From contig JABJQG010000060.1 in NCBI GenBank assembly GCA_018663505.1, positions 1 to 51,763 of the forward strand: 51,763 nucleotides of DNA, given 5' to 3'. Origin of the DNA: Pseudobdellovibrionaceae bacterium (GTDB lineage: Bacteria > Bdellovibrionota > Bdellovibrionia > Bdellovibrionales > UBA1609). This document shows, piece after piece, positions 1 to 51,763 of this stretch; within the stretch, counting starts at the first letter, position 1; each line of letters begins with the position of its first letter. The notes beneath the pieces were generated by a model. It made no database searches. It worked only from the letters and a program-made list of their open reading frames with translations, and was not told where the DNA came from. The position numbers and the translations under genes were made by a program.

Positions 1-50
1 GTTACAAAACTTACTCTTTCATCCATAAGACTCACCTTTTTCCACGGCAT
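1..50 (-). CDS. Transposase N-terminus, IS481-like (partial)
   Basis: Reading leftwards from an ATG at 50-48 gives MPWKKVSLMDERVSFV before the window ends. MPW-K-x5-MDxR-x-FV is the characteristic opening of IS481/integrase-core transposases, which insert the element by a DDE mechanism. A strong ribosome-binding site (GGAGG) precedes the ATG at the right spacing, which fixes the start. Only 16 residues are visible, so the family call rests on this short motif plus the repeats outside it. Confidence 0.55.
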   Translation of the reverse strand, partial: MPWKKVSLMDERVSFV

Positions 51-126
51 AACTACCTCCAGTTATCCGTATAAAGTGTAACCTATGTCGTGACTAGATA
101 ATGTTACCTATGTTCCTTTAGTAACA
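1..126 (-). mobile_element. End of an IS481-like insertion sequence (truncated by window edge)
   Basis: The first 50 bases encode the N-terminus of a transposase on the minus strand. Outside its start codon, two imperfect copies of TGTNACCTATGT (about 78-89 and 104-115) lie some 26 bp apart, a pattern usual for the terminal region of IS481-type elements. GTTAC (104-108) and GTAAC (121-125) form a short inverted pair near the presumed outer end. The precise end of the element cannot be fixed from one side; 126 is an estimate. Confidence 0.55.
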
Positions 127-329
127 GGGGCGGCCAGCCCCTGATCTCCCATGGATGGAAAAGTCCCAGGGGGCAACCAATAGTCCATAACTACCCACAC
201 CTAAAACCATACAATTAAATCAATTCTAAGAAAATTTCTTGAAACCTATTTTAATATCTGGTTTAAACGCCTATGAATTGTTAAATATATTAGCAAATTT
301 CTAAAACCCCATTAAATAAGGAAAAGATT
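127..329. other. Intergenic region with one perfect hairpin
   Basis: No coding frame is apparent. CAGGGGC (125-131) and GCCCCTG (137-143) form a perfect 7-bp stem with a 5-nt loop and no T-tract, so it is not a clear terminator. The rest is AT-rich and presumably holds the promoter of the parvulin gene. Confidence 0.4.
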
Positions 330-608
330 ATGTCCCTATCTACAGTATCCGCAAAACATATTCTGGTTGAACAAGAACACGAAGCTCAAGATCTAGTAAG
401 AAAATTAGATGAAGGCACCACCTTTGAAGAATTAGCCCAAAAATTCTCTAAATGCCCATCTGGTCAAACTGGTGGCGACTTAGGTGAATTCGGCCGTGGT
501 CAAATGGTCCCAGCTTTTGAAGAAGCAGCTTTTGGTTTAGATGTAAGCCAAGTTTCTGCACCCATCCAAACACAGTTTGGTTATCATTTAATTCTTAGAT
601 ATAGCTAA
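330..608 (+). CDS. ppiC: Parvulin-type peptidyl-prolyl cis-trans isomerase
   Basis: This is a 92-residue single-domain parvulin (rotamase family), which catalyses cis/trans isomerisation of X-Pro bonds in folding proteins. Family landmarks are visible: AKHILV near the N-terminus, the FEELAQKFSKCPSG segment, GGDLGEFGRGQMVPAFE in the middle and QFGYHLI at the end. There is no signal peptide, so it should be cytoplasmic, like E. coli PpiC (93 residues). A purine-rich AAGGAAAAG precedes the ATG. It converges on groL, with a shared two-way terminator between them. The family call is firm; its clients are unknown. Confidence 0.9.
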   Translation: MSLSTVSAKHILVEQEHEAQDLVRKLDEGTTFEELAQKFSKCPSGQTGGDLGEFGRGQMVPAFEEAAFGLDVSQVSAPIQTQFGYHLILRYS

Positions 609-648
609 TCGTTCAGCTATTCAAAAGTTTTACGATTCTTACAAATAA

Positions 649-678
649 AAAAACCCAAGGCCTAAACCTTGGGTTTTT
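649..678. terminator. Bidirectional terminator between ppiC and groL
   Basis: AAAAACCCAAGG (649-660) pairs perfectly with CCTTGGGTTTTT (667-678) around a 6-nt loop. The T-run on one strand and A-run on the other make it usable from either direction, fitting the convergent genes on each side. Confidence 0.85.
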
Positions 679-711
679 GAGTTTTAATAACTTAAAGCCT
701 AAAGCTTTAAA

Positions 712-2397
<1,686 letters not shown>

Positions 2398-2403
2398 CTA
2401 AAA

Positions 2404-2706
2404 TTAAGAGTTTAAAATTCCTAAAATATCTTCTTCTCTCATCATCAATAACTCTTCGCCATCAAGCTTAAGTTCTGTGCCTGAATACTTACCAAAAAGT
2501 ACTTCATCACCAACTTTTACTTCTAAAGCTAATTGCTTACCATCTTCTGTGATTTTGCCGTTACCAGCTGCTACGATTTGCCCTTTTTGAGGCTTTTCTT
2601 TTGCTGAATCAGGAATAATAATTCCTCCAGCAGTTGTTGTTTCTTCGTCCATTCTCTTCACAAGTATTCTATCGTGAAGTGGTCTTACTTTATAAGCTTT
2701 TGCCAT
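2404..2706 (-). CDS. groES: Co-chaperonin GroES (Hsp10)
   Basis: This 100-residue GroES forms the heptameric lid of the GroEL chamber. Landmarks are [12 protein letters not shown] at the start, a mobile-loop segment [22 protein letters not shown], and [15 protein letters not shown] clear GAGGAGA ribosome-binding site precedes the ATG. It is the first gene of groES-groL. No CIRCE inverted repeat is visible upstream, so HrcA control is not supported; a promoter-like sequence is noted separately. Confidence 0.98.
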
Positions 2707-2788
2707 CTGAGTCTCCTCTAAGTAATATCAGCCACTTAGGCCATTAATAGGTTTATTAAATTCAATTTCATTATAAAATATAACTGGG

Positions 2789-2818
2789 ATAATGTGGCCA
2801 CTCATAGAGATTGGTCAA
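2789..2818 (-). promoter_or_regulatory. Putative groES-groL promoter
   Basis: On the minus strand TTGACC (2813-2818) is followed after 18 bp by CATTAT (2789-2794), 4/6 to the -10 consensus. The wider sequence (CTTGACC ... GGCCACATTA) also loosely resembles heat-shock sigma promoters. The position, about 85-110 bp from the groES start, is reasonable. Confidence 0.4.
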
Positions 2819-2966
2819 GGTTAGACCATAAAAATAGCCATAATTTATGCAAACTATAGACAGCTCAAAACACTAAATAGGTTAACATTCATACTTATGA
2901 ATATAACAACAGTGAGTTGTGGTGGTTGATAAGTGGCAAAGAGGTCTAGTTGAAGAAAAATAGGTG

Positions 2967-3779
2967 CTAGTAATTCGAAACTAAGTCTTTGAATTTACTT
3001 CGTTTTTTTAGTTGCCTTAATATATCTACAATCTCTTTATCTGAAAGTTTACTAGCAAAGTCTAAAAGTTGCCGAGGGTCATCTCCAATCTCCTCAAGAG
3101 ATACAGCCAAGTAATGTTCAAAACTCAAACTTTTTGCCTGCTTCAGTTTAATTTTTTCTACTAAAATTTTATTTTCCAATAAAGATACTTCTTGAGGGTC
3201 TTCATTTAAGCGAGATCTTAAAAGATCATTATTTAATCGTGAGAGCTTATTTTGCACATTAATCACCTGCATGGTCTTCCAAACCTGGAACCTTACAGCA
3301 CTTTCTTTTTGAACTTCCTTAGTTTTCTTATCCACTTTAGGCTTAACTTTTTTTTGTCTCCTTCTTCTCTTCTGAGCTTTCTCTAAAGCTTGTTCGGCAC
3401 GTAGCTCCTTTGCCGCGTCAGAACCCAAAGAACTAATATGCCTTCCAGGATGATCTGCATTCCACCTACTCACAGCCTTAAAAGGCTCTGTGTTTGCACT
3501 ATCAAGAATTGCCACATCAAAATTATTGTATTTTGTATGTAGCGTGCCTTGAGTGGAGTAAATGTGGGAAAGCTTTTGAAATTTTAACTTAGGGGTACTT
3601 TGATCTAGAATGTTTACTTGATGGTCCGCCTGTTTAACAGATAGACCTATATCACTTGCCCTTAACATTCCTGCAAATAAGAAGATTAATAATGGTAAAA
3701 TTGCCCAGACCTTTTGAAGTTTTTTATAAAAAATAAAAAAAATATCCACTGCATTTATATTTTGTTCTACGTTCAACAT
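2967..3779 (-). CDS. Uncharacterised basic protein with an N-terminal membrane segment
   Basis: I do not recognise this protein. The frame is open from a GTG at 3815, but the ATG at 3779 is preceded by AGGTGAG at good spacing, giving 270 residues. A hydrophobic stretch near residues 21-40 (VWAILPLLIFLFAGML) could be a signal peptide or anchor. The middle is very basic (KRRRRQKKVKPKVDKK), and the C-terminal 100 residues are predicted-helical with many Lys, Leu and Glu. It stands alone between groES and an HTH gene. A Lys/Arg-rich exported or membrane-anchored protein is as far as the sequence goes. Confidence 0.6.
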   Translation of the reverse strand: MLNVEQNINAVDIFFIFYKKLQKVWAILPLLIFLFAGMLRASDIGLSVKQADHQVNILDQSTPKLKFQKLSHIYSTQGTLHTKYNNFDVAILDSANTEPFKAVSRWNADHPGRHISSLGSDAAKELRAEQALEKAQKRRRRQKKVKPKVDKKTKEVQKESAVRFQVWKTMQVINVQNKLSRLNNDLLRSRLNEDPQEVSLLENKILVEKIKLKQAKSLSFEHYLAVSLEEIGDDPRQLLDFASKLSDKEIVDILRQLKKRSKFKDLVSNY

Positions 3780-4120
3780 GATACTCACCTGCTCGAAAGC
3801 CCCTTCTGTATTCACTTTTACAGTACCAAGAATAATGCCAAAGCTTAAACAGCCTTAAAACAGCAAAGGCCATAAAACTGTAACAGGAATAGTCACTTTT
3901 AGTGCGAAAGTGACTATTTTTGTCACTTTTGGCTCTTTATACTTTGTAGTTGTGAAGTGTTAGGAGTTAAGCGTTTCCACTGAACAGTGAGCCATCCTGG
4001 TTCTAACTCGTTAAAACTCGTGCTCATGCACTCGCCCTTTCAGGGCACTTCGTGTTTTAAAGAGTCTAATAAAATTAAAGTCGGCACATTCGAATACACT
4101 GAAACTCAAGATGTAATCAC
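3780..4120. other. Intergenic region rich in inverted repeats
   Basis: No gene is apparent. AGTCACTTT (3891-3899) and AAAGTGACT (3907-3915) form a 9-bp hairpin followed by T-rich sequence, and GTCACTTTT recurs at 3922-3930. Further right, ACTCG occurs three times within about 40 bp near 4012-4035, and GCCCT/AGGGC form a small hairpin near 4036-4048. The first hairpin could terminate transcription; the function of the rest is unknown. Confidence 0.4.
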
Positions 4121-4801
4121 TTAAAAAAATCTATTGAACTTCTGTTTTAAAATTCCAAGTTCATCCGTGGTATTCAATAACCAACTGTCAGCTACAATAT
4201 TATTTACTGAAGCACATCTTTTTTCATAAAACTCTGTGTTTTCCATAATTAGATTTAGGTTCTCTTGTTCAAAAGCCCCTAGTTTTCTTTTTATTTGTAA
4301 CAATAACCAATTGTACTTAGATTCTCCAGAGCAATGCATTGCTAAATGAATCACATAACCCAATAGCCTTAAGTCTTTAGCTTTTCGAATCACTTTATGC
4401 CAATCTAAATCATCAAAGTACTTATGAATATATATAGGTAATAATCCACTGATTACCTCATCCTCCCTTGCATATAGTAGGCTGGCTAAAAGCAACTCTG
4501 ATTTATTTGGCAGCTGATCAAAATGCTCATAACTTCTTACGGGCAACCCCAACTGATTAAAGGCCCAATATAGGTAATTAATCTCCTGTAGTAATTCATC
4601 ATTTACATCAAAAGCTTCTGTTTTCTTTGAGATTTCAATATCATAACCCAACTCATCAAGGATTTTCCCTAAGGTAGATAGCTTGGGCTCAACTAAACCT
4701 TTTAATATACTATTGATATGGGACCTGGAAAGGCCTGTTTTTTCCTGCATATTTTTAATACCATAGGCCTTAATTTCACTTTTCAAAAAACGAATATCCA
4801 T
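4121..4801 (-). CDS. XRE-type helix-turn-helix protein with unknown C-terminal domain
   Basis: The first 60 residues form a Cro/XRE-like helix-turn-helix (MQEKTGLSRSHINSILKG as turn and recognition helix, followed by LSTLGKILDELGYDIEI), suggesting DNA binding. The remaining 160 residues are helical (for example ELLLASLLYAREDEVISGLL and LRLLGYVIHLAMHCSG) and match nothing I can name. GGGGAG just upstream supports the ATG at 4801. It is monocistronic. It could be an antitoxin-like regulator, but there is no toxin next to it. The HTH call is good; the role is unknown. Confidence 0.7.
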   Translation of the reverse strand: MDIRFLKSEIKAYGIKNMQEKTGLSRSHINSILKGLVEPKLSTLGKILDELGYDIEISKKTEAFDVNDELLQEINYLYWAFNQLGLPVRSYEHFDQLPNKSELLLASLLYAREDEVISGLLPIYIHKYFDDLDWHKVIRKAKDLRLLGYVIHLAMHCSGESKYNWLLLQIKRKLGAFEQENLNLIMENTEFYEKRCASVNNIVADSWLLNTTDELGILKQKFNRFF

Positions 4802-4980
4802 ATTAACTCCCCTGCATGTCTATTTTGAGTAGGTCATAAGGGAAAAGGTACTAAATTTAGTCTTTTTAGAAATTCCTAGCCTTTGGGAGAGTCCAAAAGT
4901 TAATGCAAACGTATTAAACAAAAATCTAAAATCGTCTAAATACTCCTCAGTTTCGAGATTTTCTTAACTTTTTTTCAAAG

Positions 4981-4986
4981 TATAAT
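4981..4986 (+). promoter_or_regulatory. Putative -10 box
   Basis: A perfect TATAAT lies about 120 bp upstream of the small secreted protein gene starting at 5108. The -35 region is only a T-rich tract (TTTTCT, 16 bp upstream), so the assignment is tentative. Confidence 0.3.
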
Positions 4987-5107
4987 CTATTTCACAGAAA
5001 CTGAATCTCTTATGATATTCTTGCAAAAAGAAGAAACAAGTTCGGCATTTAATTAAAAGGGGAGTCACTTCCTCATGATTCTGGACTTATCAAAGAAAGG
5101 TATTTTT

Positions 5108-5392
5108 ATGAAACTAATATTAGGATTTATTTTGACTGTAGCAATGACTTCTCCTGTGCTAGCAAAAACATTTACTAAAACTTTTCCCACAGAAGCCGAT
5201 AATATGGCCGTTGTAAAAACTGAATCTTCCAGTAAAAAAAAATGTGAAGAACGACTCGCACAAATTCTTGAAAAATTAGAAAAAGCACATAAAATTATTT
5301 TAAAAGAAGGATCGTGTGAAGCAGTAAGGCATTCAACTAAACACGACAGTCAAATATTCTACGAAGGTAACACTTCCTACATGAAATATTAA
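5108..5392 (+). CDS. Small secreted protein, unknown function
   Basis: The frame opens at 5075, but the natural start is the ATG at 5108. It gives 94 residues beginning with a classic signal peptide (MKLILGFILTVAMTSPVLA, cleavage likely after ALA/K) and is preceded by AGAAAGG. The mature part is Lys-rich, with two cysteines (KKKCEERL and GSCEAV) about 33 residues apart that could form a disulphide after export, and a helical middle (RLAQILEKLEKAHKIIL). No family is recognised. It is followed by about 400 bp of non-coding DNA. Confidence 0.65.
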   Translation: MKLILGFILTVAMTSPVLAKTFTKTFPTEADNMAVVKTESSSKKKCEERLAQILEKLEKAHKIILKEGSCEAVRHSTKHDSQIFYEGNTSYMKY

Positions 5393-5794
5393 ACTCATTT
5401 AAAGAAAGACATAACTCTTTAATTTAACAATATTTTTTTAAAACAGACTCAACTTCCTGGGACATGGGTCACTCTTTGTTCTGGGGACATAACCGACACT
5501 CCTCTTAATATCTAGGTCTCGGTGAGATCAAAATAGGCTCTCTTTTTCTTTACCAAACTCCAGACTAATCATATCTCCCACAGATCAGTAAAATACTCCA
5601 AGATATATCAGCCATAAAGTGTCAACTAAACTTTTGACACTTTTTCAAGTTATATGCGTTCCACCTTGAGACAGGTCTAAATATGATACACTCAAACCCT
5701 GTTAGATTTAATTTCACCAAATGAGACCCTGGCACCTGTAATGCATTACTAGTCCATGTCTAACAAATTAAACAAATCATAAGGGGCTTATAAT
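5393..5794. other. Intergenic region: possible solo IS end and a terminator
   Basis: No gene is visible. TGGGACAT (5458-5465) and TGGGGACAT (5482-5490) repeat about 25 bp apart, like the subterminal repeats of IS481-type ends. A terminator hairpin lies at 5616-5643. CTGGCACCT near 5730 is a short motif whose complement occurs near 16914. Confidence 0.4.
5616..5643 (+). terminator. Hairpin terminator
   Basis: AAAGTGTCAA (5616-5625) and TTGACACTTT (5634-5643) form a perfect 10-bp stem with an 8-nt loop, followed by a short T-run. It lies well downstream of the secreted protein ending at 5392. Confidence 0.6.
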
Positions 5795-6046
5795 ATGAAG
5801 AAACTGGTACTTACAACAATTTCAACTCTCGCTTTTTTTGCAACAATCAATATTTCCGCAGCAAACCTTACAGACACAAACAATGTAGTGCTAGCTAGTG
5901 CAGTCATAGAATTACCAGATGAAGCCTCCACAGAGAGATATACTTTTGGATCTGAACAAGATTTTTTTACTGAGTCTGAAGGATTAAGACTTATTGATTA
6001 TGATGAAAATCTAGATGAAGCCACTGAGTACCCAGAAAGTTACTAA
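5795..6046 (+). CDS. Small acidic secreted protein
   Basis: This 83-residue protein has a clear signal peptide (MKKLVLTTISTLAFFATINISA, cleavage near ISA-A). The mature part is short, strongly acidic (many Asp and Glu, for example FFTESEGLRLIDYDENLDEATEYPESY) and has no cysteine. AAGGGG precedes the ATG at good spacing. A strong terminator follows, so it is its own transcription unit. No family is recognised; it resembles the many small exported proteins of Bdellovibrio-like genomes only in general character. Confidence 0.65.
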   Translation: MKKLVLTTISTLAFFATINISAANLTDTNNVVLASAVIELPDEASTERYTFGSEQDFFTESEGLRLIDYDENLDEATEYPESY

Positions 6047-6098
6047 TTAAAATTTATTTTTTTTAAATGTAGAAATACATTAACCAACCCACTTGTTT

Positions 6099-6130
6099 CC
6101 CCTGTAGCAAATTTTTGTTACAGGGGTTTT
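6099..6130 (+). terminator. Rho-independent terminator
   Basis: CCCCTGTA (6099-6106) pairs with TACAGGGG (6119-6126), followed immediately by TTTT. It ends the small acidic secreted protein gene and faces the convergent gene at 6168. Confidence 0.85.
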
Positions 6131-6167
6131 TAATTTTTAAGAGTTGAATGTGAACACAGTATTAGAT

Positions 6168-6569
6168 TTAATAATTTCCTAAATCTCTTCTTGAGTCATC
6201 AATAATTCTATTCTGATCTCTGCAATGGTTGAGTTCTAAATATATAATCCCAGTATACTTTTTGGACCAGCTAAAACTTGTTTCTATAAACTTATGATAA
6301 GTTTGTACTTCTAGATTAAGATATTTTACTCCACTTAAATTACAGCTCCCGTCCTCAATCCATCTTGAGACTTTAGGATCTACTGCATCAATAAGTCTAG
6401 GAACAAGTTCATCGGCAAACTCATTGAGTTCGATTTCTGAGGAAAAATCTGGTAAATTATATTGTACAACTCTGGAGTTCCCTACATCTACTCCCCCTAG
6501 TGACACTTGAGAAGCCAACATGGGGGAAAACATATATAAACATATTAATACGGAAAATACATATTTCAT
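6168..6569 (-). CDS. Secreted two-cysteine protein, coupled to a TIGR02147 regulator
   Basis: This 133-residue protein has a signal peptide (MKYVFSVLICLYMFSPMLA, cleavage near LAS). Its start overlaps the stop of the upstream TIGR02147 gene by one base (TAATG), indicating translational coupling. The C-terminal half, from V-S-R before the first cysteine through K-Y-T-G to the last cysteine, aligns with the two secreted proteins on the other side of the regulator. The cysteines are 39 residues apart here and 40 in the other two. It therefore appears to be a diverged third member of one local family. Its function is unknown; a periplasmic or outer-surface role is inferred from the signal peptide. 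Confidence 0.75.
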   Translation of the reverse strand: MKYVFSVLICLYMFSPMLASQVSLGGVDVGNSRVVQYNLPDFSSEIELNEFADELVPRLIDAVDPKVSRWIEDGSCNLSGVKYLNLEVQTYHKFIETSFSWSKKYTGIIYLELNHCRDQNRIIDDSRRDLGNY

Positions 6570-7405
6570 TATTTAATTTCCTTAGTTAAAGGGAATAGCT
6601 GAATGTTTAATTGGTAAACCATATCTGCTGACTCTTCACTGCTTGTGATTTCATTAATTTCTTTTCTAAAAGCTCGGATCATTTTTTTTAATTGAGGTAA
6701 ATTTTTCTTTTTTATTGATAGTGTGGCACCATTAAATTCCCGTTCCTCAGCCGTATTTTTAACCAAAGCTTCTTTACCCAAATCAATCATAGAGTCATGG
6801 TATTTATGAATCGCAATGTCTAATACTTCATCTGGGGCCGACAGTGCTCCGCCAGTCTGTTTAAAAGACTCCCCAGCTTTACTAATAAGCTTTAATTTTT
6901 CTAAATCTTTTAACGCTTGTTTAATTTGTGGTGCACTTACTTTGCTATTGAGCTGCTCTTTAATCCACTTTACGTCATTTCTAAAGGCAGGAATATCTAC
7001 TATTACGTATATAGCTACATAGTACCATTTACTTAAAAAGGAGAGTTGATTTTTTTCCAATGGACTTAAGTCTTTTTTCCCTTTTTGTTTCAGTAATTCT
7101 TCAAAAAGACCTACCTTTGTTGTTGTCTCTTTACATTGGTTATATTTTACTAAAAGCTCAAACAGTTTTACTTCTTTCTTTGTTTTAAGCCCCAAGGCCC
7201 TTACATATTTTGGAATTGTTGCAGCTGTTAAATTACGCTGCCCATCCATAATCATTTTTAAATGACTGGGAGAGCCTACACCAGCTTTATTTGTAAACAT
7301 ACGATAACTATAGTCAGACTTATGAGCTTTTTTAGCTTGATAGAAGTCTTTTAAGTAATCTCTATAGTTCAAGTAACTTAAGATTTGAGGGCTATCCACA
7401 TTCAT
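6569..7405 (-). CDS. TIGR02147 family protein (DUF4423-like regulator)
   Basis: This 278-residue protein carries the family opening (LNYRDYLKDFYQAKKAHKSDYSYRMFTNKAGVGSPSHLKMIMDGQRNLT...), the central W-Y and ...VDIPAFRNDVKWI segment, a helix-turn-helix-like part (SAPQIKQALKDLEKLKLISKAG), and the terminal domain (EREFNGATLSIKKKNLPQLKKMIRAFRKEI). The family is expanded in Fibrobacter and Bdellovibrio and is thought to act in gene regulation, often beside exported proteins, as here. AAGGT precedes the ATG. It is divergent from the paired secreted genes at 7641 and 8022. An 18-bp inverted repeat lies between them. Confidence 0.85.
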   Translation of the reverse strand: MNVDSPQILSYLNYRDYLKDFYQAKKAHKSDYSYRMFTNKAGVGSPSHLKMIMDGQRNLTAATIPKYVRALGLKTKKEVKLFELLVKYNQCKETTTKVGLFEELLKQKGKKDLSPLEKNQLSFLSKWYYVAIYVIVDIPAFRNDVKWIKEQLNSKVSAPQIKQALKDLEKLKLISKAGESFKQTGGALSAPDEVLDIAIHKYHDSMIDLGKEALVKNTAEEREFNGATLSIKKKNLPQLKKMIRAFRKEINEITSSEESADMVYQLNIQLFPLTKEIK

Positions 7406-7533
7406 GATGTACCTTATTTTTGTTTAAAAAAAGTCTATTTATTTAAATCATGCAGGTCAATTTAATTTCAAATAACCACCTGCTTCTTTATAAAACCGTA
7501 ATACATAGGCTTGTGACTGTTTAATGGGCACTC

Positions 7534-7581
7534 TCGTGCGTACACATTAGTGAATGATAATTAACTAATGTGTACGCACGA
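7534..7581. promoter_or_regulatory. 18-bp perfect inverted repeat (candidate operator)
   Basis: TCGTGCGTACACATTAGT (7534-7551) is exactly complementary to 7564-7581 around a 12-bp centre. It sits between the divergent TIGR02147 gene and two secreted paralogs. Its right arm ends 3 bp before a -35 box. There is no T-tract, so it is not a terminator. A dimeric regulator site is the simplest reading. Confidence 0.55.
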
Positions 7582-7584
7582 ATC

Positions 7585-7613
7585 TTGACTTGTAATTTTT
7601 ACACACCTACATT
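7585..7613 (+). promoter_or_regulatory. Promoter of the paired secreted protein genes
   Basis: TTGACT (7585-7590) and TACATT (7608-7613) are separated by exactly 17 bp and lie 28 bp upstream of the ATG at 7641. The inverted repeat ends immediately before the -35 box. Confidence 0.6.
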
Positions 7614-7640
7614 GGTCGTAACTTAACAATAGGAGAATAA

Positions 7641-7976
7641 ATGAAAAAATTTATAGTTTTAGCTATATTCGCATTATCCACAACAGCATTCGCCAGTTTT
7701 GAATACAAAAGCTTCTCTCTGAATTTCAGTGGTAATTCAGAAGCTGAAGTTATGAGTAAAGTAGAATCAGCAATACCGGGTATAAAAAATGCTACCAACA
7801 AAAAAGTACGTCGGGATCTTACTTCAGAAAACTGTTGGCCATTAAAAAGTAGATATATTGAAATTGACTCTTTATCTATTTCAAAATCCTATAAATACGA
7901 AAATGGCGAAATGATAACCAAGTATACTGGAAGATTACTGTACTGGCATTCTAACTGCCAAGATGGCGGAAATTAA
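7641..7976 (+). CDS. Secreted two-cysteine protein, paralog A
   Basis: This 111-residue protein has a signal peptide (MKKFIVLAIFALSTTAFA). The mature domain is homologous to the next gene across its length: NFSGNSEAEV, then AIPGIKNAT, then the hallmark CWPLKSRYI, and finally the second cysteine (HSNC) 40 residues after the first. TAGGAG precedes the ATG. It is the first of a tandem pair 45 bp apart, divergent from a TIGR02147 gene that has a third relative on its far side. No named family is recognised; the two cysteines probably form a disulphide outside the cytoplasm. Confidence 0.75.
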   Translation: MKKFIVLAIFALSTTAFASFEYKSFSLNFSGNSEAEVMSKVESAIPGIKNATNKKVRRDLTSENCWPLKSRYIEIDSLSISKSYKYENGEMITKYTGRLLYWHSNCQDGGN

Positions 7977-8021
7977 TTTAAAAAAAACAAACAAAATAAA
8001 TACTTCTACAAGGAGAGTTAA

Positions 8022-8360
8022 ATGAAAAAATTATTGGTATCAACCCTATTAGTAGCATCAACAAGTGTATTTGCATTAGATGTTACAAAATACTTCTCTA
8101 TATCTTTTAATGGCAACACTGAAGCTAGCGTAATCGAACAAGCTGAGGATGCTATCCCTGGCGTAGTTAACGCAACCATTAAACGTGTTAAAAGAGACTT
8201 AAATTTTGAACAGTGTTGGCCTTTAAAAAGCCGTTATATCAAAATTGAAGGACTTTCAGTTTCTAAACAACGTAAATATGTTGATGGCAAATTTAGAACT
8301 AGCTACCTTGGTCGGCTTGGATACTCTCATTCAAACTGTTTTGAACCTGGAGATAGCTAA
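8022..8360 (+). CDS. Secreted two-cysteine protein, paralog B
   Basis: This 112-residue tandem paralog of the preceding gene has a signal peptide (MKKLLVSTLLVASTSVFA) and shares NGNTEASV, AIPGVVNAT, CWPLKSRYI and the SNC motif with identical cysteine spacing. AAGGAGAG precedes the ATG. The two genes are probably co-transcribed and end at a strong terminator. The mature charge differs modestly (more Lys/Arg here), as expected after duplication. Its function is unknown. Confidence 0.75.
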   Translation: MKKLLVSTLLVASTSVFALDVTKYFSISFNGNTEASVIEQAEDAIPGVVNATIKRVKRDLNFEQCWPLKSRYIKIEGLSVSKQRKYVDGKFRTSYLGRLGYSHSNCFEPGDS

Positions 8361-8407
8361 TTCTTGCTTACGCCTTTCACTAAGTAGTAATTAATTTTAA
8401 AGTAACT

Positions 8408-8435
8408 AAGACCTCTAAAAAAGAGGTCTTTTTTT
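8408..8435 (+). terminator. Rho-independent terminator
   Basis: AAGACCTCT (8408-8416) pairs with AGAGGTCTT (8422-8430), followed by seven T. It ends the secreted pair. The -35 box of the argG promoter abuts its T-tract. Confidence 0.85.
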
Positions 8436-8464
8436 TGAAAAAATGATAATTCTTCCTGTATAGT
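8435..8464 (+). promoter_or_regulatory. argGH promoter
   Basis: TTGAAA (8435-8440) and TATAGT (8459-8464) lie 18 bp apart, giving 5/6 matches each to the consensus boxes. They are 73 bp upstream of the argG start codon. No ARG-box-like palindrome is evident. Confidence 0.6.
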
Positions 8465-8536
8465 GTGCCTTCTTATTGTTCAAACATTCGATTTATGTCA
8501 TCTTCCCAATTGACCTCACATTACAGGAGCACACAT

Positions 8537-9778
8537 ATGAAAAAGATTCTATTGGCCTATTCTGGCGGATTAGATACCTCAGCAATTATCCCTTGGCTAA
8601 AAGAAAACTATAACGCAGAAGTCATCGCTTACTGTTGTGATGTGGGCAACCAACCCAATGAACAATGGTTAGAAGAAAGAGCCTTAAAGTTTGGCGCCAG
8701 CCAATTTATATTTGAAGATTTAAAAGAAGAATACGTAAAAAACTATGTTTATCCTTTATTGCGAGCGGGGGCCACATACCAGGAAGATTATTTACTCGGG
8801 ACAGCTATTGCCCGCCCCCTCATTGCTGAGCGCATGGCATGGCATGCAACCCAACTGGGAGCTACAGCTATTGCCCACGGTGCAACAGGCAAAGGAAATG
8901 ACCAACTTAGGTTTGAAAAAGCATGGGCCTATCTTGTTCCTAAGGTTGAGGTCATCGCCCCATGGAAAATTTGGAATTTTAAAGGGCGCAAAGATTTACA
9001 AAACTATTTAATGGAACGGGGGTTTGAAGTGGAGACCACCTCCACTCAAGATGAAAATAGATTTAGTGTGGATGCAAACCTTTATCACGTGTCCACTGAA
9101 GGTGATAGCTTAGAAAACGTGGAACAACCTTACCTAGATAAGTTGCCTGTATTCACCAATAGTTCCATGGCCACAAATAGCCAACTTAGCTTTAAATTTG
9201 AAAAGGGAATACTAGTTAGCTTGAAGCTAATCAATAGCAGTGTTGCTGAGCTCAGTGCAGCTAGCCCTCCTCTTAGCCACAGTGATGCCGAAAACTTAGT
9301 GTTTCTCAATAAAGTTGGTAAACAACATCAAATTGGAATTATTGATATAGTTGAAGAGCGCATGAATGGGATTAAAAGTCGTGGCATATATCAAACTCCT
9401 GGAGGCAGTATTATTAAATTTGCTCTAGGACAACTGAAACAGATTTGTTGGAACAAAGGACTCTACAAAACTTCACAAAGCTTAGGTGATGACTACGGGC
9501 AATCTGTATACGATGGTGAATGGCATTCTGAGCTCAGATATTCTTTAGAGAATTTTTTTGAAAGAGCGGCTCTGCAACTAAGTGGAGAAGTAGAGCTTCA
9601 ACTCATTGGTTCTAAAATGGCTGTTAATAAAAGAATCAGCCCATATTCTTTGTACAACCAATCCCATGTGAGTTTTGAAGAGGATACTTTAGATTTTAAT
9701 GAAAATGCCAAAGGCTTTAGTCTTTTCGCCACCTACCCTAGTCAAATGGCAGGAAAAGCAAAGGCACAACTACAATGA
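8537..9778 (+). CDS. argG: Argininosuccinate synthase
   Basis: The enzyme joins citrulline and aspartate, using ATP, to make argininosuccinate, the penultimate step of arginine synthesis. The frame is open from 8465, but AGGAG followed by ATG at 8537 and the family opening KKILLAYSGGLDTSAII (N-type ATP pyrophosphatase P-loop SGGLDTS) fix the start, giving 413 residues. Other landmarks are AHGATGKGNDQLRFE, APWKIWNFKGR and SPYSLYNQSH. The ATGA overlap with argH shows coupling. Confidence 0.97.
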   Translation: MKKILLAYSGGLDTSAIIPWLKENYNAEVIAYCCDVGNQPNEQWLEERALKFGASQFIFEDLKEEYVKNYVYPLLRAGATYQEDYLLGTAIARPLIAERMAWHATQLGATAIAHGATGKGNDQLRFEKAWAYLVPKVEVIAPWKIWNFKGRKDLQNYLMERGFEVETTSTQDENRFSVDANLYHVSTEGDSLENVEQPYLDKLPVFTNSSMATNSQLSFKFEKGILVSLKLINSSVAELSAASPPLSHSDAENLVFLNKVGKQHQIGIIDIVEERMNGIKSRGIYQTPGGSIIKFALGQLKQICWNKGLYKTSQSLGDDYGQSVYDGEWHSELRYSLENFFERAALQLSGEVELQLIGSKMAVNKRISPYSLYNQSHVSFEEDTLDFNENAKGFSLFATYPSQMAGKAKAQLQ

Positions 9779-11121
9779 CAGTATTAAGTTCGCAGGTAAA
9801 TTCTAAAGCAGGAACAGGACTCCTTGAGTTTACTCAAGGACTTGATGTTGATGCATTATTGTTTGAACAAGAAATAAAAGTACAAAAAGCATGGGCTCGC
9901 GCCCTTGCCAAAGCGGCCTATCTTACCGAAGAGGAGAGCTCTGAAGCCGTTAAAGGACTTGAAGAAGCTAGGCAACTTATTATAGACGGTCAATTTCCTT
10001 GGCGTATTGAAGATGAAGACATTCATATGAATTTAGAGCGTTTCCTTACAGATAAATCTGGAAGTTTAGGAAAAAAAATACATTATGGAAGATCAAGAAA
10101 TGATCTCATCGCCACAACTCTTAGGCTTTATGTTTCTCAAAGTTTAGGTGAAGTACATTCAAATATTAATGAACTTGGAGAGGAAATAAAGCAACAGGCT
10201 TTAAATTGGATGAAAACACTAATCCCTGGCATGACCCATCTTCAATATGGTCAACCCATACGTTTTGGCCATATTATTTCAGCCTATGCCTATCAATTTA
10301 ATAGAGATCTAAAACGAATTAGTAATGCACAACAGTCTTGCCTAGATGCTCTCCCCTTAGGTGCAGCAGCATTTGCTGGCACACACTTATCTGTAGATTT
10401 AAATGAACTAAAAAATGAACTTGGATTTAATTCTGTATTGAATCACTCCTACGATGCCATAGGGGACCGTGATTTTATTTTAGAAAGCTTAAATGCTTTT
10501 TCTATAGTTGCCGTGCACCTTTCTCGTTTTTGTGAAGAAATTATGTTTTGGAGCTCCTCTCCTATTGGGGTCCTGAATCTTCCACCAAGTTACTCCACTG
10601 GAAGCTCAATAATGCCAAACAAAAGAAACCCTGATGTCCCTGAGCTCATTAGAGCAAAAATGGGTAGAGTGATTTCTTTGGCTTCTGAAGGGCAAATAAT
10701 TGTTAAAGCAGTAACGCCAAGCTACGGCACTGACTTACACGAATTAAAACGCACTTTTGTTCTTAGTTTACAGGAACTACAAAGCTCTCTAAACATTTTT
10801 AAACCCTTTTTAAATGGATTAGAAATAAATGAACCAAAAGCTGCAGCATTACTAAATTCAGGACATGTTCTTGCCACTGAAATTTCTAATACACTGGTGG
10901 AACAGGGCTTTACTTTTAGAGAGGCCTATCAACAATCGGCCCGACTAGTGGAGCAAGCCCAAGAATCTAAAAAACAAGTACATCAAACATTGAGTCATGA
11001 ATTTAGCGACCAAATTTCTTTTGAAAAAGCTGTGGAAACAAAATGCAATACCGGCGGAACGGCAAAGGCCACTGCACTTGACGCCATTAACAAGTTGGAT
11101 TTTAAAACTAATTTATTATGA
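9775..11121 (+). CDS. argH: Argininosuccinate lyase
   Basis: This 448-residue enzyme cleaves argininosuccinate to arginine and fumarate. The fumarase/aspartase superfamily signature GSSIMPNKRNPD is at about residues 275-286. HYGRSRNDL, TPGMTHLQYGQPI-like (IPGMTHLQYGQPI) and the catalytic-loop region are also present. It overlaps argG by 4 bp (ATGA) and is itself overlapped by 4 bp by the next gene, so the three are one operon. Length and motifs are normal. Confidence 0.96.
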   Translation: MTVLSSQVNSKAGTGLLEFTQGLDVDALLFEQEIKVQKAWARALAKAAYLTEEESSEAVKGLEEARQLIIDGQFPWRIEDEDIHMNLERFLTDKSGSLGKKIHYGRSRNDLIATTLRLYVSQSLGEVHSNINELGEEIKQQALNWMKTLIPGMTHLQYGQPIRFGHIISAYAYQFNRDLKRISNAQQSCLDALPLGAAAFAGTHLSVDLNELKNELGFNSVLNHSYDAIGDRDFILESLNAFSIVAVHLSRFCEEIMFWSSSPIGVLNLPPSYSTGSSIMPNKRNPDVPELIRAKMGRVISLASEGQIIVKAVTPSYGTDLHELKRTFVLSLQELQSSLNIFKPFLNGLEINEPKAAALLNSGHVLATEISNTLVEQGFTFREAYQQSARLVEQAQESKKQVHQTLSHEFSDQISFEKAVETKCNTGGTAKATALDAINKLDFKTNLL

Positions 11122-11867
11122 TAAGATTGCTAATTAAAAAATATTTATTTTCAGTTATAAAAGTCTATCTAATTTTTACTGCAACCATTGCATATAGCTC
11201 AAACGAGCTGTGCAAATCTTATTTTACACAGCCAGCAAAACTAAGCTATATCATTACAAAAAATAGTGATCCCTCATTGCCCAACACTATCTCCGTCATC
11301 TTTTCGGATGGAACAAAGCTAGATGATATCATACAAACCAACAGAGGGCTTTTTGAAGCCCAAGCTCCATACGAACCATTATATCAAATTTACCCTCACT
11401 CTTTTATCAACCTGGTTTCGTTAAAAGAAAAAAATGTTTTAGATGCCGGCGCTGGTAACGAAGCCTGGCTGGTTAGAGATTTACGGCTTAATGACATTGA
11501 AGCCATAGGCGTGGATTTATACTTTAAACCTGAAATCAAAAATGGACCTCTAGGGAAGCACCTCATTGAAGCTAATTTTATCAATATGCCCATGATTCAT
11601 TCTAATTCCATAGACATTATATTTGCCACATCCTCGTTAATATATTTTCACCGCACTCCAGAAAAACTAAAGCAAATTCTTGAAGAGTTTAAACGTGTGC
11701 TTAACAAGGGTGGACTTATTCGTAGCTCTAATTGGTATGATGTGAACGATCAGGGGCAACCTATGCTACCTGTACTGATAAAAGTTTTAGAGAATATTGA
11801 AGGCCTAGAACTTTTGCGTGTAGTCCCTGGCCCGGTTGTAAATATTGAAATTTTAAAAACGAATTAA
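11118..11867 (+). CDS. Class I SAM-dependent methyltransferase-like protein with N-terminal export/anchor segment
   Basis: Residues 11-28 are hydrophobic (FSVIKVYLIFTATIAYSS) and look like a signal peptide or membrane anchor. The rest is a Rossmann methyltransferase: motif I VLDAGAGNEAW near residue 107, an acidic strand end (AIGVDLYF), IDIIFATSSLIYF, and LKQILEEFKRVLNKGGLI. It overlaps argH by 4 bp (ATGA), so it is translated with the arginine genes. A methyltransferase outside the cytoplasm would lack SAM, so it is either anchored with its domain inside, or released elsewhere. Its substrate is unknown, and a direct role in arginine synthesis is not indicated. Confidence 0.75.
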   Translation: MIRLLIKKYLFSVIKVYLIFTATIAYSSNELCKSYFTQPAKLSYIITKNSDPSLPNTISVIFSDGTKLDDIIQTNRGLFEAQAPYEPLYQIYPHSFINLVSLKEKNVLDAGAGNEAWLVRDLRLNDIEAIGVDLYFKPEIKNGPLGKHLIEANFINMPMIHSNSIDIIFATSSLIYFHRTPEKLKQILEEFKRVLNKGGLIRSSNWYDVNDQGQPMLPVLIKVLENIEGLELLRVVPGPVVNIEILKTN

Positions 11868-11869
11868 TA

Positions 11870-12367
11870 TTATTGAGTTTTAAATCTATAAGTATGTTCC
11901 AAACGCTTACTATCACCATAGTAACCCACAGGCTTTACTTCCACATCAAAAATATAATTTGAAGTTTTCATTAAGTTTTCAAAGTGTATTACAGGTATTA
12001 TGATATGGCTCTGTGCTGGGATTTCCAAATGATCTGTCACATCCAATTCTACAAAATAATCATTTCGCCAAACCACAGCCTTATCTTTATTTCTATACTC
12101 AATAACTACAATCAACGAAGAAACAAAAACTGAAACATCTAAATCATTAATTAAAGAAAATCTCGTTTTAAACCAAGGACCGTGAACAGTTTCTCCGGTA
12201 GGCAAGATCGTATCCGTACCCACTACCACAGGTGATACAGGGTTTGACCTCACTGAAAACTGAGGTTGTGGCTCAGGCTCCTTATCTGAATCCCATGAGG
12301 TCTGCGCACTTACTGCTAAAGATGTTAAAAGCGTAGTCGCTATTACTAAATATTTAAATAAATTCAT
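11870..12367 (-). CDS. Exported protein, unknown function
   Basis: The frame opens at 12391, but AAAGGAG just before the ATG at 12367 makes that the likely start (165 residues). A signal peptide follows (MNLFKYLVIATTLLTSLAVSA, cleavage SA-QT). The mature protein begins with a Pro/Glu-rich linker and continues as a beta-rich domain (FKTRFSLINDLDVSVFVSSLIVVIEYRN, then EIPAQSHIIIPVIHF, then NYIFDVEVKPVGYYG) resembling a periplasmic immunoglobulin-like fold. That comparison is impressionistic. It converges on the methyltransferase gene with a 2-bp gap. Confidence 0.65.
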   Translation of the reverse strand: MNLFKYLVIATTLLTSLAVSAQTSWDSDKEPEPQPQFSVRSNPVSPVVVGTDTILPTGETVHGPWFKTRFSLINDLDVSVFVSSLIVVIEYRNKDKAVVWRNDYFVELDVTDHLEIPAQSHIIIPVIHFENLMKTSNYIFDVEVKPVGYYGDSKRLEHTYRFKTQ

Positions 12368-12455
12368 TCCAACTCCTTTTGAATTAAACATTTAAGTAAA
12401 TTAGAGCAAGCTCGGCACCCTCAGTCATGGAGCTTCGCGCTAGCGTTCATGAGGG

Positions 12456-12517
12456 TATGGGTTTATGAGTGGGTGGTTTTGAGCAATTAGTGCAAAGTTT
12501 TCACTCATAAACCCATA
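12456..12517. repeat. 16-bp perfect inverted repeat near the end of the LytTR gene
   Basis: TATGGGTTTATGAGTG (12456-12471) is exactly complementary to 12502-12517 around a 30-bp centre. A second, shorter inverted pair (CCCTCA/TGAGGG, about 12409-12454) lies beside it. Both follow the response regulator gene and may end its transcript; no long T-tract is present. Confidence 0.5.
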
Positions 12518-12519
12518 GA

Positions 12520-13266
12520 CTAAATATGTAGTATTTTTTTAATCTCAGATAATCGTTCTCGACTTATAGGCACTTTAGTTTGTTGCTCGTCTGAAAGTAT
12601 TGCCACAAACTTACGATCACCTTCGCGTTTTAGTGATAGTATAAAATCAGTATTTAAGACGGCACTTCTATGAGATCGCATAAAAACACTTGAATCTAAA
12701 CGATTAATTATTTTATCCAAAGAATCATCACATAAAAACTCTTTGTTCCCTACAATAATTGCAGAATAATGATCTTTTGCCATAACAGCCGAAATTTTTT
12801 GAGTATTTAAAATCTCATATTTATTCCCAACTTTAATAACAAATTTATTATTTTTTTTTGATGTTTCAACGTCTTCTATTAATCCATTTATATTTTGTTT
12901 CTTCTTTTTACTGAATAGATTCCGAACTTTGTTAATTGTAACTTCAAATCTTTTAGAATTTATAGGCTTTACAATATAGTCGATGGTATTGGTTTCAAAT
13001 GCCTGCAGTGCAAACTCATCATAGGCTGTTATAAAAATGATTAGAGGCGCTTTGATTCCTAGAGTTCTTGCCACCTCTATACCATTCAACTCTGGCATTT
13101 CCACATCTAAAAATACTACATCTGGGCAGTATTGCTCAATTTTATCAAGAGCCTCAACTCCATCTTTTGCTTGATCAACAACCATAATGTCTGGATAATC
13201 CTGCAGAAGCCTAATCAACCTTTCTCGTGCAGGCTTTTCGTCGTCAACTATCAGTGCTCTAAGCAT
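12520..13266 (-). CDS. LytTR-family response regulator
   Basis: This 248-residue protein has an N-terminal receiver domain: acidic pair D8-D9, phospho-acceptor D54 in VVFLDVEMPELNG, switch residue T80 and K100 in IVKP. A C-terminal LytTR DNA-binding domain follows (FVIKVGNKYEILNTQKISAVMAKDHYSAI ... SSVFMRSHRSAVLN ... VPISRERLSEIKKIL). Such proteins act as transcription factors phosphorylated by LytS/AlgZ-type kinases. The gene overlaps its partner kinase by 8 bp. Targets cannot be read from this window. The ATG/frame is supported by the receiver domain starting at once. Confidence 0.92.
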   Translation of the reverse strand: MLRALIVDDEKPARERLIRLLQDYPDIMVVDQAKDGVEALDKIEQYCPDVVFLDVEMPELNGIEVARTLGIKAPLIIFITAYDEFALQAFETNTIDYIVKPINSKRFEVTINKVRNLFSKKKKQNINGLIEDVETSKKNNKFVIKVGNKYEILNTQKISAVMAKDHYSAIIVGNKEFLCDDSLDKIINRLDSSVFMRSHRSAVLNTDFILSLKREGDRKFVAILSDEQQTKVPISRERLSEIKKILHI

Positions 13267-14380
13267 TTAACACCTCACTTAAGGGTAAAATCATGTTGGT
13301 AGTTGAGCCCTGAATACTTTGTGTAAAACTAAACTCTGCCGAATCTCCATATTTTATATGCATACGTGAGCGACAGTTATTTATCCCCGTCCCCGCTCCT
13401 CCTAAAGTTTCTGATGCCGAACCTAATCCATTATCTTGAATGCTAATATTTAAATTATTTTCTGTTGGATGAATGCTCACTTTAAGCTTCCCGCCGTCAC
13501 GTTTAGAAGCTATTCCATGTTTGATTGAATTCTCAACAATTGGCTGCAATAGTAATACCGGGATATTTATCCTCTCTAAATCTACCAGAGGGTCAATATC
13601 AAATGTATAATGAATTCGATTTCCAAATCTACTTTTTTCAATTTTAAGGTAAGATTCGCATAATTCTATTTCTCGTAAAAGAGAATGACTCTCTTCTCTA
13701 GCCGCTTTTAAAACCCCCCTGTAGAGCTCGGATAATTGCACAACCATATCCTCTGCAGATTGTGGGTTTTGAAATATAGTAGCAGCAATGGTGTTTAGTG
13801 AATTAAACAAGAGGTGAGGGTTCATCTGTGCTGAAAGAGCCGATACCTGAGCCTTTAATCTTTCATTTTCCAACTTTTGAAATTTTAGTTCAGCTTCTTT
13901 TTTGGCTTGCTTAGCCTCTCTCATAACTTCAGATAATAAAAATAATCCCGAAACCATCAAACCAAATACAAGCCCAGCACTATAGTCTTCAAAACTTGGG
14001 CCCGACCATGCACTCCCTTGGCTTCTACTAAATATGGCTGCAAACTTAAAACCAAAAAATAAACCTGGCACCATAAACAAATAAGAAATCAATACGCCCC
14101 ATAGATGTCCGTGCTCAGGCACTGTTCTTTTCAGTTTATACATTAGGTAATCTTCCAAAAGAGAAACACCTTTTGAACCATAAATACAAAACATTGCCAC
14201 TGTGGTGGATATGATAAGTGAAATCAAAAAACGTGGCCACATATCTCCTGTTCCACTAAACCCTACTGTAAATAGTAAGCTAATTATCGGACTCCAGATA
14301 AATAGAACTTTAAATTGTGTAATTACAAATTTATTATTGATCATTCCTGTAATAAACATTTTCCACTTTGAGTTGTTCAT
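13259..14380 (-). CDS. LytS/AlgZ-type sensor histidine kinase
   Basis: This 373-residue protein has four predicted membrane helices (about 20-42, 50-67, 93-117, 134-151) with little extracytoplasmic sequence. A coiled coil follows (REAKQAKKEAELKFQKLENERLKAQV), then the His_kinase domain with phospho-His H189 in AQMNPHLLFNSLN and the HATPase region (LQPIVENSIKHGI, QDNGLG, GTGINNCRSRM). It should phosphorylate the overlapping LytTR regulator. GGGGGAAT before the ATG supports the start. The sensed signal is unknown; the short loops suggest a membrane-borne or small-molecule cue. Confidence 0.92.
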   Translation of the reverse strand: MNNSKWKMFITGMINNKFVITQFKVLFIWSPIISLLFTVGFSGTGDMWPRFLISLIISTTVAMFCIYGSKGVSLLEDYLMYKLKRTVPEHGHLWGVLISYLFMVPGLFFGFKFAAIFSRSQGSAWSGPSFEDYSAGLVFGLMVSGLFLLSEVMREAKQAKKEAELKFQKLENERLKAQVSALSAQMNPHLLFNSLNTIAATIFQNPQSAEDMVVQLSELYRGVLKAAREESHSLLREIELCESYLKIEKSRFGNRIHYTFDIDPLVDLERINIPVLLLQPIVENSIKHGIASKRDGGKLKVSIHPTENNLNISIQDNGLGSASETLGGAGTGINNCRSRMHIKYGDSAEFSFTQSIQGSTTNMILPLSEVLNA

Positions 14381-14459
14381 ATTCCCCCTACTCTATAAAA
14401 AAGAGGCTTCTTGAGAACTACCTTAGAGACCACGATTTTTCAATATTTCTCTCTAATAC

Positions 14460-14912
14460 TTATTTTTTATGCAATTTTTCTCTAAAAAAACCAGTTGCTC
14501 GCCCCTCTTCTAACTGAGTTCTTAATAATCGCATATTTTTCGGCCCATCTTTTACAATAGTAGTGGCAAAGGAGTTTCCATTAGAGTGACTAATATAAGA
14601 TTGACAAAGGCCTTGACCAAAACAGTACCCTCCACCTTCACCGTCATCACACTGAGTAGACCAACCTTTTTCACCATAAGTATTTGTGCATTGATATTTT
14701 CTTACTGAACCATCTGGAAGTTTTACTGTGACATTGCTTTGAGTCACTTTATCGCTTAATTCTATATTCTGAACTGTTAGTTTGTAATTACTGATAACCT
14801 TTCTTTCTGAATTAAATAAAACACCGTCACCCTCCCAAATTTCTACTGAAGCCGCTGCAACAGAATGATTAGTGATCATCATTATTCCAATTATTATTAA
14901 GATATTTTTCAT
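14460..14912 (-). CDS. Exported cysteine-containing protein, unknown function
   Basis: This 150-residue protein has a signal peptide (MKNILIIIGIMMITNHSVAAA). The mature protein is beta-rich with four cysteines between residues 75 and 103 (YQCTN, TQCDD, GYCFGQ, GLCQSY), probably two disulphides after export, around a Gly-rich loop (DDGEGGGYCFGQGLC). AAGGGAAAT precedes the ATG. It is upstream of the kinase gene on the same strand with a 79-bp gap and could share its transcript. No family is recognised. Confidence 0.65.
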   Translation of the reverse strand: MKNILIIIGIMMITNHSVAAASVEIWEGDGVLFNSERKVISNYKLTVQNIELSDKVTQSNVTVKLPDGSVRKYQCTNTYGEKGWSTQCDDGEGGGYCFGQGLCQSYISHSNGNSFATTIVKDGPKNMRLLRTQLEEGRATGFFREKLHKK

Positions 14913-15443
14913 TTTATTTCCCTTGTTTAATTTATTTTGTCCCGCCTTGTACTGAACTTATAAGTTAAATTAAGTTGAATAAATAAATAATAATACCTTT
15001 GCTTCCTGACTAGCCGATTTAAGCCCCTCAACTGGCAATTTTAATAATTTTTCGATTAATTTTATCACTCTAGCTCAGATAAAAACTGGCTCAGAATCCC
15101 TTGGCCAAGATTTCTCCATCATGATTTTTCTATCATCATAGTCATCATAGTCATCATAGCTTAAACAAACATCCTCTATTCCCAACAAATTTCTGGCTAA
15201 AAATGTCTTACCTACCTTTTTAGCCCACTAAGAAGTACAATTTTTTTGGCTAGAAAATCCATTATATCCATATCAATCCCGGGCTAAAAAGAGCGGCACT
15301 TCACTTTAGCCCATACAAAACAGAACTTAACTTCATTTTAGTCCAAGTTTTTCCATTCACAGTGGAAGGTAGCCCGACCTAGCCTTTAAATATCCCTATG
15401 TATTTCCGATACCTTAACATTACTTCTCTTTTAGGAGTTTTCC
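14913..15443. other. Region between exported protein and membrane protein genes
   Basis: Apart from the ATPase pseudogene (14970-15271), this stretch has no coding frame. The right part (15272-15430) is AT-rich with several TTTAGCCC/GGGCTAAA motifs near 15220, 15290 and 15315, which look like remnants rather than functional sites. Confidence 0.4.
14970..15271 (-). pseudogene. Decayed AAA/DUF4143-type ATPase fragment
   Basis: No intact frame is present, but the minus strand translates in pieces to a familiar ATPase N-terminus. From an ATG at 15271 it reads MDIMDFLAKKIVLLSG. After a one-base frame change it continues VGKTFLARNLLG (P-loop tail), then a Y-D-D repeat and DRKIMMEKSWPRDSE, and reaches a stop at FI*. 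A further open stretch (KLIEKLLKLPVEGLKSAS) runs to a stop at 14970. Intact homologues in the AAA_14/DUF4143 family are about 380-400 residues, so most of the gene is gone. A 9-bp unit (CATCATAGT) repeats about three times near 15134-15160 inside it. Confidence 0.55.
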
Positions 15444-16052
15444 ATCAAACGACTTGAGTACATTGTCTCTAGACCTCTACTTGCAACTATAGCGGTGGGT
15501 AGTTCCATCATTGCTCTACAGCTTGTTATAAAATTATTTTCTGGATATAGCGACACTATCTTATATCTTACCTATTTGATTCCCTTTATTCCTCCTTTTT
15601 TCATTACTCGTATTGCGATACGTATTAATAAAAAAAAGGCAGAATATGATTTTGTTAAAGATGCTGCACCTATGGTCTTTATGGCCTTTCCTAAAAAGCT
15701 GAATAAGGAATATTTGTTAAAACTAACACCAGATATGGTGAGTAATAGCTCCTCTGACTACCTAGGGGCTGAAGTCAGCGAAATTTTAAAACAACCCATC
15801 TTACATAAGGATTATTTGGCTGATCCTAAGATAAAGGAAAAAATAATTGATGCCATTCTTGTGGATTTCAACACTAATGGGGACATTGGCTCTTTAAGAA
15901 ACTTTCCCATTAAAATCAAAAGGCGCAACGAGGAGGTAACTGCACAATATTTTATGTACAGTGTTCTTAAAAAAACGCCACATGGATATAAGTGGCAAGG
16001 GACATTGTTTAATGTAGAGAAGGGTCTCGATATTTTAGATCAAGTGAGCTAG
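15444..16052 (+). CDS. Two-helix membrane protein with cytoplasmic domain; possible AUC start
   Basis: The frame is open from a TAG at 15432 to 16052. The only in-frame standard start is a GTG at 15495, which has no ribosome-binding site and falls within the first hydrophobic helix. AGGAG at 15433-15437 lies 6 bp before an in-frame ATC at 15444, which would start the natural-looking (M)KRLEYIVSRPLLATIAVG. Two hydrophobic segments form a hairpin (about residues 11-30 and 37-58), followed by a 130-residue soluble part with many Lys and Asp. The family is not recognised. If ATC is not used, the protein starts at 15495 (185 residues). Confidence 0.6.
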   Translation: MKRLEYIVSRPLLATIAVGSSIIALQLVIKLFSGYSDTILYLTYLIPFIPPFFITRIAIRINKKKAEYDFVKDAAPMVFMAFPKKLNKEYLLKLTPDMVSNSSSDYLGAEVSEILKQPILHKDYLADPKIKEKIIDAILVDFNTNGDIGSLRNFPIKIKRRNEEVTAQYFMYSVLKKTPHGYKWQGTLFNVEKGLDILDQVS

Positions 16053-16080
16053 TACTGCCGCTGATTTAAAGTTGAAATAA

Positions 16081-16110
16081 AAAAAGGGAAGCTTATTTGC
16101 TTCCCTTTTT
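16081..16110. terminator. Bidirectional terminator
   Basis: AAAAAGGGAAGC (16081-16092) pairs perfectly with GCTTCCCTTTTT (16099-16110) around a 6-nt loop. It lies between convergent genes and has T-runs for both directions. Confidence 0.88.
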
Positions 16111-16132
16111 ACTACATCAAATTATCACTATA

Positions 16133-16786
16133 TTACCAAACATAACCAAGTGCAGGTTGCGCAACTGAGTAAGATACAGAAGTTCCGCTAACATCCTCAG
16201 ACCACATCACCATGTTATACTCTACAAAAAAACCTTTTTCTTTTTGAAACTGATAACCAAGAGTGATTCCTGTTTGAGTTAAGCTAACATCCGTAGAACC
16301 GCCACTTACTGTTTTAGAAATTACTTTTGGCACAAAGTAAGCACTTCCACTTCCAAGATCATAATTCATGTAAACAGGAACTATAATATCAGTAGTTGTT
16401 GTTGTGGAAACAACAGATGCGCTTGTTGACTCAACTTTAACCATATTTAAACCAAGGCCTAAAGCTAAGGCAAAATTCCCGTCCATTAGATTATATTTTA
16501 CGTCTCCACCGTAAGAAGTTCCAGAATATTTTAGACCGAAATCAAAATTATCAGCAACACCATAACGGAACATATACTCTATCATTGGTAAGCTTACAGT
16601 TTCTCCCACTGTTCCTTCTGCTCCTGATGAACCTGATGACGTAATTTCTGTCATATATGATCCCCCAGCTACAGTGTGAGTCATTTCACCTTTTTTTGTT
16701 GTTCTCGCGCCCTGTAATGTGGATAAACTTGTGCATCCCATACCCGTAGCTGCAAATAATACTGCGATTAACAGATTTTTTTTCAT
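16133..16786 (-). CDS. Outer-membrane beta-barrel-like protein with lipoprotein-type signal
   Basis: This 217-residue protein begins MKKNLLIAVLFAATGMGC, a signal sequence with a plausible lipobox (TGMGC, lipidated Cys18). The mature sequence alternates hydrophobic and polar residues in short strands bounded by Gly/Ser/Thr loops (YMFRYGVADNFDFGLKY, FALALGLGLNMV, IIVPVYMNYDL, QTGITLGYQFQ, FFVEYNMVMW). It ends in an aromatic residue (ALGYVW), typical of beta-barrels delivered to the outer membrane. AAAGGAG precedes the ATG. A combined lipid anchor and barrel is unusual but known. No named family is recognised. Confidence 0.7.
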   Translation of the reverse strand: MKKNLLIAVLFAATGMGCTSLSTLQGARTTKKGEMTHTVAGGSYMTEITSSGSSGAEGTVGETVSLPMIEYMFRYGVADNFDFGLKYSGTSYGGDVKYNLMDGNFALALGLGLNMVKVESTSASVVSTTTTTDIIVPVYMNYDLGSGSAYFVPKVISKTVSGGSTDVSLTQTGITLGYQFQKEKGFFVEYNMVMWSEDVSGTSVSYSVAQPALGYVW

Positions 16787-16988
16787 TCTAATCTCCTTTA
16801 ATTATAAATTGAGCTAATAGTAGATCACTAAGATTTTACATCTACAATAACTGTGAATACTTTAGACTCAATGCGTCTATTATTTTTCAAAGAATATAAG
16901 CGGACTTTGTCTTAGGTGCCAGGCATCTTTTGCGGATGCGTTGCGTTTAAAGATTTAGTCGAAAACTAAAATACCACACTACTGTGGC

Positions 16989-18758
16989 TTATTCGTTATG
17001 TTTTGTTCCTAGGAGTTTCTTATATTGAACAATCTCTCTACTGAGGTAGGCGGCGACTTGTTCTTTACGGATCAATTCTGTTGCTGATGGATCGAAATAG
17101 GCTCGCTTCTTTGCTTGTTCAATGAGTTCAGCTGAAATTGTAACCTTATCCTGAACATCCAAGCTAAGCTGGTCACGATTAAGCCAAAGAAATTTTAAAA
17201 CATCCCACTCTTTATTATATAATTTCTTTATTTCATCAGGAGATACTTCATTTTTTGACCATAATGCTTTTGAAAATGCACACCATTTAGGATCTTTTCT
17301 AATTTGCTGTACGTGTAGGTATTCATGAATAAGTGTACTTTTAGGGGCGTCATTAGCAATAATGATGGTTGTGCAGTTTTCTGAAGCCGCATGTTCTTTT
17401 TTGCACAAAGTTTTGCCCATAATATTCTTTATGCCGGATATTTCTGATAAATTGGTTTTTGGAGCTTCTATGCTTCCCCATGTGAACACCTGATCAGGCA
17501 CATTTCGCTCAGATTTAAGAATTTTTATACATACATTATCCTTTCGGATAGCACTTAACATTTGCACAGGTTTAAGTTTGGATAGGCGAGTAATCTTTGT
17601 TGCTAAGGAAGTATTGTCGTGAATACACCATGAGCAATTTTGTTGTTCAATTTCACTAGCCAATATTTCACTTAAGGTGTTGTCAGGAGAAAATTTAGAT
17701 AAGCAGCTTAAATATTTAGTATCTTTAGTAATTCTTCCCAAATAAAAGCAAGCAATATAATGAGCTGGGTTTATTGAAAGAGCACTAGTGAAGTGTTTTT
17801 TTGCTTTTGAAATATTACCTAAACCAAACTCAATAGCACCCAAGTTTGTATGAGCCTCGTAGTTGTTTGAATTTATGTTTACTACTTTTTCAAATAACAG
17901 TTTTGCATTTGGAATATCTTTTTTTGACCAATATGAATCTGCAATATGATATAGGACTAACTCATTATTTTGACCCTTACCTAAGGCCTTTGTAAGGTAC
18001 TTAATGGATTCAGAATATTTTTTATTGAGCTTATAAAGATACCCTAAGCTGTAGGGTTTGTTCTTGGCTTTTTCCAATTCCTGTATAGCCTTATCTAACT
18101 GACCATTTAGATAATAATGTAAGTAGAGTTCAATTTTCGCAGGATCTTTAAAATAAAAATGCTTAACCGTAGTGAGCTCATAGTTTCCAAGTTTTCTAAA
18201 AATAAAACCTGATTGGTATGGATAATAGTTTAAAGCTGATTTCAGAGAAATAAAATTGTGCTTTAAAGCAAGTGCGTGACCCAGCTCATGGATTAGTACT
18301 GTTGTTAAATCCAGACCGTTCTTAGTCCAATCAAAAAACTCTGCATTGATGAGAATATCCGCGTCCACAAGCTCGCCAGTGTCTTCATTAAAACTTCTAA
18401 TAGTTCTGGCTAGCGATGTTTTATCAGTAAATTTATGAAAGCCTTTTTCTACCCAGTAAATTCCTTTTTCGCCAGAAATTGAAGAGCTATACTTCTGAAC
18501 TTTTGTATTACATGTTAAATCGAAAATTTTCTTCGGAAAATATGAATTCCATACATCAGCAGCTTTCCGAATTGAACTACGGTGCTGCCTTGGTATATTA
18601 TTGCTGAGACACAAAGATACCGGCAGGGTCTTCCATAAAACCGGTAATCCAGATGAAGTTTTAGCTACTCCATAATAAGTAGCCTCTTCAGCTATTAATA
18701 TTGCTGAAATGAGCTGTGTAATAAATAAAATAGATACGAATAATAATTTAATTTTCAT
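16989..18758 (-). CDS. Exported TPR protein with two HExxH metalloprotease-like motifs
   Basis: This 589-residue protein has a signal peptide (MKIKLLFVSILFITQLISAILIA). An N-terminal matrixin/astacin-like zinc protease region follows, with HELGHALALKH at 157-167 (HExxHxxxxxH, three zinc ligands). About six TPR-type repeats run through residues 205-345. A C-terminal region carries a second HExxH (HEYLH, 478-482), preceded by a DAPKSTLI strand as in minimal zincins, and a nearby E-x2-A (EQVAAYLSRE) that could be the third ligand. Several cysteines (CSWC, CIKIL) suggest extracytoplasmic folding. It stands alone. An exported protease with TPR-mediated partner binding is inferred. Confidence 0.75.
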   Translation of the reverse strand: MKIKLLFVSILFITQLISAILIAEEATYYGVAKTSSGLPVLWKTLPVSLCLSNNIPRQHRSSIRKAADVWNSYFPKKIFDLTCNTKVQKYSSSISGEKGIYWVEKGFHKFTDKTSLARTIRSFNEDTGELVDADILINAEFFDWTKNGLDLTTVLIHELGHALALKHNFISLKSALNYYPYQSGFIFRKLGNYELTTVKHFYFKDPAKIELYLHYYLNGQLDKAIQELEKAKNKPYSLGYLYKLNKKYSESIKYLTKALGKGQNNELVLYHIADSYWSKKDIPNAKLLFEKVVNINSNNYEAHTNLGAIEFGLGNISKAKKHFTSALSINPAHYIACFYLGRITKDTKYLSCLSKFSPDNTLSEILASEIEQQNCSWCIHDNTSLATKITRLSKLKPVQMLSAIRKDNVCIKILKSERNVPDQVFTWGSIEAPKTNLSEISGIKNIMGKTLCKKEHAASENCTTIIIANDAPKSTLIHEYLHVQQIRKDPKWCAFSKALWSKNEVSPDEIKKLYNKEWDVLKFLWLNRDQLSLDVQDKVTISAELIEQAKKRAYFDPSATELIRKEQVAAYLSREIVQYKKLLGTKHNE

Positions 18759-19099
18759 CTACATAAATAGTAGGCGAAACTTAGGTCGTTGTACAAACGT
18801 TTCTGGCGGTGCTGCATGTGTGGATGACTGTGTAGGCACTAGAACCTAACGCAATAGTTCTCCATCCCAAATGAAAACTTTGGCGTTAGAGTTTAAATTA
18901 CAGATTAGTCGGTAGTTATGTGATTTCAGTAGGTTAAATGCCTAATCATGGCAAAGTCAGGTTGAGTTTATTTCATCTCTAGAGAAGTAATAATCGAAAC
19001 CATAAAAAATATCCAAAGGAAGCACATATACACTGGTTAACTGCCGAGCCACCCTCGCTTCGACTTTCTCGGTATTCAGATACTAGTTTCTCAAACCTT
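18759..19099. other. Intergenic region with one copy of a 33-bp repeat
   Basis: No gene is visible. 18866-18898 is one copy of a repeat whose second copy is at 20839-20871. Upstream of it GTGTGGATGACTG (about 18818) also matches GTGTGGGTGACTG at 20823. CTAACGC (18846-18852) and GCGTTAG (18883-18889) form a 7-bp inverted pair resembling the outer arms of an integron attC site. Confidence 0.45.
18866..18898 (+). repeat. 33-bp repeat, copy 1
   Basis: This copy is 29/33 identical to 20839-20871 in the same orientation; both begin CCCAAATGAAA and end TAAAT. The two copies flank the betaine synthesis genes. Confidence 0.65.
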
Positions 19100-19915
19100 C
19101 TATTTTGTAGCTAAAAAAATTCCCCAGGCTAAGTGTCCACTGAGGCCACCTTTGACCCAGAGTTCGAGCCCTAGCCTCATTTTTTTAAGATAACCTGATG
19201 AGATCTTTGTAGATAATTCTTCTTGGCGGCTAATGATTTGAGTCAATACGCTTTGATAGTGCTTTGGAAGTTGTTCTGATAAATCAATGTACTGAACATT
19301 AGAAAAACCAATGTTTTGACACTGCTCTTTATAAAACTGAGGAGATCCCATTTCTTTTAAATGGATCCTTTCTAAAATAGGCTCAAGCACGTTCTCAGGG
19401 CAATCATCCGACTGCATGGGATCTGTAAAAATAAATGAACCACCAGTTTTTAAAACTCTATAAACTTCTTTTAGAACCATTTGTTTTTTATCTGTATGTA
19501 AAAAGGCGTCTTGGGACCAAACGATGTCAAAAGATTCTGGCTCAAAACTAAGTTTTTCAAAATTTCCTTGAACAACTTTAATATTCTTCTCAAATTTTTG
19601 TTCTTTATTTTTTTGTTGGTGTCTTTTGTTTTCAACGTCGCTGAGGTTAAATGCAGTAACCTGGCAGTCATAATTTTTAGCCAGATAACGAGCAGTCCCC
19701 CCATAGCCACTGCCCAGGTCAAGGACATGGGATTTTGAAGTGATTTGGATTTTCTTTGTCATTTCTTCCACTGTCTGCCGGCTAGCTACTTTTATATCGT
19801 CTGTGGATTTGTATATCCCGATATGAATATCTTCCCCTCCCCATATTTCATGATAAAAAATATCTGCATCGGAGCTGTCATAATAATTTTTAGTGATGTC
19901 GGCTAAATCAGTCAT
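19100..19915 (-). CDS. Sarcosine/dimethylglycine N-methyltransferase (glycine betaine synthesis)
   Basis: This SAM-dependent enzyme carries out the later methylations from sarcosine through dimethylglycine to glycine betaine, an osmoprotectant. The frame opens at 19990, but the family-like opening MTDLADITKNYYDSSDADIFYHEIWGGEDIHIGIY starts at the ATG at 19915 (271 residues). That also gives an 8-bp overlap with the upstream partner. Motif I (VLDLGSGYGGTARYLA), FDIVWSQDAFLHT and GGSFIFTDPMQSD are typical of the SDMT group. The two genes together provide the whole route from glycine, without choline. Confidence 0.9.
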   Translation of the reverse strand: MTDLADITKNYYDSSDADIFYHEIWGGEDIHIGIYKSTDDIKVASRQTVEEMTKKIQITSKSHVLDLGSGYGGTARYLAKNYDCQVTAFNLSDVENKRHQQKNKEQKFEKNIKVVQGNFEKLSFEPESFDIVWSQDAFLHTDKKQMVLKEVYRVLKTGGSFIFTDPMQSDDCPENVLEPILERIHLKEMGSPQFYKEQCQNIGFSNVQYIDLSEQLPKHYQSVLTQIISRQEELSTKISSGYLKKMRLGLELWVKGGLSGHLAWGIFLATK

Positions 19916-20711
19916 TTTGATATATCTTTTCTGCAATATTAACAAAGAAATCCGGTGCTTCAGATTTGAAGGTTTCTTGGAAATCGCCAAAAGTATGAAC
20001 TTTTTGGAAGCCCACTTCCTGCATTAAATTTTGCAAATACTTTTTCCGCAGAGGATACATGTTTAAGTGATATTTTGAGTCGTCAGGAAAAGAGTAACAA
20101 AAGCGAGTTAAGCCCTCGTCAATATGCTCAGGTTCCACTCGGATGTTATCACCGCAATAATAATATGTGTGTGCATTTGAATAACCGGCATCAAGGATCT
20201 CATCATAATTTCTGTGATCGAGAATAAGTACTCCGTCGAAGCGAAGAACTGAATAAAATTCAGCTAAAGCTTTTCTTCGGTCTTTTTCTGAAAAAAGGTG
20301 AGTAAAGGAGTTGCCAAGACAGATGACAGCATCAAAACGTTCATGAACACTTTTATTAAGTAATCGCCAGTCAGCCTGAACAGTAGAAAGGATGTGTCCA
20401 CGCTCATGCGCATTTTCGAAAGCTTTTGCCAACATCTCAGGGCTGCCATCGGCGGAGACAACTTCAAATCCCGCTTCAATTAGGCGTACGGAATGATATC
20501 CTGTGCCTGTGGCTACATCGAGAATTCTTTTTGCTCCACGCTCTTTTAGTTGATCAATGAAAAAGCTACCCTCTGATTTAGATCTTTGATCCCAATCAAT
20601 CAGGTCGTCCCATTTTTCTACGAAGCTTTTTACATATTCCTTTTTATAGTGATCCGTGTCGCGAACTTTAGTAGGGTTTTCTCCAAATTTTTGTTTGTCA
20701 TTATTTCCCAC
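19908..20711 (-). CDS. Glycine/sarcosine N-methyltransferase (glycine betaine synthesis)
   Basis: This 267-residue enzyme methylates glycine to sarcosine and dimethylglycine using SAM. It closely resembles halophile GSMT proteins: HYKKEYVKSFVEKWDDLIDWDQR, motif I ILDVATGTGYHSVRL, EAGFEVVSADGSPEMLAKA, CLGNSFTHLF, RALAEFYSVLRFDGVLILDHRNYD and YLQNLMQEVGFQKVHTFGDFQET. It overlaps the dimethylglycine enzyme by 8 bp, giving a two-gene operon. Such operons are typical of marine and halophilic bacteria and are often transferred. Here they lie between two copies of a 33-bp repeat. Confidence 0.92.
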   Translation of the reverse strand: MGNNDKQKFGENPTKVRDTDHYKKEYVKSFVEKWDDLIDWDQRSKSEGSFFIDQLKERGAKRILDVATGTGYHSVRLIEAGFEVVSADGSPEMLAKAFENAHERGHILSTVQADWRLLNKSVHERFDAVICLGNSFTHLFSEKDRRKALAEFYSVLRFDGVLILDHRNYDEILDAGYSNAHTYYYCGDNIRVEPEHIDEGLTRFCYSFPDDSKYHLNMYPLRKKYLQNLMQEVGFQKVHTFGDFQETFKSEAPDFFVNIAEKIYQND

Positions 20712-20838
20712 AGAAAACCTCTCTGTCTTTTTAGTTGAAAAGTAGACTCTATTTTGAGCCGAGGACTCGGCTCAACTACTTTCCAATACCCCATATCTCG
20801 GATATTCTCAATCCTTTTGAAGGTGTGGGTGACTGCCA

Positions 20839-20871
20839 CCCAAATGAAAGCTTTAGCGTTAAAGTGTAAAT
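20839..20871 (+). repeat. 33-bp repeat, copy 2, abutting the left attachment core
   Basis: This is the second copy of the repeat at 18866-18898 (29/33 identical). Its last base is the T of TGGCGGAGA, so similarity between the copies stops exactly where the presumed attachment core begins. TGGGTG/CACCCA just to its left (about 20826-20842) can form a 6-bp hairpin. Confidence 0.65.
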
Positions 20872-21063
20872 GGCGGAGAAGGCCATATAGTAGAAGAACA
20901 CCTTAGTTCTGTTTTATTTGAACTTGAGGCTTATCCTGAGCCTAAAATTTTAAATTCTACTGAGCTAAGGCATCTTATGGGGACTTTCGGTACCACTGTC
21001 TCTGTGGCAAAGTTTCTTGGCTGTAGCCAGTCTCATGTTTCCAAAGGGCTACAACCTAAATAG
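20863..21063 (+). other. Start-less open frame: candidate displaced 3' end of recombinase 1
   Basis: After an in-frame TAA at 20860-20862 the frame is open for 66 codons to TAG at 21061-21063, with no credible start codon or ribosome-binding site at its head. From the core onward it reads GGEGHIVEEH..., then TELRHLMGTFGTTVSVAKFLGCSQSHVSKGL, with a helix-turn-helix-like segment (VSVAKFLGCSQSHVSKGL). The core is read as N-G-G-E, the same phase in which recombinase 1 reads its right core (K-N-G-G-E). Circularisation would therefore fuse the two into a 585-residue protein. The alternative is a 5'-truncated HTH pseudogene. Confidence 0.55.
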
Positions 21064-21073
21064 ATCTATTTTC

Positions 21074-21110
21074 TTGCAAAAAATAGTATAGTGTACTATA
21101 GTGTGTTATA
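21074..21110 (+). promoter_or_regulatory. BrnTA promoter with overlapping repeats
   Basis: TTGCAA (21074-21079) and TATAGT (21097-21102) are 17 bp apart. TATAGTGT occurs twice in direct repeat (about 21087 and 21097), and TATAGT/ACTATA form a short inverted pair across the -10. BrnA-type antitoxins repress their own promoters, so these are candidate operators. The expected transcription start, near 21109, nearly coincides with the ATG at 21110. Confidence 0.5.
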
Positions 21111-21463
21111 TGGCTCGGTTCAAGTTCGTCATATGGTTAGCTTATTGGTATATTCAGAATGAACTCTTTGAGTTTGAATGGGACCGTGGAAACCACAAAA
21201 AGAGCCAAGAAAAGCATGGTGTAAGCCCTGAGGAAGTGGAGTCCGTTTTTGACATGAAACTGGGAGTTCCCCTAGGTCAGCAGATTTCCCCCGCTGTGGA
21301 TGAAGAACGTCTTTGTATTGTTGGTCCCAACTCTGAGGGGAGAATGTTGTCTGTTGTTTTTACTTTACGAGATGGTCGAGTTCGGCCCGTGAGCGCAAGA
21401 AATGCAAGTCGCAAAGAAAGGAGGCTCTATGAAGAAGTCCGTAAAACGCTTGAAAACCTATGA
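21110..21463 (+). CDS. brnT: BrnT-family ribonuclease toxin
   Basis: BrnT toxins are small RelE-like ribonucleases that stop translation until bound by BrnA. The core FEFEWDRGNHKKSQEKHGVSPEEVESVFD, then RLCIVGPNSEGRMLSVVFTLRDGRVRPVSARNASRKERRLYEE, matches the family. Normal members begin near the FEWD motif, so the first 20 residues (ARFKFVIWLAYWYIQNEL) are an unusual extension. The GTG at 21101 lies inside the -10 box and cannot be used; the ATG at 21110 would be nearly leaderless. It overlaps brnA by 35 bp. Confidence 0.88.
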   Translation: MARFKFVIWLAYWYIQNELFEFEWDRGNHKKSQEKHGVSPEEVESVFDMKLGVPLGQQISPAVDEERLCIVGPNSEGRMLSVVFTLRDGRVRPVSARNASRKERRLYEEVRKTLENL

Positions 21464-21662
21464 TCGTATTGATTTTGATCCTAAGGAGATTATAGCCGGT
21501 ATGAAACGTCTTAAGGGGGCTCGTCGTAAGCCTACAAGTATTGCTCTTGAAGAGGATATTTTGAAGGAACTAAAGAGCCTTGCAGATAAGAAGGGGCTCC
21601 CCTACCAGGTTTTAATGCGCCTTCTTATTACGGAAGGATTGAAGCGCCTTAAAGCTTCTTAG
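21429..21662 (+). CDS. brnA: BrnA-family antitoxin (ribbon-helix-helix)
   Basis: BrnA binds and inhibits BrnT and represses the operon. AAAGGAGG before the ATG at 21429 fixes the start at MKKSVKRLKTYDRIDFDP (77 residues), although the frame is open from 21402. The C-terminal half is a ribbon-helix-helix: RKPTSIALEEDILKELKSLADKKGLPYQVLMRLLITEGLKRL. Toxin first, antitoxin second is the normal brnTA order. The pair may stabilise element 1. Confidence 0.88.
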   Translation: MKKSVKRLKTYDRIDFDPKEIIAGMKRLKGARRKPTSIALEEDILKELKSLADKKGLPYQVLMRLLITEGLKRLKAS

Positions 21663-22043
21663 AGGGGCCAAAACTAAGTAAGTAGGTTTTTCAACGCCCC
21701 CTATTGCCTTAGCATCCAGAAGCCAATTTTTCTGAATTTGGACTCGAAAGCTCGCTTTAAAATCAGAGGGCGCTCAGATGTCACTATCTCAGAGGCTAAA
21801 AATCAAAATCAGTCCATGAGTCATTTGGTTTAAATCAGGCTTGTTATAAGAATAATCCTCGAACCATAGTTGGCTCAAGACCTATTTAACTATTAGAGAT
21901 TATTGAAGTATAATCCTTTTGTGGGTTTTATCAATCTTTGCTGACTCTATTAGCTAACTCTTAGAAAAGTAAAGTATTTGGCCTTATTGGTCTAAATAAA
22001 TATAAATACTTTTAAAAAAGAAATAAGTTGTTAAAATTAAATC
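21663..22043. other. Intergenic region, no gene seen
   Basis: No convincing open frame or RNA was found in about 380 bp. The sequence becomes very AT-rich from 21880, which probably holds the promoter of the lipoprotein gene at 22044. Confidence 0.4.
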
Positions 22044-23159
22044 ATGATACCTTGTATAAAAAGTAATATTTTAAAACTGGTTATATTTATTTTAATACCT
22101 ATTGTTTTCGTTGTTAGTTGTGACAATGGAGAAGATAAAGAAAGTCCAGCTCTCTGTACAGATCAGATTTGTGAGGAAACTGCAAAGTATAACCTTTTTC
22201 TAGCAAACCTTGATGGCTCAAATATTTCAGTAATCAAAACAGATAGTTATAGAGATATGACTCACGCCAGGCTTTCCCCAGATCAACAATGGATCGCCTA
22301 TACAATATATAATAATTTAGACTCTAACAGTTGTGGTAGCCCAGCTAATGGTTATCAACAAACGGAGATTCGTGCTGTAAGCATTGATGGTTCTCAAGAC
22401 AAAAGAATCATTGCACCTGTCACAGGGGTTTTAAATTCTAATAATTATTGGTATGGCAGCTCAAATGATTTTACTTATTTATCAGGGGAACCTGGTTCCA
22501 CAAAGTTTTATAAATTAAGAGTTGATAGCTCTATGAATTTGGTTTCTGGACCTACTGAAGTCCCAGTGCCTGGAACCATTACACCCTTTGACCCAATGGC
22601 TAATTCAAATATAGATAAAATTGTTTTTGCTGGAGAGTACACTGACGTGGGATTGGTTAAGAGTATATTTTTAATGAACCTTTCGGACAGCGGAAGTGAA
22701 GTTGGACTTTCTCTTGGAAGAGACCATTCAGGGGCAACTATTTACTCTCCCAATATTTTTGAAAATGACCCTAAGATTTCTCCCGGTGGTGACAAAGTTG
22801 CCTTCATGAGGTGGGTCAATGCAGGAACAGATGGACATGGTTGGCATTTATTTGTAGTCCCTATAGCTTCTCCACTCAGTGAAGTTGATATTTCCTATTC
22901 GCATTTAGGAGCAGATATGCAACTACATGATACTTTGCCTGAGTGGATTGATAACGATACTATTGTATTTTCTTATATGAATGAGAAAACAGACGAAAGA
23001 ACACTGTATACTATGAAAGATGACGGAAGCCAAAGAACTCTAATTTCTTTGCCACCAGGTTATTTATATAGTGATGTTTATCCATTTAAAGACTCGAGTG
23101 ATCAAGTTAAGTTAATTATTTCTGTGGAAAAAATTGAAGCTCAATGTATTGCTCCCTAA
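22044..23159 (+). CDS. Lipoprotein with TolB/PD40-like beta-propeller
   Basis: This 371-residue protein has a lipoprotein signal (hydrophobic LKLVIFILIPIVFVVSC, lipid Cys26). The mature part carries several WD40-like/PD40 blades: NLFLANLDGSNISVI ... ARLSPDQQWIAYTIY, RAVSIDGSQDKRII, ISPGGDKVAFMRW, WHLFVVPI, WIDNDTIVFSYMN and LYTMKDDGSQRTLI. Such propellers usually mediate protein contacts at the periplasmic face or outer membrane. No strong ribosome-binding site precedes the ATG. It is a single gene, probably cargo of element 1. Confidence 0.75.
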   Translation: MIPCIKSNILKLVIFILIPIVFVVSCDNGEDKESPALCTDQICEETAKYNLFLANLDGSNISVIKTDSYRDMTHARLSPDQQWIAYTIYNNLDSNSCGSPANGYQQTEIRAVSIDGSQDKRIIAPVTGVLNSNNYWYGSSNDFTYLSGEPGSTKFYKLRVDSSMNLVSGPTEVPVPGTITPFDPMANSNIDKIVFAGEYTDVGLVKSIFLMNLSDSGSEVGLSLGRDHSGATIYSPNIFENDPKISPGGDKVAFMRWVNAGTDGHGWHLFVVPIASPLSEVDISYSHLGADMQLHDTLPEWIDNDTIVFSYMNEKTDERTLYTMKDDGSQRTLISLPPGYLYSDVYPFKDSSDQVKLIISVEKIEAQCIAP

Positions 23160-23358
23160 ATGAAATCGGTTTTTTACGGCCAAGTGTCCCGTCATGATGG
23201 TACACCATAAATTTAGCACCAAGGAGAAATCGAATCTGGAGTTTTTAGGGGGTCAAAATATACCACATCATCTAAATTTACTCATGATTTTTTGATAAGG
23301 ACTTGTTCAGAAACCTAGGGCCGTTTATCTGACATTAGGGGCGCATTCCAGGTTTAAA

Positions 23359-23691
23359 TTAATTTTCGCAAAATTTTCCATCAAAAGTTTGAAAATCACC
23401 ACCAAAAGTTCCTTCTAGATCTCTAGTCATACCATTTGCTATTTTTATCATTTTTTCACAGGTCATATCTTCGATCACTATTTTATTTTCTGCCACGGAT
23501 TTATGAAGTTTGGCAGCAAACGTTAGGTACATCTTATAATCCACACCATCACAATCATTTAAAATAGCAGTTGAGAGTGAGATAGAAGCAACCATAAGGT
23601 CACGTCTACAGTTTTCAGCCGATAACTGTGCTGCAAATAAATTTGACGATCCAACAAAAATTGTTACAATTACAGCTATTATGCGGGTCAT
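23359..23691 (-). CDS. Small exported four-cysteine protein
   Basis: This 110-residue protein has a signal peptide (MTRIIAVIVTIFVGSSNLFAA) and four cysteines in the mature part (AENCRRDL, LNDCDGVD, DMTCEKM, GKFCEN), which could form two disulphides. The middle looks helical (LMVASISLSTAIL, YLTFAAKLHKSVAEN). AAAAGGAG precedes the ATG. It is on the opposite strand to its neighbours. No family is recognised. Confidence 0.65.
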   Translation of the reverse strand: MTRIIAVIVTIFVGSSNLFAAQLSAENCRRDLMVASISLSTAILNDCDGVDYKMYLTFAAKLHKSVAENKIVIEDMTCEKMIKIANGMTRDLEGTFGGDFQTFDGKFCEN

Positions 23692-24116
23692 AAAGACTCC
23701 TTTTCAAAGTTATTGGTGCTTAATATATGTAGTGCAGTTATCATACCTAAAATTTCTCTAATTTATGGATCGATAGAGTGATGAGACAATGGCTTGAACA
23801 AAACCCAATGTATTGAGATCTGATTTTAGCAGGTTTCCTGTGCTTTACCCTACTTTTGTAGCAGGTCGAGCTAGATTCTGAATAATCTTTATTGTCTTTA
23901 CGAGCATAAACGACAACAAACCTGAAAGTTACTGGAACCCTTATTCTCTAAATAGAGATTTTGAGTCTCTCTTTAGGGGGCTTGTTTAAAGCCCCAAAGT
24001 CTCTTTTTTGAGATTTTGAAGCAAAAAGTAATGTGATCTTAACTCCTTAAAGCTGCCAAGCCATGTTGGCACAAAACACCTCTTTTCTTGCAGTTAATAT
24101 TAGTAAGGAGGTGATA
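23692..24116. other. Long leader region of the replication protein, with strong hairpin
   Basis: No protein gene is evident. A strong hairpin with T-run at 23961-24009 lies about 110 bp upstream of the replication gene and on its strand. Either a small RNA ends here or transcription of the replication gene is attenuated. Confidence 0.4.
23961..24009 (+). terminator. Terminator- or attenuator-like hairpin
   Basis: GGGGCTT (23977-23983) and AAGCCCC (23989-23995) form the core stem. Outer sequences GAGTCTC-type and CAAAGTCTC can extend it imperfectly, and a run of six T follows (24004-24009). Confidence 0.5.
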
Positions 24117-24839
24117 GTGAATATACAAAAAAGAGATCTAGAAATATTATTTGCTTTATCAAAATATGGGGTGTTTTCCACAGGACAAATAGGCTCAAAG
24201 TATTTTATGAATGTTGAGAGAAGCACTGTCTTACGCAGGTTAAGGATATTAAAAACGCATGGACTAATACTAAACCCATCAACACTTGAGAATGGCATGA
24301 AGGTGTGGTCGGTTTCAAAAATGGGTGCAGAGTTAATAGGGGCTGAGGTACCCTTTCGCTATTCAAACAGAAACACCGCTCTACACGATGTAACACTATC
24401 CCAACTACGCCAACATTTAGAAACACTTATTACTGCTAAAAACTGGGTGAGTGATATGCAGTTTAGGAGAAAGCTTGCTCAGACTGGAGAACTTGATTCC
24501 ACTGTACCAGACGGAATGTTTAATACAGATATATTTCAAGAACCAACACGCGTAGCTCTAGAGCTTGAGCTACATCCAAAAGCTCATCAAAGATACAAAA
24601 AAGTATTTTATGATTACAAATTTCACCGAGAAGTTACGTATATCTTTTATGTAGTGAAACATTTTTCCATACTAAAACCTGTGTTTAAAATTTGGGGAAA
24701 TAATGTTTTGCGTGAAGGAAGGTTTTATAAGCAACGTATCATTGGGGTTGTATTTCAAGACCTATTAGAGCATGGGCTTGAGGCAAAAATTCACTGGCCA
24801 AACGGTTTGTCAGCACCACTTAAAAAATTATTTAACTAG
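24117..24839 (+). CDS. Replic_Relax-type replication-relaxation protein
   Basis: This protein resembles the Replic_Relax (PF13814) family of plasmid and integrative-element proteins linked to replication or mobilisation. An N-terminal winged helix (RDLEILFALSKYGVFSTGQIGSKYF ... STVLRRLRILKTHGLI) is followed by the family's hydrophobic-acidic core (WVSDMQFRRKLAQ ... VPDGMF ... VALELELHPKAHQRYKKVFYDYK ... YIFYVV). The frame opens at 24063, but AGGAGGTGAT immediately before a GTG at 24117 is a near-perfect ribosome-binding site and sets the start (240 residues). It probably serves replication or transfer of element 1. Confidence 0.75.
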   Translation: MNIQKRDLEILFALSKYGVFSTGQIGSKYFMNVERSTVLRRLRILKTHGLILNPSTLENGMKVWSVSKMGAELIGAEVPFRYSNRNTALHDVTLSQLRQHLETLITAKNWVSDMQFRRKLAQTGELDSTVPDGMFNTDIFQEPTRVALELELHPKAHQRYKKVFYDYKFHREVTYIFYVVKHFSILKPVFKIWGNNVLREGRFYKQRIIGVVFQDLLEHGLEAKIHWPNGLSAPLKKLFN

Positions 24840-25174
24840 GCAAATAGTTGCCCAGGGCAGAAGTAAAATTTTGCCCACCCCCAGAGCATTTAATCCCCCC
24901 TATAATTTCCCTAATTCAACTTAAAAACTTAAAGTAATTCCTAGCAGATAACCCGGCTCTGTCTCACTCAAAGATAATGTCCTTAAGTTCTCGACCACTC
25001 CCCACAAACATGTGTGAAGTGGTCGAGAACTACAGACAAGATCAGGAGAAAGAAAGAGCCTAGAAATGGGTGGTAGAAAAAAATAATGAGGGAGGGGAAG
25101 GAGTGAAAGTGAAGGCAAAACAGAGGTGGTAAGAAAAATAAAGAGTTAAATAAATAAAAAAAGGAAGTAGTAAT
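24840..25174. other. Non-coding region upstream of recombinase 1: inverted repeat and purine-rich tract
   Basis: A 14-bp perfect inverted repeat (24986-24999 and 25018-25031) is followed by about 130 bp in which the top strand is almost wholly purine (25037-25165). No convincing gene is present. Confidence 0.45.
24986..25031. repeat. 14-bp perfect inverted repeat
   Basis: AGTTCTCGACCACT (24986-24999) is exactly complementary to 25018-25031 with an 18-bp centre that itself contains CACA/TGTG. It lies about 145-190 bp upstream of the small gene that leads recombinase 1. It may be a regulator or accessory recombination site. Confidence 0.6.
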
Positions 25175-25309
25175 ATGGAAGAGAAAGTAGAAATTACTCC
25201 TATTGCGATCCCTGAAATCCACTATAATCGCTATATCGCAAATTTAATTGAACAGTTGTTGTTAATTGATGAAAAATTGTTTAAAGAAAAACCAGAGGTG
25301 AGCAAATGA
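25175..25309 (+). CDS. Small protein translationally coupled to recombinase 1
   Basis: This is a 44-residue frame: AGGAAG ribosome-binding site, ATG at 25175, MEEKVEITPIAIPEIHYNRYIANLIEQLLLIDEKLF, ending at TGA 25307-25309. Its stop overlaps the ATG of the recombinase (ATGA), a typical coupling arrangement. The second half looks like an amphipathic helix. Small proteins encoded with large serine recombinases sometimes act as recombination directionality factors; that role is only a guess here. Confidence 0.6.
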   Translation: MEEKVEITPIAIPEIHYNRYIANLIEQLLLIDEKLFKEKPEVSK

Positions 25310-27135
25310 AACGCATTGGTTTGTATATTAGAGTTAGCACCGAGGAGCAGGCCAGAGTGCAAGATGGTTCTTTGGTGTCACAACGTAAACGCCTTGAGGA
25401 ATATGTTGAGGGGCAAAATAGGCATGACCCTGATTGGGGTTTAATCACTGATATCTATGTTGATGAGGGGCGTTCAGCTAAAGACATGAATCGACCGGAG
25501 TTTCAACGGCTATTGACAGATGTACGTTTAGGTAAAGTGAATCTTGTTTTATCCACAGAGCTTTCTAGAATGTCTCGTTCAATCCGAGATTTTTGTGAAA
25601 TCTGGGATTTATTTAAAAAGCACGATACTAATTTTATTACTTTGCGTGAGCAATTTGACACAACTACTGCTGCGGGTGAAATGATGGTGTTTAACCTCAT
25701 TAACTTTGCGCAATTTGAAAGAAAACAAACTGGTGAAAGAATTGCTGCTAATTTTAAATCACGCGCCGAACGTGGGCTTTGGAATGGTGGGCAGGTGCCT
25801 TTAGGTTACCAGCGTGACTCAGAAAGCCCTGGTAAACTTCTGGTCCATAAAACTGAAAGTAAGCTTGTTAAACTTATTTTTAAACAGTTTTTAAAAACAG
25901 GTAATCTACGTGAAACTTGTGTTTACTTAAATAAATTGGGTATGAGATCCAAAAAGTACAAAAATAAAAAAGGTGAAATTAAGGGCGGTAATCATTTCAC
26001 TGTGCAAAGCCTTCATCATCTTTTAGTAAACTCAACATTTATAGGCATAAGAGAGGTCAATAAAAAGCGTGGTGATTTAAGGCAAGTCAAAGCTAACTGG
26101 CCAGCTATTGTTGATAAAACAACCTTTAATGCCGTTCAGAGAAAACTTAAAAGCAATAAACAAAAATTTAAGCCAGATAGCTGGAAAACTTACCCATATC
26201 CACTAACGGGACTTGCCGTCTGCGGTGAGTGTGGAGGTTCACTTAATGGAAAATCAGCCCATGGCAAAACAAAGAAGCATTACTATTACGATCACCCCAG
26301 AATGTTAAGAGCCGATGGCAAGGGCCATAAGCACAAATGTCGTATTCAGCGAATAAGAGCCCCTAGAGGTGAGGAGTTGGTAATGAAGTCACTAAAAGCT
26401 ATCCTCTCAGATCCAAACAAGATTAATGAGGCCGTAGCTATTTACCACAAGGACCAGGTTAAAAACCAACCTCTGGTGATTCATGGGCTTAAAACCACAA
26501 CAGATGAACTGAAATCCCTTGAGAAAAAACAGCAAAATCTAATCGATCGAATAGCAGAGCTTCCAATGAAGATCTCAGCAGCCCCTTTTTATAAGCAGCT
26601 AGAAGGTTTACAGGCACAGATTTCTGAAAAGCTACGGCTCAAAGAAGAACTCCTTAACCAGTCGACCAAAGAAAATAACATTCGAGTGCTACCCAGTGAA
26701 TTAACGGCCAGAATCCAGAGAACTGTGAATGCATTAGAAAAAACGCCACTGAAAGACCAACGTAAAATTATTGAAAATGTGATCCAGTTCGCAGAGTTTC
26801 ACCCCACACGCTTGAGGTTGGGCGTTTATGCTTCAGAAAAATCTACCAGGAGTTCGACTACTATCAAAAATGGCGGAGAGAGGTGCGCAACCTTCGAACC
26901 GCTAGCATTGCCTGGGCAGCATGATAACGGCCTATTTCTACTGAAGAATTTGGGAAGTAGAAAGTGCACTTTCTACTTCCATTCCACTTCCATTCCACTT
27001 CCATTCCACTTCCCACCTAGTGATATTCTACTTCCTAAATTGAATTTTAGTAAACTTTTCAACAGAAGCCGCTATATCTGTTTTTGGTCCTTATTTTGCT
27101 GTATATTCATCAAACTGATATTTAGTTTAAATTAG
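25306..27135 (+). CDS. Large serine recombinase 1, frame runs through the attachment core
   Basis: This is a site-specific DNA integrase/excisionase. The resolvase domain starts at once (MKRIGLYIRVSTEEQ, catalytic Ser11; LSRMSRSIRDF; EQFDTTTAAGEMM). The recombinase domain follows (RGLWNGGQVPLGYQRD ... LRETCVYLNKLG), then a zinc ribbon near residues 305-345 (CGECGGSL ... HKHKC) and a coiled coil. At codon 522 it enters TGGCGGAGAG (26871-26880). The remaining 87 residues come from beyond the core, look unlike a recombinase and pass through a 28-bp palindrome and tandem repeats. In the excised circle the tail would come from 20872-21063 instead. Confidence 0.9.
   Translation: MKRIGLYIRVSTEEQARVQDGSLVSQRKRLEEYVEGQNRHDPDWGLITDIYVDEGRSAKDMNRPEFQRLLTDVRLGKVNLVLSTELSRMSRSIRDFCEIWDLFKKHDTNFITLREQFDTTTAAGEMMVFNLINFAQFERKQTGERIAANFKSRAERGLWNGGQVPLGYQRDSESPGKLLVHKTESKLVKLIFKQFLKTGNLRETCVYLNKLGMRSKKYKNKKGEIKGGNHFTVQSLHHLLVNSTFIGIREVNKKRGDLRQVKANWPAIVDKTTFNAVQRKLKSNKQKFKPDSWKTYPYPLTGLAVCGECGGSLNGKSAHGKTKKHYYYDHPRMLRADGKGHKHKCRIQRIRAPRGEELVMKSLKAILSDPNKINEAVAIYHKDQVKNQPLVIHGLKTTTDELKSLEKKQQNLIDRIAELPMKISAAPFYKQLEGLQAQISEKLRLKEELLNQSTKENNIRVLPSELTARIQRTVNALEKTPLKDQRKIIENVIQFAEFHPTRLRLGVYASEKSTRSSTTIKNGGERCATFEPLALPGQHDNGLFLLKNLGSRKCTFYFHSTSIPLPFHFPPSDILLPKLNFSKLFNRSRYICFWSLFCCIFIKLIFSLN
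26871..26880. repeat. Attachment core between elements 1 and 2
   Basis: TGGCGGAGAG here and at 42040-42049 is the complement of the 3' end of tRNA-Ser with CCA. The 18 bp ending here (26863-26880) match 42032-42049 at 17 positions. The shorter TGGCGGAGA recurs at 20871. Confidence 0.6.
26953..26980. repeat. 28-bp perfect palindrome
   Basis: GGAAGTAGAAAGTG followed directly by its reverse complement (26967-26980). It lies about 75 bp inside the left end of element 2 and is followed immediately by tandem repeats. Confidence 0.8.
26981..27013. repeat. 11-bp tandem repeat, three copies
   Basis: ATTCCACTTCC occurs three times exactly, head to tail (26981, 26992, 27003). A related CTACTTCC lies further right near 27031 and at the end of the palindrome. 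Confidence 0.85.
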
Positions 27136-27152
27136 ATAATACAGGAGCTGTT

Positions 27153-27959
27153 ATGCAAATTTTAAAAACAATAATTGTCCTCAGTGCTGTAGTTCTTACA
27201 GTAAATGCTTGCAGCTCCAAGAGCGATTCAGACAAGTCCGTTAGAGACGCAAACAGGTCGATTGATGAGTCTAAGAAGAAAGCCGATGATGCCGTAAAAG
27301 AAGCTGAGAAGGCTGGGCAAGCAACAAAGGATATTACAGCTAGCGGTGGTCAGCCTGGCTCTATAGCTATTTCAGGCGAGATTGTTAAAGATGAAAGTAA
27401 AGCTATAGATGGCTTAGACCCTAGAGTTTTTTTAGACGTTGCTACTGGCAAAGGGTGGCGAGGATCAAATCCTGTATTAACAGCTAGCATTATTTTAAAA
27501 GGAAGTTTAGCGCTAGAGCAGAAAAAACAGCTTAATGAATTAAAACTTGGCCAATTTCTGAATTTTGGATGTGACCTTTCAAATAATCAAGTTAATGGAT
27601 TAACAGAGAAGCCCCTGGAACCATTAGTTGTTACAGGCAGCACTTCGGTACAGATTGTATCTGCTGAAAACATATTCGTCTGTGATGCAAGTCTATTACA
27701 AGGTCAGTTTTTAAGTTTGGTCTCGAAACGCCTTTTTCTTTCAAGTATGCAGATTGTGATTACTGGACTGGGGCAATTATCAGTAATAGCAGAGTCACTT
27801 TCATTAGAAGGGCAAAACTTAATTAAACTTGAGGGTGAAGATGGCAGTGCAACACTATTGTCAGGACCAAGTCTAAATATGAATGTAAAAAAATTAACTG
27901 GAACAGGTAATCTTAAAATAAACTCCAATGGATCTAACTATGTTGAGAAGGTAAACTAA
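27153..27959 (+). CDS. Lipoprotein with coiled-coil N-terminus and beta-rich C-terminus
   Basis: This 268-residue protein has a lipoprotein signal (LKTIIVLSAVVLTVNAC, lipid Cys20). Residues 21-65 form a charged Ala/Lys/Glu/Asp coiled coil (SVRDANRSIDESKKKADDAVKEAEKAGQA). The rest is beta-rich and Leu/Gly/Ser-rich (VTGSTSVQIVSAENIFVCDASLLQG, ITGLGQLSVIAESLSLEGQ), resembling a short beta-solenoid. CAGGAG precedes the ATG. Its stop overlaps the next start (TAATG), so it is the first gene of a three-gene operon with an exported serine protease. It could be an envelope anchor or target for that protease; this is inference. Confidence 0.7.
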   Translation: MQILKTIIVLSAVVLTVNACSSKSDSDKSVRDANRSIDESKKKADDAVKEAEKAGQATKDITASGGQPGSIAISGEIVKDESKAIDGLDPRVFLDVATGKGWRGSNPVLTASIILKGSLALEQKKQLNELKLGQFLNFGCDLSNNQVNGLTEKPLEPLVVTGSTSVQIVSAENIFVCDASLLQGQFLSLVSKRLFLSSMQIVITGLGQLSVIAESLSLEGQNLIKLEGEDGSATLLSGPSLNMNVKKLTGTGNLKINSNGSNYVEKVN

Positions 27960-29380
27960 TGTCGAAGCTAACATTACTAATCGCCCTTGGAATTATTTCG
28001 ATCAATGCAAAGGCAAGTGTAACGGACTATTTAGAGAAAGCTGTCTTAATTGAAGAGATTACTTCTGATGGTACTGTTAAAAATAGATTCTTAGACTATA
28101 TGACGAAGTCTGACGATGAGAAGAGCTTCTTCTCTTATGCTCCAGATATTTCTTCCTTTTCTTGGTTTGGAGCATGTTTAAAAGAAGATAGTTCTCCTTG
28201 TAAAAGACTTGTTCAAAGCAAAAAAGAGTTTGAAAGAGCCTTTTCTTTGAGTAATGGTAGAAAGGAAGCTGACCCCTCTATGGGACTACCGCCAATGCAG
28301 GATTTTCCAGTTGCAACAACAACTAGTATCATCAAAGAAGAGAAAAATGAACTTCATTTAAAAATTGAGCAAAACATCATGGGTAATTCAATGATTGGTT
28401 TTTTCAAAGTAAAAAAAGTGCCAATGTTAAGCGATCTTAAAATGAATTTTTCAATTCCTGAAAAAGATGAACCAAATAGAGTTGATATAAGTAGTGTTGA
28501 AGACAACTTGAAACAATTAGCATTATCAGTTGTGATGCTTCAATCAAATGGTGACATGGAGAACCTTTTAGGCGGAAATAGTGTTGGGCATGGCACAGGG
28601 TTTTTTATCTCTGAGGATGGCTTATTACTAACTAATTATCATGTAATTGATGATTTTAAAATTTGTATCCAAAAATTGATTTGTGAAGTGGAGTTTAAAC
28701 AAACTTTACCTGACAACTCGAAAAGAGGCTTCAACGCCGTTGTAAAAGTTTTGGCTTCAAGCCAGCCACATGATTTTGTCTTACTTAAAGTTGATCTTCC
28801 AGCTAATCTTAAATTCTCATACCTAAAACTAGAAAAGGGTGTTGTTGGCCCAAATTTAGTTACTCTTGGATATCCAGGAGACATTACTGAAGAAATTGAA
28901 GATGAGAAAAGCAGGGCGAGATTAACATATAGCTTTGGAAAACTGGTATCATTTCACTCCAGAACCTACGCTACAAGTGCCTACATATACCAAGGAGCAA
29001 GTGGGAGTCCAATACTTAACCCAAATACCCTTTCGGTTGTAGGGTTACTGTCCAATGGAGCTGGCACACCTAAGCGTGGTATAGGATCTCCAGGACTGGC
29101 TAGACCCATTCATTTGATAGACCTTGAGTTCGGTCTTTCAGATTATATATCTGGAGCTAAACAGCAAAGAGTTAAGGGGCTTATTTCTAAAATCCAAACA
29201 ACAAGAAATATTTCGATTGCTAAAGGTTTATTAGAGGATTACAGGTTGGAAAAAACTTATCTTGGATTGAAATCCGTTAAAAATTTAATGATTAACCATT
29301 CTTCAAACGGTATTCGTTTGGAAATCATGAAGATTTTAGAAACTATGGGTTTTTTGGTGGGGTCATCTGATGGGCAGTAA
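27959..29380 (+). CDS. Exported trypsin-like (S1/S6-type) serine protease
   Basis: This 473-residue protein has a signal peptide (MSKLTLLIALGIISINAKA). A 190-residue N-terminal domain of unknown type precedes a trypsin-like domain with an intact triad: His in GHGTGFFISEDGLLLTNYHV (about residue 227), Asp in PHDFVLLKVD (about 270) and Ser in YQGASGSPIL (about 348). This is like the Do/HtrA and V8 families but without a PDZ domain. The C-terminal 80 residues are helical. It overlaps the lipoprotein gene (TAATG) and the following small gene by 11 bp. The coupled trio suggests one function at the envelope. Confidence 0.8.
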   Translation: MSKLTLLIALGIISINAKASVTDYLEKAVLIEEITSDGTVKNRFLDYMTKSDDEKSFFSYAPDISSFSWFGACLKEDSSPCKRLVQSKKEFERAFSLSNGRKEADPSMGLPPMQDFPVATTTSIIKEEKNELHLKIEQNIMGNSMIGFFKVKKVPMLSDLKMNFSIPEKDEPNRVDISSVEDNLKQLALSVVMLQSNGDMENLLGGNSVGHGTGFFISEDGLLLTNYHVIDDFKICIQKLICEVEFKQTLPDNSKRGFNAVVKVLASSQPHDFVLLKVDLPANLKFSYLKLEKGVVGPNLVTLGYPGDITEEIEDEKSRARLTYSFGKLVSFHSRTYATSAYIYQGASGSPILNPNTLSVVGLLSNGAGTPKRGIGSPGLARPIHLIDLEFGLSDYISGAKQQRVKGLISKIQTTRNISIAKGLLEDYRLEKTYLGLKSVKNLMINHSSNGIRLEIMKILETMGFLVGSSDGQ

Positions 29381-29627
29381 TGTGGATTATTGGGATAAGT
29401 ACAACGATGTACAAAAGAAAATATCATTGCTAGCTGATTCTCTTGGAGTTACAGAAGTTTACTTGAGAAAAAATGCTAAGAATTTTGACCTGCTTATTAG
29501 ACTACAGGTACAACGTCTCTTAAGAGATAAACTAGCTATACTTGAAACAATACGCAGTTCAGGTCTGGCGGCTATGGCCTCTAAACCTATTGTTAATATT
29601 AATTCTTATCGACAGCTTTCGGGCTAA
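29370..29627 (+). CDS. Small cytoplasmic protein coupled to the serine protease
   Basis: This 85-residue protein has no signal peptide. It is helical throughout (DVQKKISLLADSLGVTEVYLRKN, FDLLIRLQVQRLLRDKLAILETIRSSGLAAMAS). The start lies inside the protease gene (11-bp overlap), indicating coupling, and its last 29 bp overlap the end of the convergent HD-domain gene. The phrase DSLGVTEVYLRKNAKNF could be a short helix-turn-helix, but this is weak. No family is recognised. Confidence 0.6.
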   Translation: MGSNVDYWDKYNDVQKKISLLADSLGVTEVYLRKNAKNFDLLIRLQVQRLLRDKLAILETIRSSGLAAMASKPIVNINSYRQLSG

Positions 29628-31062
29628 TAGCTTCATCGTTTTCACTTAAATTTTCTAGATCCTGCTTTGTTTCTTGAATCATATCAACAATGGCAGCACG
29701 GCTAACCTCTTCATAGATTTTATCTACAACATCCTTAAATTTTGGATGATAGAAGATTCTTCGTACTGAAAACGATCCATTATAGTGAGCTATCAAGTCT
29801 GATATTGATTTCATATTATCTGAGACAAGCTTTTTCCTTACAAAGGATTTACAAATAATTGGGAAATCCAGTAGAGAAGGCTTTTTTATTGCTTTTTCAC
29901 TCGTGTATATTGCATAGAAGCCATCATCAATAGATTTTTTAAATTTATTTTCAATGACTTGCTCCAAACTCTTATCATTACCAAAACTTTCAAAGCCCAA
30001 ATACCAGAGTTTTCTCTCTCGAATCACTTCGATTAATTCTTTTGGAACATTATCTTGATGTATAAAACTCTCATCATCTACCAATAAATACTTATCGACG
30101 TTAGGGGGTAACTCATATGGCTTTTCTTCCCTGCTACATAGAACATCAAATATTTTATTGCAATTCGCATCTGTCCTATGACTATAAACTTGAACGTGCA
30201 TTTGATACCTAGAAAATAAAAAGTCTTCAAAAGCTGACAAGGATTTTCTCATAATTCCAAATTGATAAAACCCTTTGCTTTGGTGTTTAACAATACAAAG
30301 CCCATCTCTAAGGCGGTTAAGGTCATACTTTCCATAAGGAACACCACAGAAATGGCTATCCCTTAATAGGTAATCCATTCTATCAGAATCAAGTTCCCCA
30401 TCAACTAACAATCTCAATAAAGACACTGTAGTTTTACTAAAAGACTCTGGTACTTCGACATGTTCATATTTAAGAGCTGAAACAAGTTGAATTTCATTTT
30501 TTGTCCATTTTAAATCTCTTAAAATTTTATCCATTATTAATAACGAATAGTCCTCATGATCTGCCTTTGTTTTTTTCTTTTTCTTAAGGTTGTGCTTTTT
30601 CTTATTTCTCAAAGCCTCAATTACAAAATTTGAAGAACCTTCTTTGTTTTCCTCAACAAGTTTATCAATTTCGGGCATTACAGACTCGGAAGCATGTGAA
30701 AATGGCCCATGACCCACGTCGTGGAGTAGTGCCGCAATGGCTACATAGTCTTGTAATGGAGATAGAATATCTTCTAGTTCTTGCTCATTTAATAAGATAA
30801 ATTCGGAGTTTTCTAGACATCCTTGATTTTTCATACGCACTTCTTCATGCACTTTTTTGATAGAGTTTATCAATAGCTTTGCTATATGATAAGCCCCAAT
30901 CGAGTGTTCAAACCTAGAATGCTTGGCTCCTGGAAATACTCTATCCAAAAAGCCCAAGGCCTTCACTCTTCGTAGGCGCTGAAACCCAGGGTGATTTATA
31001 ACCGCTTTAGCTTTTTCACAAATTTTAATTGTCCCATGAATAGGATCATGTATTACTTGCAT
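29599..31062 (-). CDS. HD-domain dNTP triphosphohydrolase-like protein (SAMHD1/YwfO-type)
   Basis: This 487-residue protein carries the metal-binding HD pattern of deoxynucleotide triphosphohydrolases: IHDPIHGTI, FQRLRRVKALGF, PGAKHSRFEHSIGAYHIA (H48, H53), LLHDVGHGPFSH (H114-D115) and the later LLVDGELDSDRMDYLLRDSHFCGVPYG. Relatives hydrolyse dNTPs, and in both bacteria and animals some restrict viruses by draining dNTP pools. A Lys-rich insert (KKKHNLKKKKKTKADHED) follows the HD site. It is convergent with the protease operon, overlapping it by 29 bp. A defence role inside element 2 is plausible but inferred. Confidence 0.85.
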   Translation of the reverse strand: MQVIHDPIHGTIKICEKAKAVINHPGFQRLRRVKALGFLDRVFPGAKHSRFEHSIGAYHIAKLLINSIKKVHEEVRMKNQGCLENSEFILLNEQELEDILSPLQDYVAIAALLHDVGHGPFSHASESVMPEIDKLVEENKEGSSNFVIEALRNKKKHNLKKKKKTKADHEDYSLLIMDKILRDLKWTKNEIQLVSALKYEHVEVPESFSKTTVSLLRLLVDGELDSDRMDYLLRDSHFCGVPYGKYDLNRLRDGLCIVKHQSKGFYQFGIMRKSLSAFEDFLFSRYQMHVQVYSHRTDANCNKIFDVLCSREEKPYELPPNVDKYLLVDDESFIHQDNVPKELIEVIRERKLWYLGFESFGNDKSLEQVIENKFKKSIDDGFYAIYTSEKAIKKPSLLDFPIICKSFVRKKLVSDNMKSISDLIAHYNGSFSVRRIFYHPKFKDVVDKIYEEVSRAAIVDMIQETKQDLENLSENDEAISPKAVDKN

Positions 31063-31257
31063 TCAGTTTCCTCATAACAGTTAGTTACTATAAGTATTCT
31101 AGTCGGTAATTTAACGATAATTCTGAACTGCTATAGACCGTAGTTTGATCCAGTTTTAAAATAGTAATCTTTAAATATGTACGAACTAAAGCCACAGTTT
31201 GCAGTCTCAATTGCACTGCCATGGGTTGTTGTGATTGTTTTAATCTCAGGAGGATTA

Positions 31258-31713
31258 ATGAGTAATAAAAATGAAGATCTAGAGTTTAACCTAGCCAAAC
31301 ATATAGCTGCTAGCTTCCCAGGAAAAGGGCCGTTTTTTTTAGCTAATACTGCGAATGCAAAGCTCAATTCAGTAACAAGCAATAAATCGCATGGTAGCTC
31401 AAAACAGCCTTTATCATCTAAACCTACAGCAACCACACCAACAGCTAGTAAAACACCAGAGAAGATCAGTATAGGCGCTAAGATTACATCCCAGAGCCAC
31501 AGTAAGCCCTTCAGACCGACAACTCCTAGTAGTAAGGGCTTTTCCAAAGAAGCAAGAAGCAAAGACCACCAGCACAGCAGTGTGGCAAACTATGAAAAAA
31601 GGGTTAGAGATAAAGTGGATCAGATGCAAGGTGAAACAACCACTAAGGGTAAGGATAAACAGCAGGGCCTAGCTCAAAAAGTTGGCTACAAAATGCCAGA
31701 GCCAAAAGTATAA
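31258..31713 (+). CDS. Disordered Ser/Thr/Lys-rich small protein
   Basis: The frame opens at 31177, but CAGGAGGATTA directly before the ATG at 31258 is a far better start (151 residues). The first 35 residues look folded (NEDLEFNLAKHIAASFPGKGPFF). The rest is low-complexity, rich in Ser, Thr, Lys and Pro (ATTPTASKTPEKIS, TTKGKDKQQGLAQ), with a predicted charge strongly positive. No family is recognised. It is divergent from the HD gene. Confidence 0.55.
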   Translation: MSNKNEDLEFNLAKHIAASFPGKGPFFLANTANAKLNSVTSNKSHGSSKQPLSSKPTATTPTASKTPEKISIGAKITSQSHSKPFRPTTPSSKGFSKEARSKDHQHSSVANYEKRVRDKVDQMQGETTTKGKDKQQGLAQKVGYKMPEPKV

Positions 31714-31714
31714 C

Positions 31715-31785
31715 TTACTGGCTCCACTGCACAATGACCAATAACTTGGGTTTTTCTCATAAAAGATTAAAGCTGGAGCCAGTAA
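31715..31785. repeat. 12-bp inverted repeat
   Basis: TTACTGGCTCCA (31715-31726) is exactly complementary to 31774-31785, 47 bp apart, just after the disordered protein gene. It may help end transcription; no T-tract. Confidence 0.45.
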
Positions 31786-31931
31786 ATATGCTGGGAGCCA
31801 CTGTTAGAGCGTGTTTTGAGTAAGTTTTCTTATGGACCCACTAATGGGAAAAGCACAAAAAAGCCTATTTTTGAGCCTCGAAAGCCCGATGGCGTTCACA
31901 TTAAAAAATATTTTTATCATTATCTTTCATA

Positions 31932-32417
31932 CTAGGCAGATAGAACTTCTTTTTTAGCAGACAAAAATTCATCATCAGTCAAAGCACCATTTTTTTTCAG
32001 TTCAGTAAGTTCTTTTAACTGAGTAGCTTTAGAATCACCTTTTAAAGTACCAGAGCTGGGCAACTCTTTAGCAGCTCTCTCGATTGCCTTTTTTACTTTG
32101 GAACTGCCCATCAGGTAGTAAATAGGTATGAAGACTAAGAGTAAAAAACCAGAAAGAACCGTAAGTGCCGCAAAGATCCATATTAAAGCACTTGCTTTCG
32201 TATAGGCAGAGATTTTGTACCCACTTCCAGCTTCTTCAATTAAAATCTTCATCTTAAAACCGAGGTGGGAAAAATCCTTGAAATTAGTTGCTTGAAGTGA
32301 TGCTCCCATTTGCTCTTGAAGAGCTTTAGTTAGTAAATCAAGTGTCTCAGGATTTTTACTACAATGAACTGTTTTTACAAAAAACTCTTTAAAGCCGTTC
32401 TCGATTTTATCTTCCAT
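31932..32417 (-). CDS. Membrane protein with C-terminal SHOCT motif
   Basis: This 161-residue protein has an N-terminal alpha/beta part, two hydrophobic stretches at about 77-106 (SALIWIFAALTVLSGFLLLVFIPIYYLM) forming a hairpin or one long helix, and a C-terminal SHOCT motif (QLKELTELKKNGALTDDEFLSAKKEVL). SHOCT occurs at the ends of many small membrane proteins and probably mediates oligomerisation. It is downstream of a lipoprotein gene on the same strand, 24 bp away, so likely co-transcribed. Confidence 0.75.
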   Translation of the reverse strand: MEDKIENGFKEFFVKTVHCSKNPETLDLLTKALQEQMGASLQATNFKDFSHLGFKMKILIEEAGSGYKISAYTKASALIWIFAALTVLSGFLLLVFIPIYYLMGSSKVKKAIERAAKELPSSGTLKGDSKATQLKELTELKKNGALTDDEFLSAKKEVLSA

Positions 32418-32441
32418 ATATTTTTTCTCCGTTTAGATATA

Positions 32442-33527
32442 TTAATTTTGGGTAAAACTATAATTCCCATCAGAATCATAGCAAACTTCTCCATCTATAA
32501 ATGCTGTTGAGCCATCGCCAAGCACGATTTCTTTTTCTGCGGAGTAACAAACCAGCGGTAGTTGATTATTGCTAGCAGATGCTACGTCAGGCATGAAGGG
32601 CCTTTCTCCACGAATATATTCACGCCAAGACCTACCAATATATAGGGGCTCATCAAATATCGAATTCACTAAATACTTCCATTTTCCACCAGCTTGTACA
32701 TAGCCCCAAGTACCAACTTCTGTATTTGATGAGGTTGTAGCATCCCACATGTTATTAAACTCATTCTCTGTAATCTTAATGAAGTTCATTTCGCTTCTGA
32801 TTAAAATTGCAGCGGCACTGAGTTGTTCTTGAGTTGCAACATCGGGAGCTGGCGGATAGAACGCTTCATTCCCATTTTTGAGATAATCACATACTCCCCA
32901 TGGGGTATTTATTGGACACCAAGTCCAATCCACACCTGAATTGTCATCCATCTTTGTTAGTAGTAGGTCATTGCCAACATCTGTATAATTATAGATTTCC
33001 ATTGGGTGGAAGATGCTTGATGAGCTGGCCAGTTCAACATCGAATAAAAGCATGGCTCCGTAGTCAGTAGGGTTTACTGGCTCGGCTTCAATATCTGTCC
33101 TTAAATAATAGCAAAATACCTGCCGATTGTAAGACAGACTTCCATCTTCCAATTCACCGATAATTAACCTTCGTGCCTCACCTTTAGAGGCATCAAGCTC
33201 AACAAAAATTTTGTCATTCCTATAAGCGTAATATTGATTGCTGGATCGTAACCACATGGACAATAAGTCAGTCTGTGGCTCACAAGTAACACTATCTTCA
33301 AATCTATCAATAAGTGATTTCTCCCACTGTGTAAGGTCTTTGTTCTCGGTCACACATGCTTTCATGCCTGAATGGTAGTATTCGATGAATCGTTTTCTTA
33401 CTAATCCATCAGAGTCCCTTTCTGTCCACTCGCCTTTACAGACTTTTGAATCTGTAGATGCTTCCCTCTGTTGTTCTAGGCAGGATGTCGTACAGAGAAA
33501 CGTGAATAATAAAACGTACTGTTTCAT
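32442..33527 (-). CDS. Lipoprotein, unknown function
   Basis: The frame is open from 33731, but GGAGAG before the ATG at 33527 and the lipoprotein signal that follows (MKQYVLLFTFLCTTSC, lipid Cys16) set the start, giving 361 residues. The mature protein has several cysteines and is rich in aromatic and acidic residues (DWTWCPINTPWGVCDYL, GTWGYVQAGGKWKYL, CYDSDGNYSF). No family is recognised. It is divergent from an XRE regulator with inverted repeats between them. Confidence 0.65.
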   Translation of the reverse strand: MKQYVLLFTFLCTTSCLEQQREASTDSKVCKGEWTERDSDGLVRKRFIEYYHSGMKACVTENKDLTQWEKSLIDRFEDSVTCEPQTDLLSMWLRSSNQYYAYRNDKIFVELDASKGEARRLIIGELEDGSLSYNRQVFCYYLRTDIEAEPVNPTDYGAMLLFDVELASSSSIFHPMEIYNYTDVGNDLLLTKMDDNSGVDWTWCPINTPWGVCDYLKNGNEAFYPPAPDVATQEQLSAAAILIRSEMNFIKITENEFNNMWDATTSSNTEVGTWGYVQAGGKWKYLVNSIFDEPLYIGRSWREYIRGERPFMPDVASASNNQLPLVCYSAEKEIVLGDGSTAFIDGEVCYDSDGNYSFTQN

Positions 33528-33648
33528 GCACTCTCCATTTATTGTAAGTACCTCAATTAGTATCAAAAAAGGTCGTTGGTATTTAGCTTCAAGCATTTGA
33601 ACACCTAGACCTATAAACAGGCTTATCGGTAATAAATTAAATAACTTT

Positions 33649-33696
33649 ACCATATATGGTGGTAGCGCAGATGGTATTTTCACCACCATATGTGGT
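33649..33696. promoter_or_regulatory. Pair of ACCATAT-type inverted repeats (candidate operators)
   Basis: ACCATATATGGTGGT (33649-33663) and ACCACCATATGTGGT (33682-33696) are imperfect mirror images (13/15), each followed by a GCGC. They lie just upstream of the XRE gene and are well placed for autoregulation. Confidence 0.5.
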
Positions 33697-33730
33697 GCGC
33701 ATTGAATTCCCATTATCAGACACTTAAACA

Positions 33731-33955
33731 ATGACTGATAAGCAAAGGTTTTTAAAAAAGTTGGGGAAGCATATTGCTAAAGTGAGAAAATCAAAGGGCT
33801 ATTCTCAGGACAGAGTTTTCTTAGAAACTGAAGGTTTTTCTAGATCCACTGTCTCCCGCATTGAGAAGGGTCAAGTTAATCCTGAAGTTTGGACTCTTGC
33901 CCGAATAGCAACAACGCTAGGTATATCATTAAGTAAATTATTGGATATTGATTGA
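33731..33955 (+). CDS. Small XRE-family transcriptional regulator
   Basis: This 74-residue protein is essentially one Cro/CI helix-turn-helix domain: LGKHIAKVRKSKGYSQDRVFLETEGFSRSTVSRIEKGQVNPEVWTLARIATTLGISLSKLLDI. It probably represses itself and the divergent lipoprotein through the inverted repeats just upstream. No strong ribosome-binding site is visible. Its position between cargo and replication module fits a control gene of element 2. Confidence 0.85.
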   Translation: MTDKQRFLKKLGKHIAKVRKSKGYSQDRVFLETEGFSRSTVSRIEKGQVNPEVWTLARIATTLGISLSKLLDID

Positions 33956-33970
33956 ATCTCAAAGAGCGGC

Positions 33971-34150
33971 TTATTGAGCTATGTAGCTTTTGATCATTTC
34001 TTCTAATACTGCTGTAGCTGTTTTCCCATCTTTTTTACATTCCTCTTTAAATTTTTCCAATAAAGCTGTCTCAAACCGAAACGTATGGTTTCTTCGCTTA
34101 AGTTCTTTCTTGTTTAATTCTTTAATAATTTGTTTTCTATTTACCTTCAT
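33971..34150 (-). CDS. Small ribbon-helix-helix-like protein
   Basis: This is a 59-residue frame on the minus strand from ATG 34150 to TAA 33971. After a basic head (MKVNRKQIIKELNKKELKRRN) it has a beta strand HTFRFE and two helices (TALLEKFKEECKKDG, TATAVLEEMIKSYI) separated by GKT, the pattern of CopG/Arc-type DNA-binding dimers or plasmid partition/copy-control proteins. Its ribosome-binding site is weak. It is convergent with the XRE gene, its stop lying 15 bp beyond. Confidence 0.65.
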   Translation of the reverse strand: MKVNRKQIIKELNKKELKRRNHTFRFETALLEKFKEECKKDGKTATAVLEEMIKSYIAQ

Positions 34151-34450
34151 CTTAAAAAACCACCATAAGTATATAGTTGATTATGACTTATCTTAATATA
34201 ATACGGCCCCTTATGCAAGTGCAATTTGCACTTGCATTTAGTAATGCAAAGTGTTATTCTGGCTTTAGAACTGATTGCGAAATCAATGCAAGCCCAGGAG
34301 ACAAGAATGCAAGAGCAAGTAAACACAAAGCTAGTTTGGCTGAAGAACTAAATGAAATTATTTATAAACGAAAACATCTTGCGGCGTAACAGTCGATTTT
34401 TGAATTTCGCAGAATCTCTATAGATAGCGAGGTAATAAGGAGCTATTGGT
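34151..34450. other. Region between the RHH gene and tyrosine recombinase; possible short frames
   Basis: Besides the 25-bp palindrome, two very short frames are visible: CAGGAGACAAG then ATG at 34307 (14 codons), overlapping an alternative frame ending at 34389 (ASLAEELNEIIYKRKHLAA). Neither can be claimed as a gene. Confidence 0.35.
34213..34237. promoter_or_regulatory. 25-bp palindrome upstream of the tyrosine recombinase
   Basis: ATGCAAGTGCAA (34213-34224), a central T, then TTGCACTTGCAT (34226-34237): perfect symmetry. It lies between the divergent ribbon-helix-helix gene and the recombinase/helicase operon, where a regulator site is expected. Confidence 0.55.
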
Positions 34451-35191
34451 ATGAAAAAGGCTGATTCTAGTGTGGTAAACATGGGGAATTTCGGTGTCAA
34501 CAAAGACCAACGAAACTCACCCTTACAATCGCTAATCAAGTACATTGTTAGAGAAACTAATCGTAACAAATTTAGCTATAGCCAGCTCCGCTATGCTTTC
34601 AGGTGTGCTCGCCAAAACTGTGGCGTTGAAACCCCAGGTCAAAAAACAAAAAAGCTCTATCAACTACCCAGTACAGATGAAATCAAGCAATTCTTTGATG
34701 TAATTGAAAATCCTGTACACCGCCTAATATTTTCTGTTTTAGCTGACTCTGGATTACGAATTGAGGAACTTTGTTCACTAGAAGTAAGACGAATAGATTT
34801 TAAAACCAATATTATATTTGTTAATGATGGCAAAGGAGGGAAGGATCGCTGTACGGTAATCGGCAATAAGACACTAGAGAAAATAAAGCTCTACCTGCAA
34901 GGGAAGAATAATAGATACTTATTTGAAAGCAGGTACAACAGTAGGTACTCTACACGGCGGCTACAGCAGATGTGTAAGGTGTACAAAGAAAAGGCTGGCA
35001 TTGAAGCCTCTCTAACCCCACATACATTTAGACATCTGCTGATGACCAAGCTAGCCCACGCAGGAATATCAAAAGAAAAACGAATGATTATCGCTGGTCA
35101 CTCATCTGAGAAGACTCAAGATATCTATACTCACCTCGGAATGGGCGGCATAAAAGATGAAGTGATAGCTATTCTAGATGGCGGAGTGTAA
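34451..35191 (+). CDS. Tyrosine recombinase (phage-integrase family)
   Basis: This 246-residue recombinase has the complete catalytic set: R103 (SGLRIEELCSLEV), K131 (DGKGGKDR), H191-x2-R194 (TPHTFRHLLMTKLAHAG), H217 (AGHSS) and nucleophile Y226 (DIYTHLG). The N-terminal SAM-like DNA-binding domain is short (about 65 residues). AAGGAG precedes the ATG. It lies 5 bp upstream of the helicase gene, so it leads the replication operon. Because the element already has a serine recombinase at its end, this enzyme may resolve dimers or catalyse a separate rearrangement (inference). Confidence 0.9.
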   Translation: MKKADSSVVNMGNFGVNKDQRNSPLQSLIKYIVRETNRNKFSYSQLRYAFRCARQNCGVETPGQKTKKLYQLPSTDEIKQFFDVIENPVHRLIFSVLADSGLRIEELCSLEVRRIDFKTNIIFVNDGKGGKDRCTVIGNKTLEKIKLYLQGKNNRYLFESRYNSRYSTRRLQQMCKVYKEKAGIEASLTPHTFRHLLMTKLAHAGISKEKRMIIAGHSSEKTQDIYTHLGMGGIKDEVIAILDGGV

Positions 35192-35196
35192 GAGAT

Positions 35197-36273
35197 ATGT
35201 CCGATTATAGCTACCAAGACGAGTTGGCCAATAGGGCTTTAGATAGCGCCTTAAACTGTGGGATGAGTATAATAGCCGCCTCGTGTGGCTCTGGAAAATC
35301 CTCAATGATAAAATTGTTAATAAATAGATTTGTAAAACTTAATGGACCAGAATCAAAAGTCTTGGTCGTATGCGAGAACATGACAAGCCTTCGTGACCAG
35401 TTCCTTGCAGAGATGGAGCAGAACATAACTATTAATTTTACCTATGGGGAGATTTCAGAAAAAGAAAATGTCACTGTGAGAGTTGGTATAGCTGCTTCAT
35501 TGCAGAAGCTAACTTGGGATAAGGTGGATCTAATAATTTTTGATGAAATTCACCGTCAATATAGAGAGTGTCGTATTCAGAAATTTCTCAGAAAAATAAA
35601 ACCAAAGTATCAAGTTGGATGTACAGGTACAGCAAGCTCCTTTGTAAGAGATAATAAAACTCAATCTAAGAAGATACCAATCCACTTTTTATCTGGCGCT
35701 GAATTAATGAAAAAGGGTATTTATGCATCAGTGGACCTATTTATTACCAGAACGCCCTGTAAACAGAATCCCCAGCAAATGATAAAGGATGTTCTGACGA
35801 ATGCAAAAAAAGAAAACGTTAATCTAAAAAAGGTATTAATCGTATGTGGTAGAGTTGCTCACGCTGAAGCTATGGCATCATACCTCCGTACCATGGGATA
35901 TAAAGTATATCTATCTACATCAAAAAATGATCGCAAAAATGAAATATTGATGGCTCACAAGGCCGCTGACAGTGGATATTTAATCACCGTAGGAAAGGTA
36001 TCAATGGGTTATAATGATGGTTCACTAACAGCTCTTATCCACTGTGACTCTCCTACTGGCAATCTGAATGCCAACGTGCAAGTTTTTAGCCGCATTCTGC
36101 GCCGCTTTCCTGGCGGTTCTGATGAGAGGAAGGCTTACATTAGAGTATCTACGCAAGATTCTAAAAACTACAATGCTCAATACTATATGCTGCTAAAGCT
36201 CAAAGCCATGTTGGATGATAAAACTGTGTTCTCTAAATTTGATGGTAGAAATCTCAAAATTCAATTCTTCTAA
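35197..36273 (+). CDS. Compact SF2 DNA/RNA helicase
   Basis: This 358-residue SF2 helicase has Walker A ASCGSGKSS (about 28-36), DEIH box (116-119), motif III-like GCTGTAS and motif VI-like NVQVFSRILRRFPGG. The two RecA-like domains fill the whole protein with no extra domains, smaller than usual restriction or repair helicases (500+ residues). It follows the tyrosine recombinase closely and precedes the primase, so it probably unwinds DNA during replication of element 2. Confidence 0.88.
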   Translation: MSDYSYQDELANRALDSALNCGMSIIAASCGSGKSSMIKLLINRFVKLNGPESKVLVVCENMTSLRDQFLAEMEQNITINFTYGEISEKENVTVRVGIAASLQKLTWDKVDLIIFDEIHRQYRECRIQKFLRKIKPKYQVGCTGTASSFVRDNKTQSKKIPIHFLSGAELMKKGIYASVDLFITRTPCKQNPQQMIKDVLTNAKKENVNLKKVLIVCGRVAHAEAMASYLRTMGYKVYLSTSKNDRKNEILMAHKAADSGYLITVGKVSMGYNDGSLTALIHCDSPTGNLNANVQVFSRILRRFPGGSDERKAYIRVSTQDSKNYNAQYYMLLKLKAMLDDKTVFSKFDGRNLKIQFF

Positions 36274-36356
36274 AAATAGCCGTTACAAAGGCTGATCCAG
36301 GTAATGGCTCCTATAATAGTAATCTTTAAATTATCCACCCTAACTAAGGAGCATAT

Positions 36357-36626
36357 ATGGGATTCTGGGATGATGATGATAAACCTTTTGTAATAGATAC
36401 TGATTTAGAGGAGTTGCCACAGGAACTTAGAAAATCTGGTGCCAAGATCTTGAACTTTCTTGGTTCTAGAAATAGAGGCTTAACCAAAAAACAAATCACT
36501 AGTTTGTGTAAGATTAGAAAACAAACTTCTTCTAAAGCTATCTTAGAGCTAAACCGTATCAAGAGATTAAAAAAATCTGGCAAAGGAGTTCGTTCAAAGC
36601 CATTTATATATTCTATTGAAGCTTAG
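36357..36626 (+). CDS. Small winged-helix protein A
   Basis: This 89-residue protein has an acidic head (MGFWDDDDKPFVIDTDLEELP) then a winged helix: GAKILNFLGSRNRGLTKKQITSLCKIRKQTSSKAILELNRIKRLKKSGKGVRSKPFIYSI. The wing sequence K-S-G-K-G-V-R-S-K-P-F-I-Y is closely echoed by K-N-G-A-G-V-K-S-D-P-Y-R-Y in the gene at 39717, so the two are paralogs. AAGGAG precedes the ATG. Probably DNA-binding within the replication module. Confidence 0.7.
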   Translation: MGFWDDDDKPFVIDTDLEELPQELRKSGAKILNFLGSRNRGLTKKQITSLCKIRKQTSSKAILELNRIKRLKKSGKGVRSKPFIYSIEA

Positions 36627-37058
36627 TCTTACGGTCTGCCAACCATGCCAAGGAAATGAATACTTATATAGTTATTGGATTACTCTTTAAAGTGTAATTA
36701 CACATTACAGAAACACCTGCTTTTTGCTGGCTTGGCTGACATGGATTAACAAATCTTTTAAATAATATATTGAAGAAGAATTTCTATTTTGTGGTATATC
36801 TTTATATGTCACCACAGCAAATAAAAATTCATTATCTCTTCCAGATTCAAGCCAAGTTCGACCCTTGTGCTACTGATATTTTTCATCTGACAAAAAAATA
36901 CATGTTTTTTCATTTTTTTTACTCCAATTATTTCAGGCACTTACAGGCTCCGCTTTTGTATTTTAGAATGATTTCAGCTGGTTATGATAGTCGAGTAATC
37001 CAAGCCCAGAATAACAATCATTTAAGTAAAGGCAGCAATGCACATTTTAGGAGGATAT
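36627..37058. other. AT-rich non-coding region; candidate origin of element 2
   Basis: No credible gene is present. A frame at 36770-37066 is low-quality, rich in Phe/Tyr/His, and lacks a ribosome-binding site. A 12-bp perfect palindrome GTGTAATTACAC lies at 36692-36703 with ATTAC nearby, and A/T runs dominate 36870-36930. Position before the primase-helicase operon suits an origin; that is inference. Confidence 0.35.
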
Positions 37059-37262
37059 ATGCCTGACAAAAAACACCTCATACTAATTTTTAAAACCGCA
37101 GTTGCATCTATAGATGAAACTTTCGGTGAAGGTTATAGCAAGAAAAATCCTCAGCTCATTGTTGCCCTATTGAGCCACATTAGTGGTGAAGAAAAAAGTC
37201 AACGCTCAACACATATAAATACAGGAGTTAAAAATGAAAATATCGGTAATCAACCAAACTAA
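37059..37262 (+). CDS. Small protein upstream of the primase
   Basis: AGGAGGATAT directly before the ATG at 37059 fixes the start (67 residues; the frame is open from 37038). Sequence: MPDKKHLILIFKTAVASIDETFGEGYSKKNPQLIVALLSHISGEE then a polar tail. The first half resembles short helical segments; no family recognised. It overlaps the primase start by 29 bp, so the two are likely coupled. Confidence 0.6.
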   Translation: MPDKKHLILIFKTAVASIDETFGEGYSKKNPQLIVALLSHISGEEKSQRSTHINTGVKNENIGNQPN

Positions 37263-39309
37263 TTTTGGCATTGTAGATAAATCCACAGAATTAAATTTAA
37301 AAATTATTACCAGTCGTAACTGGTCGCCCTCTCTTTTCCTCTCTGAGAAAAGAACTAAGAAAACCTTTCTGTCCACTGATCTGTTGGTTTTCGATTTTGA
37401 TGATGGCTTTTCTGTAAAAAATGCCATAACTCTTTTTGGTAAGTATCGGTATATAATTGGAACTACTAAATCCCATCAAACAGTAAAAAACAATAAAACA
37501 TGTGATCGTTTTCGGCTAATTTTATTCTTCAATGAATCAATCGCTGACGATGACACTTATCAAGCGACTTGGTACTATTATTCAGAAAAGTTTAAAATAG
37601 AGGCTGGCAAACAAGGTTTACTCCCAGATGGAGAAAAGTTTGTTGATGTTTCTTGTAAGGACAGTAGTCGCTTCTACTTCCCATGTAAAACAATTATTGC
37701 TGAAAATGAAGGCGAGTACCTTCTGCCCATTACGTCACAGTTTTCTGAGTCACCACAAAAGAAAATAAAAGAGCGTAAACACCAAACACCAGTAAAATGT
37801 GAACGCTTCCTTGATACTGGAGAAAAAGGACAGCTTTCTAGGTGTACATTAGAGTTCTTAGTAAATGGTTCTCCACCAGGTGAGTGGAATGTGTCTCTGT
37901 ACAAGGCGGCTAAGGATCTTCAGGAGCAAGGCTATGATTATTTAGAAGCAGTTGAGAAATTTGAAAATATGATTAATCCATATTTTGATGGGTCACTCGA
38001 TACCTCAGATAAAAACACCATAGACTCAGCCTTTAAACAAGAACCTAAATATGAACCACGCTCCGCTCAAGGTGAAGCAGGGATTATATTCCCAGTAAAG
38101 CATTTTAAGGGAAAATATAAAGGTCAAGTTGACACAAAACACCCTGATAATATGGAGTATCTTATTTCAACGGTCATGGGGTTAAGCTTTAAATATAATG
38201 AGTTGAAGAAAAAGATATGGCTTAGCGGAGAAGCACTAAACGACTTTACAATATCTGATATTAGTTTGAAGGCGAGAAGGCTTAAATTACCACCCCATAA
38301 AGAATTTATTCGGGATGTTGTAATAGATATTGCGAAGAAAAATTCTTATCACCCATTAAAACAGTTCATTCATCAATCTACTTGGGATGGAAAAGATCAC
38401 ATTAAGGAGCTATTTGAAACGCTGGACATCTCATGCGTGGCTGAAGTGGATGACTCAAAATATGCAGAAGTAGCATTTTATTATGAGTATCTAAAGCGTT
38501 GGCTAATTGGTGTTGTCGCAAAAACATATAAGCCTGGGTCTCAAAACCTAGTTCTTGTATTGCAGGGAGACCAAGGCGTTGGGAAGTCTAGGTGGTTTGA
38601 GCAATTTAATATTTCTGACTGTTATAAAGAGTCTCATATTTCACCAAACAATAAAGATCATGAAGTAGACCTGATTCGTTTCTCTATTTGGAATGTTGCT
38701 GAGCTTGATGCCGTTACAAGACGTGCAGATGTGTCTGCCCTTAAGGACTTTATTACAAAATCAAAAATATCAGTTCGCAAAGCCTTTGACCGTTTTGATA
38801 CAGATGGAAGGACTACATGTTCATTCTGTGCATGTGTTAATACAGAAAACTTTCTCCAAGACAATACTGGTGATCGTAGATACTTAGTGATCCCAATAAA
38901 AAACCTTAACCTTGATAAAAAAATAAATATTCAACAGGTAATGGCTCAAGCTAAATCTCTATTTGAGCAAGGCGTCCCTTGGTATTTTAATAAATCAGAA
39001 GTTGAAAAGATTAACCAACTAAATACTGCCTGGCGATTACAAGATGATGTAGATCTAATTGTCGATCAGGTAGTAAGTGGGGATGATTTTTTATCTGCGT
39101 CTGAAATCATTAGGTTGGCAGAAAGTGTTGGTAGCTACAGACTGTCTGGCAAAGCTGCTGTTGATAAATTTTCAACACTTTTGAGAAGAAAGGGAATACC
39201 AAAAGGTCGAAAACGTAACTTGCGTGGATTTAATGTTAATAAAGTACATTTAATTAAATCCTTACAGTCCCTAAATCCCAATGCCAGTATTGGTAGACTT
39301 CATGAATGA
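37234..39309 (+). CDS. Primase-helicase fusion (AEP-like N-terminus plus VirE-type P-loop domain)
   Basis: This 691-residue protein is the likely replication initiator of element 2. The N-terminus has AEP primase-like features: LLVFDFDDGFS (metal-binding acidic cluster), DRFRLILFF and SCKDSSRFYFPC. The C-terminal half matches the VirE (PF05272) helicase: HPLKQFIHQSTWDGKDHI, Walker A LQGDQGVGKSRWF (about residues 442-453), VAELDAVTRRADVSALKDFIT, and CACVNTENFLQDNTGDRRY. A terminal winged-helix-like part follows. ACAGGAG precedes the ATG. Such fusions are typical of integrative plasmids and phage satellites. Confidence 0.88.
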   Translation: MKISVINQTNFGIVDKSTELNLKIITSRNWSPSLFLSEKRTKKTFLSTDLLVFDFDDGFSVKNAITLFGKYRYIIGTTKSHQTVKNNKTCDRFRLILFFNESIADDDTYQATWYYYSEKFKIEAGKQGLLPDGEKFVDVSCKDSSRFYFPCKTIIAENEGEYLLPITSQFSESPQKKIKERKHQTPVKCERFLDTGEKGQLSRCTLEFLVNGSPPGEWNVSLYKAAKDLQEQGYDYLEAVEKFENMINPYFDGSLDTSDKNTIDSAFKQEPKYEPRSAQGEAGIIFPVKHFKGKYKGQVDTKHPDNMEYLISTVMGLSFKYNELKKKIWLSGEALNDFTISDISLKARRLKLPPHKEFIRDVVIDIAKKNSYHPLKQFIHQSTWDGKDHIKELFETLDISCVAEVDDSKYAEVAFYYEYLKRWLIGVVAKTYKPGSQNLVLVLQGDQGVGKSRWFEQFNISDCYKESHISPNNKDHEVDLIRFSIWNVAELDAVTRRADVSALKDFITKSKISVRKAFDRFDTDGRTTCSFCACVNTENFLQDNTGDRRYLVIPIKNLNLDKKINIQQVMAQAKSLFEQGVPWYFNKSEVEKINQLNTAWRLQDDVDLIVDQVVSGDDFLSASEIIRLAESVGSYRLSGKAAVDKFSTLLRRKGIPKGRKRNLRGFNVNKVHLIKSLQSLNPNASIGRLHE

Positions 39310-39730
39310 TCAAGAAAAAACAGTCCTACTAAATAAAGTAGCTAAGTTGCTGATGCAAAATCTTCCAAATCCCTACCATAATCTGGATATCAACGTAACC
39401 AAAAAGACACCTACAGCATATTTTGAAGGGGGAGGTATTACTGTTGATACAGATGGGTGGTTAAGTTTGAGATTTGATTTTTCCCCTAACTTAGATTTGG
39501 TTTCTCAAATAGCTTTGGTTTTATCACGATTTGGCTTTAGACATCGCTTTTGTAGCAATACAGAAGAAGAGACAGTTATGTTCGTTTCTAGCTATGTAAA
39601 TAAATTGGAAAAAATAGGTCCATCGAAACAGTTTGATATATATAAAAGAATAAAAAAGAGACTTAGTACAATTCACAAGTCATCTGTTTTGGAGCCAACG
39701 AAGTTAGGGAGTTATCATGAGCAACAATAG
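39302..39730 (+). CDS. Uncharacterised protein following the primase
   Basis: The frame opens at 39281, but the ATG at 39302 overlaps the primase stop by 8 bp (TTCATGAATGA) and gives MNDQEKTVLLNKVAKLLMQNLPNPYH (142 residues). The middle is beta-rich (AYFEGGGITVDTDGWLSLRFDF), then helical and basic (YVNKLEKIG, YKRIKKRLSTIHK). No family is recognised. It overlaps the next gene by 14 bp, part of a tightly packed five-gene operon. Confidence 0.6.
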   Translation: MNDQEKTVLLNKVAKLLMQNLPNPYHNLDINVTKKTPTAYFEGGGITVDTDGWLSLRFDFSPNLDLVSQIALVLSRFGFRHRFCSNTEEETVMFVSSYVNKLEKIGPSKQFDIYKRIKKRLSTIHKSSVLEPTKLGSYHEQQ

Positions 39731-40046
39731 CTCCTCATACTTACATAACAGCGGCAGCTCACCTCCACTCCACGTTATTGATACGTTAGATAGTAAACTT
39801 ATTAAAGTAGCAAAAAGAATCATAAAACGTTTAGCTTTATCTAAAGATGGTCTTTGTGAGGTTGAATTAACAAAACTTGTTACTGGTAGAACTCGGCGGA
39901 TAGCATTAGCTTTAAGAGAGTTGATTAGAGTCGGTTATCTTGCAAAAAATGGGGCTGGAGTAAAATCAGATCCATATCGTTATTTTATCCCAAGTGTATC
40001 TACTGCAAATACTACAAATGAAACTGTTTATGAGGTTGTAATATAA
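39717..40046 (+). CDS. Small winged-helix protein B
   Basis: This 109-residue protein is a paralog of the protein at 36357: AKRIIKRLALSKDGLCEVELTKLVTGRTRRIALALRELIRVGYLAKNGAGVKSDPYRYFIPS gives the same helix-helix-wing layout. A Ser/Asn-rich head precedes the domain. Its stop overlaps the next start (TAATG). Two related small DNA-binding proteins on either side of the primase could bind the origin together. Confidence 0.68.
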   Translation: MSNNSSSYLHNSGSSPPLHVIDTLDSKLIKVAKRIIKRLALSKDGLCEVELTKLVTGRTRRIALALRELIRVGYLAKNGAGVKSDPYRYFIPSVSTANTTNETVYEVVI

Positions 40047-40378
40047 TGGCAACGCCTTTTCTGCAATCTCTTAGGGAAAAGAATATTGATGTATTTTTTG
40101 ATGGCAATAATCTTCGTTTAAAATCTCAGTCAGAAAAAATATCAGATGAAATCATTAGCTTTGTTAAGGCAAATAAAGACCATTTGATATTGGAACTAAC
40201 AAATAAAACAAAGATCCCTCAGCCAGTCAATGATACGGAAACAATGCCTGGGACAAAAACTAGCTCAAATATCTACAAGCGCTACACTTACCCCAATGGA
40301 GAGGTATTAGAGCTTAGCAAGGATTCATTTGATAAAATAGTCCGAGTTTTCAAAATGTTAAATGATGCCTATGATTAA
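40046..40378 (+). CDS. TubC N-terminal-domain-like small protein
   Basis: This 110-residue protein's first 50 residues (FLQSLREKNIDVFFDGNNLRLKSQSEKISDEIISFVKANKDHLILEL) closely follow the TubC_N pattern (L-x2-L-x2-G-v-x-v-x-x-d-g-x-L-r ... l-k-x-h-K-x-x-L-l-x-x-L). That domain was first described as a docking domain of natural-product synthases but is also common in small proteins of mobile elements. A C-terminal part (YKRYTYPNGEVLELSKDSFDKIVRVFKML) has its own short domain. It is the last gene of the replication operon and overlaps its neighbour (TAATG). Confidence 0.65.
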   Translation: MATPFLQSLREKNIDVFFDGNNLRLKSQSEKISDEIISFVKANKDHLILELTNKTKIPQPVNDTETMPGTKTSSNIYKRYTYPNGEVLELSKDSFDKIVRVFKMLNDAYD

Positions 40379-40406
40379 TATATTGCATTTACATAGAGAA
40401 AGATGC

Positions 40407-40439
40407 GTTCGAACTATGGATAGAGAGGAATGTTCGAAC
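40407..40439. repeat. Two GTTCGAAC sites upstream of recombinase 2
   Basis: The palindrome GTTCGAAC occurs at 40407-40414 and 40432-40439, 25 bp apart, and again inside the end of recombinase 2 at 41871-41878 and 41951-41958. Four copies in 1.6 kb, around one gene, suggest binding sites for a regulator or accessory factor. Confidence 0.45.
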
Positions 40440-40485
40440 CCAAAATAATTAGCCAACGACAGATAAATTTAGTAAAGGAAACGAT

Positions 40486-42153
40486 ATGCAAAAGTGGAAA
40501 GATAATTCTAATAAAAAAGCAATAGCTATAGTTAGGCGTAGTAGCAGTAGCCAAGAGAGAAATACTTCAGCAGAGACTCAGGAAGAGCTGATTAGAAGCT
40601 ATTGTGAGACCAATAAGCTAGAACTAGTTAAATTTGAATCTATTATTGAAACTGCATATAAATCTACAAAGAGAACTAAATATAAAAAACTAATGGAATA
40701 TGCTCTGTCAAATGACATCCAGCATGTGCTTTTTTACATTTCAAGCCGTGAAGCTAGAAACCTCACTGATAACGAAACCAATGAGGAGCTGATTCGATCA
40801 GGTAAAATAATTATACATCACATCAGTGATAATAAAGTATATTGGGAAGGTTCTCCAGACTCAGAGTTTTTTAATAGAGATATAAATACAGTAGTAAATA
40901 AACAGTACAGTAGAGAAAATAGTACTAAGATGAAAGCTGCATATAAAACTAAGGCTGAAAAAGGGTGGTTTCCCTATCGCCATACACCTTTAGGCTATAT
41001 ACACAAAAAAGACTCAGATGATTATGGCAATCCAGTTAAAGGAACATCAAAAGTGATCCCTGACCCAAATCATAGAAATGTGGAACAGGTGAACAGAGAA
41101 TTTGAACTTAGATCTACAGGACTGTCATTCGATGCTATAGCAAAAGAAATGATAAATGATGGGTGGATACCACCTAGTAAAGCTAAAGGCTATAAAAGCA
41201 CTCTTGGTAAGCGTCTTAAAAACCCATTGTATTGGGGATACTTTTATTTAACAGATAGTCCTGTTAGGTATGAGGGCAAACATGAAGTTATTATTCCAGT
41301 AGAAATTTTGAAGAAGGTTGCAGCTATTAACGAAGGTAAAAAATGCCCTCACAAGAGTTACGGCGATCAAAATAATATTTTTGACGGCTGGTTACGCTGT
41401 GGACATGATGATTGTGGCTTAAGTATTGTCTATGACCCAAAAAAGAAAAAAATAAAAGCTACAGGTGAGGATAAAGTTTACCACTACTACAGATGTTCAA
41501 ATCAGAGAAAGATACACCCCAAGAAGGTTTACGTTAATGAGGAAAAAATTTGGGAACAGTTTGAACCAGCCGTTACCGAACTAACCATTACAGAAGATTT
41601 TGCAAAAGACATCAGGGACGCTCTTAATGAGACTAATAAAAAAGAGCAGTTAGCTATAAAGACACAAATGAATGGCTATCGTGAGGCGCTGAAGGCTCTT
41701 GACGCTAAAGAAACTAAAGCCTTTGATCTTTTTGATGATGGTACAATTGATAAGACAGCATATAGAAGACAGGTTTTAAAAACGCAGAATGATAGGGATC
41801 ACTACACTGATGAACTTGAACGTCTACAATTAGAAATTAGTAGCCAAGCAATGGTGTCTGTACAAAACGTGTTCGAACTGGCTATCAATGCGAAATCACG
41901 CTGGAAAGCTATGAAACGTGAAAAACGATTAGGATACCTAAAAGAGGTATGTTCGAACCAAAGATTAGACGAGCTAACTGTCCGATATGAGTTAGAAAAG
42001 CCATTTGAGATTCTTGCGAAAATGAAAGAAAATCAAAATTGGCGGAGAGGGAGAGATTCGAACTCTCGGAGGGCTCACACCCTCGCCAGTTTTCAAGACT
42101 GGTGCTTTCAACCGCTCAGCCACCTCTCCGTGGAATCATTTAAATTCGGTTGA
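40486..42153 (+). CDS. Serine recombinase 2, frame runs antisense through tRNA-Ser
   Basis: This site-specific integrase has a resolvase domain (AIVRRSSSSQERNTSAETQ, likely catalytic Ser19; YISSREARNLTDNETN), a recombinase domain (KGWFPYRHTPLGYIHKK ... SFDAIAKEMINDGW), a Cys-containing zinc ribbon-like part (LRCGHDDCGL ... YYRCSNQ) and coiled coils. Spacing in the catalytic motif differs from recombinase 1. At codon 519 the frame enters the tRNA-Ser 3' end, and the last 37 residues (WRRGRDSNSRRAHTLASF...) are the tRNA read antisense. In the excised circle the tail would be WRREVRNLRTASIAWAA. AAAGGAAA precedes the ATG. Confidence 0.88.
   Translation: MQKWKDNSNKKAIAIVRRSSSSQERNTSAETQEELIRSYCETNKLELVKFESIIETAYKSTKRTKYKKLMEYALSNDIQHVLFYISSREARNLTDNETNEELIRSGKIIIHHISDNKVYWEGSPDSEFFNRDINTVVNKQYSRENSTKMKAAYKTKAEKGWFPYRHTPLGYIHKKDSDDYGNPVKGTSKVIPDPNHRNVEQVNREFELRSTGLSFDAIAKEMINDGWIPPSKAKGYKSTLGKRLKNPLYWGYFYLTDSPVRYEGKHEVIIPVEILKKVAAINEGKKCPHKSYGDQNNIFDGWLRCGHDDCGLSIVYDPKKKKIKATGEDKVYHYYRCSNQRKIHPKKVYVNEEKIWEQFEPAVTELTITEDFAKDIRDALNETNKKEQLAIKTQMNGYREALKALDAKETKAFDLFDDGTIDKTAYRRQVLKTQNDRDHYTDELERLQLEISSQAMVSVQNVFELAINAKSRWKAMKREKRLGYLKEVCSNQRLDELTVRYELEKPFEILAKMKENQNWRRGRDSNSRRAHTLASFQDWCFQPLSHLSVESFKFG
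42040..42129 (-). tRNA. tRNA-Ser (UGA anticodon), integration target
   Basis: On the minus strand 42129-42040 folds as a class II tRNA. Acceptor arms GGAGAGG (complement of 42123-42129) and CCTCTCC (complement of 42044-42050) pair over 7 bp. Anticodon stem CCAGT/ACTGG surrounds the loop CTTGAAA (anticodon TGA). A long variable arm (GAGGGTGTGAGCCCTC) identifies serine, and the T-arm has GTTCGAATC. Discriminator G and an encoded CCA follow. It reads UCN serine codons. Its 3' end is the attachment core of element 2. It lies on the same strand as serS, about 200 bp downstream. Confidence 0.95.
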
Positions 42154-42271
42154 ATTTAAGAAAGGAAAATCTACCCTGTTTCTTTGTTGGGATCAAGAGA
42201 AGCTCTTGGATGAGTTTAATAAATTGTAATCTTTAGAGGGTTTACCTAAAACTGTGGGGAATTAACACACA

Positions 42272-42308
42272 CAGTCGCAAAAAGTATGGTTGTACCTTGC
42301 TGCGACTG
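42272..42308. terminator. Hairpin between serS and tRNA-Ser
   Basis: CAGTCGCA (42272-42279) is exactly complementary to TGCGACTG (42301-42308). It follows serS and precedes tRNA-Ser on the minus strand. It could end the serS message or mark RNA processing; no long T-run on the minus strand. Confidence 0.4.
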
Positions 42309-42331
42309 AATGCGTAAGTAAATGGGGTAGT

Positions 42332-43636
42332 TTAGAGGGTTATGGATTTTAGGCCGGCCATATAGGGTCTTAGTACTTCAGGGACCTCAATGGAGCCGTC
42401 TTTATTTTGGTAGTTTTCTAGTACCGCTATTAGGGTTCTGCCTACGGCTAAACCTGAGCCGTTGATGGTGTGGACAAATTGAGGTTTGCCTCCCTTTGGA
42501 CGAAAACGGATATTTGCACGCCTGGCCTGAAAATCTTCAAAATTAGAACATGAGCTGATCTCACGGAATTGATCTTGTCCTGGTAACCACACTTCTAAAT
42601 CAAAACATTTAGCTGCTCCGTAGCCCATATCCCCTGTGCAAAGCTCCATACGACGATAATGCAAGCCTAAAGCTTCTAACACCTTCTCGGCATTTTGTGT
42701 GAGCTTTTCATGCTCTTCGTAAGAATTATCAGGGTGAGCAAATTTCATAAGCTCCACTTTGATAAACTGATGTTGTCTAAATAAACCGCGAGTATCTTTA
42801 CCGTAGCTCCCCGCCTCTGAACGAAAACATGGAGTTCCTGCCACAAAATATTTTGGCAAATCCTCTTCTGCTAAAATTTCCTTAGCGTAATAATTTGTTA
42901 CAGGAACTTCTGCCGTTGGAATTAGGAAAAAATCTGTATCGCTAACCTGGAAAGCATCATCTTTAAACTTGGGCAACTGACCTGTGCCGTACATAGATGT
43001 GGCATTTACAATAAACGGTGTGGAAATTTCCTCGTAAGCATGATCAATAGTATGCATATTTAACATAAATTGAGTGAGGGCTCTTTCCAAAAGGGCACCT
43101 TTGCCTTTTAGGTAAGAAAATCGAGCTCCAGTAACTTTACCCGCAGTTTCAAAATCTAAAATTCCTAGGTTTTCTCCTAAATCCACATGATCTTTAATTT
43201 TAAAATCAAAACTTGGCTTTTCGCCAAAAACTTTTTTCTCCACATTCTGAGCTTCACTAGCCCCCATTGGAGTTTCAAAATGACAAATATTAGGAAGAGT
43301 CTGCATTAAGTTATTTAATTCAGACTCCACACCCTCCAGCTCTTTTCCTTTTTCTTTACCTTGAGCCGAGAGCTTTTGCATTTCCTTTAAAATTCCGCTG
43401 GCATCCTCACCCGCTTTTTTTAATTTCACAATTTCTTGGCTCATTTTGTTTTGTTCGGACTTAGTAGCCTCCACAAACTGAACGATTTCTTTTCTTTTTT
43501 GATTGTATTCCAAGGCGCGGTCAACAAGAGCCACGTCTTCACCTCGGTTTGCTAAACAAGATCTATAAACTTCTTTATAACCCTTTTCCCATCCAGGAAT
43601 AACTTCATTTTTTTCAATTTTTTTAATATCAATCAT
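42332..43636 (-). CDS. serS: Seryl-tRNA synthetase
   Basis: This 434-residue class II synthetase charges tRNA-Ser. The N-terminal coiled-coil arm that grips the long variable arm of tRNA-Ser is clear ([27 protein letters not shown] ... [15 protein letters not shown]). The catalytic core follows: motif 2 [21 protein letters not shown], then [15 protein letters not shown], and motif 3 [19 protein letters not shown]. It lies directly upstream of a tRNA-Ser gene on the same strand. Length and motifs are normal. Confidence 0.97.
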
Positions 43637-43657
43637 TCATTTCCTCGCTATAAAACT

Positions 43658-43966
43658 CTACATACCAGGGGCAATAAGAATATACATTCTTAGCAGCATT
43701 GCGAACAAAATGGCAATTAAATCAAAAATTAAAATACCCGCAAGTCCCCAGTTTCTTGATAATCTTAGAAAAACACCTGTGATAACTGTAATCAAAAACA
43801 CCAAAGACAGGGTCTTGTAACCCACGATTTCCTGCCCCACCAAAGACAGCGTGAGCCCTAACATAAAGCCTGTAAACATCTTAAGACCAAATACAAACAT
43901 ACCAGAAGATGATGACTTTATTCTTTGCTGCACATGAGAGCCAATATCTCTTACTTGAAATCCCAT
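43658..43966 (-). CDS. Small membrane protein, three helices
   Basis: This 102-residue protein has an N-terminal amphipathic part (MGFQVRDIGSHVQQRIKSSSSG) and three hydrophobic helices (MFVFGLKMFTGFMLGLTLSLVG, TLSLVFLITVITGVFL, GILIFDLIAILFAMLLRMYIL). AAGGAG precedes the ATG. It lies 21 bp upstream of serS and 35 bp downstream of the large TPR gene, so the three are probably one operon. No family is recognised. Confidence 0.7.
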   Translation of the reverse strand: MGFQVRDIGSHVQQRIKSSSSGMFVFGLKMFTGFMLGLTLSLVGQEIVGYKTLSLVFLITVITGVFLRLSRNWGLAGILIFDLIAILFAMLLRMYILIAPGM

Positions 43967-44001
43967 TTGTTCTCCTTGTTAAAATTTATAAAAAATTCAA
44001 A

Positions 44002-47000
44002 TTACCGTCCGCCGCCTAAGCGCTCAATACGTTGTTCTATTTGAGCCCTATCTGGCGCATTGGGTGCTAATAAAAAATACTGAGTATATGACTCTATGGC
44101 AAGCTCGCGCTCACCTTTAGTTTCAAAAATCGCCCCTTGTTCTTTATAAATATTAGGGTTTCCTGATTCTATGCGAGCCGCTTGCTTTAGCATTAAGATG
44201 GCTACATCTAAATTTCCTGACAACCTATAACATTTGGCCACTCTAATATAGCTTTGTGCCCCCTGTGGAGACAGCTTAATGGCTTTTTGGTACTCCCTGG
44301 CACAAAGTGAGTACTGTTTCATGCTTAAATAAGTTTCGGCTTTCAATAAATAGGGTTCTGAAAGGTTGGGATTTAGCTTTAACTCTTCTTCCGCTTGAGC
44401 AATGGATTCTTTATAGTCCCTTTGAATTAAGGCAATTTGACCTAAATAATAATGAGCCCTAGCGTATCTGGGATTTACATTAATCACTCTTAAAAATTGT
44501 TTTTTTGCTTTGTTTATTTTTTTCATTTCAAAATAAACAAGCCCCGCCTCAAATAAGGGTGTAGCATCCGCCGGATTAAGAATAGCTCCTCTAAAATAAA
44601 CATCAACGGATTCTTCAAATTTTTGTAAAGCCTTCTTTGTTCTTCCTAGTAATAAAAAACCTTTTTGAGATTTCTGATCTATATTAATTAACTGAGTTAA
44701 GACCAGCTCGGCTTCATCGTACCTCTCATCATCATACAAAATTTCACCTAGTGTCAGTCGATACTCAACAACTAAAGGGTAATTTTCCACCAAGCGCTGC
44801 GTGTAATTAACTCCAACATCAGAGCCCTGAAGGCCCCCAAGGGTTTTTGCATATATAGCTTGGGCTTGTTGGTTGTTAGCATCAATCTCAATAGCTTTAG
44901 CTGCAGCGGTATATGCATATTGATAAGCACTCATAGCGAGATGAGCCTTAGCTAAAATCACATAGGATTCCACATCTGTTTCATAGAGTTTAATGGCTTT
45001 TTTGGCATACACCACTGCCCCAGAAAAGCTATGGCGTTTTAATTCCACATAGGCAAAACCGCGAAGCACTTCATATGATTTTGGTGCTACCTTATTTGCT
45101 TTTTGTAGAATCTTAAGGGCAATGGAGTAGTTAAATTGATCGGCCTGATATTTCGATAAAGTGATATAAGCATCTAAAAGTTTTGCATCAGCTTTGATTG
45201 CTTTACCTAACCACTCAATAGCCGCCTCGGAAAAGCTGAGCTTCCACATACACTTTGCAGCCTTCAATGCCGCTTGAGCACTTTTAGGATCTAACTCAAA
45301 TGCAGATTTATAATGCGCTTGTGCTGTTTCAAAATCTCCTTGCCTAAAATATTGGTCACCTTCATAAATCATTTCACGCACATCAAGATCTAGTGCTGAT
45401 AAGGATTTTTCACCACCTAGTTTTACAATTAAATTCTTGGCCTGAGTATTTGATGGATTTAATATATATGCCTTTTTAGCAAACTTTATGGCTTCATCCT
45501 GATTATTATAACGTAAGGCAATTTCTGCTAAGCCCATATAGCCTTTGGAGGTGACTGAGCCAACAGGTAAATCATTGGATTGAAAAGCCTCATTAAGTAG
45601 TTGAGATGCTAACTCTACATGGTTAAAATGTTTTAATTCTAATAATCCTAACTTAATTTTTGAAAAATTATGCTTAGTGTTTGATTTTAAAATATTTCTA
45701 TATATTGCTGCTGCATATGTATAATTTTTTGTGCGTTCATGTAGCTCTGCCTCCAAGGCGTAAACTCTTATCCATGCCGGCCACAGTTTTTGAGTAGACC
45801 TAGCATACCCCACGCCTACATCAAAATTTCTTTCTGATTTTAATTGCAATGCCTTTAAATAATAAAACACTGTGGGCGGTTTCCCTTGTGATCCATAATT
45901 AGCTAATACCGATTCCGTTACTGTTTTAGATTCATCTAATCTTCCTTGTAAAATTAAATTTACAGTTTGACAGGTAGAGGCAGAAACCCCACCTAGGTTA
46001 ACTTTTGATACCCTTTGAGTGGCATAGCTTAATGTTCTTTTATCTTGCGTATCCTGATAAGTGTAAGGCCATAACTCTAAATATGTTAAACACAGTAGCG
46101 CCCACACTTCGTGGTTTTTTGGATCAGCTTCTAAAGCTCTAGTAAATCCATTTTGTGCTTTAAGATAATTTTTTTTAGTGTCTTTCTCAAAAGCAGAAAG
46201 CCCACGGGCTAAAATTGTTTTTAATTTAGATACTTCTAATTTTTTTAATGCAGCAGAGGGCTTTAATAAATGAATTCTCCCCCCCTGTTTTTCTGAAGGC
46301 ACAAATAAAACCGCTACAATAGCTAATAAAGCAACAATAATAAATATTAATGGCTTCCTGTTTGCTCTTTTTTTCACATTACGATTTAAGTCTTCTTGAT
46401 CCTTTAAATCTATAACTTCAGTGGCACGAGATTTGTGAGCGCTTCTGGAGGTTTTGCTCTGTGTATTAGACTGCTTACTGGTTGAAGATTGCCCACTAGT
46501 TGTTTTACCATCCCAGGCCTTCCCTGTATTTGTAGATGTTTTTTTTGAACCCGATGTTGTAGTGTCACCAGATGTTCTTTGTGTGGCTCCACTTTGTGTT
46601 TGAGATCCACGATTTTGTTTAGTATTGCCATCGTTTTCTTCAAAATCATCTGAACTGACTTTTCTAGCTGTGGATTTTATTTTCGGTGGGTCCTGCTCAC
46701 TTACATTTTTTATATCACTTATACGGTCAGAAGTAGAAATAACTTCCGTTTTGTCACTGGAATCATCAGCTTGTGGCAGATTTTTTTCAAAAATATTTTT
46801 CTGGTTAAAGTCATCAAAATCATCTTCGTCTATGGGACTATCCGTCCCTTCAAAAGGTTTTTCATTGCCTTGTTCAAACCCATCAAGATCTCCATCAGAG
46901 TCACTGATTATGGAACTACTACTGTCTGGCTCAGCATTTGAAGGAGTGTTGTCAGCTGACTTTTTTTCTTGATTAATCGAGGAACTATTTTTACTTAAGT

Positions 47001-47277
47001 TCTCTTCGTCTAAATATGCTACCTCATCAGAAAGTGATTTTAAGAGTTCATCATAAAAATCCAGTTCTTGAGTTATTAATTGCCAATTGATCTCAGGATA
47101 TAAAGAAATATACTCTTCACCAGTGAATGTACCTTCTCGAATTTTACTTAAAACCATTGAAGTTTCAAAGGGTCCAATAATCTGACCCTCTTCAGTTTTA
47201 ATCACCCATTTTTTATCTTGCTGACTCACGCTGTCTCTCGTTAATTTTTGTTTTTGAAATTCTACCTTACCATCCAC
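44002..47277 (-). CDS. Large TPR-repeat membrane protein with GYF-like N-terminal domain
   Basis: This 1091-residue protein is the longest in the window. Residues 20-70 resemble a GYF_2 domain (KWVIKTEEGQIIGPFETSMVLSKIREGTF), followed by a long acidic, Ser/Thr-rich disordered stretch (about 80-290), one membrane helix near 303-325 (PLIFIIVALLAIVAVLFV) and about 15 TPR repeats to the end (for example YDDERYDEAELVLTQLINIDQ). The TPR part is probably extracytoplasmic and scaffolds a complex. The start is a GTG at 47277 with poor ribosome-binding site; a GTG sixteen codons later is possible. Such architecture occurs near murA/serS in Bdellovibrio-like genomes, as I recall. Confidence 0.8.
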   Translation of the reverse strand: MDGKVEFQKQKLTRDSVSQQDKKWVIKTEEGQIIGPFETSMVLSKIREGTFTGEEYISLYPEINWQLITQELDFYDELLKSLSDEVAYLDEENLSKNSSSINQEKKSADNTPSNAEPDSSSSIISDSDGDLDGFEQGNEKPFEGTDSPIDEDDFDDFNQKNIFEKNLPQADDSSDKTEVISTSDRISDIKNVSEQDPPKIKSTARKVSSDDFEENDGNTKQNRGSQTQSGATQRTSGDTTTSGSKKTSTNTGKAWDGKTTSGQSSTSKQSNTQSKTSRSAHKSRATEVIDLKDQEDLNRNVKKRANRKPLIFIIVALLAIVAVLFVPSEKQGGRIHLLKPSAALKKLEVSKLKTILARGLSAFEKDTKKNYLKAQNGFTRALEADPKNHEVWALLCLTYLELWPYTYQDTQDKRTLSYATQRVSKVNLGGVSASTCQTVNLILQGRLDESKTVTESVLANYGSQGKPPTVFYYLKALQLKSERNFDVGVGYARSTQKLWPAWIRVYALEAELHERTKNYTYAAAIYRNILKSNTKHNFSKIKLGLLELKHFNHVELASQLLNEAFQSNDLPVGSVTSKGYMGLAEIALRYNNQDEAIKFAKKAYILNPSNTQAKNLIVKLGGEKSLSALDLDVREMIYEGDQYFRQGDFETAQAHYKSAFELDPKSAQAALKAAKCMWKLSFSEAAIEWLGKAIKADAKLLDAYITLSKYQADQFNYSIALKILQKANKVAPKSYEVLRGFAYVELKRHSFSGAVVYAKKAIKLYETDVESYVILAKAHLAMSAYQYAYTAAAKAIEIDANNQQAQAIYAKTLGGLQGSDVGVNYTQRLVENYPLVVEYRLTLGEILYDDERYDEAELVLTQLINIDQKSQKGFLLLGRTKKALQKFEESVDVYFRGAILNPADATPLFEAGLVYFEMKKINKAKKQFLRVINVNPRYARAHYYLGQIALIQRDYKESIAQAEEELKLNPNLSEPYLLKAETYLSMKQYSLCAREYQKAIKLSPQGAQSYIRVAKCYRLSGNLDVAILMLKQAARIESGNPNIYKEQGAIFETKGERELAIESYTQYFLLAPNAPDRAQIEQRIERLGGGR

Positions 47278-47479
47278 TAAAGTAAAGTAAGAATCTAAGT
47301 GATCTTACTCGACTTTATTCTATATAGATTTATATATTTATACACCTAAGGGGCTAGACTGAAGTCCTACTTAATTTATGCATATTAGTAATGCCTTATC
47401 TGGTATATTAAGAAGAAACATTATTTCATAGCACGTTAATCCTGAATCTCTGCTATATTTTAAAACATTAACGTTTTAA

Positions 47480-48262
47480 CTAAGGTAAACAAAGATTTAT
47501 GAGCGAACTATTAGAACATGTTTTTACGAAGTTATTATTTAAATCATATATATCATGCTTTCCTATTGCCTGACCTCTATTAAAATTGAATATCTGTTTA
47601 GTCCTATTATTGAGGTACACTTCTGTCTTTTTTAAATAACCAGCACTATCATATTTTATATGAATTAGAAAAGTATTTTGAATATCGTCAATCCAATTTA
47701 CTTTAATAAAAGTGTTCTCAACATATAAAAGATTGAGAGGAAACCGTTTATTTTTACTACTAACAGGTTCAAAAGAGATTTTTTTAGTATTGCTATTTTG
47801 TCCCGAGTTAAGTATGCCAATAAGCTCACCTGATGAATTTAGAACTGGACTTCCTGACCCCCCCGCAAAATTTTTAAATAAGCGAACAATCTGAGTTGGG
47901 TCTAATTTTAGATTAAAGCTACTTTGAAAAATATCATTTGCACTATATGTGTTAAAATAAATTTTATAAGATTTAAAAAGAAAAATATTCTCAAGTAAAC
48001 AATGATCTGCCGATATGAATATAACATGATCAGAGTGCTCATCAATTTCAACTAGGCTACCTGTGCATGCATAATTATTATTAAAGGCTGTCATTTCATA
48101 ATATAAACTAGGATTTTTTCCCGAGGCCCTGCTCATTTGAGAGCCCAAAACAATAGAAACGACCAAAAATAGAACAAGCTTAAATTTAGACAAAAAATGT
48201 ACACACGTGGAAATTGTTTCCACTGTCAATAGGTCTATTTTCTTCGTTTTTTCGTTTTGCAT
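47480..48262 (-). CDS. Exported trypsin-like serine protease, compact
   Basis: The frame is open from 48298 with only a TTG start; the methionines at 48268 and 48262 are more likely. A hydrophobic signal or anchor (KFKLVLFLVVSIVLGSQMSRASG) leads to a small trypsin-like domain: ACTGSLVEID, His in VIFISADHCLL, and Ser in FAGGSGSPVLNSSGELIGILNSG. The catalytic Asp is not obvious, although D-P-T-Q-I follows at the expected place. The C-terminal 90 residues are beta-rich with Asn and Lys. Monocistronic. Distinct from the protease of element 2. Confidence 0.7.
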   Translation of the reverse strand: MQNEKTKKIDLLTVETISTCVHFLSKFKLVLFLVVSIVLGSQMSRASGKNPSLYYEMTAFNNNYACTGSLVEIDEHSDHVIFISADHCLLENIFLFKSYKIYFNTYSANDIFQSSFNLKLDPTQIVRLFKNFAGGSGSPVLNSSGELIGILNSGQNSNTKKISFEPVSSKNKRFPLNLLYVENTFIKVNWIDDIQNTFLIHIKYDSAGYLKKTEVYLNNRTKQIFNFNRGQAIGKHDIYDLNNNFVKTCSNSSLINLCLP

Positions 48263-48359
48263 AAGCATAATTTCTATAAATAGCAACCAACATGCCAATA
48301 TTGGATTTCAGTAGAAATTCTGACAACCTCCGTACTTCAAACCTTTATTTATAACTAAT

Positions 48360-48395
48360 TTGACATAGTTTATAGTTTACTATAAACTATAAACT
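48360..48395 (+). promoter_or_regulatory. Promoter with a palindrome covering -10 and start
   Basis: TTGACA (48360-48365) and TATAAA (48381-48386) are 15 bp apart. AGTTTATAGTTTA (48367-48379) is exactly complementary to 48383-48395 around CTA. The palindrome fills the spacer and -10 and ends at the base before the ATG at 48396. No ribosome-binding site is present, so the message is probably leaderless and self-regulated. Confidence 0.6.
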
Positions 48396-49385
48396 ATGAA
48401 GACCGAAACAGAATCTCAACTACTTGATATTATATATAAAACTGGCCCTTTAAGACCTGTGGACATTGCTAAATCTTTAGATATAAGCTTACAAATGGTA
48501 CACCGACATCTTAAAAAATTACTCCAACAAAATAAAATTAAACGCCTGGGTTCGCCTCCAAAAGTCTACTATCAGTACCTTAAACCAATAGTACTTCCTG
48601 ATACCACCAAACTTGAACCTAAAGTAATTACGTATATTGAGGAGAACTATTTAATCCTCACTCCCAGTGGTGAAAGGTTATTTGGTATAAAAGGCTTTCT
48701 CTGGTGGTCAAAAAAAACAAATCAACTTAATCTAGGAAAACTTGCTTTGGAGTATATGAATGCCCACCAGCACTTTCAAAATGAGTACAATAATAAACTT
48801 GGATCCATTGATGCCACTTTTAAAATTCATAATACTTTTAAAAAAAGCTATTTAAATAAATTATTTTATTACGAGTTCTATAGCTTACCAAAGTTTGGAA
48901 AAACAAAGTCGGGGCAACTTGTCTATTTAGGTAAAAGCGGACAGAATATATCTGCCATTAAACAGCTTGTAGAAAAGTCTAAAGATACTATTAATAAAAC
49001 CATTAAACACTACCGCATAGACGCCGTTGCCTTCGCACCGCATTCTATACCGAGAAAAATTCAGTTTCTGGATGTTTTCAAAAAAAAGTTAGGACTCAAT
49101 CTTCCTCTACTCTTGCTAGATAAAATATTCGTTGAAGATTTTCCAGTTTCCCAAAAATCACTAAGCAAACTCAACGACAGAATTGAAAATGCCGAATCCA
49201 CGATTTTTCCAAATAGAAAGACCTCTTCTTTTAATAATATTTTAGTTATTGATGACGCTGTTGGCTCAGGAGCGACTTTAAATATAATTGCAAAAAAGTT
49301 AAAACTTTTAAATCCAAAGGCTAAAGTTTATGGTTTCGCCCTTACCGGTAGCTTAAAAGGATTTGAAGTTATAAATGAAATTTAA
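48396..49385 (+). CDS. Winged-helix/phosphoribosyltransferase fusion protein
   Basis: This 329-residue protein begins with a winged helix (ESQLLDIIYKTGPLRPVDIAKSLDISLQMVHRHLKKLLQQNKIKRLGSPPKVYY). It ends with a type I phosphoribosyltransferase-like domain: the PRPP loop is at about 284-296 (ILVIDDAVGSGATLN), with a strand-loop IDAVAFAPHSIPRKIQ before it. Related fusions use ligand binding by the PRTase domain to control DNA binding (as PurR does) or perform a salvage reaction. The palindrome over its own promoter suggests autorepression. Monocistronic. Ligand unknown. Confidence 0.8.
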   Translation: MKTETESQLLDIIYKTGPLRPVDIAKSLDISLQMVHRHLKKLLQQNKIKRLGSPPKVYYQYLKPIVLPDTTKLEPKVITYIEENYLILTPSGERLFGIKGFLWWSKKTNQLNLGKLALEYMNAHQHFQNEYNNKLGSIDATFKIHNTFKKSYLNKLFYYEFYSLPKFGKTKSGQLVYLGKSGQNISAIKQLVEKSKDTINKTIKHYRIDAVAFAPHSIPRKIQFLDVFKKKLGLNLPLLLLDKIFVEDFPVSQKSLSKLNDRIENAESTIFPNRKTSSFNNILVIDDAVGSGATLNIIAKKLKLLNPKAKVYGFALTGSLKGFEVINEI

Positions 49386-49486
49386 ATCTTTTCTATAAAG
49401 GCTAGCGAGAGCATGAATCAGTATCTAGAATAATTAATACCAATCCCAATAAGTAAATATTTTTGATGGAATCCGAGGCAGAGCTC

Positions 49487-50749
49487 TTACTCTTCTTTCA
49501 ACCTTTGTACCTTGGCACCTAAAGAAGCTAATTTGAGTTCAAGATTTTCATAACCACGGTCTAAGTGATAAATACGCTTCACCTTGGTCTCTCCTTGAGC
49601 CACAAGGCCAGCTAGTATTAAACACGCCGAGGCTCTAAGATCTGTTGCCATAACTGGTGCTGCTAAAAGGCCACCCTTTTTGCCTCTAACCACGGCCACA
49701 CGGGTTTTTGGCGTAATATCTGCGTTTAACCTTACTAATTCTTGTACATGCATAAAACGATTTTCAAATACGGATTCTGTGATTACCGATGTGCCCTCAG
49801 CCTCTACCATTAAAGCCATAAATTGAGCCTGTAAATCCGTGGCAAAACCAGGGTGTGGAGTGGTTGTTATATCAACGCCCTTCCAAACACTTTGTGGTAG
49901 CACACGTATTGACGAATCTGAAGTTTCTATTTTAAAACCTGATTCTCGTAGTTTTAAAATAAGAGCCTCCAGGTGATCTGGCACACAACGAGTCACTGTA
50001 ACATCACCACCTGTAATTGCCCCAGCTATTAAGAGAGTTCCCGCCTCTATACGATCTGGAATAATGTCGTGAGTTGCTGGCTTTAGTTCATTAACACCTT
50101 GTACTCGAATAATACTGGTTCCAGCTCCTTCAATTTTAGCGCCCATTTTAATTAAGTAGTTTGCCATATCCACAATTTCAGGTTCTTTTGCAGCGTTTTC
50201 AATAACGGTTTCACCCTGAGCAAAAACAGCAGCCATCATAATGTTTTCTGTTCCACCCACTGTGGCAACTTCAAACAGTATTCGCGCGCCCTTTAGTCCT
50301 CCAGGGGCCTTTGCGTGAACATAGCCTGCCTTAACCTCTATCTGTGCGCCCATTTCTTTTAAACTGTCTAAATGAATATTTATTGGTCTTGTTCCAATGG
50401 CACAGCCACCTGGCAAACTCACCTCGGCTTCGTGATATTTAGATAACAAAGGACCTAAACACAATATAGAAGCTCTCATTTTTCGTACATAATCATAATG
50501 AGCTTGAAGTTTTTCAGGACGTTTTACATTTACTTTAAAAGTATTGTTTTCAAATTTAACTTCACAATTAAGGCTCTCTAAGAGTTCTTTAGTGGAATAT
50601 ATATCTCGAAGTTTAGGAACGTTTGTAAATTCGTGTTGTCCCTCAGCTAAGAGCGCGGAAAACAAAATGGGTAAAGCTGCATTTTTTGCCCCACTGGTAG
50701 CCACTTCGCCATTTAACTGCATACCACCTTGAATCGTAATCATGTCCAT
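49487..50749 (-). CDS. murA: UDP-N-acetylglucosamine 1-carboxyvinyltransferase
   Basis: MurA transfers enolpyruvate from PEP to UDP-GlcNAc, the first committed step of peptidoglycan synthesis and the target of fosfomycin. This 420-residue protein is full length. Landmarks: GEVATSGAKNAALPILF, the catalytic cysteine C116 in SLPGGCAIGTRPINIHLDSL, TTPHPGFATDLQAQFMAL, MHVQELVRLNADI and TDLRASACLILAGL near the end. Because Cys is present (not Asp), fosfomycin sensitivity is expected. AGAGGAG precedes the ATG. It follows prmC by 24 bp. Confidence 0.97.
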   Translation of the reverse strand: MDMITIQGGMQLNGEVATSGAKNAALPILFSALLAEGQHEFTNVPKLRDIYSTKELLESLNCEVKFENNTFKVNVKRPEKLQAHYDYVRKMRASILCLGPLLSKYHEAEVSLPGGCAIGTRPINIHLDSLKEMGAQIEVKAGYVHAKAPGGLKGARILFEVATVGGTENIMMAAVFAQGETVIENAAKEPEIVDMANYLIKMGAKIEGAGTSIIRVQGVNELKPATHDIIPDRIEAGTLLIAGAITGGDVTVTRCVPDHLEALILKLRESGFKIETSDSSIRVLPQSVWKGVDITTTPHPGFATDLQAQFMALMVEAEGTSVITESVFENRFMHVQELVRLNADITPKTRVAVVRGKKGGLLAAPVMATDLRASACLILAGLVAQGETKVKRIYHLDRGYENLELKLASLGAKVQRLKEE

Positions 50750-50773
50750 CGCTGACTCCTCTAAATTATAATT

Positions 50774-51628
50774 CTATTTTTTCTGAACTTTAATAATGCG
50801 GTCAAATTTTTGATAGTCTTTTATTAGTTCCGCATTATTAAATACATCAATATTATTGGCTAACTCTAGAATAATAGCACCCTGTGTAGCGCCAAATTCC
50901 ATAAATAAGTAGCCTTCTGTTTTTAATAATTGAGCCGCTTTATTTAGCCAAGATTTTATATGTGCAAGCCCGTCTTCATTAGAAAATAAAGCTTCATTGG
51001 GTTCAAACTTTTTTACATTTTCACATATATTCTCATCATCTTCTGCAATATAAGGTGGGTTAGCCACAATGATATCCACAGAGTTATAAGCTTCAACATC
51101 TAAATCCTCAATATCAGATACCACAAACTGAGATCTTCCCATTAAATCTAAAGACTCACTATTTTTTATAGATACATCAATTGCTTTAGCGGAAATATCA
51201 AAGCCAACAAGGCTCGCTTTACTATAATGACTCATAAGGCTTAAACCAATACAACCACTGCCACAGCCAAAATCTAATACTTTTAAAATCTCTTCGTTTT
51301 TTGGGTATAGCTGCAGAATTTCTTCAATAATCAACTCGGTTTCTGGTCGCGGAATGAGAACATTTTCATCTACATAAAAGTTCAATCCGAAGAATTCTTT
51401 CTTGTTTAATATATACGAAACCGGTTCACCTTGATGACGACGTTTTAACAAAGCCCGGCATTGTTTTTTTTCATCCTCAGAAAGGAGACGATCAAATTTT
51501 AAATAAAGATCAAGTCTGCTCAATCCCAGAGTGTGAGCAAACATTAACTCACAATCAAGCCTAGGTGATTGGAAACCTGCCTGTTTTAAATATACTGTGG
51601 ATTTTTCTAACACTTCTTTTAAAATCAT
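50774..51628 (-). CDS. prmC: Release-factor glutamine N5-methyltransferase
   Basis: PrmC (HemK) methylates the GGQ glutamine of peptide-chain release factors, raising termination efficiency. This 284-residue protein is standard: N-terminal helical domain (ARLDCELMFAHTLGLSRLDLYL-like), RRHQGEPVSYIL, IPRPETE, SAM motif VLDFGCGSGCIGLSL (about 118-131) and the substrate-binding NPPY (180-183). The ATG at 51628 abuts a 7-bp tandem repeat, which supplies a weak purine-rich leader only. prmC and murA are co-oriented. Confidence 0.96.
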   Translation of the reverse strand: MILKEVLEKSTVYLKQAGFQSPRLDCELMFAHTLGLSRLDLYLKFDRLLSEDEKKQCRALLKRRHQGEPVSYILNKKEFFGLNFYVDENVLIPRPETELIIEEILQLYPKNEEILKVLDFGCGSGCIGLSLMSHYSKASLVGFDISAKAIDVSIKNSESLDLMGRSQFVVSDIEDLDVEAYNSVDIIVANPPYIAEDDENICENVKKFEPNEALFSNEDGLAHIKSWLNKAAQLLKTEGYLFMEFGATQGAIILELANNIDVFNNAELIKDYQKFDRIIKVQKK

Positions 51629-51630
51629 AA

Positions 51631-51763
51631 CTTTTAACTTTTAACTTTTAACTTTTAACTTTTAACTTTTAACTTTTAACTTTTAACTTTTAACTTTTAA
51701 CTTTTAACTTTTAACTTTTAACTTTTAACTTTTAACTTTTAACTTTTAACTTTTAACTTTTAA
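51631..51763. repeat. Heptanucleotide tandem repeat, 19 exact copies to the window edge
   Basis: CTTTTAA repeats perfectly from 51631 to the last base (133 bp = 19 units); two bases separate it from the prmC start codon. It continues or ends beyond the window. On the prmC strand it reads GTTAAAA, so the leader of prmC is made wholly of this unit. Confidence 0.97.

Follow-up and report, generated by a model that had tools for sequence, protein, structure and literature searches.

A small mobile element of a Pseudobdellovibrionaceae bacterium appears to split its own recombinase gene when it integrates. The DNA analysed was a stretch of 51,763 nucleotides, here called the window. We conclude that its element 1 is very probably an integrative element with attP inside its own large serine recombinase (LSR) gene, which would encode a 585-residue protein in the circular state and would have its helix-turn-helix (HTH) end displaced by integration. 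Since attP would lie inside the integrase gene, insertion beside a tRNA gene would sever the DNA-binding tail from the enzyme. The split, the phase of its two parts, the dyad, the target, the conservation of the tail and the existence of joined genes are all established as far as comparison of sequences can establish them. On the same grounds, the claim that the self-splitting recombinase is a conserved, family-wide trait of these small mobile elements from bacteria related to Bdellovibrio largely holds.

Two elements in tandem at a tRNA-Ser gene

The core TGGCGGAGA occurs three times in the window, at 20871, 26871 and 42040, against a chance expectation of 0.13 per window (stranded features lie on the plus strand unless stated otherwise). 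The third copy is the 3' end of a tRNA-Ser(TGA) gene on the minus strand, the integration target (42040-42129, found with ARAGORN), adjoined by a seryl-tRNA synthetase gene named from its sequence (42332-43636). The left core, attL of element 1 (20871-20879), has 12 bp in common with 26868-26879, a repeat that includes the core between elements 1 and 2 (26871-26879). To its left, the flank at 20802-20870 would formerly have lain downstream of a tRNA-Ser: positions 20802-20879 share 78% identity with the sequence that follows tRNA-Ser(GGA) on contig 1 of this genome, and the match ends at the core. The gene of recombinase 2 (40486-42153), the recombinase of element 2, spans the third core and ends inside the antisense tRNA-Ser. 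From the core copies, the tRNA-Ser, the recombinase 3' ends and the identity of the flank, we read the order left flank, element 1 (20871-26871, 6.0 kb), element 2 (26871-42040) and tRNA as a tandem array at a single tRNA-Ser. A junction of element 1 with the chromosome at 26871 was considered and rejected; 26871-42040 is a second element and tRNA-Ser(TGA) lies at 42040-42129.

A recombinase gene split between the ends of element 1

Recombinase 1 (25306-27135) has 609 residues. Its body (25306-26870) is that of an LSR, with the Pfam domains Resolvase, Recombinase and Zn_ribbon_recom and with matches to the TP901-1 and A118 integrases in a profile search against the PDB. A structure model of modest quality (mean pLDDT 64) has long helices at residues 389-458 and is ordered to about residue 508, with low confidence beyond. 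The domain set of an LSR, i.e. a Resolvase catalytic domain, a Recombinase domain and a zinc ribbon with a coiled coil, is thus complete.

At the other end of the element, the frame at 20872-21063 offers no usable start codon close to where it begins, and it closes with TAG at 21061-21063. The original prediction saw in it the displaced 3' end of recombinase 1, and its coordinates for the recombinase, the left frame and the cores all check out. Upon recomputation the distances from ATG to core and from core to stop are indeed both multiples of three, and crossover in the core would join the two parts into an ORF of 585 codons with one terminal stop, the single protein that excision had been expected to yield. 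In the integrated state the gene would end instead with a substitute (26872-27135) that is disordered and of low confidence in the model and has no similarity in relatives. This 87-residue tail had been described as foreign sequence. It is foreign to the gene, but, given an array at one tRNA-Ser, it comes from the left end of the neighbouring element 2 and not from the chromosome.

The window alone is weak evidence for this arrangement, because 11.6% of random 63-codon frames in it are also open. Once related elements are compared, the split goes far beyond chance, as judged from the existence of a tail family, a phase that agrees in every one of 14 elements and the attP dyad that appears on joining.

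Related elements share phase and targets

In close relatives, similarity to recombinase 1 ends at residues 517-520, i.e. at the crossover. Homologues that ended before codon 522 would have spoken against the split; those we found keep the frame through the core. The 3' ends of related recombinase genes run into the opposite-strand 3' ends of tRNA-Leu, -Ser, -Ala, -Met, -Gln, -Pro or tmRNA genes, and 18 of 21 enter the antisense RNA gene in the same phase. Many tRNA-Leu genes offer in that phase a T-loop TGA stop six codons past the core. The body and tail frames are in phase in the 11 elements with both ends present and also in L172, L045 and L051. This makes 14 of 14 among elements of the recombinase 1 group with both ends in the DNA examined, for a chance probability of about 2e-7. 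The ends of an element share a run of at least 6 nt in every pair, always covering positions 4-5. Two more genomes from the genus of G073 have empty sites: there the flank to the left of the G073 element adjoins tRNA-Ser(GGA) without a break at the predicted junction.

These comparisons have their limits. Searches for the left cores of distant relatives by exact repeats (9-mers or longer) gave mostly chance matches, because the shared core may be just 6 nt, and we used searches with the tail and the arm instead. For most of the distant recombinases of the group (29-45% identity) no tail was detected in the DNA examined. Neither a circular junction nor a free plasmid form came to light. No close relative was found in plasmid and phage collections, nor any relative of recombinase 1 in viral contigs, and many of the relatives are metagenome-assembled genomes. 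In elements of the tRNA-Leu type, e.g. L115, L121 and L123, crossover is inferred to occur at the dinucleotide GC, a palindrome that would not alone fix the orientation of insertion.

The rejoined DNA has the layout of a serine-recombinase attP

Joining the two parts brings together the P arm (AGTTCGACTACT, 26851-26862) and the P' arm (AGTAGAAGAACA, 20889-20900) in a 50-bp dyad, which is missing from the attL, attR and attB arrangements. In joined sites, sequences like GGTTCGANTACT stand at -20 to -9 and sequences like AGTAGACGAACC at +18 to +29, with the centre between core positions 4 and 5; of 21 related genes, 15 have GTTCG where the P arm lies. The outer 12 positions of the dyad are complementary at 7-10 positions in all 11 joined sites versus 1-7 in attL, attR and attB, while random pairs reached at least 9 in only 16 of 20,000 cases. 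The CGAAC of the tRNA T-loop is closer to the centre than that of attP, by 5 bp. For the A118/LI integrase, the ZD motif occupies positions 16-24 in attP and lies 5 bp closer in attB (PMC3783163), a rule that the half-site positions of the joined sites fit. The comparison with attB concerns the tRNA-side half only, the opposite half-site being variable. Within this scope the test for an LSR attP is met: a dyad of about 50 bp with the ZD motif, and an attB motif 5 bp closer. By the domain and attP tests together, both of which rest on sequence, the recombinase of element 1 belongs to the large serine recombinases. The in-phase joins and the dyad also bear out the proposal that attP would lie within the recombinase gene and that integration would swap its 3' end.

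The case for element 2 is less clear. Its recombinase is of a different LSR type and reads the core in a different phase from recombinase 1. A candidate for its displaced 3' end lies at the left end of the element (26871-26924, WRREVRNLRTASIAWAA followed by a stop). This rests on likeness to L113, where a recombinase of the second type is out of phase with a tail of the first type; a left end of the second type was found nearby, beside a remnant of the first type, and its frame WCALLDEFRTAVLDCA resembles WRREVRNLRTASIAWAA. Joining the ends of this type of element gave no clear dyad, so the claim of self-splitting is weaker for element 2.

Naturally occurring joined genes

Scanning for the pattern of unsplit attP sites led to a joined gene in G303. 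Its contig 38 has a complete ORF of 636 residues that runs from an ATG to a stop codon. The ORF contains recombinase domains and an unbroken attP dyad, and its HTH tail belongs to a second type, unlike that of the window. It is part of a tandem array (L222/L223, 4090-15888) in which the recombinase of element A reads into the left end of element B, whose tail completes the recombinase body. Bdellovibrio sp. LF-bin-57 (L039) has two fusions, one of an internally deleted recombinase with the tail type of the window, the other of a once-frameshifted body of the recombinase 1 type with a type B tail. The latter combination indicates that tails are exchangeable between elements. Type B tails are in phase with their own recombinases in L045 and L051, and a decayed joined gene is found in L117. 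One further match to the joined profile, in G305, looked like a fusion and on inspection was not fused.

The displaced end is conserved as a protein

Among 141 genomes of the order, a search with the tail gave matches in 36 at E<=1, the weakest of which are due to chance. When 369 genomes of the phylum were searched with a joined profile of tail and body, 41 had one or the other; across the phylum, tails also occur without their recombinase at the left ends of elements. The tail alignment is too diverse for use in scanning. Indels within the family are codon-sized, and beyond the attP arm close pairs with estimable dS have dN/dS between 0.11 and 0.36. The predicted helix-turn-helix character of this end found support in an AlphaFold model, a three-helix HTH confident across residues 30-61. 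There is no accepted Pfam family for it, with only weak matches to YdaS and HTH_50, and a fold search of the PDB gave nothing significant (best E 0.34). At locus L109 (G026:C21:47800-67700), a span of about 5 kb (821-5852) contains at least four orphan tails, i.e. left ends; they are a graveyard of earlier insertions at a single site.

These patterns of substitution place the tail under purifying selection at the protein level. Such selection on a frame that lacks a start in the integrated state speaks for a joined protein whose use is frequent enough to maintain it. What the tail does for the enzyme is less evident. The split and the joining could be real and the two forms of the protein behave alike, trimming near the gene end being tolerated rather than used. 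This is a possibility we take seriously without quite expecting it to be right, for all known LSR domains precede the crossover and the model has low confidence past residue 508; against it, selection preserves a tail that is not translated while the element is integrated.

Granted that the split is real, it is very unlikely, in our view, that the tail counts merely as DNA, with a P' half-site that has to adjoin the gene and an open frame that is incidental. The DNA of the tail is indeed best conserved in its first 10 codons, which overlap the P' arm. Yet past the arm substitutions fall mostly at third codon positions, 350 of 351 pairs have pN below pS, stops abound in the two remaining frames and the translation is modelled as an HTH. 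Integrated copies show tails alone at left ends, which might suggest a separate small HTH gene whose phase with the core is coincidental. We find this scarcely credible. The tails lack a conserved start codon, their frame begins exactly at the core, the 14 of 14 agreement in phase would be expected by chance about 2e-7 of the time, and joined ORFs exist. Nor is there any sign of another partner: fusion of the tail to an unrelated protein would have told against the original prediction, and what lies upstream is either unrelated flank or a recombinase, with no other conserved protein. Chance association of short repeats with an unrelated open frame, conceivable in the window given a core of merely 9-12 bp and the 11.6% of frames that are open, is refuted at the family level by the same architecture in 14 elements, the attP dyad, the empty site and the tRNA target.

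Proposed mechanism

We return to the reading that element 1 splits and rejoins its own LSR gene. Its attP would be situated in the linker that connects the recombinase domains to the C-terminal HTH domain, and the circular form would carry one gene for one protein of 585 residues. Crossover with the tRNA 3' end would take place at two bases, positions 4-5 of TGG(C/T)G(N), leaving a 521-codon body at the right end of the element and, at its left end, the 3' part of the gene that codes for the HTH. The integrated gene would continue into the antisense tRNA or, in arrays, into the next element, and its product would keep the catalytic, recombinase, zinc-ribbon and coiled-coil regions and lose the HTH. 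A full-length gene would be rebuilt when the element is excised or when a second one inserts in tandem.

That recombinase 1 catalyses attP x attB recombination is inferred, with support from the apparent empty sites in relatives. We also infer that the full-length enzyme is the one at work while the element is circular or incoming, and that DNA binding, regulation or the direction of recombination changes once the HTH is lost. The split is plausible as a switch on enzyme form, in which the integrated form would retain all known recombinase domains. One might go further and speculate that removal of the HTH by integration sets direction or silences recombination, and that tandem insertion restores full length and swaps tails. 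We hold this only tentatively and rather doubt it as a whole. Tail swapping, if true, would amount to a combinatorial rewiring of specificity or regulation.

Relation to known systems

According to a 2021 review of archaeal recombinases, self-splitting integrases are exclusive to archaea and of the tyrosine class (PMC8371274). In these "suicidal" integrases of the SSV1 type, as would be the case here, attP lies in the integrase gene, which is divided between the two ends of the element by insertion at a tRNA gene and made whole again by excision (PMC8371274). Yet the family of element 1 is of the serine class, in bacterial hosts, and does not meet the criterion of a Phage_integr_3 tyrosine recombinase. 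Moreover, the archaeal enzymes are cut into inactive halves, whereas element 1 and its relatives would lose only the C-terminal HTH and keep the LSR domains in one ORF, from which activity is inferred. We found no description of integrase self-splitting for serine recombinases in the open-access literature. With A118/LI, TP901-1, phiC31 and Bxb1 the group of recombinase 1 shares the domain order, the PDB profile matches, the 50-bp dyad attP and the 5-bp shorter attB half-site, but it differs from them by having attP in the gene, an extra C-terminal HTH and a tRNA 3' end as target.

In the integration-dependent immunity of the mycobacteriophage BPs and its relatives, attP lies in a coding gene, so that integration alters the C-terminus of a protein (PMC4557955). 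There the split gene encodes a repressor and the lost end is a degradation tag; here they are an integrase and an HTH domain. As the split gene is a recombinase, the criterion of attP inside a repressor gene is not met, and we take the repressor switch as a parallel in logic, i.e. an analogy. Both forms of the element 1 protein exist in sequence; a functional difference between them is inferred.

The element 1 family would thus be the bacterial serine-recombinase counterpart of the archaeal integrases, with a cut that seems to fall between domains and an enzyme trimmed rather than destroyed. It provides a natural pair of full-length and trimmed forms for probing what sets LSR behaviour, and suggests a route by which LSRs adopted the tRNA T-loop as attB motif. 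It also gives a rule for recognising the left ends of islands: an orphan start-less HTH frame that starts at a tRNA 3'-end repeat.

Genes next to the split recombinase

A toxin-antitoxin pair resembling BrnT/BrnA (21101-21662) begins less than 50 bp past the stop codon of the tail; in the circle it would sit directly 3' of the full-length recombinase gene. On the other side, the gene 5' of the recombinase (24063-24839) is Replic_Relax-like, slightly under the Pfam cut-off, and may have a role in replication or mobilisation of the circular form. Genes of comparable length and position 5' of the recombinase are found in L005, L006 and L222 (8655-9491).
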